This document shows, in pieces, positions 1 through 41,348 of a DNA stretch of 41,348 nucleotides. Under the pieces are notes generated by a model. That model did not search any database. It saw only the letters and a program-made list of their open reading frames with translations, and was not told the DNA's origin. This DNA is from Nitrospirota bacterium (GTDB lineage: Bacteria; Nitrospirota; Thermodesulfovibrionia; Thermodesulfovibrionales; UBA1546): NCBI GenBank assembly GCA_016208915.1, contig JACQXE010000039.1, forward strand, positions 1 through 41,348. The letters run 5' to 3'. The first letter of the stretch is position 1. The number at the start of each line of letters is the position of its first letter. Position numbers and translations under genes: made by a program.

Positions 1-2
1 AG

Positions 3-65
3 ATCAAAGACTACATTGCTAATCAGGAAAAGCTGGACAGTGAACAAGAAGAGGGCAGATTTTAG
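3..65 (+). CDS. 3' end of a gene, possibly IS200/IS605-like transposase (partial)
   Basis: An open frame enters from the left edge and stops with TAG at 63-65, giving about 20 residues ending in KLDSEQEEGRF. The stretch DYIANQEK resembles the C-terminal helix of IS200/IS605-type Y1 transposases, which often end in a YIxxQ segment. Two tandem hairpins follow at once, as expected beside such elements or REP-associated transposases. The identity rests on very few residues and on context, so it is a weak call. Confidence 0.35.
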   Translation: MKDYIANQEKLDSEQEEGRF

Positions 66-79
66 TATAAACCTAAACG

Positions 80-128
80 GCCGTCTTTGAGACGGCTCAC
101 AACCGTCAAGCCTCCCTCTTTGAGGGAG
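80..128. repeat. Two tandem REP-like hairpins
   Basis: Two perfect 7-bp stems with 3-nt loops lie side by side: GCCGTCT/AGACGGC (80-96) and CTCCCTC/GAGGGAG (112-128). Both carry CTTTGAG at the centre. Between them, CCGTCAAGCCTC (103-114) recurs inverted at 41296-41307 near the other end of the window. They lie between the tail of a transposase-like frame and the 3' end of mdh, so they may be REP/IS-end structures and could also terminate mdh transcription. Confidence 0.6.
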
Positions 129-161
129 CGTTATGACTTTTCCTTCGATCTTTCCACTATA

Positions 162-1088
162 TTACTTTATTACTTTTTTAATAAGTTTTCTGACCGAGGA
201 ACACGATTCCCTGAACTGCAACTTTTCTTCCTTTGTAAGTTTCAGGTCAATAACTCTTTCAACGCCATCTTTGCCGAGAATTACAGGCACACCCACATAT
301 ATATCTTTCATGCCGTATTCTCCGTTAAGATATGCGGCGCAGGGGAGCACTCGTTTTTCATCCAGCAGTATTGACTTGACCATCTGAAATGCAGCAGCAG
401 CAGGCGCATAGTAGGCGCTCCCTGTTTTAAGCAGGCTTACTATCTCAGCTCCGCCATTTCTTGTTCTTTGTATCAGGGACTCTATTATTGTTTTTTTCAG
501 AAGTTCGGTTATGGATATTCCTTTTACGGTTGTAAATCTCGGCATGGGAACCATCTGGTCGCCGTGACCGCCAAGCACAACAGCCTCAATGTCTTCAGGA
601 GATACATTCAGCTCATATGAAATAAATGTCCTTAACCGGGCTGAATCAAGCACACCTCCCATGCCCATGACCCGTCTGCATGAAAACTCAGTGGTCTTCC
701 ATGTCAGATGAGCCATAACATCCATTGGGTTTGTCACAACAATAATGATCGAATCAGGAGATGTTTTTGCTATATTTGTTGCAGCTGTCTTTACCACATC
801 CGCATTTGCATGGAGAAGGTCATCCCTCGACATTCCAGGCTTTCTCGGAAAGCCTGCTGTAATAACGACAATGTCTGAATCTTTTGTGTCAGAATAACTG
901 TTCGTGCCTTTCACAGAAGAAGATGAGTTGTACAAGGGGCAGGCCTCTGCGATATCGAGAGCCTTTCCCTGCGGGATCCCGTCAACGACGTCAAATAGGA
1001 CGACATCAGAAATACCTGAATGAGCAAGCAGCTGGGCTGCTGAAGCGCCAACATTGCCGGAGCCTATGATAGAGACTTTTTTCCTCAT
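162..1088 (-). CDS. mdh: Malate dehydrogenase (NAD-dependent, LDH-like type)
   Basis: Interconverts malate and oxaloacetate with NAD in the cytoplasmic TCA cycle. The 308-residue protein has full family length. It opens with a Rossmann glycine motif (IIGSGNVGAS, residues 7-16), has an acidic residue after beta-2 (LFDVVDG) that favours NAD, and carries GFPRKPGMSRDDLL, where the Arg-rich loop is typical of malate rather than lactate dehydrogenases. VTNPMDVM and the catalytic-His segment GGHGDQMVP are intact. It starts with ATG 56 bp downstream of the cold-shock gene on the same strand, so read-through from that promoter is possible. Confidence 0.93.
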   Translation of the reverse strand: MRKKVSIIGSGNVGASAAQLLAHSGISDVVLFDVVDGIPQGKALDIAEACPLYNSSSSVKGTNSYSDTKDSDIVVITAGFPRKPGMSRDDLLHANADVVKTAATNIAKTSPDSIIIVVTNPMDVMAHLTWKTTEFSCRRVMGMGGVLDSARLRTFISYELNVSPEDIEAVVLGGHGDQMVPMPRFTTVKGISITELLKKTIIESLIQRTRNGGAEIVSLLKTGSAYYAPAAAAFQMVKSILLDEKRVLPCAAYLNGEYGMKDIYVGVPVILGKDGVERVIDLKLTKEEKLQFRESCSSVRKLIKKVIK

Positions 1089-1144
1089 GCCTTTTTCTTT
1101 AGACTTTCAGAAGATCTATAGATTTACAAATCTTGCCTGTTGAT

Positions 1145-1348
1145 TTATATCTTAGTTACATTTGCAGCTTTCGGACCGCGCTCGCCTTCTACAATGTCAA
1201 ACCTTACCCTTTGTCCTTCTGAAAGCGTTTTAAATCCGTCTGCTGCAATTGGAGAATAATGGACAAATACATCAGGGCCGTTATCCTGTTGGATGAAGCC
1301 GAACCCTTTGCTCTCGTTGAACCATTTTATCTTTCCTTCAAACGACAT
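1145..1348 (-). CDS. Cold-shock domain protein (CspA family)
   Basis: A 67-residue single cold-shock domain: a small beta-barrel that binds single-stranded RNA or DNA and acts as an RNA chaperone. Both RNP motifs are intact, KGFGFIQ (RNP1, about residues 14-20) and DVFVHYS (RNP2, about 26-32). The ATG is preceded by an AGGAGGA ribosome binding site. A near-consensus sigma-70 promoter lies about 65 bp upstream, leaving a 5' leader of roughly 55 nt, which is common for cold-shock genes. The paralogue (cspA, C, D and so on) cannot be assigned. Confidence 0.95.
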
Positions 1349-1410
1349 GCTGCTTAAATCCTCCTTTTCCCCTCATGAGAATTAAATTATCTTAAAAATA
1401 CAGGTTAATT

Positions 1411-1439
1411 TTTATAGCATGTATAATAATTGTTGTCAA
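1411..1439 (-). promoter_or_regulatory. Sigma-70 promoter of the cold-shock gene
   Basis: On the minus strand TTGACA (1434-1439) and TATAAA (1411-1416) are separated by exactly 17 bp. It points at the cold-shock gene and probably also serves mdh. Confidence 0.8.
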
Positions 1440-1467
1440 GAAAAATTGAATTCTCGTGGTTTTTCCT

Positions 1468-1497
1468 TTGACATCATAGCATGAAATATGGTATTCA
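1468..1497 (+). promoter_or_regulatory. Possible sigma-70 promoter for the secreted repeat protein
   Basis: A perfect TTGACA (1468-1473) is followed after 18 bp by TATTCA (1492-1497), about 40 bp before the ATG at 1537. The -10 is poor. It diverges from the cold-shock promoter. Confidence 0.4.
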
Positions 1498-1536
1498 TAC
1501 ATACGTAAAAAGTCCTATTATGATAGGAGAAAAACA

Positions 1537-3381
1537 ATGAGAAATATTTATATCCTGAGAAAAACCCTTTTTGTAGTTTTTCTTGTTTTAGCTGTTTCAG
1601 GTAACGTACACAGCGGAAATATCATCATTAAGCCGGGCAGGTTTGACCATTTTGCTATGCAGATGCCTGAAAAGGTTAGGGCAGGCGAGGGGTTTATTGT
1701 AAGGCTTCAAGCATATGATACCCATGATAACCTGATTACAGATTTCGGAGACGCTGGAAAGGATTTTAAGGTCTCTGTTTCAGGTTCAGCGCAGATTCAG
1801 CCTTCATTGATAAAATCGTCTTCATTCATGAACGGCAGCGTTGGTATTACAATAACGGATAAAAAGGCAGAAACAATTACGCTCTCTATATTTGAATCAG
1901 GAGGCAGTGTGCCTGTTCTTACAAAAGAGATAACGGTGCTGCCGAACAAGCTTGATCATTTCTCTCTGCAGGCACCGCAAGCAGTCACTGCTGGCAATAA
2001 TTTTGATGTAAAGATTATTGCAAAGGACGCATTTGACAATTCTGTAGCAGATGCGGATATAGAAGGAAAAAATCTCAAGGTGTCATCCTCTGGCACGACG
2101 AATTTCAAGATCATCAGTTCATCGCCTGTGTTCAGGGCTGGCGTCAGCATAGCAACCATAATGGCTGAAAAGACTGGCGAGGTATCTGTCGAAGTCCATG
2201 ATACAGGAACAGGAAGCAAGGGACGAAGTTCCGGTATAAATGTGACGCCTGCAGGGCTTGATCATTTTAAGGTGTATGCTCCAAAGGAGGCTGTTGCAGG
2301 TGAGCATTTTGAAATAACAATCAGCGCATTTGATGCATTCGATAACCTGATAGATAATTATTCGTCTTATGGCAATGGAGTAAATATTACCACCACAGGT
2401 CAGGAAAAACCCTTACCTTCTTACCTCAGCCCGTCAGAATTCAGAAACGGACAGGCAACCTCAAAACTTAAATATGAGAAGGCTGAGGAGATAGGCATAA
2501 TAGTCACAGAAAACAACAAGAGCCAGCAGGGCAGAAGCACATCTGTGAAGATTAGTCCGTCCGCCCCGGATAATTTTGTTGTGATCACGCCGGAAGCTGC
2601 AGTTGCAGGACAGAGATTCAGGATAAAAATAGAGGCATACGACAGATTTAATAACATTGTAAGAAATTATAATCTCATAGGCAATGATGTTTACCTGAAT
2701 ACAACGGGCACAGGGATGCTATCGCCTAAAATAGTAGCCACATCAGAGTTTGTTGACGGCCTTGCCACGGCTGATGTCTTATATGACAAGGCAGAGTCTT
2801 TCACGATTTCTGCTGCAATGACATCAAAGAGAGAAGAAAAAAAGATTGCCATGAAAGAGCAGAAGGAAGAAGCAAGGGTGTCAGAGACGTTCAAGGCTGC
2901 TGAAAAACCTTCTGTTGCGGAAATACATAAGGCGCAGGAGAAACCGGAGAAGCGTTTGATTACAACAAGGGAAGAAAGGGCTTCTGTAAAGAAAGCAGAG
3001 AAAAAAGAGCCTCCAAAGGAGAAAAAGCCTAAAGAGAAGGCATTTGAGATAAAAAAGATATCACTCATAGAAGCGAAGAATAAGGCAATGGTAATAGTAA
3101 ATATGAAGGCTTCAAAAATAGACCTTGAATATAGGAGCAGGACCGAATCCTCTGATGGAAAAGACTGGATAGTCCTCAATCTCAAACCTGTTGTTAATAA
3201 AGCCAGGAAATCTTGGAAATTCAAGTCAGCATTTATCGGCGGGGTTGATATAGTTGATATAATGGAGGATAAGGCATCAGGTGATGTTGTAGAGTTAAAG
3301 GTAGAACTGTTATCAAAGAATTCTAATTTCGAGATAAACAGGGTTAAGAATTCGTTAGTCATAAGCATCAGCAACCCATAG
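1537..3381 (+). CDS. Secreted Ig-like repeat protein with C-terminal AMIN-like domain
   Basis: The 614-residue protein has a Sec signal peptide (residues 1-26, KTLFVVFLVLAVSG core). Four repeats of about 102 residues begin near residues 36, 139, 241 and 343, each opening with a (L/F)DHF-type motif and containing AGExF...AYDxxDN; they look like bacterial Ig-like/invasin repeats. A strongly charged Lys/Glu linker (about 432-510) follows. A final domain of about 100 residues (SLIEAKNKAMVIVNMKAS to the end) resembles AMIN domains, which bind peptidoglycan or attach to envelope machines. The ATG follows a GATAGGAGA ribosome binding site. A periplasmic or surface structural role is likely; the exact function is unknown. 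Confidence 0.75.
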   Translation: MRNIYILRKTLFVVFLVLAVSGNVHSGNIIIKPGRFDHFAMQMPEKVRAGEGFIVRLQAYDTHDNLITDFGDAGKDFKVSVSGSAQIQPSLIKSSSFMNGSVGITITDKKAETITLSIFESGGSVPVLTKEITVLPNKLDHFSLQAPQAVTAGNNFDVKIIAKDAFDNSVADADIEGKNLKVSSSGTTNFKIISSSPVFRAGVSIATIMAEKTGEVSVEVHDTGTGSKGRSSGINVTPAGLDHFKVYAPKEAVAGEHFEITISAFDAFDNLIDNYSSYGNGVNITTTGQEKPLPSYLSPSEFRNGQATSKLKYEKAEEIGIIVTENNKSQQGRSTSVKISPSAPDNFVVITPEAAVAGQRFRIKIEAYDRFNNIVRNYNLIGNDVYLNTTGTGMLSPKIVATSEFVDGLATADVLYDKAESFTISAAMTSKREEKKIAMKEQKEEARVSETFKAAEKPSVAEIHKAQEKPEKRLITTREERASVKKAEKKEPPKEKKPKEKAFEIKKISLIEAKNKAMVIVNMKASKIDLEYRSRTESSDGKDWIVLNLKPVVNKARKSWKFKSAFIGGVDIVDIMEDKASGDVVELKVELLSKNSNFEINRVKNSLVISISNP

Positions 3382-3406
3382 CCTAATCAGAAAGAAGGGA
3401 ATAACA

Positions 3407-4162
3407 TTGCGCAGGCCATTTATAGCTGCAAACTGGAAGATGAATAAAACAATTCCTGAAACAAAGGGATTTGTGAACGAATTTATATTGGCAGTAAAGG
3501 ATGTTGCCAGCACAGATATTGTTATAGCCCCCCCTTTTACTTCCTTGTCAACCGCTTCAGAACTGATTAGGGGTACCGGCATAAAGCTTGCTGCACAGGA
3601 TGTTTTCTATGAGGAAAAAGGCGCTTTCACAGGCGAGATATCTCCTGTCATGCTTTTGGATTCAGGCTGCTCATATGTAATTATCGGGCACTCAGAAAGA
3701 AGACAATATTTCGGAGAAAGTGATGAAATAATAAACAAGAAAATAAAGGCTTCAAGGAAAAATGCTCTTGGAGTGATATTCTGTATAGGGGAGTCCCTTG
3801 AACAGAGAGAGGCAGGAAAGACATTTGATGTCCTGAAGCAGGAGATAGAAAATGGTCTTCGGGATGTTGTTATGGAGAATATTGTTATTGCATACGAGCC
3901 TATATGGGCAATAGGCACAGGCAGGACAGCCTCGCCTGAACAGGCACAGGAGGCTCATGCCTATATAAGAAGCCGTCTCAGAGTTTTATATGGAAATAAA
4001 TCTGAAGAAATCTGTATAATATACGGAGGGAGTGCTACTCCTGAAAACATTGATTCTCTGATGGCTTGTCCGGATGTTGATGGCGCACTGGTTGGGGGCG
4101 CAAGCCTTAAGCCTGAGAGCTTCACAAGGATAGTCAGGTTCAGAAAAGCGGAGGGAAAATGA
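3407..4162 (+). CDS. tpiA: Triosephosphate isomerase
   Basis: Interconverts dihydroxyacetone phosphate and glyceraldehyde 3-phosphate in glycolysis/gluconeogenesis. At 251 residues it has the normal TIM-barrel length. The catalytic set is visible: Asn/Lys in AANWKMN (residues 8-14), the electrophilic His in GHSERR, the general base Glu in AYEPIWAIGTG, and the phosphate loops YGGSATPEN and DGALVGGASL. The start is a TTG at 3407 after an AGAAGGGA ribosome binding site; no ATG fits the conserved N-terminus. The stop overlaps secG by 4 bp (ATGA), indicating translational coupling. Confidence 0.96.
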   Translation: MRRPFIAANWKMNKTIPETKGFVNEFILAVKDVASTDIVIAPPFTSLSTASELIRGTGIKLAAQDVFYEEKGAFTGEISPVMLLDSGCSYVIIGHSERRQYFGESDEIINKKIKASRKNALGVIFCIGESLEQREAGKTFDVLKQEIENGLRDVVMENIVIAYEPIWAIGTGRTASPEQAQEAHAYIRSRLRVLYGNKSEEICIIYGGSATPENIDSLMACPDVDGALVGGASLKPESFTRIVRFRKAEGK

Positions 4163-4512
4163 CAACACTGCTTCTTATTATCCATATTCTTGCATGTCTG
4201 TTTCTAATCTTCATCGTTCTTATACAGAGCGGTAAGGGAGCAGAGCTGGGCGCTGCATTCGGAGGTTCGAGCCAGACACTTTTCGGCAGCAGGGGCGCTG
4301 CTACTTTTTTCAGCAAGGTTACAACAGTGGCAGCTATAGTATTTATGCTGTCATCTCTGTCTCTTGCAATTGTTTCAGCAAAAAGCAGCTCTATAATGAA
4401 CAAGACAGTTCCTGTAAAAGAAAAAGGCGCTGCACAAGTTCCTTTTCAGGGCGGAGGCGTTCAGCCTGTCCAGCCCCAGCAGGCGCCACAGCCTATACAA
4501 CCTGCAAAATAA
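4159..4512 (+). CDS. secG: Preprotein translocase subunit SecG
   Basis: Small inner-membrane subunit of the SecYEG channel. The 117-residue protein has two hydrophobic helices (about 3-22 and 50-70) joined by the family loop QSGKGAELGAAFGGSSQTLFGSRG, of which GLGAAFGG/LFG-type motifs are diagnostic. The C-terminus is a Pro/Gln-rich tail (about 95-117) of low complexity. It overlaps tpiA by 4 bp, a pairing common in bacteria. Confidence 0.94.
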   Translation: MTTLLLIIHILACLFLIFIVLIQSGKGAELGAAFGGSSQTLFGSRGAATFFSKVTTVAAIVFMLSSLSLAIVSAKSSSIMNKTVPVKEKGAAQVPFQGGGVQPVQPQQAPQPIQPAK

Positions 4513-4525
4513 GAGGTAACCGGAA

Positions 4526-4615
4526 ATGAGCGACTGGCTTTTTGGATTAGGTATGCTGGTAATATGGCTGGTTTTGCAGCTAATTGTTTTTCCTCGTTTA
4601 GGCGTCTCAACCTGA
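4526..4615 (+). CDS. Small single-pass membrane protein, possible selenoprotein with read-through to 4660
   Basis: A 29-codon frame 14 bp after secG has a plausible GAGGT ribosome binding site and encodes MSDWLFGLGM..., one transmembrane helix and the end FPRLGVST before TGA (4613-4615). The frame stays open past that TGA for 14 codons (to TGA 4658-4660), ending KKKC. A 6-bp hairpin (AGGGGT/ACTCCT, loop CGGGA) begins 13 nt after the TGA, in the right place and with a G in the first two loop positions, as described for bacterial SECIS elements. The short protein is likely; selenocysteine insertion is a hypothesis. Function unknown. Confidence 0.5.
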   Translation: MSDWLFGLGMLVIWLVLQLIVFPRLGVST

Positions 4616-4673
4616 GGCATTAACACAAAGGGGTCGGGAACTCCTAAAAAGAAATGCTGATAGTCTCCTGTTT

Positions 4674-5036
4674 GTGAAACCCTTTCTAATGGGGGAAGTA
4701 TCAGAGAATAACCTTCAAAAGAGACTCTGTTCAGTTTTCTGCTCATATTATAAACCGTCCAAGAACAATGAACTTGCCTGCATGGGTTTTCTGGTAATAA
4801 AGCGTCTCACAGAAAAAGGAATAGATATCAGGTTCGAAAAATCCGACAAGTCACTCGGCGCTGAAACTAAAGAAGTGCTGATAAAAGACATATGTACAGC
4901 CTGTCAATTTTATAAAGATGACTGTGATTTTGCAGGCAATAAAAAGGATGCGTTGCCTTGCGGAGGCTTTTTAGCGCTCGGTTATCTGCTCGATGCAAAT
5001 ATCATTTCTGTTGACGATATAAAAAATGCAGGATAA
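4674..5036 (+). CDS. Cys-rich hypothetical protein
   Basis: A 120-residue soluble protein with eight cysteines in a patterned array: LCSVFC near the N-terminus, a lone Cys in ELACMGF, then CTACQFYKDDC and PCGGF. Paired Cys-x2-Cys and Cys-x3-Cys spacings suggest a metal or Fe-S site. The start is uncertain: GTG at 4674 or ATG at 4689, neither with a strong ribosome binding site. The frame is open upstream to 4602 without a start codon. It is probably cotranscribed with the cupin and ferritin-like genes that follow. I do not recognise the family. Confidence 0.6.
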   Translation: MKPFLMGEVSENNLQKRLCSVFCSYYKPSKNNELACMGFLVIKRLTEKGIDIRFEKSDKSLGAETKEVLIKDICTACQFYKDDCDFAGNKKDALPCGGFLALGYLLDANIISVDDIKNAG

Positions 5037-5049
5037 ACTTTAAGAAATA

Positions 5050-5385
5050 ATGAAGCTATATAAGGTCTCTGATCTTGCTACGAAGAATAATGGTGAATAT
5101 GTCCTCGGCTCGCAGGAGCTTCATGCCCATGCCTGCTATCTTGTTTACGGCATCCTGAAGTCCGGTGAAGAGGGAAGGATTATTAAACCCGGAGGCGGAC
5201 ACGAAGAGATTGTCTGCATTGTTCATGGGGAAACTATACTGCGCAGAGATTTGGAATCCATTGCCTTAAAGAGAGGTGATGCATTTTATATCAAAGGAGA
5301 AGATATGTATTTTATGGATAATAGCGGAAATAGTGAAGTTATTTATATCATTGCAGGCGGGCACAGTGAACGACATGAACATTAA
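5050..5385 (+). CDS. Cupin-fold protein
   Basis: The 111-residue protein is almost entirely one small cupin barrel. Motif-1-like residues appear at GGGHEEIVCIVHGE (about 48-61) and motif-2-like residues in RGDAFYIKGEDMYFMDN (about 76-92). The C-terminus HSERHEH is His-rich and may add metal ligands. It lies 13 bp after the Cys-rich gene and 20 bp before the ferritin-like gene, so the three form a likely operon with a metal- or redox-related theme. Substrate unknown. Confidence 0.7.
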   Translation: MKLYKVSDLATKNNGEYVLGSQELHAHACYLVYGILKSGEEGRIIKPGGGHEEIVCIVHGETILRRDLESIALKRGDAFYIKGEDMYFMDNSGNSEVIYIIAGGHSERHEH

Positions 5386-5405
5386 AACACAGACAAGGAG
5401 TAATA

Positions 5406-5903
5406 ATGGAGAAATATTCCGCAAGAGAAGTTATTGAGCAGGCTATTCGCACAGAAAAACTCGGATATGAGTTTTATACCACTATGGCAAAAAAATTCAG
5501 AAAAGATTTTGCATTAAAGGATCTCTTTGAACTTCTTGCGTCAAAAGAATTGCGGCATGAAAAGATATTCTCCAAATTAAAGACTAAAGTAGAGAACGAG
5601 GAACCTGAAGGATGGGAGGACGTTGCACAGTATTTAAGGGCTATTGTGGAATCAGAGTTCTTTCTTGGCAAAGGAAAGTCTCTCCCTTCACTAAGAAATG
5701 TAAAGACGATAGGTGATGCAGTTGAGTTTGCTATCGGCTTTGAAAAGGAGACAATGCTTTATTTCTATGTAATTAAGGATGTTATTAAAGAAAAAGATAT
5801 AGTAGAAAATATTATTGAAGAAGAAAAGACTCATATCGTCTGGCTCAGTGAATTCAGGACAGAGCTGAAGAAAAAACAGATTCAGCGCGGAAGTTCAAAA
5901 TAA
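5406..5903 (+). CDS. Ferritin-like/rubrerythrin-type diiron protein
   Basis: The 165-residue four-helix protein shows the paired carboxylate/His signature of ferritin-like diiron proteins: EKLGYEFY (helix 1), KELRHEKIF (ExxH, helix 2), EKETMLYFY (helix 3) and EEEKTHIVWL (ExxH, helix 4). There is no C-terminal rubredoxin domain, so it is a rubrerythrin-like stand-alone domain, perhaps handling peroxide or iron. A GGAG-type ribosome binding site precedes the ATG, and it follows the cupin by 20 bp. Confidence 0.8.
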   Translation: MEKYSAREVIEQAIRTEKLGYEFYTTMAKKFRKDFALKDLFELLASKELRHEKIFSKLKTKVENEEPEGWEDVAQYLRAIVESEFFLGKGKSLPSLRNVKTIGDAVEFAIGFEKETMLYFYVIKDVIKEKDIVENIIEEEKTHIVWLSEFRTELKKKQIQRGSSK

Positions 5904-5942
5904 CCATGGTTATATTTTTATAAAGGATCAAGAATACATGCC

Positions 5943-6956
5943 ATGAAAAAGGTACTGGTCACAGGAGCTGCAGGCTTTATAGGATTTCACCTCTGCAAAA
6001 GCCTTGTCACCAATGGAGAGAAAGTTGTCGGCATTGATAACCTTAATGATTATTATGATGTCACTCTGAAGACTGACAGGCTGAAGCAGCTCGAGGCTGA
6101 GGAGAACTTTAAATTTATCAAAGCAGACCTTGCTGAGAAAGATAAGATTGCCGAGCTCTTTGCAGAAGAGAATTTTGATATGGCAGTAAATCTCGCAGCA
6201 CAGGCAGGTGTAAGATACTCCCTGATAAATCCACATGCGTATATTAACAGCAATATAAATGGATTCCTGAATATCCTTGAGGGTTGTAGGCATAATAAAG
6301 TTAAACATCTTGTCTTTGCCTCATCAAGCTCTGTTTACGGTGCAAACACAAAGATGCCTTTCTCAGTGCATCACAATGTCGACCACCCCGTGTCCCTTTA
6401 TGCTGCCACAAAAAAGGCAAATGAACTTATGGCGCATACATATTCAAGTTTATATAACATTCCATGCACAGGTCTGAGGTTTTTTACTGTATATGGTCCA
6501 TGGGGAAGGCCTGATATGGCATTATTTCTGTTCACAAAGGCGATTCTTGAAGGGAATCATATAGATGTGTTCAATTATGGCAGGATGCAGAGGGATTTTA
6601 CATATATTGATGATGTGATTAAGGGAGTAGTCAGGATTATGAATAAAGTCCCGCAGTCAAATCCTGAGTGGAGCAGTGATAATCCTGATTCGGCAACGAG
6701 TTATTCGCCCTATAAGCTTTATAATATCGGGAGCAATAATCCTGTTGAGCTGATGAAATTCATCGAGGTGCTGGAAGACTGTCTTGGCAGAAAAGCTAAA
6801 AAAAACTTGCTGCCGATCCAGCCTGGAGATGTTCCGGCTACGTTTGCAGATGTAGATGACCTGATGAGAGACGTAGGGTTCAAGCCCTCGACAAGCATTG
6901 AAGATGGGATAAAGAGATTTGTTGATTGGTATAAAGTATATTACAAGATTAACTGA
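5943..6956 (+). CDS. NAD-dependent sugar epimerase, UDP-glucuronate 4-epimerase-like
   Basis: Extended short-chain dehydrogenase/reductase, 337 residues. The N-terminal [11 protein letters not shown] (7-17) binds [12 protein letters not shown] follows beta-2, and the active site has SSSSVYG and YAATKKANE (Tyr-x3-Lys). [13 protein letters not shown] matches UDP-glucuronate 4-epimerases, which supply UDP-galacturonate for surface polysaccharide. Its stop overlaps the next ATG by one base (TGATG), so the two are coupled. It may feed the polysaccharide locus despite lying about 10 kb away. Confidence 0.85.
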
Positions 6957-7330
6957 TGGATAGACATTTAAAATTCGGAAGATTCCTTCTTGAAAAAGGG
7001 TTTATAAACAGCCTTGATGTTATTGATGCTCGTCTCTTTCAGAAAAAGAACAATCTCAAGATAGGAAAACTTGCTAAGTCCAAGGGCTGGCTTACAGATG
7101 ATGCTATAGACAGGATACTTATCATTCAGGAGGAGACGAACGATAAGTTCGGCGAGATCGCTGAAAGAGAAGGCTATCTGTCAAGGGAGCAGGTAGAAAG
7201 ACTCTTAAAGGAACAGGAAGATTCTTATGTGTTTTTTGGCGAGGCGTTAGTTAAGCTTGGCGTTATAAGCGAGGAGCAGCTAATAGAGAATCTTAAGGAA
7301 TTCAACAGACTGAGATTTCAGAAGGAGTGA
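6956..7330 (+). CDS. Small helical-repeat protein resembling MshEN/GspE N-terminal modules
   Basis: A 124-residue soluble protein made of repeated helical units: KFGRFLLEKGFINSLDVIDA, KIGKLAKSKGWLTDDAIDRI, KFGEIAEREGYLSREQVERL and FFGEALVKLGVISEEQLIEN. Each unit of about 35-40 residues has the G-x-x-L...G-x-(I/L) pattern seen in the N-terminal domains of type II secretion/pilus ATPases, some of which bind c-di-GMP. No ATPase domain is attached, so it may be a free-standing sensor or adaptor. It is translationally coupled to the epimerase. Confidence 0.6.
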   Translation: MDRHLKFGRFLLEKGFINSLDVIDARLFQKKNNLKIGKLAKSKGWLTDDAIDRILIIQEETNDKFGEIAEREGYLSREQVERLLKEQEDSYVFFGEALVKLGVISEEQLIENLKEFNRLRFQKE

Positions 7331-7345
7331 ACATAGTGATTATGA

Positions 7346-7518
7346 AGCAGAATACAACATTTTCGCTCATTCCCTGCCTGCCGGCAGGCAGGTCGGTCGA
7401 TTCGACCTGCGAGGTATTTTGCCTCACCCCCCTCAAATCCCCCCTTATCAAGGGGGGACAAAGGGGGGTGTTATCGGAATATCAGCAAAATAAAGCCGCT
7501 CAAATGCTGTATTCTGCT
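7346..7518. repeat. Inverted-repeat (MITE-like) element, copy A
   Basis: Imperfect terminal inverted repeats AGCAGAATACAACATTT (from 7346) and, inverted, AGCAGAATACAGCATTT (to 7518) flank an inner core, GAGGTATTTTGCCT (7411-7424) and AATATCAGCAAAATAAAG (7478-7495), shared with copies at 17090 and 27978. Between the cores sits a G/C-tract hairpin region (CCCCCC...GGGGGG). Palindromes built on GCCTGCCGGCAGGC lie near the left end. It fills the gap between two convergent genes and may serve as a terminator. Confidence 0.7.
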
Positions 7519-7528
7519 ATTTTAGTAA

Positions 7529-9406
7529 TTATAGACTCATTACTAATTTGTTCAGTTCAGGATATTTATCCTTTGTAAGCGATATATCTTCCTTTAAAAG
7601 TCTCAATCCCTCAGTTATATGTTTCAGAAAATATTTTTTCCCTTTTACAGACGAAAGAAATCCATAGGCTCCAAGCGCCTGCATGTGACGCTGAAGCCGG
7701 CATAGGAGGAGTGATTCCATAAAAATTCTTTCATCAAATTTGTTGCTTTTTGCTCTCATCTCGCTTATGTAATAGGCTAAAAGCCTTTCTCTCATGCCAT
7801 CTTCAAGACGAAAATATGGATCCCATAAGATAGAGGCGACATCATATGCAGGCAGGCCTATCCTTGCCCCCTGATAATCGATGAGCCTTGGAATCCAGTT
7901 ATGTATCATAATATTCTTGGACTGAAAATCGCGGTGCATAACTGTTTTTGGGTATGAATCAGCCTTTAGGGCAATCCTGTGGAATTCATCTTCAAGCGCA
8001 GAAGGATTTCTTATCCTGATATTCCTCATCCCGCTTACAAATCTCTCAACAAAATAATTTGTCTCCCAACGAAAGTGCTCATAATCAAATGCCCTGTTTA
8101 TAAGCGTTGGACATTTAGATACATATTCGGTTGCCTTTGTGTGGAGCATTACTGAAATGTCCATGACCTTTCTGTACATTTTTTCTATATCTTCATTTCT
8201 GCGTCTGCATTTAAGCCAGCTGTAAAGAGTAACGTCCCCAAGATCCTCAAATGAAGCCCTCATCTTTTCGGGATCAATACTGATAAGTTCAGGAACAGGG
8301 ATGGAGCATCCTGAAAAGAACTTTGTGTATTCAATATGCCTGAGGAAATCCAGATCATTGTGTTCGCACTGCATTATCACGACTGTCTTATCATCTCTCC
8401 TGACCCTATAATACTTTCTGTCAGAACCTCCGATGCCGATCAGAACACCTCCGACTTTGTCTGAATATCCGAGCACCTCTGATTCATTCAGCGATATCTT
8501 AAAATCAGGCCCGATTATGCAGTTTTCATAGTGAGAGTTTTTTTCTGTCTTGCTTTCAGGAAGCACGATGCAGTTTCTGATTTGTACGCCCTTTCCGAGA
8601 ACGCAGTCCCTTTCTATAACCGCAAATCCATTTAAATCAGTATCCATGCAATCATTTGATAAAGGATGCATAAAGACTGTTTCTCCCTCTTTTTTTAGAG
8701 AATTTACGACTTCCGATGCATATGAAACAGGATTACCTATATCGTTCCAGTAGCATCCTGTGAAATCGAGTGCCTGAACCCTGTGACCTGCTTTTGATGC
8801 CGCAATCCAAGCAACAGTCGCATGTGAAACACCTTTGGAAACAAAATTGAAGATCTCCGGAGAGTAAACAGCGATTCCTGTATATGCAACCTTTTTTGCA
8901 ATCCTGTCAGGATTTGGGGTTGACGTTCCTGAGTTTTCCACATCAATGACACAGCCATTGTCGTCAATAACAACATTGTTATATCTGATATAGTCATGTG
9001 TTGCGAGTGTTGCAATATTCCCGTGTGAAAGATGGGTTTCTATGAGGCGGCTAAAATCAATGTCAGAAATGATATCCGAGTTATGCACAAGGAAATTTCC
9101 CTCAGAAAGAAATGCCTCTGCGTTTTTGAGCGCACCTCCTGTGCCTAGTATCGGATCTTCAGGAAAAAGTTCAATCCTGCCTGCATATGCAGAATTTTTT
9201 ATCCATTCTTTTACCATATCAGCCTTGTAGTGAAGGTTTATGCCTATTTTCCCTGAAGATACTGTAGAGAATTTCTCGATGATCAGCTCTATTAAAGGCC
9301 TGCCAAGAATTGGCAGTAATGGTTTTGGAATATGATTTGTGATTGGTCTCATCCGCTCACCCAGACCAGCAGCAGGAAGAAATATCTTCAATTTGAATTT
9401 GGGCAT
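7529..9406 (-). CDS. Sugar-1-phosphate nucleotidyltransferase fused to AmgK-like kinase
   Basis: Fusion of about 625 residues. The N-terminal third is a nucleotidyltransferase (LPAAGLGERMRPIT and PKPLLPILGRPL; catalytic region LVHNSDIISDID). A short left-handed beta-helix-like segment follows (VIERDCVLGKGVQIRN). The C-terminal half is an aminoglycoside-phosphotransferase-fold kinase with catalytic HRDFQSKNIM and metal-binding RLIDYQGA. This pairs the activities of MurU and AmgK, which convert MurNAc to MurNAc-1-P and then UDP-MurNAc in cell-wall recycling. The neighbouring NamZ-like gene supports that substrate. ATG at 9406 is preferred; an upstream ATG at 9442 falls in a palindromic repeat. 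Confidence 0.8.
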   Translation of the reverse strand: MPKFKLKIFLPAAGLGERMRPITNHIPKPLLPILGRPLIELIIEKFSTVSSGKIGINLHYKADMVKEWIKNSAYAGRIELFPEDPILGTGGALKNAEAFLSEGNFLVHNSDIISDIDFSRLIETHLSHGNIATLATHDYIRYNNVVIDDNGCVIDVENSGTSTPNPDRIAKKVAYTGIAVYSPEIFNFVSKGVSHATVAWIAASKAGHRVQALDFTGCYWNDIGNPVSYASEVVNSLKKEGETVFMHPLSNDCMDTDLNGFAVIERDCVLGKGVQIRNCIVLPESKTEKNSHYENCIIGPDFKISLNESEVLGYSDKVGGVLIGIGGSDRKYYRVRRDDKTVVIMQCEHNDLDFLRHIEYTKFFSGCSIPVPELISIDPEKMRASFEDLGDVTLYSWLKCRRRNEDIEKMYRKVMDISVMLHTKATEYVSKCPTLINRAFDYEHFRWETNYFVERFVSGMRNIRIRNPSALEDEFHRIALKADSYPKTVMHRDFQSKNIMIHNWIPRLIDYQGARIGLPAYDVASILWDPYFRLEDGMRERLLAYYISEMRAKSNKFDERIFMESLLLCRLQRHMQALGAYGFLSSVKGKKYFLKHITEGLRLLKEDISLTKDKYPELNKLVMSL

Positions 9407-9436
9407 ATAGTCAACAATCACTCCAAGAATAAAGTC

Positions 9437-9506
9437 TGTCATTCCGTGCTTGACACGGAATCCAGATATAAAAAGAGACTGGATACCTGCTTCCGCAGGT
9501 ATGACA
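9437..9506. repeat. Palindromic intergenic repeat
   Basis: A 70-bp unit bounded by TGTCATTCC and GGTATGACA contains the palindromes ATTCCGTG/CACGGAAT and ATACCTGC/GCAGGTAT around a short AT-rich centre. This form is widespread in bacterial intergenic DNA. The left edge supplies a spurious ATG to the nucleotidyltransferase-kinase frame. Confidence 0.75.
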
Positions 9507-9538
9507 TAAGTGAATAAAATTATTTCTGAGATGCCACA

Positions 9539-10705
9539 CTAGTACATTAAATAGTTTTTTCTTGTTTTTTGAAATGCTTTTAATTGAGCTGTCCACCATT
9601 CTTCCATGTTTTTCAAGGGTTCACTCTTTTCTATCTCTATTCTGAGCCTGTCTGTGCCTGCGAGGATATCAATCGGCATCTTTTTTGTTTCGTATTCATA
9701 CGGAGGTTTTTTCCACTGGAAATGTTCAGTATATAGGTCATGGACAGCCTTTAAGACAGCAACGCCGGATTTAAATGGCTTGAATGCATTTCTATCAGTG
9801 ACGTGCATCTGCGCGCCTCCGCAGAGCTCGCCTGCATGCTTCTGGAACGTTGGCTGAAAATATAATGGCCGGAAGACTACACCCTTCAGCCTGAAATCCT
9901 TAAGCCTTTTCACCAATGCCTCAGGCTCAATAAACGGAGCGCCAAAAAGCTCGAACGGCCTTGTTGTTCCTCGTCCTTCACTGAGATTCGTTCCCTCAAG
10001 AAGGCACATGCCTGGATAAACTATTGCTGTATCAAGTGTCGGCATATTAGGGGAGGGCATAACCCAGGGAAGCACTGTCTGGTCAAACCAGAGTTTTCTC
10101 TGCCAGCCCTTAAGGTTGATAATATGCAGGTCAAGGTTATTATAGAATTCATTTTTTAGATAGAGCGCAATCTCTCCAACTGTCATGCCATGCCGGATAG
10201 GCAGGGGCCGTTGTCCTATGAATGACGCATAAGACATATCAAGCACATACCCTTCTACAATTGAACCGCTTATAGGGTTAGGCCTGTCAATGATAACGAC
10301 CGACTTCTTTTGTTCGAGACATGCCTGTATGCAGAGTTCCATTGTCCAGATGAATGTGTAATATCTTGAACCCACATCCTGAAGGTCTATGACCATCGCA
10401 TCCATATCATTCAATATGGAAGCAGTCGGCTTCCTTGTCTGACCGTAAAGACTATACACAGGAAGACCTGTTGTCTTATCTTTAAAGCCGTCCCATTCAA
10501 TCATATTGTCCTGTGTCTCTCCATGTATCCCGTGCTGGGGTCCAAAGAGGGCTGTTAATCTTATTTTCTTGGATTTAATGAAGAGATTTACTGCGTGTTC
10601 GAGCTGTTGGTTGACAGACGCAGGATGGACAACCAATCCAACACGCGAGCCAGTAAGTTTTTTAGGCCAGTTTTTCTCGAATATGTCTAGTCCTGTTTTT
10701 ACCAT
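9539..10705 (-). CDS. Exo-beta-N-acetylmuramidase NamZ-like (DUF1343)
   Basis: The 388-residue protein matches the DUF1343 family, whose characterised member NamZ removes MurNAc from the non-reducing end of peptidoglycan fragments. Family segments are clear: RVGLVVHPAS (21-30), LFGPQHGIHGE, DAMVIDLQDVGSRYYTFIWTM, IIDRPNPISG, RHGMTVGEIA, PSPNMPTLDTA and EGTNLSEGRGTTRPFELFGAP. No clear signal peptide is present; the ATG has no strong ribosome binding site, so a different start or cytoplasmic action is possible. Lying beside the MurU/AmgK-like fusion on the same strand, it suggests a MurNAc salvage module. Confidence 0.88.
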   Translation of the reverse strand: MVKTGLDIFEKNWPKKLTGSRVGLVVHPASVNQQLEHAVNLFIKSKKIRLTALFGPQHGIHGETQDNMIEWDGFKDKTTGLPVYSLYGQTRKPTASILNDMDAMVIDLQDVGSRYYTFIWTMELCIQACLEQKKSVVIIDRPNPISGSIVEGYVLDMSYASFIGQRPLPIRHGMTVGEIALYLKNEFYNNLDLHIINLKGWQRKLWFDQTVLPWVMPSPNMPTLDTAIVYPGMCLLEGTNLSEGRGTTRPFELFGAPFIEPEALVKRLKDFRLKGVVFRPLYFQPTFQKHAGELCGGAQMHVTDRNAFKPFKSGVAVLKAVHDLYTEHFQWKKPPYEYETKKMPIDILAGTDRLRIEIEKSEPLKNMEEWWTAQLKAFQKTRKNYLMY

Positions 10706-10759
10706 ATCAGAGAATATACATTAATTGCAGGCAGTACTACAATAGGGTAAGACAATGAA

Positions 10760-10789
10760 AAAAGGGGAACAGAATTCGGTTCCCCTTTT
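10760..10789 (-). terminator. Rho-independent terminator of PEP-CTERM operon 2
   Basis: An 11-bp perfect stem, AAAAGGGGAAC (10760-10770) with GTTCCCCTTTT (10779-10789) and an 8-nt loop. Read on the minus strand it runs into a T tract just after the PEP-CTERM gene at 10812; A/T flanks on both sides could make it bidirectional. Confidence 0.85.
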
Positions 10790-10811
10790 GGTTTGCGAAA
10801 TATTGAATTAT

Positions 10812-10880
10812 TTATTTTCTAAACTTCCTTCTTCCATACAGTGCTAACCCAAGAAGCCCGCTGCTGAGGAGGAGGAGAGT
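10812..10880 (-). repeat. PEP-CTERM tail direct repeat, copy 1
   Basis: These 69 bp match 11482-11550 with one difference by eye (T at 10865 against C at 11535). They encode most of the sorting tail including the stop codon, while the rest of the two genes is unrelated. Confidence 0.9.
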
Positions 10881-11438
10881 TGAGGGTTCTGGAACGCTTA
10901 CTCCTGTGAAATGAACTGCATCGAGATAACCACCTAGTGTATCACTTACCCCTCCAGCACGAAACTCTATTGTTGAGAGAGCGTCAGTTGCCGTTACAAA
11001 ATAATGATGGACAGTCCAGTTAGTATCCGAACCGCCAGTACCGGTTAGAGAATCAAGCAATACACCTTCGAAATATACATCGATAATATTAGAAGTAATG
11101 GCTACCCCTGGACGTGGTGAATATGCAAAATTTAAATCATAGGTCGTTCCTGCTGCAGTAGAAATGTCCTGCCTCATGCCACTATTGCCCCAACTGTCTA
11201 ACTCAACCAGTTGGTTCCCATCAAAAGGAGTCCCTGCCGCATGATTCTGAATTTCAATAGTTCCAAAAGTTGCTATCCATCCGGGAATACTGGTGTAGGA
11301 ACCGTTCCACGTTCCCCAAGATAATGCCGGTTCCTCAAAACTACCGTTAGTTATCAAATCTGCGTTAGCATACGTAAGAGGCATTATTGTCATCATTATA
11401 CTCATGACGAAGACTTTGATAAATTTCATATTTCTCAT
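10812..11438 (-). CDS. PEP-CTERM protein with DUF642/lectin-like domain
   Basis: Secreted protein of about 208 residues. A signal peptide (FIKVFVMSIMMTIMPLTYANA) precedes a beta-rich domain starting LITNGSFEEPALSWGTW, typical of DUF642 or galactose-binding-like PEP-CTERM proteins. The C-terminus is a full sorting tail: VPEPSTLLLLSSGLLGLALY then RRKFRK, i.e. PEP motif, hydrophobic helix and basic end, which exosortases recognise. ATG at 11438 fits a GAGGG ribosome binding site better than the upstream GTG. The tail DNA is almost identical to that of the next gene upstream. Probably transcribed from the sigma-54 promoter near 12270. Confidence 0.88.
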   Translation of the reverse strand: MRNMKFIKVFVMSIMMTIMPLTYANADLITNGSFEEPALSWGTWNGSYTSIPGWIATFGTIEIQNHAAGTPFDGNQLVELDSWGNSGMRQDISTAAGTTYDLNFAYSPRPGVAITSNIIDVYFEGVLLDSLTGTGGSDTNWTVHHYFVTATDALSTIEFRAGGVSDTLGGYLDAVHFTGVSVPEPSTLLLLSSGLLGLALYGRRKFRK

Positions 11439-11481
11439 TTTCACCCTCTTTTTTTATTAGATTTTGATATGAATTTTAGAA

Positions 11482-11550
11482 TTATTTTCTAAACTTCCTT
11501 CTTCCATACAGTGCTAACCCAAGAAGCCCGCTGCCGAGGAGGAGGAGAGT
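11482..11550 (-). repeat. PEP-CTERM tail direct repeat, copy 2
   Basis: Second copy of the 69-bp tail-coding segment at 10812-10880. Identity drops sharply just upstream of the PEP codons. Confidence 0.9.
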
Positions 11551-12225
11551 GTTGGGTTCTGGTACTTTATGTCCGTTGCTTTCTGCATCATGTGAAAATG
11601 GCGCAAATTTAGTGGCGTCTCTATCTTCTCCAGTATTAGGGTCGTCAATATTAGTATTATAAAGATCGAAATGGATAAAATAACCTGACTCCAGATTTGT
11701 TGTGTCAATATTAAATATTCTTTTGTACATTTTATCACCAGTGTTATCCGGCTCAGGATCGGTTGGGGCAGTATTATAAGGGGTAACCCATGTGTTTGGA
11801 TCAAACTGAAACGCAAACTCATAAAAATAGGTGTCAAATATGCCATGACCGGGCAAATCGTGATCAGGATTGCCAGAATAAATCTCTATAGGAGGAGTTC
11901 CATATGTCATATCTGAGGTTACATTTATTGTGTGTGTAATCCCATTATAGGTAAACGAAAATGAACCGAGGTCAGGGGCTGTCATGTCTGTTTTTGGTAT
12001 AACTGCCATTGAAAGGTAGTAAGTATCGCTTGTTGTGTTTTTGCCTTTTTTGTCAGGCAGAAGATATGTGAATAGATTAAATGGATTGGTAGTCGCAACA
12101 ATTGTTTCAGTTAAAGTGTTGTAAGTCCCATTTTCTATATCAAGCTGTAAGACTGGTATTGCCCCTGCAATCCCTGCTATTCCAAGCACTAACATCATAA
12201 TTCCTAAAATAAGTAATTTTTTCAT
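11482..12225 (-). CDS. PEP-CTERM protein, choice-of-anchor-N-like
   Basis: Secreted 247-residue protein. The signal peptide is residues 1-22 (LLILGIMMLVLGIAGIAGA). The mature part begins IPVLQLDIENGTYNTLTETI, which resembles the choice-of-anchor N family of PEP-CTERM proteins; a DxD-rich loop (DPEPDNTGD) may bind calcium. The tail is VPEPNTLLLLGSGLLGLALY then RRKFRK. A clear AGGAGGAT ribosome binding site precedes the ATG. It is first in a two-gene operon under a sigma-54 promoter at 12263-12278. The family assignment of the body is from memory of its N-terminal pattern. Confidence 0.85.
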   Translation of the reverse strand: MKKLLILGIMMLVLGIAGIAGAIPVLQLDIENGTYNTLTETIVATTNPFNLFTYLLPDKKGKNTTSDTYYLSMAVIPKTDMTAPDLGSFSFTYNGITHTINVTSDMTYGTPPIEIYSGNPDHDLPGHGIFDTYFYEFAFQFDPNTWVTPYNTAPTDPEPDNTGDKMYKRIFNIDTTNLESGYFIHFDLYNTNIDDPNTGEDRDATKFAPFSHDAESNGHKVPEPNTLLLLGSGLLGLALYGRRKFRK

Positions 12226-12262
12226 AATATCCTCCTAATGATGTAATCCTAATCCTATATAT

Positions 12263-12278
12263 AGCAATAATTATGCCA
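12263..12278 (-). promoter_or_regulatory. Sigma-54 promoter of PEP-CTERM operon 2
   Basis: Minus-strand TGGCATAATTATTGCT has the required GG-N10-GC spacing. Predicted start of transcription is about 27 nt before the ATG at 12225, with the ribosome binding site between. Confidence 0.8.
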
Positions 12279-12284
12279 AATTTA

Positions 12285-12297
12285 TAACCTATTGATT
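12285..12297 (-). promoter_or_regulatory. IHF consensus site
   Basis: Minus-strand AATCAATAGGTTA matches WATCAANNNNTTR at all fixed positions. It lies between the sigma-54 promoter and the upstream box, where IHF bends DNA in sigma-54 systems. Confidence 0.6.
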
Positions 12298-12329
12298 TTC
12301 TTGGAAATTATAAAATGCATTAAATATGA

Positions 12330-12347
12330 GTGTAAAGTTTTCCGACA
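12330..12347 (+). promoter_or_regulatory. PEP-CTERM regulatory box, copy 1
   Basis: GTGTAAAGTTTTCCGACA, 18 of the 19 box positions. It lies about 53 bp upstream of the -24 element and is the likely upstream activating sequence for the NtrC-type regulator at 15714. Confidence 0.75.
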
Positions 12348-12573
12348 GTGGTTAGGGCTTTTTTGACATTATCTGTATGAATTTGGCGAAACTTCAATTT
12401 TTGATAAGCAAATCTGCTTTTGCATAACTTATTGATTAATAGATATTTTTTGCATGTAAGTAAAAAAATAATTATTTGGAAAAAAATGTTTTTCTCTTTG
12501 ATTTTGCGAAAAATCCTTATAACGTATTGATTTTGAATTATATTTTGCATCAAACAAAAAAATTGTTTAAAAA
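12348..12573. other. AT-rich gap with decayed promoter-like copies
   Basis: No credible gene. It holds two further IHF-consensus matches (12425-12437 and 12520-12532). The stretch 12516-12550 echoes 12281-12315 (ATAACNTATTGATTTT, then an AT-rich block ending in TGCAT), as if the promoter region had been duplicated and had lost its -24/-12 element. Confidence 0.5.
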
Positions 12574-12592
12574 GTGTAAAGTTTTCCGACAC
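12574..12592 (+). promoter_or_regulatory. PEP-CTERM regulatory box, copy 2
   Basis: A perfect GTGTAAAGTTTTCCGACAC about 300 bp upstream of the operon-2 promoter, with its own IHF match at 12520-12532. It could act as a distal enhancer or be a leftover of a duplicated promoter. Confidence 0.7.
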
Positions 12593-12596
12593 AATT

Positions 12597-12628
12597 AGAG
12601 CAATAGAGCAGAAGAGCAATAGAGCAAT
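12597..12628. repeat. Four tandem 8-bp repeats
   Basis: AGAGCAAT occurs four times in tandem, the second unit altered to AGAGCAGA. It lies between box copy 2 and the operon-1 terminator. Confidence 0.85.
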
Positions 12629-12630
12629 AA

Positions 12631-12663
12631 AAAAAGAATGCAGGGTTACCGCATCCTTTTTTT
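12631..12663 (-). terminator. Terminator of PEP-CTERM operon 1
   Basis: GAATGC (12636-12641) pairs with GCATCC (12651-12656) with one G-U pair. The stem extends into flanking A and T runs, followed on the minus strand by a T tract. It lies 50 bp past the stop at 12713. Confidence 0.75.
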
Positions 12664-12712
12664 ATTAAACTTAAATCTCAGGTCTTAAAGTCTAAGACTT
12701 TAAATTGTAAGC

Positions 12713-13348
12713 CTATTTCCTAAACCTTCTTGCTATGCCAACTCCGACAAGACCTGCTCCGAGAAGCAGAAGAGTTGCCGGCTCTGGAATAGGATTAACA
12801 CCTGAGGCATCACCACTCATGTTATCCACTAAGAAATAGTTTCCTGAGTCATGAACCATTACATAGTCAAAAAACTGTCCGGATGGAGCTGTAATCATAA
12901 GCCAGCCCATATCCGAGCCGTTTAAATTTCCAGAACCAGAAGCAGAAGCAATTAAATTACCTGAAGAATCATATCCCTCCAAATAAAAATTGCTATAGCT
13001 TGTGTATCCGGTCTTAAACCATGTGCCGTCATTATTAGTGAAGTCTATTTTGCCTGAGCCTGCATTATTGTCAGTGCCTAAAAAAGCAAAGACATAACCA
13101 TAATGCTGGTAGTATGCACCGTTCCATGAAAGGCCAAGGTCTATAGATTTCGTATTCCAGTTGTTTGAATTTGAATCGCCGTAGATCCAATCATAACCAC
13201 CGGTCACTTCAAATGTCACGCCAATAATGTCATCAATTGCCTGCTGATCTTTCCCAAAACCACTTTCAAAATCAATGAAGAAGGCTTGGGCTGTTGTTGC
13301 TGCAAAAACAAAAAGCACAAACATTATTAGTAAGCTAAATTTTTTCAT
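12713..13348 (-). CDS. PEP-CTERM surface protein
   Basis: Secreted protein of about 211 residues. The signal peptide FSLLIMFVLFVFAATTAQA is followed by a beta-rich body beginning FFIDFESGFGKDQQ with many Gly/Ser/Asn/Tyr, then the tail IPEPATLLLLGAGLVGVGIA and RRFRK. ATG at 13348 has a GGAG sequence 10 bp ahead; an ATG at 13363 (five residues longer) is also possible. Only 9-23 bp separate it from the preceding PEP-CTERM gene, so the two are an operon ending at the 12631 terminator. The body family is not recognised. Confidence 0.85.
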   Translation of the reverse strand: MKKFSLLIMFVLFVFAATTAQAFFIDFESGFGKDQQAIDDIIGVTFEVTGGYDWIYGDSNSNNWNTKSIDLGLSWNGAYYQHYGYVFAFLGTDNNAGSGKIDFTNNDGTWFKTGYTSYSNFYLEGYDSSGNLIASASGSGNLNGSDMGWLMITAPSGQFFDYVMVHDSGNYFLVDNMSGDASGVNPIPEPATLLLLGAGLVGVGIARRFRK

Positions 13349-13371
13349 AGTTGACATCTCCATTCAAATTC

Positions 13372-14100
13372 CTATTTTCTCCGTCTTGCTGCAAAACCAA
13401 GCCCTAACAGTCCAGCGCCAAGCAGGAGAAGAGTTGACGGTTCAGGAACTGTTCCTTCAAAGACATCATTAGCGCAGGTTGGCGCCCAGTGGAATGCCAG
13501 ATCAGCATTGGCGAACAAACTTTTATCAATAGTGAAGTTAAGAATATCCCCGGATATTGACCATGTGCCTATTGCTAAAGCATTCGCAGTAGTAGAATAC
13601 TGGACTTCCTGATCTGAACGATACCAGACCCCATCAGGACCCCAGTTATGAAGAGCATCAAAATAGTTAGAAAGTAGTATGCTACCAGTGCTGTCTATTG
13701 CATACAGACTCAACGTGCCGCCGCTTGTATTTGTATGATCATCAAGGACAAGTGCATACTCCCAACCGCCATTAGTGTAGTCATCATCATAATAGTGAGG
13801 CCCAGATCCCATTACCTGCCAGCCATCAATACTGACAAAAAGGTCTCCGAGTTGAGTGTTGCTATGGCCAATATTGTAGAGATAGTTTGTCTGTATATCA
13901 ACATACAGATTAGAGGCGTCTCTGCTTACATCCATTTGACTTATTTCGAAAAAGGCAGGGCCTCCAATAACATCTCTATCACCTTTACCGTTGCCGTTGT
14001 CAAAGTTGCCGTAGTAGTTGTCCATGATAGCTGCCTGAGCATTCGCACCAGCGATGAGCAACAGGGCAATCATTAAGCCAAATATTGTTATCTTCTTCAT
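13372..14100 (-). CDS. PEP-CTERM surface protein
   Basis: Secreted protein of about 242 residues with signal peptide KKITIFGLMIALLLIAGANA and a body rich in Asp/Asn/Gly (YYGNFDNGNGKGDRDVIGG) that may bind calcium. The tail is VPEPSTLLLLGAGLLGLGF then AARRRK. ATG at 14100 is chosen because AGGAGGTG lies just upstream; an open frame reaching 14154 would place that site inside the gene. First gene of an operon with a textbook sigma-54 promoter at 14202-14217. The body resembles PEP-CTERM proteins with YDxxY/DUF-type beta domains but is not assigned. Confidence 0.86.
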   Translation of the reverse strand: MKKITIFGLMIALLLIAGANAQAAIMDNYYGNFDNGNGKGDRDVIGGPAFFEISQMDVSRDASNLYVDIQTNYLYNIGHSNTQLGDLFVSIDGWQVMGSGPHYYDDDYTNGGWEYALVLDDHTNTSGGTLSLYAIDSTGSILLSNYFDALHNWGPDGVWYRSDQEVQYSTTANALAIGTWSISGDILNFTIDKSLFANADLAFHWAPTCANDVFEGTVPEPSTLLLLGAGLLGLGFAARRRK

Positions 14101-14201
14101 CTTTACACCTCCTTTCATAATTGAATTTAATCTTATTAGAAATTTTTTTATCATTATTTAAGCTCCTTTCGCAAATTTATCTATTATCTATAATAAATAG
14201 A

Positions 14202-14217
14202 AGCAACTTCTGTGCCA
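14202..14217 (-). promoter_or_regulatory. Sigma-54 promoter of PEP-CTERM operon 1
   Basis: Minus-strand TTGGCACAGAAGTTGCTT is close to the TGGCAC-N5-TTGC consensus with GG-N10-GC spacing; the best sigma-54 match in the window. Confidence 0.9.
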
Positions 14218-14223
14218 ACGCAA

Positions 14224-14236
14224 TAACATCTTGATT
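14224..14236 (-). promoter_or_regulatory. IHF consensus site
   Basis: Minus-strand AATCAAGATGTTA matches WATCAANNNNTTR fully and sits between the -24 element (14216) and the box at 14279. Confidence 0.6.
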
Positions 14237-14278
14237 TTAAAACATATTTTATTTTGAGGGGATTTTCGAATATTAAAA

Positions 14279-14297
14279 GTGTAAAGTTTTCCGACAC
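14279..14297 (+). promoter_or_regulatory. PEP-CTERM regulatory box, copy 3
   Basis: Perfect GTGTAAAGTTTTCCGACAC, about 62 bp upstream of the -24 element of operon 1. Confidence 0.8.
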
Positions 14298-14310
14298 TTT
14301 TTAAGATTTT

Positions 14311-14329
14311 TGTCTGGAAAACTTTACAC
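14311..14329 (-). promoter_or_regulatory. PEP-CTERM regulatory box, inverted copy 4
   Basis: On the minus strand GTGTAAAGTTTTCCAGACA, 15 of 19 identical in register to the box. With copy 3 it makes a head-to-head pair 13 bp apart, a typical layout for two activator dimers. It could serve operon 1 and, at long range, the kinase promoter at 14614. Confidence 0.7.
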
Positions 14330-14613
14330 TCAATTTTTTACTCATATTTTGGGGTTAAATCACCCATTTTGATGATTTCACCCTAAATTTTTAGTTACAT
14401 AGTTAAATAACTCTGCATGTTAGCAACGATATATTAATAAGGCATAAATTAGTTTTATTTTTTTTAGAATTTATAAGCTGATATCGAAATTGTGAGGATA
14501 GACATAAAATATTTTATTATCAAGATGTTATAACTTTTTTAATAGACCACTAAAATCTTGTGTTTAGGCATTTAAGGGTTAAGCTTCTTTTTTTATTGAA
14601 AAAAACGGTAAAA
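14330..14613. other. AT-rich intergenic region, no gene seen
   Basis: About 280 bp between the divergent regulatory sites. I see no coding potential, tRNA or clear repeat; the composition is strongly AT-rich. Confidence 0.5.
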
Positions 14614-14629
14614 AGGCATAAAATTTGCT
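14614..14629 (+). promoter_or_regulatory. Possible sigma-54 promoter of the kinase-regulator pair
   Basis: AGGCATAAAATTTGCT has GG-N10-GC spacing and a good TTGC -12 part. Predicted start is near 14640, giving a leader of about 65 nt. A TATAAT at 14632 lacks a -35. If real, the regulatory genes are under sigma-54 control and possibly autoregulated. Confidence 0.55.
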
Positions 14630-14704
14630 TGTATAATAAGAGGTTTACTGCAAAACCAGGATATTTGCTTAAAGAGAGGCGGTTGGGTCTAAAAAAAACA
14701 GTTT

Positions 14705-15712
14705 ATGCATAAATATGTTTTTACCATAGATCATGAGCTTAAAATAAGTTCATGGGATAAAGGGCTGGAAACACTGACAGGAAAAGATTTCTCTTCTGTA
14801 AAGGGAGTCCCATACTACGAAGTCTTTCCGCGAATATGCAATGGCGCTAATGATGCAGCACTTGAGGCTTTAACCAATGGTAAGCCCCAGATACTTAAAG
14901 GGAACAGAAATATCTGTCTTTATGGGACTAACGAGACAGATATCAACATTCAGCCTCTGAAAGATGATTCTGAAAAGCTGATTGGCGCTACCATAACAAT
15001 AGAACCATGCGTTTCATGTCAGATATGGGAAAAGTTTCAGCAATCGCAGCCGCTTATAGATATAGGCAAGATAGCATCAACACTTGCCCACGGTGTGAGA
15101 AGTCCATTAAACGCGATAAAGGGCGCTGTTATATATATAAAAGAGCGATATGCTGAGGAGCAAACGCTTATCGAATTTTCAAAGATAATGGAAGATGAGA
15201 TCTCAAGGCTTGATACATTTGTCTCAAAGTTCCTCAGCGCTTCTGTATTTGATGCAGACCTTTCAGAGACTGATGTAAATAAAGTCTTGAAGAAAATAGA
15301 GATATTTACCTCCTTTCAGGCAAAATCGTTTGGAATAAAGACAACGTATGAGTATGGTGATATCCCTCCTGTAAGGCTTAGTCCTTTTCAACTTGAGCAG
15401 GCAGTCTTGAACGTAATAAACAATGCAATAGATGCAATGGGCTCAAATGGGCATCTAAAGGTTAGGACATATAAGGAAACGGGCAGCGGCGCTGATTTTG
15501 TTGTGATTGAGATTTCAGATACAGGGCCGGGTATGTCCAAAGGCAGGTTGAAGGATATATCAATTCCTGTTGATGGCAAGGGCCGGGGATATGGCCTGTT
15601 CATCACACGTGAGGTCATTAAGTCTCAGGGAGGTCATGTTGAGATTCAGAGCGAAAAAGGCGCAGGAACCAAAGTAAGATTGTATCTTACTCTGAGGAAA
15701 ATCGAGAATTAA
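14705..15712 (+). CDS. Soluble PAS-domain sensor histidine kinase
   Basis: The 335-residue kinase has no membrane segment. A PAS domain (about 1-100, MHKYVFTIDHELKISSWDKG) is followed by CVSCQIW, a Cys pair that may bind a cofactor or metal. The HisKA helix holds the phospho-acceptor His in LAHGVRSPLNAIKG (near 139). The ATPase domain has N box NVINNAIDAM, G1 ISDTGPGM and G2 GRGYGLFI. One base separates it from the regulator gene, so they form a cognate pair. PEP-CTERM loci often carry a membrane kinase, PrsK, about twice this size; this soluble form differs. The ribosome binding site is weak. Confidence 0.9.
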   Translation: MHKYVFTIDHELKISSWDKGLETLTGKDFSSVKGVPYYEVFPRICNGANDAALEALTNGKPQILKGNRNICLYGTNETDINIQPLKDDSEKLIGATITIEPCVSCQIWEKFQQSQPLIDIGKIASTLAHGVRSPLNAIKGAVIYIKERYAEEQTLIEFSKIMEDEISRLDTFVSKFLSASVFDADLSETDVNKVLKKIEIFTSFQAKSFGIKTTYEYGDIPPVRLSPFQLEQAVLNVINNAIDAMGSNGHLKVRTYKETGSGADFVVIEISDTGPGMSKGRLKDISIPVDGKGRGYGLFITREVIKSQGGHVEIQSEKGAGTKVRLYLTLRKIEN

Positions 15713-15713
15713 G

Positions 15714-17060
15714 ATGGATACGAACGGAAATGGAAAAGTTCTGATTGTTGATGATGAGCCTAATGCAATAAGAGTCTTGTCCGCGATACTTTCAAAAGAG
15801 GGATATAATGTTTTTGAGTCGTTTAATGTTGAAAAGGCGCTACAGGTAATGGATACGATGGATGTGGATGCAGTGATTACAGACGTTAAAATGCCGGATA
15901 AGGACGGAATGCAGTTTTTTGAACATATCAACGAACATTATCCTGACATTCCTGTTATCTTTCTTACAGCATTTGGCACTGTTGATTCCGCTGTCCATAC
16001 CATGACTCGCGGCGCATTCTACTATTTCATAAAGCCGCCTGACTATGTAAAACTCAAGGGCATATTGAAAATGGCAGTTGAAAAGAGGCATCTTAAGAGA
16101 GAGATAGAAAGCCTGAGAGAGCGCCTTGCGCGGAGCGGGGGCAACATGCGCCTTATCGGCGCAAACCCTGAGATGCTTAAGATCCTTGATACCATAGCGG
16201 CAGTCAAAGATTCGACAAGTAATGTGCTGATATGCGGTGCGACAGGCACAGGCAAGGAATTGATAGCAAAGACATTGCATTATGACAGCATCAGGAGAGA
16301 CCGTCCATTTGTTGCAGTGAATTGCGCGGCGATTCCAAAGGAACTAATAGAGTCTGAACTCTTTGGATATGAAAAAGGGGCATTTACAGGAGCATTTTCA
16401 GGTAAACCGGGCAAGTTTGAGGAGGCATCAGACGGCACGCTTTTTCTCGATGAGATAGGCGAACTTGACCTTTCGCTTCAGGCAAAACTGCTCAGGATAC
16501 TTCAGGAGAGGGAGATTGAAAGGCTCGGAAGCAACAAAAAGATTAAGGTAGAGTTCAGGCTGTTGTCATCTACGAACAGGGATCTTAAAAAAGAGATTCA
16601 GACAGGCAATTTCAGAAAAGACCTTTTCTACCGTATAGACGTTGTTCAGTTAAATGTTCCTTCATTAAGAGACAGAAAAGAAGACGTCCCATTGTTTATA
16701 GCAGAATTCATAAAGGAATTCTCTGCGAGGGAAAAGAAGATTGTAAAGGTATCAGATGAGGTCATGAATATTTTGCAAAACTATTCATGGCCCGGTAATG
16801 TCAGGCAACTGCGCAATGTTATAGAGAGGGCGGTTGTCCTTGCGGCAAAAGATAAGATTACGCTGAAAGACCTGCCGGATGACTTTTTATTGCAGGCCAA
16901 GCTATCGGTATCAGCAGGTAAGATAAAAACACTAAGAGAGATTGAATTGCATGCTGTGAAGGAGGCGCTTAAGGAGTGCAAGGGCAATAAGTCTAAGGCA
17001 GCCAAGATGCTTGGAATCTCAAGAAAGACCTTTTACCAGAGGCTGAACAGGCTTCATTAA
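15714..17060 (+). CDS. NtrC-family sigma-54 response regulator, PrsR-like
   Basis: The 448-residue activator has three domains. The receiver (about 8-120) has the acidic pair VDDE, phospho-Asp in [11 protein letters not shown] and Lys in FIKPP. The AAA+ domain (about 145-375) has Walker A GATGTGKE, the sigma-54-contacting GAFTGA loop, Walker [11 protein letters not shown] and arginine-finger region LFYRIDV. The Fis-type helix-turn-helix is at the C-terminus ([19 protein letters not shown]). It is like the PEP-CTERM-box regulator family. The GTGTAAAGTTTTCCGACAC boxes at 12330-14329 next to sigma-54 promoters are its likely targets; that link is inferred. Confidence 0.93.
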
Positions 17061-17089
17061 TTTTATTGTATCTTAAGTATACACATACT

Positions 17090-17240
17090 ACTGGCAGGAG
17101 ATAGTATTTGAGCTTATTCTTGGTCGTTCCGAAATGACTCCTCCGCCTCAGGCGGATTCGCCAAGGCGAAGAGATATTTTGCCTAAACCTATTGAAATAT
17201 CAGCAAAATAAAACCGCGAAAATACTGTCTTCTGACAAGT
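17090..17240. repeat. Inverted-repeat (MITE-like) element, copy B
   Basis: Left end ACTGGCAGGAGATAGTATTT (from 17090) is the imperfect inverse of the right end (to 17240; reversed ACTTGTCAGAAGACAGTAT). The inner cores GATATTTTGCCT and AATATCAGCAAAATAAAACC match copies A and C. The variable part carries the palindromes CCGCCTCAGGCGG and TTCGCCAAGGCGAA. Confidence 0.7.
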
Positions 17241-17252
17241 GAACCTGAGAAT

Positions 17253-17285
17253 CTATAAATTATCTATGAATTATCTATAAATTAT
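17253..17285. repeat. Three 11-bp tandem repeats upstream of the polysaccharide operon
   Basis: CTATAAATTAT occurs three times head to tail, the middle unit with one change (CTATGAATTAT). Eleven bp is about one helical turn, so the units face the same side of DNA. They lie about 155 bp before the sigma-54 promoter at 17439 and could bind a regulator. Confidence 0.7.
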
Positions 17286-17438
17286 ATAGGGCAGGATTCT
17301 AAATGTGTATCCTTATTATACAGCAAAATAAGGGTAATCCTGGTTTCTGTATCTTTTATATACACTTCAGGCTTAAAGAAAAGCTAAAGATTTTTTTGTA
17401 ACTCAAAATAATCACATAAAATCAAGCAATTTCCTTTA

Positions 17439-17454
17439 TGGCATATAATTTGCT
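17439..17454 (+). promoter_or_regulatory. Sigma-54 promoter of the polysaccharide operon
   Basis: TGGCATATAATTTGCT has GG-N10-GC spacing. The predicted start is near 17465, only about 5 nt before the ATG at 17470, so the first gene would be almost leaderless. A near-IHF site (AATCAAGCAATTT, 17420-17432, one mismatch) overlaps the upstream side. No copy of the 19-bp box is seen here. Confidence 0.65.
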
Positions 17455-17469
17455 AAACATTTATTATTC

Positions 17470-17850
17470 ATGATAGGCAAACAAGGCATAATAATCTTTG
17501 ACGAAGAGGGGTTTGCGCGTGTCTGTAGCGCCATGCTCGTTGCTGAAGGATACATTGTCGAAACCTTATCGACAGCAGACAAACTCCCTTCAGCATTGGA
17601 AGGCGGCAATTTAGAATTAATAATAACGAGTTATCCTTACAGCGCTTCTGTTTTTGAAGATATAAAGAGAAAAGGTATTCCAACAATAATTCTTGCCGAC
17701 AATATAAACAAAGAACTTATCGAAATATTAAATGCTTTTGACAATTCATACTGCATGATCAAGCCGCTTGATTACTACAGATTCAGGCACCTTGTCAGGC
17801 AAGTTATGGTTGGCGATTTAAGACATGAAGGAGGATATGCAATTGTTTAG
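17470..17850 (+). CDS. Receiver-like protein lacking the phosphorylation Asp
   Basis: The 126-residue protein has receiver-domain layout: beta-1 IIIFDEEGF with acidic residues, beta-3 LELIITSYPYS, beta-4 PTIILAD and beta-5 CMIKPLDYYRFRHLV with the conserved Lys-Pro. At the end of beta-3, where the acceptor Asp normally stands (IITDxxMP), there is Ser, so it is probably a pseudo-receiver working by protein binding. No output domain is attached. The N-terminus cannot be much shorter because beta-1 starts at residue 5; no ribosome binding site is visible. It overlaps the following TPR gene by 14 bp and heads the operon. Confidence 0.75.
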   Translation: MIGKQGIIIFDEEGFARVCSAMLVAEGYIVETLSTADKLPSALEGGNLELIITSYPYSASVFEDIKRKGIPTIILADNINKELIEILNAFDNSYCMIKPLDYYRFRHLVRQVMVGDLRHEGGYAIV

Positions 17851-20611
17851 AAAACTTTCTTCGATTTTAATGATATTTTTGCTTGTTACAGGTTGCGCAA
17901 GCAAGACAAAAGAAGAGTTGTTTAACGAGGGCATGAAACAGATTAGGGGAAACAATCCTAACAGCGCAATAATATTTTTTAAAAACGCGCTCGAAAAAGA
18001 CAGCAATTTCTTTGATGCCCGTTTCCAGCTTGCCAAGGCCTATTACATGACAGGGAAAATAGATTCGGCTGAGAAAGAACTTCAGAAGGTGATGAGACAG
18101 AATCCCAATTCAAAGGAAGTTCAGATTGAACTTGCAAAAGTCTATCTGCAGAAGGCAAAGCCTGAAGATGCGCTCAAGATGATTTCTCCTTACATCAAGG
18201 ATGGATCAGGAGATGCGGATGTCCTTGAAATTGCCGGATGGGCGCACGCCATGAAGAATGAGTATACAGATGCTTTAGCAGTATTGAAAAAGGCGATCTC
18301 TTTGCCTGATGCAAAACCAACAGTGCCGCTGACCCTTGCAAGGGTTTATCTTAAGATGGATAAACTCCCTGATGCAAAATCGCTCATACTTGAGACGATA
18401 AAAAAAGACCCTTCAAACAAACTTGCACTTTATACTCTTGCTGAACTGCAGACCAGAGAAAAAGATATCGACGGCGCTATTAAGACCTACGATCAGATGC
18501 TGAAAGATAATCCTTCAGAGAGCGAAGCGGTTTCCAGAAAGGGCATGCTGTATATAGATAAAGGCAGATATGATGAAGTGGTTTCTTTATCAGAGGGTCT
18601 TATTAAAGAATTCCCCAAGAGACCGGAGGGTTACAGGTTAAAAGGCATTGCGCTTTTCCATAAAAAGAATTTAAATGATGCAATTGTTGCACTCCAGAAG
18701 TCGCTCTCTATTTATCCAAATGTCGCAGCATATTACTTTCTTGGCCTATCCCATTTTTATAAGAATGAATTTGAGCAGGCAACGACCCAGCTTCAAAAAG
18801 CGCTCGAAATTAATCCTTCCTTCTCGCAGGCAAATGTGCTTATCTCTTTAATTCTGCTAAAGAAGGGCAGGACTGATGATGCGATTAATGAGATAAAAAA
18901 GGTGCTGGAGAAAGATGAAAACAATGCGCTTGCCCATAACATCCTCGGAAGCGCCTACATGGCAAAAGGAATGCATTCCGAAGGTATGGAAGAACTTAAC
19001 AGAGCGGTCGAAATTAACCCAAAACTGGTAGATGTTCATATTAAGAAGGGAATTTACGAACTAAGCAGGGGAAGGTCCAAGGAGGCGGAGACAGAGCTTA
19101 AGAGCGCTGTTAAAGCAAATCCTGAAATACTTGATACAAAGGTAATGCTTGCCTCTTATTATCTGAAGCAAAACGAGTACAGTAAAGCGATTAGTGTGCT
19201 TAATGAGGGCATTAAGGGACAAAAGACAGATGCAGTGTTTTACAATCTCATTGCAGAGGCATTACTGCGTCAGAATAAGGCCTCGGATGCATTTAAATAT
19301 CTCCAGAAGGCAAAAGAGTCAAGTCCAGATTATGAAGCCTCTTATTTTAATCTGGCCTCATTTTATATCTTTAAGGGAGAACATGAGAAGGCAATACAGG
19401 AACTCAAATCTCTGATAGAAAGATCGCCCCAAAATGTGAAAGCATTCATCACTCTTGCAGGGATTCTCGAATCCAAGGGCAATGACGGGCTTAAGTTTTA
19501 TCTTCAGGCAAAAGAGACAGGAAAACCCGAGGCATATGTTGAGCTTGCAAAATACTACATAAGGAAGAAAGATCAGGACAAGGCAATAAAAATTACCACT
19601 GAGGGAATCAAGAAAAATCCGTCGGATGTTGCCGGCTATGAATTAAAGGGCAAGATACTTATCTCCCAGAAAAAATTTAATGAAGCATTGGAAACTTTTG
19701 CTTCATTGGAAAAGATAAATCCTAAAATCAGCCTCGCATACGTTCTTAACACTTACATAGCAATGAATAAACCTGAAAAGGCGCTCGACAGGCTGAAGAA
19801 AGAGTTAAAGAAAAAGCCTGATCAGCCTGAGATTATGGCAGAGGTATCTAAGATTTATAAAAGCATGAATAGAAAACAGGATGCAATAGAAAATGCAAAA
19901 ATGATAATAAAACAAAAACCGGAATCGCCAATCGGATACATAACTCTCGCTTCAATTTATCAGGAGGATAAGGAAACTGAAAAGGCGATCGAGGCGCTTA
20001 AAAATGCAAGAAATATAAAAGACGCAAATCTTTTTATGATGCTCGGAAATCTCTATACTTCCAAAAAGGAATATGCATCAGCGCTTGAGCAGTTCAGCAG
20101 AGCTGAAGAAATAAAACCCGGTTTTATCCCTGCCATATTTCAAAAAGGCGCTGTATTTCATGCAATGGGTAAAAAAGATAAGGCTATAGCCGAATATCAG
20201 AGAACCATAAGGCTTTCTCAGAATTATGTGCCGGCGTTAAACAATCTTGCCTATCTCTATGCAGAGGACAATAAGGATATCTCAATGGCTCTCCAGTTAG
20301 CTGCTCGTGCATATGCTATATCTCCTAATGACGGATTTGTGCAGGATACGCTCGGCTTTGTTCTGCTTAAGAATAAGAAGGTTGAGGACAGCATAAAGGC
20401 ATTTAAAAATGCCATAGAGATTGTGCCGAACAATCCGACTATTTATTACCATTTGGCGCTTGCGTATAAAGAGCACAATGAAGGTGCAAAGAGCATAGAG
20501 ATGCTTCAAAAAGCTATCTCATTAGGTAATTTTACAGAGGCTGAACAGGCGAAATCTTTGCTTAGTAAATTGCAAAAGAGTAACGGCCAGAGCTTAAGCA
20601 ATAAAAGATAA
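17837..20611 (+). CDS. prsT: Giant TPR-repeat lipoprotein, PrsT-like
   Basis: About 924 residues with a lipoprotein signal (LSSILMIFLLVTGCAS, lipobox VTGC) and then TPR units almost to the end, many with the A-x-x-x-Y/F...A-x-x-x-x-x-K-A-(I/L)-x-x-x-P pattern. This matches the TPR lipoprotein of PEP-CTERM/exosortase polysaccharide loci, thought to sit in the periplasm attached to the outer membrane and organise export. An AAGGAGG site lies at 17828-17834, so ATG 17837 or TTG 17843 is more credible than the ATG at 17825, which precedes that site. It overlaps the pseudo-receiver gene. Confidence 0.88.
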   Translation: MQLFRKLSSILMIFLLVTGCASKTKEELFNEGMKQIRGNNPNSAIIFFKNALEKDSNFFDARFQLAKAYYMTGKIDSAEKELQKVMRQNPNSKEVQIELAKVYLQKAKPEDALKMISPYIKDGSGDADVLEIAGWAHAMKNEYTDALAVLKKAISLPDAKPTVPLTLARVYLKMDKLPDAKSLILETIKKDPSNKLALYTLAELQTREKDIDGAIKTYDQMLKDNPSESEAVSRKGMLYIDKGRYDEVVSLSEGLIKEFPKRPEGYRLKGIALFHKKNLNDAIVALQKSLSIYPNVAAYYFLGLSHFYKNEFEQATTQLQKALEINPSFSQANVLISLILLKKGRTDDAINEIKKVLEKDENNALAHNILGSAYMAKGMHSEGMEELNRAVEINPKLVDVHIKKGIYELSRGRSKEAETELKSAVKANPEILDTKVMLASYYLKQNEYSKAISVLNEGIKGQKTDAVFYNLIAEALLRQNKASDAFKYLQKAKESSPDYEASYFNLASFYIFKGEHEKAIQELKSLIERSPQNVKAFITLAGILESKGNDGLKFYLQAKETGKPEAYVELAKYYIRKKDQDKAIKITTEGIKKNPSDVAGYELKGKILISQKKFNEALETFASLEKINPKISLAYVLNTYIAMNKPEKALDRLKKELKKKPDQPEIMAEVSKIYKSMNRKQDAIENAKMIIKQKPESPIGYITLASIYQEDKETEKAIEALKNARNIKDANLFMMLGNLYTSKKEYASALEQFSRAEEIKPGFIPAIFQKGAVFHAMGKKDKAIAEYQRTIRLSQNYVPALNNLAYLYAEDNKDISMALQLAARAYAISPNDGFVQDTLGFVLLKNKKVEDSIKAFKNAIEIVPNNPTIYYHLALAYKEHNEGAKSIEMLQKAISLGNFTEAEQAKSLLSKLQKSNGQSLSNKR

Positions 20612-20647
20612 AAATCAATCCCAAAAAGGGACGGATAATATTAATTA

Positions 20648-20689
20648 GCCTTCTCAGTGTACGGCTCGCAGAGATGTAACTGAGAAGGC
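20648..20689 (+). other. Perfect 11-bp inverted repeat in the leader of the export gene
   Basis: GCCTTCTCAGT (20648-20658) pairs with ACTGAGAAGGC (20679-20689) around a 20-nt loop, between prsT and the export gene. No T tract follows, so it is not an ordinary terminator. It could be an RNA stabilising or attenuating structure, or a protein site. It does not match a riboswitch class I can recognise. Confidence 0.6.
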
Positions 20690-20746
20690 GGAGCATTGCC
20701 TGAAGCATATAGTTTAGAATATACGGAATCGGAATAAGGAGGAAGA

Positions 20747-21988
20747 ATGAGAAAAAGGGTTTATTTTATATCTTCAATATTTTTGATATCAATCACAGTT
20801 TTTACTTCAAGCTGTGCAACGATAGGTAATCTCACAACGCCATTAGGCGAGCAGACGGCATCTGAGATAACAGATATAAATATACAGAGCAACAAGATAA
20901 CAGTGAAAGCGAATAATCCATTCGAATATACAATTTACAGGTCAAGCAACCCCTATAAAGTAGTTGTAGAATTTCCCAATGTGAGTATAGGCGCTTTTAA
21001 TCAAAGGATTGTTCCTGAAAATACAGGCATAACCGAGATACTCCCTTCCCAGATAGCCCCGCCATTTGCACCTATAAAATCTTCAAAGCTCGAAATTTTT
21101 CTGAAAGAGATATCTATGATAGAACCTGAATATGGAGACAATACACTTGTAATAAAATTTAACGAAGTATCACCTAAACAGATATTGAAAGAAAAGAAAG
21201 ATGCTCTTGAACCTCAAAATGCATCACAAATCATGCCCATTACAAGTGACTATTTTATTGGTGATGAGGATATGCTCCAGATATCTGTATGGGGAAACCC
21301 GGAATTAGGTGTGCATGTTCCTGTGAGACCTGATGGCAGGATATCTGTTCCTTTGGTAGGAGATGTCAGGGCTGCTGGAGTAACCCCTCAGGAACTGAAG
21401 GCAGCGCTTGAAAAAGAATTTACGAGATTTGTTAAGGCGCCTACTGTGAGCGTGATAGTAACAGCTGTCAACAGCTTCAAGGTATATATACTCGGCGAGG
21501 GGGTAACAACATCAGGAGCTGTAACATTGAAGAGGAACACTACTTTGATGCAGCAGCTCGCGCAGTTCGGTTCACTCAAAAATGCTGATCTGAATAATTC
21601 ACACGTCTTAAGGGATGGACAGAAACTAAATGTGGATTTCTATAAGCTTATAGTTAAAGGTGATGTTGCACAGGATATACGGCTTAAGCCTAATGATGTG
21701 ATATTTATCCCTGATAATTTTGAAAAACGCATTACAGTTGTTGGCGCTGTAAAAAAACCGACCGTCATTCCATACAGAGAAGGCATGACTGTCCTTGATG
21801 CCATATTAAGTGCGGGTGATTTTACAGAATTTGCAAAACAAAATGATGTCGTAGTGGTGAGGAAAGAAGGCAGTGAGGTCAGGAATATAGAGGTAAGGTT
21901 AAAGGATGTAATAAAGGGCGGAGAGATAAGCAAGGATATTCCTCTAAAGCCGGGGGATCTTATAATTGTGAAGACAGGAATCTTTTAG
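20747..21988 (+). CDS. Polysaccharide export lipoprotein (Wza/EpsA-like) with AMIN domain
   Basis: Outer-membrane polysaccharide exporter of 413 residues. The lipoprotein signal has lipobox TSSC (residue about 24). An AMIN-like domain (about 38-145, VKANNPFEYTIYRSSNPYKV) precedes the Poly_export domain (YFIGDEDMLQISVWGNPELG, about 166-250), then two SLBB-type domains (FKVYILGEGVTTSG and ITVVGAVKKPTVIPYREGMT). Wza homologues form the octameric exit channel. The AMIN domain is an addition to the basic Wza plan and may bind peptidoglycan. A GGAGGA site precedes the ATG. The chain-length gene starts 9 bp after it. Confidence 0.92.
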   Translation: MRKRVYFISSIFLISITVFTSSCATIGNLTTPLGEQTASEITDINIQSNKITVKANNPFEYTIYRSSNPYKVVVEFPNVSIGAFNQRIVPENTGITEILPSQIAPPFAPIKSSKLEIFLKEISMIEPEYGDNTLVIKFNEVSPKQILKEKKDALEPQNASQIMPITSDYFIGDEDMLQISVWGNPELGVHVPVRPDGRISVPLVGDVRAAGVTPQELKAALEKEFTRFVKAPTVSVIVTAVNSFKVYILGEGVTTSGAVTLKRNTTLMQQLAQFGSLKNADLNNSHVLRDGQKLNVDFYKLIVKGDVAQDIRLKPNDVIFIPDNFEKRITVVGAVKKPTVIPYREGMTVLDAILSAGDFTEFAKQNDVVVVRKEGSEVRNIEVRLKDVIKGGEISKDIPLKPGDLIIVKTGIF

Positions 21989-21996
21989 GAGGATGT

Positions 21997-23571
21997 ATGC
22001 AAGAAGATAGCTCGCAAAATTTTGATATAAAACAATATTGGGCTGTAGTTTTAAAAAGGAAGTATCTTGCGCTCTCAGCAGGACTGATAGTGCTCTCAGC
22101 CTTTACATGGGGTAGTTTTGTCTGGCCTAAGACCTACGAGGCAAATTCTACTGTGTTTATAGAGAGAAGTTCTGTAATGGATCCTCTGATTAAAGGCGTT
22201 GGCGTATCTAGCAGCATGGAGGAAAGATTAAAGATCCTGAAAGAAAGCATCACAACAAGGAATATTATAGATCGTGTTATAAAAAAACTTGATCTGGATG
22301 TAAACATTAAGAACTCGAAAAAATATGAAGAATTTATAGATAATATAAAGGAAAATCTTAATGTAAAAATCAAGAGCTCTCGCGGTAGGGGAGATGAAAT
22401 GGCGCAGCTGTTTAACATTTCATATAAAGGAAAAGATCCCAAAACAGTAAGAGACATGGTCAATACCCTTGTCAGTGAATACATAGAGGAAAATATGAGT
22501 TATAAGAGAACTGATACCTCTAGCGCCTATGAGTTTATAAATAGCCAGCTACTGGAATACAAGAAAAAATTAGACGAATCAGATAAGGCTATACGGGAGT
22601 TCAGAGAAAAACATCCTAATATGATTCCCAAGAATGAAACCACACTGTTGGGAAGGGTAGAAAACTTTGAGGCAGCTATCATAGAGACAGAGATTAGATT
22701 GAAGGAGTCCATGAGGAGACGTGATAACCTCCAGAAACAGCTTTCTGGAGAAAAAGAGCTGACGGTGACAATGATTACAAAAGAAAGTCCTCAGGCAAGG
22801 CTTAACAATTCGAACAATCAACTTATGCTCTTGATGACAAAATACACAGACAGCTATCCTGAGATAATAAAGACAAAAAACGAGATAGAGGAACTCAAAA
22901 AACAGATAGCTCAGGCAAAGGTTACGAGCAATGACAACACAGGTTCTGAGACCGCTACCACGAATCCGGTCTATCAGCAGCTTAGAGAAGACATTGCCAA
23001 GACAGAGGCTGAAGTAGAATCGTTAAAAGCAAGGAATTCTGAGCTTATAAGACAACAAAAGATTGCGCAGGGAGTCTTGGGACGCATGCCTAAGGAGCAG
23101 GAAGAATGGGCAAAGTTTCAAAGGGACAGGAATGTATACCAGAAAATATATGATGACCTCCTTCAGAAACTCGAAAATGCAAGGGTCTCAAAAGAGCTTG
23201 AGACTGCTGACAAGACAGCAAATTTTAAGATTGTGGACCCTGCAGTATTTCCAAATATGCCTGTCTCGCCAGACAGGGTAAAGATGATACTCTTGGGAAT
23301 ATTTTTGGGTGTTGCTTTTGGTATAGGCATAGCCTTTGGCCTTGAATATCTTAATCCTTCTTTCAAGGATGAAAATTCTATTGAGACCAGATATAAATTG
23401 CCGGTGTTTGCTGTAATCCCCCAGATAATTACAGAGGAAGACAGGCTTTCTGCAAAAATGCTCAATAGAAAGATATTTGCTGCAGCAGGCGCTTATCTCT
23501 TCATTATAATATTGGTGCTGGCAAGAGAAGTTCTGAACAGGTATTTGGGGATTGCAATTATTAATTTTTAG
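21997..23571 (+). CDS. Polysaccharide chain-length determinant (Wzz/GNVR family)
   Basis: Inner-membrane polysaccharide co-polymerase of 524 residues. Two transmembrane helices frame a long periplasmic part: TM1 LALSAGLIVLSAFTWGSF (about 29-46) and TM2 VKMILLGIFLGVAFGIGIAF (about 429-448); a third hydrophobic stretch (IFAAAGAYLFIIILVLA) lies near the C-terminus. Between are coiled coils (about 170-390) and the GNVR-type segment EWAKFQRDRNVYQKIYDDLL. The Pro-rich VVDPAVFPNMPVSPDR pattern before TM2 is characteristic (here IVDPAVFPNMPVSPDR). The kinase is encoded separately next door, as in exosortase-linked loci. An AGGAGG site overlaps the preceding stop. Confidence 0.9.
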   Translation: MQEDSSQNFDIKQYWAVVLKRKYLALSAGLIVLSAFTWGSFVWPKTYEANSTVFIERSSVMDPLIKGVGVSSSMEERLKILKESITTRNIIDRVIKKLDLDVNIKNSKKYEEFIDNIKENLNVKIKSSRGRGDEMAQLFNISYKGKDPKTVRDMVNTLVSEYIEENMSYKRTDTSSAYEFINSQLLEYKKKLDESDKAIREFREKHPNMIPKNETTLLGRVENFEAAIIETEIRLKESMRRRDNLQKQLSGEKELTVTMITKESPQARLNNSNNQLMLLMTKYTDSYPEIIKTKNEIEELKKQIAQAKVTSNDNTGSETATTNPVYQQLREDIAKTEAEVESLKARNSELIRQQKIAQGVLGRMPKEQEEWAKFQRDRNVYQKIYDDLLQKLENARVSKELETADKTANFKIVDPAVFPNMPVSPDRVKMILLGIFLGVAFGIGIAFGLEYLNPSFKDENSIETRYKLPVFAVIPQIITEEDRLSAKMLNRKIFAAAGAYLFIIILVLAREVLNRYLGIAIINF

Positions 23572-23584
23572 CGGGAGGATATAG

Positions 23585-24466
23585 ATGAGCAGAATAGAAA
23601 AAGCATTAGAGAAGGCAGTAAAAATGAGAGAGGCAGCAAAAGAGCCTGTCTCATCGGAAGGCACAATTACTCATGACACGAAAGACGCTCATCCTGTATT
23701 CGAAGCAGGCACCTCTTTCTTGGATGCTGCATCGGTTGACAGGCATCTTATCTGCATAACAGAGCCTTACTCTCTTGCAGCAGAACAATATAAGAAGATG
23801 CGCGCACAGATATTGAAGGCAACAGATAATGGCGTTCTTAATACTATTATGGTTGCAAGCTCAGATATGCAGGAAGGCAAGACGATAACAGCAATTAACC
23901 TTGCTGTTACCATGGCAAGTGCGGTTGACTATACAGTTCTCCTGGTGGATGCTGATCTTAGAAATCCCTCTATTCACAAATATCTCGGCATTAAACCTGA
24001 ATACGGGCTTTCTGATTATCTTGCAGGTAAAGTAAAAATCTCAGATGTGCTCATTAAGCCGGGCATCGGGAACCTCATAGTCCTGCCGGCAGGTGAGCCG
24101 CCTCAAAATCCTGCTGAACTGCTTTCTTCAGAAAGGATGAAGAACTTAGTGCAGGAACTGAAAGTCAGGTATAAAGACAGATATGTCATCTTTGATTCGT
24201 CGCCTATACTCTTAACAGCAGATTCCCTTTCGCTTTGCAATTTTCTGGATGGCATTCTTTTTGTAATTCAGGCGGCACACACATCGGAAAAAACTGCAAC
24301 AAAGGCGCTTTCTCTGATAAAGGGTCATAATGTGCTTGGCATTGTATTTAATAACGCCCCTAATTTCCTTATGAAAAATCTCTATTCCTATAATTATTAC
24401 CGCTACGAAGCAAAAACAAATAAATCAAATGGCAATAACGGAGGAAATGTTGAAGAAAAATCATAA
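23585..24466 (+). CDS. Tyrosine-protein kinase of the CpsD/CapB (BY-kinase) type
   Basis: The 293-residue cytoplasmic kinase partners the chain-length protein in controlling polymerisation and export. Walker A is ASSDMQEGKTITAINLA (about 99-115), Walker A' VLLVDADLRNPS, and Walker B YVIFDSSPIL. A tyrosine cluster near the C-terminus (YSYNYYRYEAK) is the expected autophosphorylation tail. N-terminal SRIEKALEKAVKMREA is typical of exosortase-associated members. It follows a GGGAGG ribosome binding site. Its end overlaps the next gene by 20 bp. Confidence 0.92.
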   Translation: MSRIEKALEKAVKMREAAKEPVSSEGTITHDTKDAHPVFEAGTSFLDAASVDRHLICITEPYSLAAEQYKKMRAQILKATDNGVLNTIMVASSDMQEGKTITAINLAVTMASAVDYTVLLVDADLRNPSIHKYLGIKPEYGLSDYLAGKVKISDVLIKPGIGNLIVLPAGEPPQNPAELLSSERMKNLVQELKVRYKDRYVIFDSSPILLTADSLSLCNFLDGILFVIQAAHTSEKTATKALSLIKGHNVLGIVFNNAPNFLMKNLYSYNYYRYEAKTNKSNGNNGGNVEEKS

Positions 24467-25727
24467 TTATAAAATTCCGAATCACAAACAGGCGCGTGGA
24501 ATCTGGAAATCAGGATTTAGAGTCTTATTATTCTTTGTTATCTTTTGTTATTCTGCAGAATCGTACGGCACGGAGTTTTCAGTACAACCTTCGGTTACTC
24601 TCAAAGAAGAATATGATAACAATATCTTTCTCACAAAGGATAACAAGGTTGATGATTATATAACCCGAGTTATGCCCTCGATGAAAATGGATTACAAAGC
24701 TATGTTATGGGAGTGGTCGCTGGATTATACGTTCAAGTGGTGGTACTACTCTAAAAGGGGGAAAGAGGATAATTCCCAGAATCTTAATCTGATCTCAAAG
24801 ACTAAGGTAATAAGCAATTTTCTTTATTTTGATGTTTCTGACACTTATGCAAGTGTGGTGTTCGAGCCGAGAAGACCCTCAACAGAAGACAATCTTGGCA
24901 TAAATAGAACAGATTCAAACAATTTCATTGCCTCGCCCTACATAAAATACCGGTTAACTGATTCAACATCTTTATCCGTTGGATACAGATATACAAATAT
25001 CTGGTATAAAAAAGAAGGAAGCATAGACAGGCAGATGCATACAGGTTTCACAAGCATTGAACATATTTTTAGTCCAAGGCTGAGCGCATCAATCAGCGGA
25101 GACTATACTCAAGACAGGCCTGATATGGCTGTATCAGAGAATAACCAGCAATCGGCGTCTCTAAAGTTAATCTATGCGATAGATCCGAAAACTAAATTCA
25201 ATGGCAGCATAGGCTACAAATGGATTGATTTTTCACACAGGGGAAATGAGGACAGGCCTATCTATAATGCAGGGTTAATGCGTAGTCTCTATGGCAACGG
25301 CTATATAGAGTTAACAACAGATTCAGCTTTTACTACCTCTCCCCTCCATGGTATTTATGAGAGGAAAAAAAATGAACTTGCAGCCAAGTATGGCCAGATA
25401 ATTTCAGTCAGCTGGAGCATTTTTCAGCGTAAGGACAAATATGTAGAGGTAAACAGAAAGGATTATGCAACAGGCGGCACCCTTGGCTTTGAGGTCAAAC
25501 CTTACGACAGATTCGTATTTAAGATCACAGGCAAATACGAAAAGAATAAATTTATGCCTGAAGGAGAAAAGAGAGAAATTTACGGCTTATCAGAAGAGAT
25601 AGGCTATAAATTTACAAATAAAACTTCAATGAGTCTGAGTCATGGCTATAACATGGAAAATGCAAGAACCAACCTCAATGATTATACCAATCATGTGATA
25701 GCTATGCAGATTAAAACTGAACTGTGA
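24447..25727 (+). CDS. Outer-membrane beta-barrel protein of the PEP-CTERM/EPS locus
   Basis: Protein of about 426 residues. A membrane-spanning signal segment (FRVLLFFVIFCYSAESYG) comes about 22 residues in, then EFSVQPSVTLKEEYDNNIFLT, a start shared by barrel proteins of exosortase-associated loci. The rest alternates aromatic and polar residues in amphipathic strands (SLSVGYRYTNIWYKKEGS, ATGGTLGFEVKPYDRFVFKI) up to a terminal strand VIAMQIKTEL. GGAGG lies directly ahead of ATG 24447 (TTG 24450 is equally spaced); an ATG at 24429 would add six residues. Probably an outer-membrane part of export; the exact role is unknown. Confidence 0.78.
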   Translation: MLKKNHNYKIPNHKQARGIWKSGFRVLLFFVIFCYSAESYGTEFSVQPSVTLKEEYDNNIFLTKDNKVDDYITRVMPSMKMDYKAMLWEWSLDYTFKWWYYSKRGKEDNSQNLNLISKTKVISNFLYFDVSDTYASVVFEPRRPSTEDNLGINRTDSNNFIASPYIKYRLTDSTSLSVGYRYTNIWYKKEGSIDRQMHTGFTSIEHIFSPRLSASISGDYTQDRPDMAVSENNQQSASLKLIYAIDPKTKFNGSIGYKWIDFSHRGNEDRPIYNAGLMRSLYGNGYIELTTDSAFTTSPLHGIYERKKNELAAKYGQIISVSWSIFQRKDKYVEVNRKDYATGGTLGFEVKPYDRFVFKITGKYEKNKFMPEGEKREIYGLSEEIGYKFTNKTSMSLSHGYNMENARTNLNDYTNHVIAMQIKTEL

Positions 25728-25734
25728 GATAACA

Positions 25735-26784
25735 ATGTACAAAACCTTTTTTGGATTTAAATGCAGACCCTTCCAGCTCACTCCGGATCCTGAATTCCTT
25801 TTCATGAGTAGGGTTCATAAGAGGGCATTGACATATCTTAATTACGGGATAAGCGACAATTTCGGATTTATCCTCATAACAGGAGCGATAGGCACAGGCA
25901 AGACAACGATAATCAGGGCGTTATTAAAAAAGATTCCGAACGAGATAAAAATTGCGCGCATTAACAACACGAAGGTCACATCGCATCAGCTCATCTCTCT
26001 GATAAATGATGATTTCGGTCTCGATATCAAAGGCAAGGACAAGACACAACTATTAGGCGACCTGACAGACTTTCTTATAAAACAATATGCAGAAGGCGGA
26101 AGGTCTGTCCTGATAATTGACGAAGCGCAGAATCTGTCTGCCGATATGCTCGAAGAGATAAGGCTTCTCTCAAATCTTGAGACAGATAAATCAAAACTGC
26201 TCCAGATAATCCTTATAGGCCAACCTGAACTCAATCTCACACTCAGCAAGCCCGAGTTGGAGCAGTTGAGGCAGAGAATAGCCATCAATACATATATCAG
26301 CCCATTGACCCGCGATGAAACAGAGTCATACATCAGGCACAGGCTTAAAGTTGCCGGGAATGAGAATGCCGTAAGATTTGAAAATGGTGTAATAGATGTA
26401 ATTTATGATTTCAGCAAAGGCACGCCAAGACTGATAAATATCCTTTGTGAATTTGTTTTTTTAGCTTTATTTGCTGAAGAAAAAAAGATAATTGATCTTG
26501 CTCTCATCAAAGACGTAATAGGGGATCTTATTCATGCAAGACCTGAAACAAAGGCGAACGAATTAATTTCTCAATCCCCTCCAAGAGAGGAAATTCCTGA
26601 AAAATTAAAAAAGGCATTAAGAAGTTTTTCTCAAAGACTGCTCACTCTTGAGGCTACGGTTTATGAGATGCAGAATGGAACTCTTATAAACGGCAAAAAA
26701 AAGAGACAGCCATCAATAAACGGCGAATCAGATAATGGGAAGAAAGAATTATCAGAAGGGCAATACACAGGTTTGAAGAAATAA
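25735..26784 (+). CDS. ExeA-like AAA ATPase of the exosortase/EPS locus
   Basis: The 349-residue ATPase starts MYKTFFGFKCRPFQLTPDP, the standard opening of the GspA/ExeA-like ATPases and of their exosortase-linked relatives. Walker A is TGAIGTGKTT (about 49-58), Walker B VLIIDEAQNLS, sensor LIGQPEL and arginine-rich RQRIAINTYISPL. Unlike ExeA there is no peptidoglycan-binding or membrane segment; the C-terminal 80 residues are charged and possibly coiled. It starts 7 bp after the barrel gene. It likely energises or positions envelope machinery. Confidence 0.88.
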   Translation: MYKTFFGFKCRPFQLTPDPEFLFMSRVHKRALTYLNYGISDNFGFILITGAIGTGKTTIIRALLKKIPNEIKIARINNTKVTSHQLISLINDDFGLDIKGKDKTQLLGDLTDFLIKQYAEGGRSVLIIDEAQNLSADMLEEIRLLSNLETDKSKLLQIILIGQPELNLTLSKPELEQLRQRIAINTYISPLTRDETESYIRHRLKVAGNENAVRFENGVIDVIYDFSKGTPRLINILCEFVFLALFAEEKKIIDLALIKDVIGDLIHARPETKANELISQSPPREEIPEKLKKALRSFSQRLLTLEATVYEMQNGTLINGKKKRQPSINGESDNGKKELSEGQYTGLKK

Positions 26785-26817
26785 TTTCTGAAACCTTCCC
26801 CTGCCTCAAAACAACTT

Positions 26818-27975
26818 ATGAATAATCTTTTGTCCTTAAAAAGCATGACGATTTTCAAAAAGAATAATTACAAAAAACACAGCAACCATGCTGGATTTCT
26901 GTTGGATCAGGACTCTGGATTATATGTCGAGAACTATTTCCATGAAATGCTGTCAATAGAAAGGAAAAGGACAGAGAGATCTAAAAAGGCATTCGTATTA
27001 ATGCTGATAAATATTCAAAAGCTTAATCAGGATGAAGAGGTGATTAAGAAAATAGCAAACGCACTGTTCTTGTCAACGAGAGAAATAGACATAAAAGGCT
27101 GGTATAAATATGGCCGTAAGATAGGGGTTATATTTCCTGAGATAAACGGGACTGGTTTGGAATTACTTGAAAGTAAAATTTATAAAAGTCTATGTGATTT
27201 TCTTGAATCTGAACAGATTGACAAGATCAAAATATCTGCGCATAAATTTCCTGAAAAAGATGATAACCATAATTCTGATAATTCAGCTGACCTGACGCTT
27301 TATCCTGACATAAAAAGAAAGTCAAAAAGAATATCTTTAGTTGCAAAAAGGATTATAGACATAGCCGGCAGCCTTGCATGCCTGAGCGTGCTTTCCCCTT
27401 TATTTGTCGTTATTCCGTTCTTAATTAAGATTACTTCAAAAGGCCCTGTCTTCTTCAGGCAGGAGAGACTTGGCGAATACGGTAATAGATTTATCTTTCT
27501 AAAATTCAGGACAATGCAGATCAATAATGACCCTGCCATTCATCAGGAATATATCAAAAAATTTATCCTTGAACAAAAAAGTTATAGTTCCGAATCTGAA
27601 GATGATAAGCAAAAGGGCACATTCAAGATAAAGGATGACCCAAGGGTTACTTCTATAGGAGGATTTTTGAGAAAAACGAGTCTCGATGAGCTTCCCCAGT
27701 TCTTAAATGTCCTCAAGGGGGAAATGTCTTTGGTTGGCCCAAGGCCTCCGATTCCGTATGAGATCGACAACTATGATATTTGGCACAAACGCAGGGTTAT
27801 CGAGATAAAGCCGGGAATCACAGGTTTATGGCAGGTTATGGGAAGAAGTTCTACGACCTTTGATGAGATGGTTAGGCTTGATCTGCAATACATAAAAAAC
27901 TGGTCAATATGGCTGGACATCAAAATACTCTTCAAAACACCATGGGTGGTTATTGTTGGTAAGGGCGCTTATTAA
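26818..27975 (+). CDS. Priming sugar transferase with degenerate GGDEF-like N-terminus
   Basis: The 385-residue protein ends in a bacterial sugar transferase domain (about 172-385): AKRIIDIAGSLACLSVLSPL membrane helix, FRQERLGEYGNRFIFLKFRTM, DELPQFLNVLKGEMSLVGPRP and KPGITGLWQVMGRSS. Such enzymes attach the first sugar-phosphate to undecaprenyl phosphate. The N-terminal part (about 20-150) is soluble and looks like a GGDEF fold: LYVENYFHEMLSIERKRTER and RKIGVIFPE, where GGDEF should be YGRKIG, so it cannot make c-di-GMP. The usual four N-terminal membrane helices are absent. Confidence 0.88.
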   Translation: MNNLLSLKSMTIFKKNNYKKHSNHAGFLLDQDSGLYVENYFHEMLSIERKRTERSKKAFVLMLINIQKLNQDEEVIKKIANALFLSTREIDIKGWYKYGRKIGVIFPEINGTGLELLESKIYKSLCDFLESEQIDKIKISAHKFPEKDDNHNSDNSADLTLYPDIKRKSKRISLVAKRIIDIAGSLACLSVLSPLFVVIPFLIKITSKGPVFFRQERLGEYGNRFIFLKFRTMQINNDPAIHQEYIKKFILEQKSYSSESEDDKQKGTFKIKDDPRVTSIGGFLRKTSLDELPQFLNVLKGEMSLVGPRPPIPYEIDNYDIWHKRRVIEIKPGITGLWQVMGRSSTTFDEMVRLDLQYIKNWSIWLDIKILFKTPWVVIVGKGAY

Positions 27976-27977
27976 GC

Positions 27978-28121
27978 ATTGGCAAGAGATAGTATTCGCG
28001 CTCATTCTCGGTCGCCGAAGCGACCTCTCTACGAGTCGTAGACCGAGGTATTTTGCCTCTCAAATATTTAATATTCGAATATCGGCAAAATAAAACCGCT
28101 TGAATACAACCTCTTGCCAAT
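27978..28121. repeat. Inverted-repeat (MITE-like) element, copy C
   Basis: The clearest copy: ATTGGCAAGAG (27978) and its inverse CTCTTGCCAAT (to 28121), continued by TAGTATTC against TTGTATTC. The inner cores GAGGTATTTTGCCT (28045-28058) and AATATCGGCAAAATAAAACC are shared with copies A and B. GGTCGCCGAAGCGACC forms a hairpin in the variable part. It separates the sugar transferase from the amino-sugar cassette. Confidence 0.8.
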
Positions 28122-28165
28122 TTAAAGATACACCATACATGAAAAAAATATTTTAAGGGGGCATT

Positions 28166-29200
28166 ATGATTAATTTAGGAGTAATAGGATTTGGGTATTG
28201 GGGACCCAATATTGTAAGGAATTTCAACAGCATTGAGGGAGTAAAGGTTTCTCTGATATGCGATAAAAACCAGCCATCGATAAATCGTGCAAAAAAGGCA
28301 TATCCGCACATAGAAATAACAACTGACTGCAGCGACATCCTTGAATCTCCCAATATTGATGCAATTGCAGTGATTACACCTGTCTCAACTCATTTCGAGT
28401 TGGCCAAAAAAGCGCTCCAGAACGGCAAGCACGTATTTGTTGAAAAACCATTCACTGCAACTGTATCTGAAGCTGAGGCGCTGATAGAACTGGCAGAAAA
28501 AAAGAACCTGACAATCATGGTGGATCACACATTTATCTTCACAGGCGCAGTCAAAAAAATTAAACATCTCATTCATGCGCAGGAATTAGGGGATCTTTAC
28601 TATTACGATTCAATCAGGGTAAATCTTGGCCTTTTTCAGAGCGATATAAATGTAATATGGGACCTTGCGCCACATGATTTTGCCATAATGGATTTTCTGA
28701 TTAGCGAAAAACCCGTTGCAATAACAGCAAATGCAAAGGCGCATGTAAACGGGTTTGAAGATACAGCTTACATCACTGCCCATTTCAACAACAACATGAT
28801 TGCCCATTTTAATGTCAACTGGCTTTCACCTGTCAAAGTACGAACTACCCTTATAGGCGGAGAAAAAAAGATGCTGGTCTGGAATGACACTGAACCTGAT
28901 GAGAAAATCAAGATCTATGACAGGGGTGTTGAGGTTAAGAGCAAAGAGGGGGTATATAATCTTCTCGTAAGTTATCGTTCAGGAGACATGTGGGTGCCTA
29001 AAGTCGAACAGACCGAAGCCCTTAAGATAGAAGCAGAGTATTTTATCCGGTGCATTTCGAATAATGAAAGGCCGATTAACGACGGCTACGCAGGCCTGAG
29101 AGTTGTAAACATGCTCGAGGCGTGCGATAAATCACTCAAAAATAACGGACAGATGATAAACATATGCGATACCTATCAGTTTCAGACGATGTCAAATTAG
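28166..29200 (+). CDS. Gfo/Idh/MocA sugar dehydrogenase, WbpB/WlbA-like
   Basis: The 344-residue NAD-dependent oxidoreductase has Rossmann motif GVIGFGYWGPNIVRNF (5-20), catalytic Lys in HVFVEKPF (residue about 94) and DHTFIFTGAV. WDLAPHDFAIMDFL is the signature around the active-site His in enzymes that oxidise UDP-GlcNAcA at C3. With the acyltransferase and aminotransferase that follow, it gives the three steps to a 2,3-diacetamido sugar nucleotide. The start follows AAGGGGG. The gene overlaps the next by 37 bp in another frame. Confidence 0.88.
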   Translation: MINLGVIGFGYWGPNIVRNFNSIEGVKVSLICDKNQPSINRAKKAYPHIEITTDCSDILESPNIDAIAVITPVSTHFELAKKALQNGKHVFVEKPFTATVSEAEALIELAEKKNLTIMVDHTFIFTGAVKKIKHLIHAQELGDLYYYDSIRVNLGLFQSDINVIWDLAPHDFAIMDFLISEKPVAITANAKAHVNGFEDTAYITAHFNNNMIAHFNVNWLSPVKVRTTLIGGEKKMLVWNDTEPDEKIKIYDRGVEVKSKEGVYNLLVSYRSGDMWVPKVEQTEALKIEAEYFIRCISNNERPINDGYAGLRVVNMLEACDKSLKNNGQMINICDTYQFQTMSN

Positions 29201-29637
29201 GAAAAGACGTAAAGCTCGCAAACTTTGTTAATCTCTACGGATGTTCTATTGGAAACAATACCAAGATCGGGGCATTTGTAGAAATCCAGAAGAATGCAAG
29301 CGTGGGCGCAAACTGCAAAGTTTCAAGCCACACCTTTATATGTGAAGGCGTTACAGTTGAAGACTGTGTTTTTATAGGACATAATGTGACATTTATCAAT
29401 GACATGTATCCCCGTGCTGCAACTCCTGAAGGAAATCTGAAAACAGAAGAAGACTGGAAGGTCGAGCCGACTTTAGTAAAAAAAGGCGCATCTATCGGTT
29501 CAGGCGCGACAATTCTCAGCAATATAACTATAGGAGAGCATGCAATTGTTGGCGCTGGCAGTGTGGTAACCAAAGACGTTCCTCCCGATACTATTGTCGC
29601 TGGGAATCCTGCGAGAGTCATAAGGAAAATAATATAA
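29164..29637 (+). CDS. Hexapeptide N-acetyltransferase, WbpD/WlbB-like
   Basis: The 157-residue left-handed beta-helix enzyme has many hexapeptide turns (LANFVNLYGCSIGNNTKIGA, VEDCVFIGHNVTF) and the ending GAGSVVTKDVPPDTIVAGNP-ARVI. VTFINDMYPRA matches acetyl-CoA-dependent N-acetyltransferases of the UDP-2-acetamido-3-amino-glucuronate type. ATG at 29164 lies inside the dehydrogenase gene; it is needed because the first strand (YLSVSDDVKLG) begins at once. The aminotransferase starts 1 bp after its stop. Confidence 0.87.
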   Translation: MRYLSVSDDVKLGKDVKLANFVNLYGCSIGNNTKIGAFVEIQKNASVGANCKVSSHTFICEGVTVEDCVFIGHNVTFINDMYPRAATPEGNLKTEEDWKVEPTLVKKGASIGSGATILSNITIGEHAIVGAGSVVTKDVPPDTIVAGNPARVIRKII

Positions 29638-29638
29638 G

Positions 29639-30826
29639 ATGAATAATTCAATTCCATTTCTCGATCTTGTCACCCAGCATATAGAGATGGAAGAAGAGAT
29701 TGTCGAGACCTTCCGCAAGTCTCTCCGCACGGCCGGGTTCATAGGCGGTCCGATGGTGGAAGACTTTGAGAAGGACTTTGCGCATTTTTGTAATGCAAAA
29801 TATTGCGTTGGCGTGGGAAGCGGGACCGATGCGCTCAGATTTGCCCTGATTGCCGCAGGGGTAGGAGAGGGTGATACAGTCATAACTGTTCCGAATACAT
29901 TTATCGCAACAACAGAGGCAATATCCCAGGCAAACACTCTCATAGAATTCATTGATATTAATGAGAAGACATATAATATTGATACAGAAAAATTAAAAGA
30001 ATATTTAGAGACACAATGCTACAGAGATGAAAAGACAGGCAGACCAATCAACCAGTCAACCAATCAACCAATCAGAGCAATTATCCCTGTTCACCTTTAT
30101 GGCCAGCCTGCTGACATGGATCCTATTTCAGAACTTGCTGAAAAATACAATCTGATTGTTATTGAAGACGCTTGTCAGGCGCATGGTGCTGAGTATTTTT
30201 CAAGAAAAGAAAATCGTTGGAAAAAGGCAGGTTCGATTGGAATGGCTTCTGCCTTCAGCTTTTATCCCGGAAAAAATCTTGGCGCCTGTGGAGAGGCAGG
30301 GGCTGTAACTACTAATAATGAAGAGATAGCCAAAAGGATTCGCATGATACGCGATCACGGTCAGATGAAGAAATATTTTCATGATATTGAAGGCTATAAT
30401 GGAAGACTCGATGCTATTCAGGCAGGAATCTTGGGCATAAAACTCAGGCGTCTTGCTGACTGGAATGAAAAAAGACGCACAATAGCTTATCGCTATAACG
30501 AACTGCTTAAACAGGTTGATGGAATAATTGTACCATACGAACCTGAATGGTCAAAGGCTGTCTATCATCTTTATGTAATACGCACACAGAGAAGGAATGA
30601 ACTCCAGTCATTCCTTGCGGAAAAGAATATCTCCACAGGACTTCACTATCCTGTGCCGCTTCATCTGCAAAAAGCCTACGAAAGATTAAAGGATAAGAAT
30701 GGAGGCTTTCCAGTCTCAGAAAAAACTGCGTCAGAAATACTCTCTTTGCCGATGTATCCGGGACTGACGGAAACTCAACAACTACGAATAGTAGAAAGTA
30801 TAAAAGAATTTAACAAAGCAGATTAA
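29639..30826 (+). CDS. PLP aminotransferase (DegT/DnrJ/EryC1/StrS), WbpE-like
   Basis: Transaminates the 3-keto sugar nucleotide; 395 residues. PLP-site segments are present: GSGTDALRFAL, VIEDACQAHGA, and the Schiff-base Lys in SFYPGKNLGACGEAGA (about 216). Oddly, between LEYLETQ and RAIIPVHLYG lies an extra segment DEKTGRPINQSTNQP, coded by four tandem 8-bp units (30043-30074). Because 32 bp is not a multiple of three, gain or loss of one unit would shift the frame. The rest is of ordinary length and looks active. Confidence 0.9.
   Translation: MNNSIPFLDLVTQHIEMEEEIVETFRKSLRTAGFIGGPMVEDFEKDFAHFCNAKYCVGVGSGTDALRFALIAAGVGEGDTVITVPNTFIATTEAISQANTLIEFIDINEKTYNIDTEKLKEYLETQCYRDEKTGRPINQSTNQPIRAIIPVHLYGQPADMDPISELAEKYNLIVIEDACQAHGAEYFSRKENRWKKAGSIGMASAFSFYPGKNLGACGEAGAVTTNNEEIAKRIRMIRDHGQMKKYFHDIEGYNGRLDAIQAGILGIKLRRLADWNEKRRTIAYRYNELLKQVDGIIVPYEPEWSKAVYHLYVIRTQRRNELQSFLAEKNISTGLHYPVPLHLQKAYERLKDKNGGFPVSEKTASEILSLPMYPGLTETQQLRIVESIKEFNKAD
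30043..30074 (+). repeat. Four tandem 8-bp repeats inside the aminotransferase gene
   Basis: ACCAATCA occurs four times in tandem, the second unit ACCAGTCA. It falls in a surface-loop region of the enzyme. The arrangement equals the 4 x 8-bp tract at 12597, where the second unit is also the divergent one. Confidence 0.9.
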
Positions 30827-30849
30827 GGCGTAAAAACAAACTCTCGACC

Positions 30850-30885
30850 TCAGCCTTATCCTCAGCCTTTTATTTTTAACCTTAT
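30850..30885. repeat. Short CCTTATC-type heptamer tract
   Basis: CTCAGCCTTATCCTCAGCC and AACCTTATCC lie in the 67-bp gap before the first FemAB-like gene, an early member of the 7-bp repeats that become abundant after 36000. Confidence 0.5.
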
Positions 30886-30893
30886 CCTGAAAA

Positions 30894-31928
30894 ATGCTTG
30901 ATATCATCAACCCTATCACCTATCCGCATTGGGACGAGCTATTGCTCGCAAATAAATCGTCTTCTTTTTTCCACTCCTCCAATTGGGCAAAAGTCCTCTA
31001 TGAATCATACGGCTATAAGCCACTCTATTTTTCGCTTATCGATAATGGGATATTGAAGGTATTACACCCTTTTATGGAGGTTAAGAGCATCCTCACAGGG
31101 AAAAGGGGCGTCTCGCTTCCGTTCACTGATTACTGTGAGCCTATAATATCCAACGACCTGAGCCCTCAGGATGTATTTGACTCTATCAAAGAATATGCAG
31201 AAAAAGCAGGATGGAAATATATTGAGATAAGGGGTAACAGGTCTTTTTTCAATGGCAACCCCTCATCCTCTTACTATTATGGACATACCCTTGACCTTTC
31301 TAATGGCGCAGAGAATATTTTTTCGAATCTTCGTGAAAGCACAAGGAGGAACATCAAAAAGTCTGAGAGGGAAGGGATTAAAGCCACTATTTCTACGTCA
31401 TACGAATCTGTTTCCGAATTCTATCGGCTGAATTGCATGACAAGAAAAGAACATGGTCTTCCTCCACAGCCATTTCGTTTTTTCCAGAATATATATGAAC
31501 ATATCATCTCAAAAAATCACGGCGTCATAGTGCTTGCCAATCATTCACAAAAAAATATTGCAGGCGCAGTATATTTTCATCTGGGGAAAAAGGCGATCTA
31601 TAAATACGGCGCATCTGAAAGAAGATGCCAGCGCCTCAGACCGAATAACCTTGTCATGTGGGAGGCGCTCAGACATTATTCACAGAATGGTTATCAGAAT
31701 TTCTGTTTTGGCAGGACAGAGCCTGAAAACTCCGGGTTGAGGCAGTTCAAATTAGGCTGGGGAGCCAGCGAAAATGTCATAAAATATTTTAGATATAGTG
31801 TCAATAAGAAAAGATTTATAGAAAGCAATTCATCAAATGATACAGGTCTGCATACAGGCATTTTCAGGGCAATGCCAATTCCTCTATCAAGAGCAATTGG
31901 TAAAGCGCTGTATAAACACATGGGATAG
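30894..31928 (+). CDS. FemAB-like (GNAT-fold) protein of the PEP-CTERM/EPS locus, paralogue 1
   Basis: The 344-residue cytoplasmic protein looks like the FemAB-related family tied to exosortase loci: SSFFHSSNWAKVLYESYGYK, LPFTDYCEPIIS, STRRNIKKSEREGIKA, the central CMTRKEHGLPPQPFRFF and FGRTEPENSGLRQFKLGWG. FemAB relatives transfer aminoacyl groups from charged tRNA; here the acceptor may be a sugar or lipid-linked intermediate, which is inference. A second paralogue follows. The ATG follows GAAAA with no strong ribosome binding site. Confidence 0.82.
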   Translation: MLDIINPITYPHWDELLLANKSSSFFHSSNWAKVLYESYGYKPLYFSLIDNGILKVLHPFMEVKSILTGKRGVSLPFTDYCEPIISNDLSPQDVFDSIKEYAEKAGWKYIEIRGNRSFFNGNPSSSYYYGHTLDLSNGAENIFSNLRESTRRNIKKSEREGIKATISTSYESVSEFYRLNCMTRKEHGLPPQPFRFFQNIYEHIISKNHGVIVLANHSQKNIAGAVYFHLGKKAIYKYGASERRCQRLRPNNLVMWEALRHYSQNGYQNFCFGRTEPENSGLRQFKLGWGASENVIKYFRYSVNKKRFIESNSSNDTGLHTGIFRAMPIPLSRAIGKALYKHMG

Positions 31929-31995
31929 AAAAGGTTATATCCCGCCTATGCACTTATGAATTAAGCGGGTTAAGCGTATAGCAGAGGGCATAATA

Positions 31996-33084
31996 ATGGA
32001 AGCAAATCAGGATATGAGTGAAAGTAGGGTTGTAGTTATCGATCCGCTCAGGGATGCCAGATGGGATTCTTTTGTCGAATCCCATGCTTTTGGATGGATC
32101 TGCCATCTTTCATCGTGGAAGCGCATTTTAGAGGAAAGTTTCCCGCATATGAAAGGGCACTATTTAGCGCTTATCAATGAGAGAGAAAATACAATCAAAG
32201 CTGCGCTGCCTGTTTTTGAGGTCAGAAGCTGGCTCACAGGCAACAGGTTAGTAAGCATTCCCTTTGCGACGCTCTGCGATCCCCTGATTTCAACATCAAA
32301 TGAGATGGAAATACTTTTGGGAGCAGCTGTAAACCTGGCAAATGAACTTGGGACAGAACGAATTGAGGTCCGTGCATTGGCTTCCTCTGATTTAATTCAG
32401 GATTCGAGACTGTACAGGGATTCTTTTTATAAACATCATTTTTTATTATTGGATACGAATTTAGAAGAGCTGAAAAAATCTTTTCACCGGACATGTGTGA
32501 GACAAAGAATTGAAAGAGCATTAAAGAGCTCCCTTAGTCTCAGAGAAGCAGAAAATGAAACAGACCTGAAGAATTTTTTTTGCCTTTATATGATGACGAG
32601 GAAACGCCTTGGATTACCACCGCAGCCTTACACATTTATAAAAATTCTTTGGGAAATATTGTTGCCTTCGAAAAAACTTTCGCTGCTTCTGGCAGAGCAT
32701 AATGGGAAAGCAGTTGCAGGAATTATCCTGTTTAAATTTAAAGACCGCGTTTCAGTTGAATTTTCTGCTTTTGACGAATCTTATCTGAATATAAGCCCAA
32801 CCCATTATCTTTTCTGGGAAGCTATAAAACTGGCTTATCATCAGGGTTATAAGATATTTGATTTCGGCAGGACAGCAATAACAAATAAGCCTTTAATGGA
32901 TTTTAAAGGCCGATGGTCCACAAAAGTTGTTGACTTGCCGCAATTTTACTATCCGAATACAGGTAATGGTAGAAGAAATAATGAAAGCTCATTCAGCTAT
33001 AATGTAATTCAAATCCTATGCAGAAGGTCGCCGGATTTTGCCCTTCCTTATATAGGCAACTTCTGTTACAGGCATTTAGGATAG
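31996..33084 (+). CDS. FemAB-like protein, paralogue 2
   Basis: The 362-residue protein aligns with its upstream neighbour over its length: GWICHLSSWKRILEESFPHM, LTGNRLVSIPFATLCDPLIS against LTGKRGVSLPFTDYCEPIIS, MMTRKRLGLPPQPYTFIKIL and FDFGRTAITNKPLMDFKGRW. Clear divergence indicates an old tandem duplication with probably different acceptors. It lacks the STRRNIKKS basic motif in the same form (RTCVRQRIERALKSS instead). Seventy bp separate the genes. Confidence 0.82.
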   Translation: MEANQDMSESRVVVIDPLRDARWDSFVESHAFGWICHLSSWKRILEESFPHMKGHYLALINERENTIKAALPVFEVRSWLTGNRLVSIPFATLCDPLISTSNEMEILLGAAVNLANELGTERIEVRALASSDLIQDSRLYRDSFYKHHFLLLDTNLEELKKSFHRTCVRQRIERALKSSLSLREAENETDLKNFFCLYMMTRKRLGLPPQPYTFIKILWEILLPSKKLSLLLAEHNGKAVAGIILFKFKDRVSVEFSAFDESYLNISPTHYLFWEAIKLAYHQGYKIFDFGRTAITNKPLMDFKGRWSTKVVDLPQFYYPNTGNGRRNNESSFSYNVIQILCRRSPDFALPYIGNFCYRHLG

Positions 33085-33162
33085 ACGTTTTTTCATTGTA
33101 TTTCTTCAGCATTCAGCCTTTTTTAGTTATTTTGAATAGTAACGGTTTTTTTTAAACAAATA

Positions 33163-33834
33163 ATGGACAGCAAAGAAGACTTAAAAAAATATGTTCTGTC
33201 ACATGGGTGCTATAGCCCTGAAGAAAATCTCAGAATATATGAAGAATGGTTTGCCAATTCTCCCCGTTACCTTTTTCGGGCAGTTGACAGGAAATATGGA
33301 ATCACAAAAAAAATCTTGTGTGATGTAGGATGCGCATATGGGGCAAATCTGTTCTGCTGCGCATCCGGCTCTTATGGTATAGAGATTGATCACGAGAAAG
33401 TTCGTTTTGCAAACAGTCTTGGATTAAAAGTATATCAGCGCAATATCGAGAATGAAGGGATTCAAGGCCTTCCTGATGTTGAAGTCATCTGGTGTTCAGC
33501 TGTTCTCGAACATGTTGATTCACAAGATGTTTTTTTAACCCGGCTCCGTAGTCTCTTAAAACCGGATGGGCTATTAATATTATATGTGCCTGTTATCCCA
33601 TTGTTTCCCTTTTTGCAGAATATGCCTAAGATTGGGAAGTATGTCTCAGGTTACATGGATGAAGGTCACACAATGGCGTTTGTTCCGTCAACCCTAAGGT
33701 TTATTTGTGAACAAGCTGGATTTAAAACCATAGAATTGTCTCCCTCTTATCCTGGCTTTTTAAGCCTGCTAAATCATATGCCGGTAGCAAATCGTCTTAC
33801 TGGAAGATGTGTATATGTCGGGCAAAATACTTGA
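33163..33834 (+). CDS. SAM-dependent methyltransferase (class I)
   Basis: The 223-residue enzyme has the SAM-binding motif I ILCDVGCAYGANLFCCA (about 48-64), acidic motif-II residue in YGIEIDHEK, and post-motif WCSAVLEHVDSQDVFLTRLRSLLKPDGLLILYVP, typical of the Methyltransf_11/UbiE-like fold. In this setting it may methylate a sugar of the repeat unit. It begins 78 bp after the second FemAB-like gene. The end is followed by a short heptamer tract (TTATGCCTTAAACCTTATGC). Confidence 0.82.
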   Translation: MDSKEDLKKYVLSHGCYSPEENLRIYEEWFANSPRYLFRAVDRKYGITKKILCDVGCAYGANLFCCASGSYGIEIDHEKVRFANSLGLKVYQRNIENEGIQGLPDVEVIWCSAVLEHVDSQDVFLTRLRSLLKPDGLLILYVPVIPLFPFLQNMPKIGKYVSGYMDEGHTMAFVPSTLRFICEQAGFKTIELSPSYPGFLSLLNHMPVANRLTGRCVYVGQNT

Positions 33835-33861
33835 AGTCTTTTGCCTTATGCCTTAAACCTT

Positions 33862-35997
33862 ATGCCTACTTTCAAGAATAAAATTTATTATTATTTTAAG
33901 CCTCTTATCCCAAGAAGGCTTCAGATCGGTTTGCGTAGGATGTATGTCTCCCGTCAGATAAACCGCTTCAGGAACATCTGGCCCATTGATGAGAGCGCTT
34001 CAAAGTCTCCGGAAGGCTGGGCAGGCTGGCCTGAAGGCAAACGATTTGCTCTGGTGCTGACGCATGACGTGGATACAGCAAAGGGCCTGAAAAAATGCAA
34101 GGCTCTTGCTAAAATAGAAGAGCAGTTAGGTTTTAGATCTTCCTTTAATTTTGTTGCCGAACGATATAAGACATCGCCTGAACTTCGCAGATATCTTGTA
34201 GATAAAGGATTTGAAGTCGGTGTTCATGGCCTTTATCATGACGGCAAGTATTTTGTTTCACGGGATGAATTCCAGAGGCGTGCAGCAAAGATTAATCAAT
34301 ATCTGAAAGAATGGGATGCGGTCGGTTATCGTTCGCCGTCCATGCAGCATAATCTTGATTGGCATCTTGACCTCAATATTGAATACGACGCCTCAACATT
34401 TGATACAGACCCCTTTGAACCCCAGCCTGAAGGAATTGGAACGATCTTTCCGTTCTGGGTATCAAATTACTCTGATAACAAAGGATATGTTGAACTCCCT
34501 TACACTCTTCCGCAGGACTTCACGCTGTTTGTGCTTTTGAGAGACGAGACAATTGACGCTTGGAAAAGAAAGCTTGACTGGATCGCCGGGCACGGAGGCA
34601 TGGCGCTTATAATCACCCATCCGGATTATATGAGCTTCAATGGCGCAGCAACAGGGCTTGAAGAATATCCTGTTGAATACTACCGGCAATTTCTCGAATA
34701 TATTAAATCCCGATACCATGACCGGTACTGGCACGCCCTGCCTAAAGAAATAGCAGAATTCTGGAGGAAAAATTATAAGAATGGCAATAGCGCAACAGCT
34801 ATCTCCCGTAAAAAACCAAATGTTTTGATGGTGGTAGAAAATTATTTTCCAAGCGATATACGCGTAAAGAGAGAGGCATATACGTTGAAAGATCAATATA
34901 ACATCACTGTAATTGCCCTGAAGAGAAAAACAGAAAAAATCTTTGAGAGGCTTGATGGCGTCAATGTAATAAGAATTCCGGAATTTCCCAAATTAGGGCT
35001 CGGGAAGATACAATACATCGCGGAATATTTTTATCTTACATTCTGCTCAACAATCATCTTTATGAGCGCCTTTCTTTTTAAGCGATATAAGGCAATCCAT
35101 GTCCATAATCCTCCTGATACGCTCTTTCTTATTGGGTTAATAGGCAAGATCTTTTTAACTAAATTTGTTTTTGACCATCATGACCTGTCTCCTGAACTCT
35201 ACCTGACGCGGTTTTCAGGCAAAAAAGATTTTGTGCATAAGATATTGGTTTTATGTGAAAAATTTTCCTGCAAACTGGCAGATGCTGTTATTTGTACAAA
35301 TGCCTCTTATAAACAAATTGCGATGGAAAGACACGGCATCGAGCCGAAAAAAATTCATATTGTTAGAAATGACCCGGTTATTGATGAATGCTTCCTTGAG
35401 AAAATTAATCCTGATAACCAGATAGAAAAAAATCAGAAAAAGGTATTGCTTTATATCGGAAGCATAAATCCACAGGATGGAGTGGACGTTTTATTAAATT
35501 CTCTTCATTACCTCGCAAATGACCTCAATAAAAAAGACTTCATCTGTTATATTGTTGGCGAAGGAGATGCCCTTCAGTCAGTCAAGAAGATTGCAGAAGA
35601 ATTAAACTTATCAGATTTTGTCCAGTTTACCGGATACATATTCGATAGGGAAAAGATAAAAGAGTACCTTGCGCTCTCAGATGTGTGCGTTGAGCCTGCT
35701 CCTGATAATGAACTTAACAGGCATTCTACTTTTATTAAGATAATGGAATATATGGGTGCAGGCAAGCCGATAGTTGCCTTTGACCTCAAAGAGACACGGT
35801 ACTCTGCGGATGGGACAGCCATACTTGTTCCCACAGGAGATATACAGGGCTTTGCCCATGCAATAAAGAAACTTCTCGAGGAATTTCAAACAAGAGAAGA
35901 ACTGGGCAGGGCTGGAATTGAAAGGATAAAAAAAGAGCTTAATTGGGAAAATGCATCAAAAAATTTAAAAGAGGCATATAAATCACTAAAGGTGTAA
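33862..35997 (+). CDS. Polysaccharide deacetylase fused to GT4 glycosyltransferase
   Basis: Fusion of about 711 residues. The N-terminal part (about 50-300) is NodB-like: LVLTHDVDTAKG (metal-binding Asp-Asp pair), VGVHGLYHDGKYF (His motif), YRSPSMQHN and LIITHPDYMSF. The C-terminal part (about 320-710) is a GT-B family 4 glycosyltransferase: KKPNVLMVVENYFPSDIRVKRE, donor-side LLYIGSINPQDGVDVLLNSL, FTGYIFDREKIKEYLALSD and VEPAPDNELNRHSTFIKIMEYMGAGKPIV. Frames upstream of ATG 33862 run through heptamer-repeat DNA, so earlier starts are not credible. One polypeptide may add and then deacetylate a sugar. Confidence 0.88.
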   Translation: MPTFKNKIYYYFKPLIPRRLQIGLRRMYVSRQINRFRNIWPIDESASKSPEGWAGWPEGKRFALVLTHDVDTAKGLKKCKALAKIEEQLGFRSSFNFVAERYKTSPELRRYLVDKGFEVGVHGLYHDGKYFVSRDEFQRRAAKINQYLKEWDAVGYRSPSMQHNLDWHLDLNIEYDASTFDTDPFEPQPEGIGTIFPFWVSNYSDNKGYVELPYTLPQDFTLFVLLRDETIDAWKRKLDWIAGHGGMALIITHPDYMSFNGAATGLEEYPVEYYRQFLEYIKSRYHDRYWHALPKEIAEFWRKNYKNGNSATAISRKKPNVLMVVENYFPSDIRVKREAYTLKDQYNITVIALKRKTEKIFERLDGVNVIRIPEFPKLGLGKIQYIAEYFYLTFCSTIIFMSAFLFKRYKAIHVHNPPDTLFLIGLIGKIFLTKFVFDHHDLSPELYLTRFSGKKDFVHKILVLCEKFSCKLADAVICTNASYKQIAMERHGIEPKKIHIVRNDPVIDECFLEKINPDNQIEKNQKKVLLYIGSINPQDGVDVLLNSLHYLANDLNKKDFICYIVGEGDALQSVKKIAEELNLSDFVQFTGYIFDREKIKEYLALSDVCVEPAPDNELNRHSTFIKIMEYMGAGKPIVAFDLKETRYSADGTAILVPTGDIQGFAHAIKKLLEEFQTREELGRAGIERIKKELNWENASKNLKEAYKSLKV

Positions 35998-36000
35998 TAT

Positions 36001-36110
36001 CCAGAGTTGCGAATTACGCGTTCCGTGTTTCAAGCTTCGAGTTGAATCCGCAACCCGATGACCCGTAACCCATAACCTATTGCCATATGCCTTATACTTT
36101 GCATCTTTAA
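36001..36110. repeat. Heptamer repeat array
   Basis: About 110 bp of degenerate 7-bp units: AACCCGATGACCCGTAACCC (class CCCGTAA) preceded by inverted GTTTCAAGCTTCGAGTT, then CCTTATA-type units. Not coding. It is the boundary between the polysaccharide locus and the toxin-antitoxin island. Confidence 0.8.
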
Positions 36111-36114
36111 CTCA

Positions 36115-36123
36115 TGCTATAAT
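36115..36123 (+). promoter_or_regulatory. Extended -10 promoter of MNT gene 1
   Basis: TGCTATAAT is an extended -10. The ATG at 36132 is only 8 bp beyond it, so transcription should begin at or next to the start codon (leaderless). The same CATGCTATAAT occurs before the MNT gene at 40369. Confidence 0.6.
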
Positions 36124-36131
36124 GACTAAAA

Positions 36132-36440
36132 ATGACAGTTGAAATATCAGAAAACAAACAACATCTGATTGATAAGCTTACTGATGTAATCAGAACCCAT
36201 CTGCATCCCAAGAAAATACTCCTTTTCGGCTCGAGGGCAACAGGAAGAGACAAAAGTTATTCGGATTTTGACATAGCTGTGGAAGGGGTAGAAATAAACA
36301 TACGGAAAGAACGCCTCGTTAAAGAAGCGCTTGATAGAAGACTCGGAATTTTCACAGTTGATTTAATATATCTTGACAGTGCAGATAAAGATTTTAAAGA
36401 CCTTGTCTTAAAAACAGGGAAAGTCCTCTATGAGCAATAA
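36132..36440 (+). CDS. MNT-domain nucleotidyltransferase (MntA-like) 1
   Basis: The 102-residue minimal nucleotidyltransferase keeps the active site GSRATGRDKSYSDFDIAV (GS-x10-D-x-D, about 36-52) and a third acidic residue in TVDLIYLD. In HEPN-MNT modules this protein AMPylates and silences the HEPN RNase. Its stop overlaps the partner gene by 11 bp. A 31-bp stretch of its active-site codons (36226-36256) recurs at 39924-39954. Confidence 0.85.
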   Translation: MTVEISENKQHLIDKLTDVIRTHLHPKKILLFGSRATGRDKSYSDFDIAVEGVEINIRKERLVKEALDRRLGIFTVDLIYLDSADKDFKDLVLKTGKVLYEQ

Positions 36441-36834
36441 TCTTGAGTATGCCCTTAAGAAGCTGAGAACAGCCGCTCAACGCCTAAAAGAATCAACGGC
36501 AAAAGCAGTGGATGAACTTGACAGGGACGGAGTAATAAAAAGATTTGAGTTTACCTTTAAATTGCCGGGCGACTTAGTCGAGACAATTTCTAATAAAGAG
36601 ATAATCGGACTCCTTATGGATAAAGCATTGGGCAGATTGGAATATTATCAAAGTAGATGCAATGAATTTAAAGAAAAATATCGCATAGATTTTATCTCTT
36701 TCAAAAAAAAGGTCGAGAAAGCAAAGGAAGAGAGTTTCACAGAGTGGGATGACTTGATGGTATGGGAAGGCTATGAACTTGGCTATCAGGAATGGAAGAA
36801 AAAATATGAGGAACTAAAAGGTTGTATGGAATAA
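36430..36834 (+). CDS. HI0074-like/HEPN partner fused to a second antitoxin-like domain (chimera)
   Basis: A 134-residue protein. Residues 1-45 (LEYALKKLRTAAQRLKES, DGVIKRFEFTFKL) match the start of HI0074-type substrate-binding HEPN proteins, the normal partner of MNT genes, but the family's AWKTLKD continuation is missing. From about residue 46 (KEIIGLLMDKALGRLEYYQS, EWDDLMVWEGYELGYQEWKK) the sequence looks like the small antitoxin paired with TumE/DUF6516-type toxins. The reading frame is intact across the junction near 36565. A deletion fusing two neighbouring modules is the simplest explanation. Confidence 0.7.
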   Translation: MSNNLEYALKKLRTAAQRLKESTAKAVDELDRDGVIKRFEFTFKLPGDLVETISNKEIIGLLMDKALGRLEYYQSRCNEFKEKYRIDFISFKKKVEKAKEESFTEWDDLMVWEGYELGYQEWKKKYEELKGCME

Positions 36835-37183
36835 TATCAGCTCTCAGGGGGGGGCTAACCTATTTACCTCTGTTGATGTTATTGACCTTATTGACGAAGA
36901 AGAAGTAAGATTGCTGAGAATTAAGGCAAAAGTAATAGACGGCACACTTTTATTTATTACCGAACTTCATACAAGAGACTATCAAAAATATTCTTATCAC
37001 TGGCAGAAAGAGTCAGGGGAAGCAATAATCAGATGGGACAATAAGCCTCACTGGAAGAATCTCCAGACTTTTCCCCATCTTGACAAGACTCGCAAATTAA
37101 GTGTACACTATGACTACAATGAAAGTGAATATAAGAAAGGCAAGAGAAAAATTTTCAGAGATTATCAATACTGTTGCTGTTAA
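36818..37183 (+). pseudogene. TumE-like (DUF6516) toxin, damaged start and end
   Basis: An open frame from 36818 encodes SVDVIDLIDEEEVRLLRIK, DGTLLFITELHTRDYQKYSY, HWQKESGEAIIRWDNKPHW and FPHLD, clear family features. The only in-frame start is TTG 36911, inside the conserved part. A run of eight G (36847-36854) lies in the N-terminal region; one extra G would link it to a TTG at 36822 behind GAGG. The C-terminus after LDKTRK departs from the family and overlaps the Phd-type gene at 37119. Probably inactive, or switched by the G run. Confidence 0.65.
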
Positions 37184-37418
37184 AGGAGAACGTATTATTC
37201 TTACCTCCAAAAATATACCAAAGGCAGCCATTGTAAGCCTTAGGGATATTGAGACGCTGGAAGATAAAGATATAAAAAAGGCACGCAGATTATTTCACCT
37301 TGAACAGATGAGAAAGATTAGGGAGAAGCTGGCTCAAAAATCAGTCACGAGCGATTCAACATCAACTCTGAGGAAGATAAGAAGCGAAAGGATTGAAAAA
37401 CTCTCGAATAGTCATTGA
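37119..37418 (+). CDS. Phd/YefM-type antitoxin
   Basis: The protein of about 99 residues begins MKVNIRKAREKFSEIINTVA, the DNA-binding Phd/YefM fold (xxxA(R)xxFSxIIxxV, KGERIILTSKNIPKAAIVSL), then a charged C-terminal tail for toxin binding. ATG 37119 is preferred over 37101 because the fold begins there. It overlaps the PIN toxin gene by 26 bp, a usual TA layout. No own promoter is visible; its 5' part lies inside the damaged TumE frame, suggesting it was joined to it by a deletion. Confidence 0.82.
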   Translation: MKVNIRKAREKFSEIINTVAVKGERIILTSKNIPKAAIVSLRDIETLEDKDIKKARRLFHLEQMRKIREKLAQKSVTSDSTSTLRKIRSERIEKLSNSH

Positions 37419-37818
37419 TGCGAGCTTTTTTCTAAAGCTCTTTCTTCCTGAGGAGAACAGTGACAAAGCTGAAGTCCTTTGGAGAAAGTGGATAGAGGAT
37501 TCGACAGAGATTGTATCACCTACCCTGATTGTTTTTGAAACAGTATCAGTACTCAGGAATAAGGTCTTCAGAGGCATCTTAGCAGATGACGATGCAAAAG
37601 AAATTATTCAGCAAGTTAAAGATTTTGACCTTTCACTTGTCTATACTGAAGATATAGTGGATATAGTTTGGGAAGTCGGCAAAGAACTGAATGCCCCTGT
37701 TTTATATGACTGTTATTATCTTGCTGTATCTAAATTTTTGTCTGCACCGCTCTGGACAGCAGATGAAAAGTTCTATAGTTCAGCAAAAAAGAAATATCCT
37801 GTTATTAATCTGTTATGA
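37393..37818 (+). CDS. PIN-domain toxin (VapC-like)
   Basis: The 141-residue PIN ribonuclease has its acidic quartet: Asp in IVIDASFFLKLF, Glu in IVFETVSVLR, Asp in YDCYYLAVSK and Asp in WTADEKFY. VapC-type toxins cut tRNA or rRNA when free of antitoxin. The start is TTG 37393 (TTGAAAAACTCTCG) inside the antitoxin gene. The fold is complete, so it should be functional. Confidence 0.88.
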   Translation: MKNSRIVIDASFFLKLFLPEENSDKAEVLWRKWIEDSTEIVSPTLIVFETVSVLRNKVFRGILADDDAKEIIQQVKDFDLSLVYTEDIVDIVWEVGKELNAPVLYDCYYLAVSKFLSAPLWTADEKFYSSAKKKYPVINLL

Positions 37819-37839
37819 AATGTTATAAAACGCTTAGCG

Positions 37840-37945
37840 CATAACTCTTTGCCCTATGCCCTTAGCGCCTTAAGCCTTATACCTTAAACCTTGCACCTTT
37901 TGGACCCTATGCCTTGCGCCTTTAACCATATACCTTATACGTGGA
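37840..37945. repeat. Heptamer repeat array
   Basis: Units of the RCCTTAN class: GCCTTAAGCCTTATACCTTA, then ACCTTGCACCTTTTGG and further units to about 37945. Noncoding, between two TA modules. Confidence 0.85.
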
Positions 37946-37999
37946 AATAAAATAAAAAATTATGCTATATTTGTTTATAAGTAATGAGCAGGAGGTTCT

Positions 38000-38266
38000 A
38001 TGATGGCAAAATCTGCTATACGTGACAGGGTGATGTCAGAAATTGAACTTATCCCTGAGTATAAGTTGTCCGAGATTTACGATTTTATCCATTATTTCAG
38101 GGTCGGCTTGCAAAAATCCAAAGGAAATGTAGAGCAGATTATGAGATTTGCCGGCTGCTGGAAAGATATGCCTGAAGATGCATTTAATGATTTCTTAGGA
38201 GAAATAAGCAGACGCAGAAAACAGGCATTTTCAAAAAGGCGAAGCGGTGAAGCTGGTACTGGTTAA
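38000..38266 (+). CDS. VapB-like antitoxin (DUF2281-type)
   Basis: The 88-residue protein starts AKSAIRDRVMSEIELIPEYK, with LSEIYDFIHYFRVGLQKSKG, the pattern of DUF2281/VapB-type antitoxins paired with PIN toxins. A strong AGGAGG lies 5 bp before the ATG and TGCTATATT upstream resembles an extended -10. The last 20 bp overlap the toxin gene, whose GTG start lies within it. Confidence 0.75.
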   Translation: MMAKSAIRDRVMSEIELIPEYKLSEIYDFIHYFRVGLQKSKGNVEQIMRFAGCWKDMPEDAFNDFLGEISRRRKQAFSKRRSGEAGTG

Positions 38267-38681
38267 TACTGATATTCTATCCATGTTTTTCAGAAACGAC
38301 TCCAATGTTGTTTCTCATTTCAAGAAATATCTTGCACAATACGAAAAAATAAACTTGAGCATTATTACATACTATGAAATTCTTAGTGGTTTAAAACATA
38401 AGGAGGCCTTAAGACAGCTTGATATGTTTCTGGAGTTTGTAAAGCATAATTTAATCCTTCCTCTGACAGAGGAATCCGTAACAATTTCATCTGATTTATA
38501 CGCAAAATCAAGAAAATCAGGAAACCCGGTTGACGATATAGATATTCTGATTGCAGGTGTTGCCTTATCTAATAATCTTACCCTTGTGACCAATAATGAA
38601 GACCGTTTCAAAAAGGTTAAGAATTTAAATATTCTAAATTGGAGCACAAAGGCAGAAACTTTACCAGACACTATCGATTGA
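38247..38681 (+). CDS. PIN-domain toxin (VapC-like)
   Basis: The 144-residue PIN ribonuclease has Asp in LVNTDILSMFF, Glu in ITYYEILSGL, Asp pair in GNPVDDIDILIAGVAL and Asn/Asp in LVTNNEDRFKKV. The start is GTG 38247 overlapping the antitoxin. It belongs to a different PIN subgroup from the 37393 toxin (VapC of the 'LVTNNxxxF' type). Apparently complete. Confidence 0.88.
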   Translation: MKLVLVNTDILSMFFRNDSNVVSHFKKYLAQYEKINLSIITYYEILSGLKHKEALRQLDMFLEFVKHNLILPLTEESVTISSDLYAKSRKSGNPVDDIDILIAGVALSNNLTLVTNNEDRFKKVKNLNILNWSTKAETLPDTID

Positions 38682-38699
38682 CATCGCCTGTTATTTCAA

Positions 38700-38815
38700 C
38701 TATTCAACAGTGTGCCTTAAACCTTAAACCTTATGCCTTACACCTTCATGCGCCATGCGCTTTGCGAGTTTCGGGTTTCGAGTTGCGGGTTGTACCATGC
38801 GCCTTTAACCTCTAT
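38700..38815. repeat. Heptamer repeat array with both unit classes
   Basis: GCCTTAAACCTTAAACCTTA and further RCCTTAN units are followed by TTTCGGGTTTCGAGTTGCGG (class TTKCGRG). Period 7 is kept across the junction. Noncoding. Confidence 0.85.
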
Positions 38816-38849
38816 TGAAAATCGTTGCCATTTGAATTAGAGTAAGTAT

Positions 38850-39326
38850 ATGAAGGCAACAGAAAAGTCAGTTTTTGACAGAATCGTTAGCTGTTACAAA
38901 GAATATCTAAAGGACAACCTCATTTCCATTGTACAATTTGGATCCCGTGCGAGAGGAGATGCGAAAGAAACCAGTGATTACGCTCTCTTTATTATTGCCA
39001 AAGAACTACCAGCGAAACCATTCAGGAGAGTTTTATTCATCCGAGATGCCCTGAGAGGCCGCTTTGACGAAAAGATCTGCATAATTGCTAAGACTCAAGA
39101 AGAGGTATTAAATGATTTTCCCCAGCTGTATTTGAATCTCGCACTGGATGGAATTATCCTTTTTGATAGAGATGATTTCTTTAAAGAATTGCAGATAAAA
39201 ATTAAAGAGATTATTCAAAAGGCCGGGCTTCAAAGAAAAAGGGATAACGGAGAATTTTATTGGGAATGGCAGAACCCGCCAAAGAAAGGATGGGAAATAA
39301 CCTGGAGCGGTTACCGTGCATTTTAA
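38850..39326 (+). CDS. MNT-family protein with altered active site
   Basis: The 158-residue protein has an MNT fold starting KSVFDRIVSCYKEYLKDNLI and the motif GSRARGDAKETSDYALFII. In active enzymes the motif ends D-x-D; here it is D-Y-A, so the second metal ligand is lost. The C-terminal 50 residues (QRKRDNGEFYWEWQNPPKKG) are an extension beyond the minimal fold. It overlaps the HEPN gene by 11 bp. If it still protects against the HEPN RNase it would do so without nucleotide transfer, or the site is non-functional. Confidence 0.8.
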   Translation: MKATEKSVFDRIVSCYKEYLKDNLISIVQFGSRARGDAKETSDYALFIIAKELPAKPFRRVLFIRDALRGRFDEKICIIAKTQEEVLNDFPQLYLNLALDGIILFDRDDFFKELQIKIKEIIQKAGLQRKRDNGEFYWEWQNPPKKGWEITWSGYRAF

Positions 39327-39747
39327 AGATGATGCAGAGTATCGAAAACGGCTGGCAAAAGGATTTCTTGAAGAGGCGCGTCTCAATCTTAAACATCAAC
39401 TTTGGCGTTCCTGCGTAGATAACTCCCAACTCTCTATCGAAAATTCGGGTAGGATGCTCATAGCTTTATTCAAACCTGTAGAAAAATCACATAATCCCTC
39501 GCGCCAGATTAAGAGATTAGCGGAGCAAAAGAAATTGAGTGATGATTTTAAGTCGCATATTGATGAAATTGTTCCCATTCTTGAACGTTTTGGGATAGAA
39601 GAACATTTTATGACTGATTATGGCGATGAGACAACCCGTACAGATCCATGGAGCTTGTTTGATGATGAAGATGCCAAAGAAGCCTTGGAAATGGCAGAAA
39701 GGTGTTATTCTCTTGCAGAAGAAATCTATACAACATATCTTCAATAA
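39316..39747 (+). CDS. HEPN-domain protein
   Basis: The 143-residue helical protein is the expected partner of the MNT-like gene it overlaps (GTG 39316). RLAKGFLEEARLNLKHQLWR and SCVDNSQLSIENSGRMLIAL match the first two HEPN helices. The usual RNase motif R-x4-6-H is not obvious: an Arg/His pair at PVEKSHNPSRQIKR is in the wrong order, so activity is uncertain. Function as a toxin or substrate-binding subunit is inferred from the pairing. Confidence 0.75.
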   Translation: MHFKDDAEYRKRLAKGFLEEARLNLKHQLWRSCVDNSQLSIENSGRMLIALFKPVEKSHNPSRQIKRLAEQKKLSDDFKSHIDEIVPILERFGIEEHFMTDYGDETTRTDPWSLFDDEDAKEALEMAERCYSLAEEIYTTYLQ

Positions 39748-39749
39748 TG

Positions 39750-39862
39750 AGTTTGCCCTTAGCGCTTTGCACCCTATACCTTATACCTTATGGAAACCCG
39801 TAACACGCTAACGCGCAACTCGTAACCCGATAAACCCGTAACTCGTAACTCGCAACGCGATA
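39750..39862. repeat. Heptamer repeat array
   Basis: CCTTAGCGCTTTGCACCCTA and CCTTATACCTTATGG are followed by CGTAACCCGATAAACCCGTA and ACTCGTAACTCGCAACGCG. Both unit classes are present. Confidence 0.85.
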
Positions 39863-39867
39863 AAAAA

Positions 39868-39958
39868 CAATTACATAGTCAATTTTGATGATTTGATTCT
39901 CATAACCGGCGCCAATGGCTTTATCGGCTCGAGGGCAACAGGAAGAGACAAAAGAATT
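39868..39958 (+). pseudogene. Chimeric remnant: epimerase start joined to an MNT fragment
   Basis: One frame reads DDLILITGANGFIGSR, the Rossmann start of a sugar epimerase/SDR protein, and runs without a break into GSRATGRDK, the MNT active-site codons, then stops. The last 31 bp of the fusion (39924-39954) equal 36226-36256. The two sequences meet at the shared codons for Gly-Ser-Arg (GGCTCGAGG), suggesting recombination at microhomology. No start codon is present. Confidence 0.7.
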
Positions 39959-39990
39959 TAGGCTCATCCGGATTTTGTGTGTAACCTTGA

Positions 39991-40341
39991 AGTGATAAAA
40001 ATAGTTACCTCCCGGCAAAGACCCTTAGAAAGAATCAAACTGATGCTGAAAAACTGCTATGGAAACATTTAAGGGCGAAACAGATAGAGGGGCTCAAATT
40101 CAGGAGGCAGCAGCCAATTGGAAATTATGTTATTGATTTTATATGCCTTGAGAAATCACTGGTGATAGAGGTGGATGGCGGGCAACACGCAGACAATAAG
40201 AAGGACGAAGAAAGAGACGCATGGCTCAAGTCAGAGGGCTTTAAGGTCTTAAGGTTTTGGAATAATGAGGTGCTGACTAACATGAAGGGCATATTAGAAG
40301 TGATAAGAGAAAACCTCGTAACTCTTTGCCTTACGTCTTAA
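39991..40341 (+). pseudogene. DUF559-type endonuclease-like protein, start codon missing
   Basis: An open frame of 116 codons reads RKNQTDAEKLLWKHLRAKQ, IEGLKFRRQQPIGNYVIDFI, CLEKSLVIEVDGGQH and GFKVLRFWNNEVL, the complete PD-(D/E)XK-like core of DUF559 proteins (related to Vsr-type nucleases). No ATG, GTG or TTG lies before the conserved region; a TGA sits at 39988-39990. The last codons read into a heptamer tract (CTCGTAACTCTTTGCCTTAC). Catalytic residues look intact, so the decay seems recent, unless an unusual start is used. Confidence 0.75.
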
Positions 40342-40353
40342 ATCTTTACCCCA

Positions 40354-40362
40354 TGCTATAAT
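40354..40362 (+). promoter_or_regulatory. Extended -10 promoter of MNT gene 3
   Basis: TGCTATAAT with ATG 40369 six bp beyond; predicted leaderless transcript, like the MNT gene at 36132. Confidence 0.55.
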
Positions 40363-40368
40363 AAAGCC

Positions 40369-40692
40369 ATGTATAGCCATGAAAAAAGTATTCTGAACCG
40401 TATCACGGAAAGGCTCAGGGAAAAATTTCCCGAAAGGATAATTGCTGTTTATGCATTCGGATCAAGGGTGCGCGGTGATCAAAGCGAATGGTCAGATTTT
40501 GATGTGCTTGTGGTTGTGAAAAATCGCAATGTATCCATCGAGCATGAAATAATAGATATCTTTGTCGAAGAGGAACTTGAGAGCGGCGTGATGTTTGCGC
40601 CTGTGATAAAAGATACAAAATCATTTGAGGCAGAGAAAAGTCTGCATTCGCCGTTCTATGAAAATATTATGAGAGAAGGGGTTGCATTTTGA
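40369..40692 (+). CDS. MNT-domain nucleotidyltransferase (MntA-like) 3
   Basis: The 107-residue minimal nucleotidyltransferase has the full motif GSRVRGDQSEWSDFDVLVVV (GS-x10-D-x-D, about 32-49). A helical start (KSILNRITERLREKFPERII) and the acidic FVEEELESGV follow the family. It overlaps the HEPN gene by 4 bp (TTGA), so the pair is translationally coupled. It looks catalytically competent, unlike the 38850 paralogue. Confidence 0.87.
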   Translation: MYSHEKSILNRITERLREKFPERIIAVYAFGSRVRGDQSEWSDFDVLVVVKNRNVSIEHEIIDIFVEEELESGVMFAPVIKDTKSFEAEKSLHSPFYENIMREGVAF

Positions 40693-41108
40693 CGCTCGAA
40701 TCTCAGGACAAAATAGCTTTGAGCAATATCAGGATTGAAAAGGCACGCAGATATCTTCAGGATGCTTCGGCTAATTTCAATGAAGGCAGATATGAAACAT
40801 CCATCAACAGAAGTTATTATGCTGCCCTGAATGCTGTTCGCTCAATTCTTATACTTGAAGGCGTTAATCCTGAGACTCATAAAGGAGTGATTACCATGTT
40901 AAGTCTCCGATTTATCAAAAAAGAGATTTTGTCAAAAGAACTCCTGAAAAATTTCGAATTTCTCCTTTCAAAGAGAACCGGCGTTGATTATGGAGATTTG
41001 GAAACAATTGATGCTTCAGAGGCAGAGGATTCGCTTAAGAGCGCTGAGCTGATCGTTGAGTCTGTTGACACAGTCAGAAAAAAACTCATTGCAGAACTCA
41101 GCGCCTGA
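40689..41108 (+). CDS. HEPN-domain protein
   Basis: The 139-residue helical protein has KARRYLQDASANFNEGRYET and SINRSYYAALNAVRSILILE, the first helices of HEPN proteins of the YYA(A/x)-type, and SKRTGVDYGD, a conserved turn preceding the last helix. A canonical R-x4-6-H is absent; a His occurs in PETHKG. The start is TTG 40689 overlapping the MNT stop. Likely toxin or binding partner of the MNT protein. Confidence 0.83.
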   Translation: MTLESQDKIALSNIRIEKARRYLQDASANFNEGRYETSINRSYYAALNAVRSILILEGVNPETHKGVITMLSLRFIKKEILSKELLKNFEFLLSKRTGVDYGDLETIDASEAEDSLKSAELIVESVDTVRKKLIAELSA

Positions 41109-41114
41109 CCGCTT

Positions 41115-41216
41115 TGCCCCGTGTGCGTTTCGGGTTTCGAGTTAAATAAATCGTTAGAACTCGTAACCCGCAACCCGAAACCCGATGACTCGCAACTCGA
41201 TAAACCCGTAACTCAC
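41115..41216. repeat. Heptamer repeat array with inverted halves
   Basis: GTTTCGGGTTTCGAGTT (left) and AACTCGTAACCCGCAACC, AACCCGAAACCCGATGACTC (right) are inverted versions of one unit class separated by about 14 bp, so the array can fold into a long imperfect hairpin. Confidence 0.85.
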
Positions 41217-41228
41217 TGATAGGTAAGC

Positions 41229-41267
41229 CACTGGTTTGACCAGTGTGACTTGAAAAGGTTTGACCTT
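41229..41267. repeat. Two REP-like hairpins with TTG loops
   Basis: CACTGGT/ACCAGTG (41229-41245) and AAGGT/ACCTT (41255-41267), each with a TTG loop. The first has the same 7-bp stem and TTG loop as the hairpin at 80-96. Confidence 0.65.
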
Positions 41268-41283
41268 GCAGAATTAAGTAAGA

Positions 41284-41331
41284 TAAACCTCCAGAGAGGC
41301 TTGACGGAGTCAAAGGCTATCTGGAGGTTTA
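41284..41331 (+). promoter_or_regulatory. Long hairpin that masks a ribosome binding site
   Basis: TAAACCTCCAGA (41284-41295) pairs perfectly over 12 bp with TCTGGAGGTTTA (41320-41331); inside, TTGAC and GTCAA form a second stem. The GGAGG at 41323-41327, 5 nt before the ATG at 41333, is buried in the outer stem, so translation should be repressed. Confidence 0.75.
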
Positions 41332-41332
41332 A

Positions 41333-41348
41333 ATGGACAGTTATAAAA
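41333..41348 (+). CDS. Start of a gene cut by the window end, possibly IS200-like transposase
   Basis: ATG follows GGAGG by 5 nt and encodes MDSYK before the sequence ends. Many IS200/IS605 TnpA proteins start M-x-x-Y-(K/R), and IS200 tnpA is known to be held down by a 5' hairpin over its ribosome binding site, as here. Five residues cannot prove the family. Confidence 0.4.

Follow-up and report, generated by a model that had tools for sequence, protein, structure and literature searches.

A predicted 44-residue membrane selenoprotein encoded downstream of secG in Nitrospirota, with relatives in several bacterial phyla

An in-frame UGA at positions 4613–4615 of the window, which here denotes the whole stretch of 41,348 nucleotides that was analysed, almost certainly encodes selenocysteine (Sec, U), judging from the sequence evidence laid out below, and the short gene around it is accordingly read as that of a putative selenoprotein. 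The product is very probably a Sec-containing protein with a single membrane span, in which the insertion of Sec in vivo is what we infer from a coding frame, a conserved UGA, a covarying SECIS hairpin, a decoding machinery and a single helix that were each obtained by computation. The family spans several bacterial phyla. The parts of the locus are as follows.

3407–4162, plus strand: open reading frame that we take from recall to be tpiA (triosephosphate isomerase), overlapping the start of secG; the order tpiA-secG-gene is also found in relatives
4159–4512, plus strand: secG (TIGR00810, 83.2 bits), with its stop codon at 4510–4512
4513–4517, plus strand: likely Shine-Dalgarno sequence GAGGT, 8 nt before the ATG, proposed from the sequence
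4526–4657, plus strand: predicted selenoprotein coding sequence of 44 residues, its frame kept on both sides of the TGA across the 75 loci from the order
4526, plus strand: start codon ATG, from the reading of the frame
4529–4600, plus strand: predicted single helix (AlphaFold2), residues 2–25, mostly membrane span
4613–4615, plus strand: predicted Sec codon TGA (TGA in 212 of 213 loci, TGT in one; Sec machinery in the genome)
4629–4645, plus strand: SECIS hairpin, with the 5' arm at 4629–4634, the loop CGGGA at 4635–4639 and the 3' arm at 4640–4645
4658–4660, plus strand: final stop TGA, from the reading of the frame

With the TGA taken as Sec, the frame at 4526–4660 translates as MSDWLFGLGMLVIWLVLQLIVFPRLGVST-U-GINTKGSGTPKKKC, in which 14 sense codons lie between the Sec-codon TGA and the final stop and the tail ends in KKKC. 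A standard listing of open reading frames gives at this locus a 29-residue frame ending in GVST. An earlier note had proposed a tiny selenoprotein after secG at this place, and both its coordinates and frame (ATG at 4526, TGA at 4613–4615, KKKC followed by TGA) and its 6-bp stem with loop CGGGA, 13 nt past the first TGA, were found to be exact; the selenoprotein reading itself gains support from selA, selB, selC and selD in the genome, from the TGA kept in relatives and from the covariation of the hairpin. The ATG is separated from secG by a gap of 13 nt, and the two genes probably share a transcript.

The codon at the Sec site was compared in 213 loci, of which 212 carry TGA and one carries TGT (Cys), these being the two outcomes that the earlier note had expected among relatives; TAA or TAG, which it had named as speaking against its reading, occurs in none. 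This count omits two loci that were read separately as TGA, L135 and also L232, the latter from the same genome as L132, and the removal of identical 75-nt windows leaves 193 TGA against one TGT. The final stop in the 75 genes of the order is mixed (TGA in 28, TAG in 24, TAA in 22 and one off the contig), so that the constant TGA at the Sec site is not a habit of these genomes. A codon-blind scan of 84,980 genomes with the pattern [VI]FP[KR]LGVPT, which excludes the codon in question, returned 38 stretches; 30 were confirmed as relatives, including metagenome-assembled genomes titled as Acidobacteria, Myxococcales, Anaeromyxobacter, Zixiibacteriota and Deltaproteobacteria, and TGA came next in all 30. 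The single Cys form (L260, genome G1183 of the Acidobacteria sample) reads EWLKAILFVAGYFALMRWVLPAMGIGT-C-MSGACKVPAPHKP and probably starts at an upstream GTG; the frame upstream of it is, by reading, presumably a pyridine-nucleotide-disulfide oxidoreductase. A plasmid collection searched with this Cys form and with a form from Deltaproteobacteria gave no match.

Protein sequence is kept on both sides of the UGA (alignments A1, A3 and A4). In 198 pairs of moderately close relatives, pN/pS amounted to 0.33 ahead of the TGA, to 0.71 between it and the final stop, and to 0.99 over the 45 nt that follow; the corresponding values for 28 disjoint pairs were 0.35, 0.69 and 0.94. The difference between 0.71 and 0.99 indicates that the tail is under selection, more loosely than the membrane span, and the value for the tail is raised because the hairpin constrains synonymous sites.

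The hairpin consists of the stem AGGGGU/ACUCCU (6 bp, including one G-U pair) and the loop CGGGA, which starts 19 nt after the TGA. Folded as a single sequence it is mild against chance (z −1.95, with 8 of 200 shuffles folding as well), and the window alone thus proves nothing. Among the 75 relatives of the order, taken unaligned, a 5-bp hairpin with the loop starting at 19 and 5 nt long pairs in 76% of cells, while the median register among all those tried reaches 33%. In a MAFFT alignment of the 75 loci (A5), the six-pair stem showed 79.9% standard pairs against 60.8 ± 1.4 in shuffled controls, 86 cells changed on both sides against 25.0 ± 6.2, and a covariation of 0.533 against 0.185 ± 0.019, none of 500 shuffles reaching the observed value in any of the three; sliding the 3' arm by one to three columns gave at most 55.9% pairs and a covariation of 0.247. 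Counts of pairs with change on both sides and of further pair types were no different from those in the shuffles (353 and 195 of 500), which is what already variable columns should give. RNAalifold recovered the four inner pairs of the helix. A hairpin scan within the published loop and spacing limits, requiring at least 5 bp and a score of at least 10, passed 60 of the 75 Sec sites of the order and 19.8% of the 6,924 other TGAs in these loci; in Deltaproteobacteria and Myxococcota the figures were 59 of 65 Sec sites and 28.2% of the 2,839 TGAs found elsewhere in the same loci. The Sec sites scoring below 10 numbered 15 of 75 and 6 of 65, respectively. The loops are mostly CGGGN or CGTGN. This fits the bSECIS model (PMC13188914, available text), in which the first loop positions hold a G and a G or U often comes next. 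The limits given for that model are a loop of 3–9 nt, a stem of 4–16 bp, a G in the first two loop positions, a distance of 16–37 nt from the UGA and a minimum free energy of at most −7.5, and the window hairpin lies within those for loop (5), stem (6), G (second position) and distance (19 nt); the −13.9 kcal/mol calculated here is the figure for a 60-nt stretch rather than for the hairpin alone. The SECIS-like placement and loop G that had been claimed for the window are thus within the published model, with covariation in 75 loci.

The host assembly (2.5 Mb, 98.8% complete) encodes the full set of genes for which the earlier note had suggested looking. Profile searches detected SelA (630 bits), SelB (394 bits) and SelD (327 bits), and a tRNA-Sec was found with 69.6 bits, called by ARAGORN as tRNA-SeC with the anticodon tca; it lies elsewhere in the genome, no tRNA being reported by ARAGORN for the window or the selA and selB loci. 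Rfam likewise returned no family at gathering score for the window or around selA and selB. The SelD gene (L226, C18:13866-14783) has one in-frame TGA of its own, and host SelD is probably a selenoprotein itself. Counting the host, the family and order supply 101 genomes, and SelB exceeds the curated cut-off in 94 of them; the remaining seven comprise four that carry the gene and three that do not (G065 and G082, which have no SelA either, and G087, with SelA fragments containing a stop). Two of the four carriers, G012 and G092, have a full SelA, and the other two, G045 (99% complete) and G090, have neither SelA nor SelB over the cut-off, which may reflect assembly gaps or a loss under way; G045 also carries a gene for the DsbC-like predicted selenoprotein described below. 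Outside the phylum, SelB was over the cut-off in six of nine carriers and not in the other three. All 10 sampled genomes of genus g14 (family f9) have SelB and lack the gene, which is hence unnecessary for Sec decoding.

When the same 101 genomes were searched with the 45-letter reading of the window gene, matches were found in 76, and 75 of these hold the gene with one TGA, the 76th (G062) being a chance match. The family pattern is M-x-D-[WL]-L followed by an apolar run in which W14, L17 and Q18 are nearly fixed; P23, G26 and the TGA are fixed in an alignment of 49 of the 75 members, and a short, mostly basic tail follows. The motif up to Sec is P-K/R-L-G-V-x-T-U, with Sec seven residues past the conserved proline, and the length ranges from 43 to 61 residues with a median of 45 (the 75 members of the order, minus one frame running off its contig). 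A sample of the phylum Nitrospirota gave matches in 110 of 395 genomes, 107 of them with a TGA-bearing row, and the three without were judged to be chance matches. Five rows of this sample marked as having no such codon (L217–L221) were judged by eye to be chance stretches and left out of the counts; all five have Cys at or near the Sec column, and there may be a distant Cys form among them. Searches outside the phylum used alignment A3 (35 members), the phyla being named after the record titles of the centre genomes. In the Deltaproteobacteria-type phylum they matched 170 of 395 genomes; the matches listed cover 151 of the 170 and all have TGA (146 directly and five after inspection, the rows being one codon short). 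In Myxococcota 35 of 195 genomes matched, all with TGA. In Acidobacteriota 93 of 396 genomes matched, with 91 TGA, one Cys and one chance match, and eight of ten rows initially marked as lacking the codon proved to be TGA on inspection. Further candidates were set aside, namely a second match in G005 (L091), a chance one in which the TGA is off-site and another stop breaks the frame, two unrelated frames (L092 and L093) and a match inside a long unrelated frame (L270, G1065); all four are left out of the counts.

AlphaFold2 predicts one helix over residues 2–25, with a pLDDT of 91/88 in the first 20 residues, and a disordered tail of low confidence. Of the 75 members from Nitrospirota, 74 have a tail that is more positive than their N-terminus, as have 48 of 65 others (17 of 65 do not). 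According to the positive-inside rule the positive flank of a membrane span lies on the cytosolic side, which would place the C-terminus in the cytosol; the protein is probably of single span with the N-terminus out and the C-terminus in. A Cys follows Sec in 70 of 75 members of the order, at i+8 (32) or from i+13 to i+15 (36), and in 62 of 65 others, mostly at i+5 (38) or i+6 (8), leaving 8 of 140 members with no Cys in the tail.

The topology, chemistry and partners of the following scheme are those we infer. SelB and tRNA-Sec would decode the UGA at 4613–4615 under the direction of the hairpin 13 nt downstream, yielding a 44-residue protein of the inner membrane with its N-terminus outside and its C-terminus in the cytosol. 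Sec would then sit at the cytosolic face of the membrane, seven residues past the proline that comes after the apolar run and ahead of the positive tail, usually with its Cys, where the selenol may react with a peroxide, a disulfide or a similar electrophile at or in the membrane. A selenenylsulfide could subsequently form with the tail Cys, where present, or with a partner, and would be re-reduced by thioredoxin or a similar donor; since such a Cys is missing from 8 of 140 members, a bond of this kind within the protein cannot hold for the whole family. The case for a redox role of this kind is evenly balanced.

Genomic neighbours bear on this role differently inside and outside the order. 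Within the order, where neighbour counts are lower bounds as overlapping frames hid some neighbours, the RpoA cluster lies upstream in at least 52 of 75 loci and L17 in at least 45 of 75, and the gene mostly follows the alpha operon (rpoA/rplQ). The identity of L17 (rplQ) was confirmed on one member, and RpoA, S4, S11 and S13 are what we take the other frames to be by reading. SecG is directly upstream in 13 of 75 loci; the family of the window follows tpiA-secG, and one of its genomes, G005, keeps the rpoA/rplQ place (L009). The position after secG that the earlier note had described therefore holds for the window and fails as a general rule, rpoA/rplQ being the commoner neighbours. Neither rplQ/rpoA nor secG says anything on redox. 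In three genomes (loci L087, L025 and L031) the gene follows a DsbC/DsbG-like gene whose active-site motif (DDPDUPFC and similar) contains a TGA and which is by its sequence a predicted selenoprotein gene as well; it starts about 760–840 bases before the ATG, matches DsbC_N/Thioredoxin_2, and has the motif DDP[DE]UP[FYH]C and a CxxCH-type motif near the N-terminus.

Neither secG nor rplQ is a recurrent neighbour in the other phyla. Frame clusters antisense to the gene were ignored, here as in the order, and in the 65 loci from Deltaproteobacteria and Myxococcota, for which the figures are raw counts without a background rate and Pfam assignments come from one member each, an FmdB-type zinc ribbon (Zn_ribbon_8) lies on the same strand in 14, a thioredoxin in six and a CMD protein in five (same strand), and DsbD_TM on either strand in six. 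The zinc ribbon was seen at L151, L154, L159, L170, L173 and nine more loci. DUF302 lies upstream at L137 and downstream at L144, the Zixibacteria locus L148 has a thioredoxin and a CoA-binding protein upstream, and the neighbour of the Acidobacteria locus L136 is, by reading only, presumably an RND-type efflux frame. Taken together, the neighbours in the other phyla suggest thiol or selenol redox work at the membrane. The fuller proposal, that in Thermodesulfovibrionales the protein is a near-obligatory Sec, thioredoxin-fed selenol reductant at the cytosolic surface serving translation or secretion, as its place beside rpoA/rplQ or secG might imply, is doubtful.

Should the protein instead be a membrane-tethered binder of a metal or metalloid with Sec and Cys as ligands, the combination of both residues with a basic tail, the zinc ribbon in 14 of 65 loci and the presumed efflux frame beside L136 would find a ready explanation; many tails have one Cys only, however, and thiol redox is the direction indicated by the thioredoxin, CMD, DsbD and DsbC-like neighbours. 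Such a binder is improbable. Distinctly improbable, too, is a selenium switch, in which a 44-residue form made with selenium and a 29-residue form made without it would both act and would report on selenium supply rather than perform redox catalysis. Both forms would contain the full membrane span, recoding of UGA competes with termination in E. coli (PMC4513850, available text), and the genes come last in operons (rpoA/rplQ, secG) for which strong expression is expected. Chemistry is nevertheless favoured over sensing by the tail kept with its Cys (70 of 75 and 62 of 65) and by the Cys homologue without a UGA, and no regulatory partner was seen.

That the protein serves the Sec translocon or membrane-bound ribosomes, as a small subunit or a regulator, has an equally slim chance. 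This reading would draw on the position of the gene, which lies directly after secG in 13 of 75 loci or else closes the alpha operon (of the 75 loci, at least 52 have RpoA upstream and at least 45 have L17), an operon that itself follows the secY-bearing spc operon. The ends of housekeeping operons are, on the other hand, a common site for small constitutive genes, and the association with secG or rplQ does not recur in other phyla. Least credible of all, and rejected on the codon statistics and the coding signal after the TGA, is an ordinary stop closing a 29-residue membrane microprotein that ends in GVST, with non-coding sequence and a chance hairpin beyond it: standard gene finding does list the 29-residue frame and the single-sequence fold reaches a z of only −1.95, but TAA and TAG are absent from 213 loci while the final stop is mixed, residues, frame and length are kept beyond the TGA, the hairpin covaries at a fixed distance and the Cys homologue (L260) reads through.

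Read as a selenoprotein, the product shares with its bacterial counterparts the in-frame UGA, the bSECIS-like hairpin, SelA, SelB, SelC and SelD, and a Cys counterpart. The eukaryotic SELENOK and SELENOS, which are larger and ER-associated, also have one span, an N-out/C-in topology and Sec in a cytosolic tail; the likeness to the microprotein in span, topology and Sec tail is one of working, with no relation in sequence claimed. Short bacterial selenoproteins exist in the KCU-star (DUF466) and selenobacteriocin families. Their Sec motifs are CU and SGUG (PMC13188914, available text), and the present family differs in having no NCBIfam match. The DsbG-like selenoprotein (NF041057, Table 1 of the same text) has a role in envelope redox, and a DsbC/DsbG-like gene adjoins ours in three genomes; it has a thioredoxin fold with UxxC, whereas ours has no fold beyond the helix. 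A further difference from the families in the available text of that review is the scarcity of the Cys form, found here in only 1 of 213 loci.

Searches of Pfam-A and NCBIfam release 20 gave no match for the window protein and chance-level matches only for 70 members (49 from A1 and 21 from A4). Table 1 of the 2026 review (PMC13188914) holds 119 bacterial selenoprotein families and subfamilies, some of them from the paper of Haft and Tolstoy (2025) and from that on the Olavius symbiont (2007), and none is recognisable as a single-span membrane selenoprotein of about 44 residues. In 2007, conserved in-frame stops were surveyed in 191 genomes, which included Geobacter, and one new selenoprotein emerged, a cytochrome (PMC1914089, available text). 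No description of the family was found in the literature searched, most subscription papers and preprints lying outside its scope; the family is new to the sources checked, which is a narrower statement than new to print. The finding of bacterial selenoproteins rests largely on Cys homologues, and according to the available text of the deep-Sep authors, selenoproteins without them may be filtered out (PMC12013277); genes this short would also be easily skipped, so that the near-absence of Cys homologues and the short length together would account for the family having been overlooked. Its members would change counts of selenoproteomes and would show very small proteins using selenium at the surface of the membrane. 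A simple system of 44 residues would also suit the question of why Sec is retained with hardly any replacement by Cys.

Elsewhere in the window, the region downstream of the gene (4674–5900) holds an open reading frame of 120 residues that contains several Cys and matches no family of Pfam or NCBIfam, followed by a cupin-like gene and then a rubrerythrin-like gene. Further along, at 7302–7460, frames on both strands read LPAGRQG and PACRQAG, and we presume these to resemble a dispersed repeat of many assemblies.

Follow-up and report, generated by a model that had tools for sequence, protein, structure and literature searches.

In the window, i.e., the whole stretch of 41,348 nucleotides that was analysed, two tandem genes encoding PEP-CTERM proteins with unrelated bodies end in almost the same DNA, and we propose, with a probability of about 0.7, that the tail-coding DNA was copied locally between them. 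The tail is considered to have been copied as DNA because the codons are identical, the bodies are unrelated, the DNA is present only twice in the genome and divergence sets in directly on both flanks. It was claimed in an earlier note on this DNA that the sorting signal moved as DNA, and this claim is well supported here, with the same pattern recurring in other genomes.

Both genes lie on the minus strand, and up to the stop codons their last 69 bases (10812-10880 and 11482-11550) are equal at 68 positions, just as had been counted by eye, with the single mismatch being T at 10865 and C at 11535 on the plus strand, i.e., AGC (Ser) versus GGC (Gly). The likeness extends upstream as far as the V of VPEP, and over this length copy 1 (11482-11565, minus strand) and copy 2 (10812-10895, minus strand, 670 bp from copy 1) agree at 79 of 84 bases. 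Taken over a tail stretch of 93 bases the identity is 83/93, and the similarity is a bounded tract with unlike flanks: the 60 bases before the tail agree at 20 positions and the 60 bases after the stop codons at 17, with no similarity on either side. The 84-bp tails of the pair have a shared DNA origin, and its edges are sharp, at the PEP motif on one side and at the stop codon on the other. Since the other five PEP-CTERM tails of the genome have Gly at the position of the sole mismatch in the last 69 bases, the DUF642-like copy probably holds the later mutation as far as this base is concerned, which gives no indication of the donor gene. Because the copies are 670 bp apart, they enclose exactly the leader and the body of the DUF642-like gene, and from this layout it would be expected that recombination between them deletes the DUF642-like gene and leaves the first gene whole.

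The upstream gene of the pair (11482-12225, minus strand, 247 amino acids) encodes a choice-of-anchor N protein, matching NF038141 with 151 bits (cut-off 40) and PF07589 at its C-terminus with 29.3 bits (cut-off 20.7). The downstream gene (10812-11420, minus strand) is DUF642-like or choice-of-anchor C-like; its tail matches PF07589 with 30.0 bits against the same cut-off, while its body gives sub-threshold family matches, to TIGR04362 (E = 7e-16, 58.8 bits of 120) and to PF04862 (23.5 bits of 27). Between the two genes is a leader of 61 bases (11421-11481, minus strand), which is unlike the stretch that follows copy 2; the list of open reading frames starts the DUF642-like gene at GTG 11444, and a Shine-Dalgarno-like AGAGGG precedes ATG 11420. 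The description of the bodies as unrelated, one DUF642-like and the other choice-of-anchor-N-like, holds, because the best BLASTP match between them has E = 0.43 and they belong to different families; the detectable body-to-body similarity that a tandem duplication of the whole gene would leave is absent. Both C-termini have the PEP motif, the hydrophobic stretch and the basic end of PEP-CTERM proteins, and both N-termini, as read from the open frames, have a basic and a hydrophobic stretch. Judged from the tail alone, both proteins would be sorted by an exosortase, and the same genome matches PF09721 (cut-off 25.7) on contig C15 (154.8 bits) and on contig C37 (44.4 bits). The second of these exosortase-family proteins (L258:2943-3503) is nearest to the archaeosortase B and exosortase H models, all under their cut-offs except the general signature model.

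At residues common to both tails the codon is identical in 25 of 26 cases, and the codons common to both include rarely used ones (CTC 0.18, GGG 0.14 and CCC 0.14). With the codon usage of 21 window genes, the expected identity is 47.1/69 and the maximum in 200,000 simulated pairs is 61/69, to be compared with the 68/69 observed; under this local usage, the probability that every codon for a shared residue agrees within the last 69 bases is 10^-11.7. The other two tails of the cluster, those of PEP3 and PEP4, had been described as alike only at the protein level, and so they are: they have 19 residues in common with identical codons in only 6, and the remaining tail pairs of the genome have 1-6 identical codons.

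The pair looks like one operon. An intrinsic terminator, with an 11-pair stem and then a T-rich stretch, lies after it (10760-10789, minus strand), and ahead of it are an exact pattern match to a sigma-54 -24/-12-like site (TGGCATAATTATTGCT; 12263-12278, minus strand) and two exact matches to the PEP-CTERM box (TGTCGGAAAACTTTACA), the proximal copy at 12331-12347 and the distal one at 12575-12591, both on the minus strand. An exact pattern search found neither a sigma-54 site nor a PEP-CTERM box ahead of the DUF642-like gene, and sigma-70-like matches in the pair region are no commoner than in shuffles; the DUF642-like gene is probably read from its neighbour's promoter. The PEP-CTERM box with the 3' end TTTACA and the control of PEP-CTERM genes by box and sigma-54 have been described (PMC1569441, 2006), and RpoN dependence of one PEP-CTERM gene was shown in Aquincola (PMC9850573).

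Two further PEP-CTERM genes with tails outside the shared class lie nearby on the minus strand, PEP3 (12713-13363; PF07589 29.9 bits; few shared codons) and PEP4 (13372-14154; PF07589 34.7 bits; placed outside by codon comparison), the latter having by pattern matching its own sigma-54 site (14202-14217) and PEP-CTERM box (14280-14296). Directly adjoining is a cluster of the XrtA/PEP-CTERM system (14705-27975, plus strand), with a sensor kinase, a PrsR-like regulator, PrsT, an export protein, a chain-length determinant, a tyrosine kinase, an ATPase and a sugar transferase, where the PrsT, export, chain-length and ATPase families are above their cut-offs. The response regulator and sensor kinase (16046-17574) do not reach the cut-offs of PrsR and PrsK, even though the window has exact matches to the PEP-CTERM box. 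It is also noted that the right end of the window (36132-41108) has several nucleotidyltransferase/HEPN-like and PIN-like small gene pairs, which by eye are toxin-antitoxin-like.

The nucleotide search of the genome that had been proposed, run with the 84-bp segment on the whole 2.51-Mb assembly of 88 contigs, finds the segment in two places only, and these are neighbours; PEP-CTERM tails above the Pfam cut-off number six. The sixth of them (L004:1501-2100, contig C8) has an open frame of just 49 codons, and its gene looks interrupted by an upstream stop. Another, on contig C9 (L256:6494-7216), has a body that by eye resembles the choice-of-anchor N protein; their tails are alike in protein (21 of 28 positions) and unlike in their codons (6 shared). 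Among the 395 other genomes of the phylum no similar tail DNA was found, the best being a tail at 73% DNA identity on another body in G088, a genome of the same order. For the DUF642-like body the 396 genomes of the phylum contain no homologue at E <= 1e-4, none of the close relatives carries the pair, with the same-family genomes having no orthologs, and the choice-of-anchor N body has distant relatives only, 36% identical in G022 and up to 51% in proteobacteria. The body of PEP3 has a 73% identical relative in G095, yet the tails of these two share only 12 of 23 residues, which is no higher than the 11-17 of 23 in common between the PEP3 tail and unrelated genes of the source genome. In PEP3 the pattern of a tail that goes with the genome and not with the body is therefore visible at the protein level too.

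We also surveyed 154 tails with their bodies from 13 PEP-CTERM-bearing genomes of several phyla, divided into set 1 (7 genomes including the source genome; 18 close same-strand pairs and 695 other pairs, all with unrelated bodies) and set 2 (6 genomes; 11 close same-strand pairs and 282 other pairs). In set 1 a tail identity of at least 90% is reached by 5 of the 18 close pairs, all five within 2 kb, versus 0 of the 695 others, and 0 of 20,000 shuffles of the tails within genomes were as extreme. Set 2 has 1/11 versus 2/282, which alone is not significant (p = 0.11). With the sets pooled, 6 of 29 close same-strand pairs versus 2 of 977 others reach 90% (Fisher p = 9e-9, with the pairs non-independent and from three loci), the three independent loci of the close positives being the window, an array common to the beta-proteobacterial genomes G407 and G409, and a locus in G476; the remaining 23 of the 29 close pairs are under 90%. 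Both distant pairs above 90% on unrelated bodies belong to the scattered tails of Blastopirellula (G413). Moreover, whole-gene duplicates in G088, with bodies matching at E = 2e-125, have tails at 76%, less alike than the tails of unrelated neighbours. In the surveyed genomes the pair counts show near-identical tail DNA on unrelated bodies to be mostly a neighbour effect. Genome-wide dispersal was considered as the main mode and rejected, as no distant pair of set 1 reaches 90% and in set 2 only those of Blastopirellula do. The G413 tails themselves (L239-L252) are very uniform, of the EPTSLAIFGIGALCMGAGAARRRRKEKQAAEA type, with up to 92% DNA identity on different contigs, and some are on bodies with no detectable similarity; here the pattern is one of dispersal and not of local sharing.

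The clearest view of what such repeats can do is provided by the beta-proteobacterial array, which lies in a Sulfuritalea genome (G407) and a Rhodocyclales genome (G409) within common flanking DNA that is 89-95% identical. Between the two genomes the DNA of array genes A and B, which are unrelated to each other, is 76 and 79% identical in the bodies and 93 and 90% in the tails. Inside either genome, A and B (and in G409 a third gene, C) have tails identical to each other at 85-88 of 90 bases, above every codon-usage simulation, where the identity expected in these GC-rich genomes is already 71-72/90. The repeat of the two arrays (L254:5471-7399 and L253:5194-6356) is about 145 bp (145-147) long and includes the terminator. 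The body of gene C is absent from the whole G407 genome, and when one 777-bp tail-to-tail period is removed, G409 aligns without a break to G407; the present/absent difference therefore has both ends in the tail-terminator repeat. As G407 equals G409 minus exactly one such period, recombination at the tails would therefore add or remove array genes there. In G407 the A tail departs from the B tail at 2 of 93 bases, compared with 6-7 between orthologous tails, but A and B of G409 also differ at 6. Sites split two against two in the A and B tails sort 2 by genome and 0 by body, and with the 3' flank added, by eye on the alignment, four by genome versus one by body; the count of such sites is small because body B occurs in just two of 101 genomes. 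Small as it is, the count favours homogenisation after the split of G407 and G409. Upstream of gene A, a stretch at L253:7247-7277 matches the very end of the array tail, the codons for KAAA plus the stop, and may be what is left of an array gene since lost. Tail plus terminator was rejected as a general copied unit: it holds for the beta arrays and G476, and the block in the window ends at the stop.

For the window, the copying would have occurred by recombination between closely spaced repeats, of which we consider two variants. In one, gene conversion or template switching overwrote an existing tail; in the other, the DUF642-like gene entered as a cassette between two tail copies. In either variant the DUF642-like protein bears its neighbour's tail and, as the system is known to work, should be recognised by the same exosortase. 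The further claim that the pair is a direct view of how a protein acquires such a tail can be kept in part: the DNA copying stands, while the DUF642-like gene may already have ended in a PEP-CTERM tail of earlier date, which the copy then overwrote.

The main rival, which we regard as unlikely but by far the most serious of those considered, is that the whole choice-of-anchor N gene was duplicated in tandem and a DUF642-like body then replaced one of the two. Just this anatomy is seen in G476, where the best pair of set 2, tandem and with unrelated bodies on a single 3.63-Mb contig, has its near-identical tails inside a larger tandem duplication, extending over 476 bp at 81.5% on one side and over 196 bp at 74.5% on the other, the latter being the decayed end of a neighbouring miaA-like gene; duplication followed by body replacement is therefore another existing route. 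In the window, however, no other repeat of at least 30 bp joins the two genes, their leader, body and 3' flank are without similarity and the pair has no second promoter region. It is improbable that an unsampled third source supplied the two tails independently of each other, or that there is a mobile tail cassette: the 73% identical tail on a different body in G088 could be read in this way, but a third copy in the genome and anything closer among the 395 other genomes of the phylum are missing, and the edges have no terminal repeats or transposition genes. An assembly artefact is less probable still, for although the metagenome-derived assembly is in 88 contigs, the 84-bp repeat is below common read length and inside a 41-kb contig, both copies are in intact open frames, each with its own differences, and the pattern recurs in other assemblies, including the single contig of G476. 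Strong codon or sequence constraint giving equal identity in independent tails, for which the short, leucine-rich tails and the higher identity expected in GC-rich genomes could speak, is refuted by the different codons used for the same residues in the genome's other tails, by the shared rare codons and by simulations that never attain the observed value. The two findings that the earlier note had said would overturn its reading, codon constraint and identity extending into the bodies, are thus both absent, the bodies being unrelated and the edges abrupt, and because neither holds, copying of the tail as DNA is well supported.

The pair, and the same pattern in arrays of other bacteria, suggest that a secreted protein can take its sorting tag from an adjacent gene or have it in common with that gene. 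For the spread of short C-terminal sorting tags over many unrelated proteins, the usual argument is from protein similarity alone; in this pair a trace can still be read in the DNA, and it points to the adjacent gene as the exchange partner. From this it is predicted that gain, loss and homogenisation are concentrated at the tail repeats of tandem arrays, and the two related beta-proteobacteria already supply one present/absent difference of which each end falls in the repeat of tail and terminator. We tentatively propose, as a possibility somewhat short of even odds, that PEP-CTERM tails, in some lineages together with the terminators, are recombination joints through whose repeats tandem arrays gain or lose whole secreted-protein genes. 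If this is true, a newly arrived body receives the tail and the promoter of the locus in a single step, and the set of surface proteins can change with the neighbour genes undamaged.

Finally, we compare the pair with known systems. A literature search for PEP-CTERM paired with gene conversion gave no top match, which is weak evidence given the partial journal coverage. The choice-of-anchor family names (NF038141, TIGR04362) stand for different anchoring tails in different species. Both window bodies resemble these NCBIfam families; the names record the outcome, and the window gives DNA evidence of how two such bodies can share a tail. The modular spread of PEP-CTERM is known from proteins since 2006, when Haft and colleagues inferred from protein trees and counts that the tail, as a module, had undergone recent expansion by paralogy (PMC1569441), with no mention of conversion or recombination; what is new here is the local, DNA-level evidence. 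As in that work, tails within a genome are closer than across species, bodies are unrelated and PEP-CTERM genes turn over rapidly between close relatives; unlike there, the identity is seen in the DNA, synonymous sites included, with sharp edges and in tandem neighbours. The pair is also like the concerted evolution, or gene conversion, of prokaryotic paralogs (for example PMC6053082), where copies in one genome are unexpectedly alike through repeat recombination, with the difference that in the present case homogenisation is confined to a 3' module of about 70-150 bp, on bodies that are unrelated.
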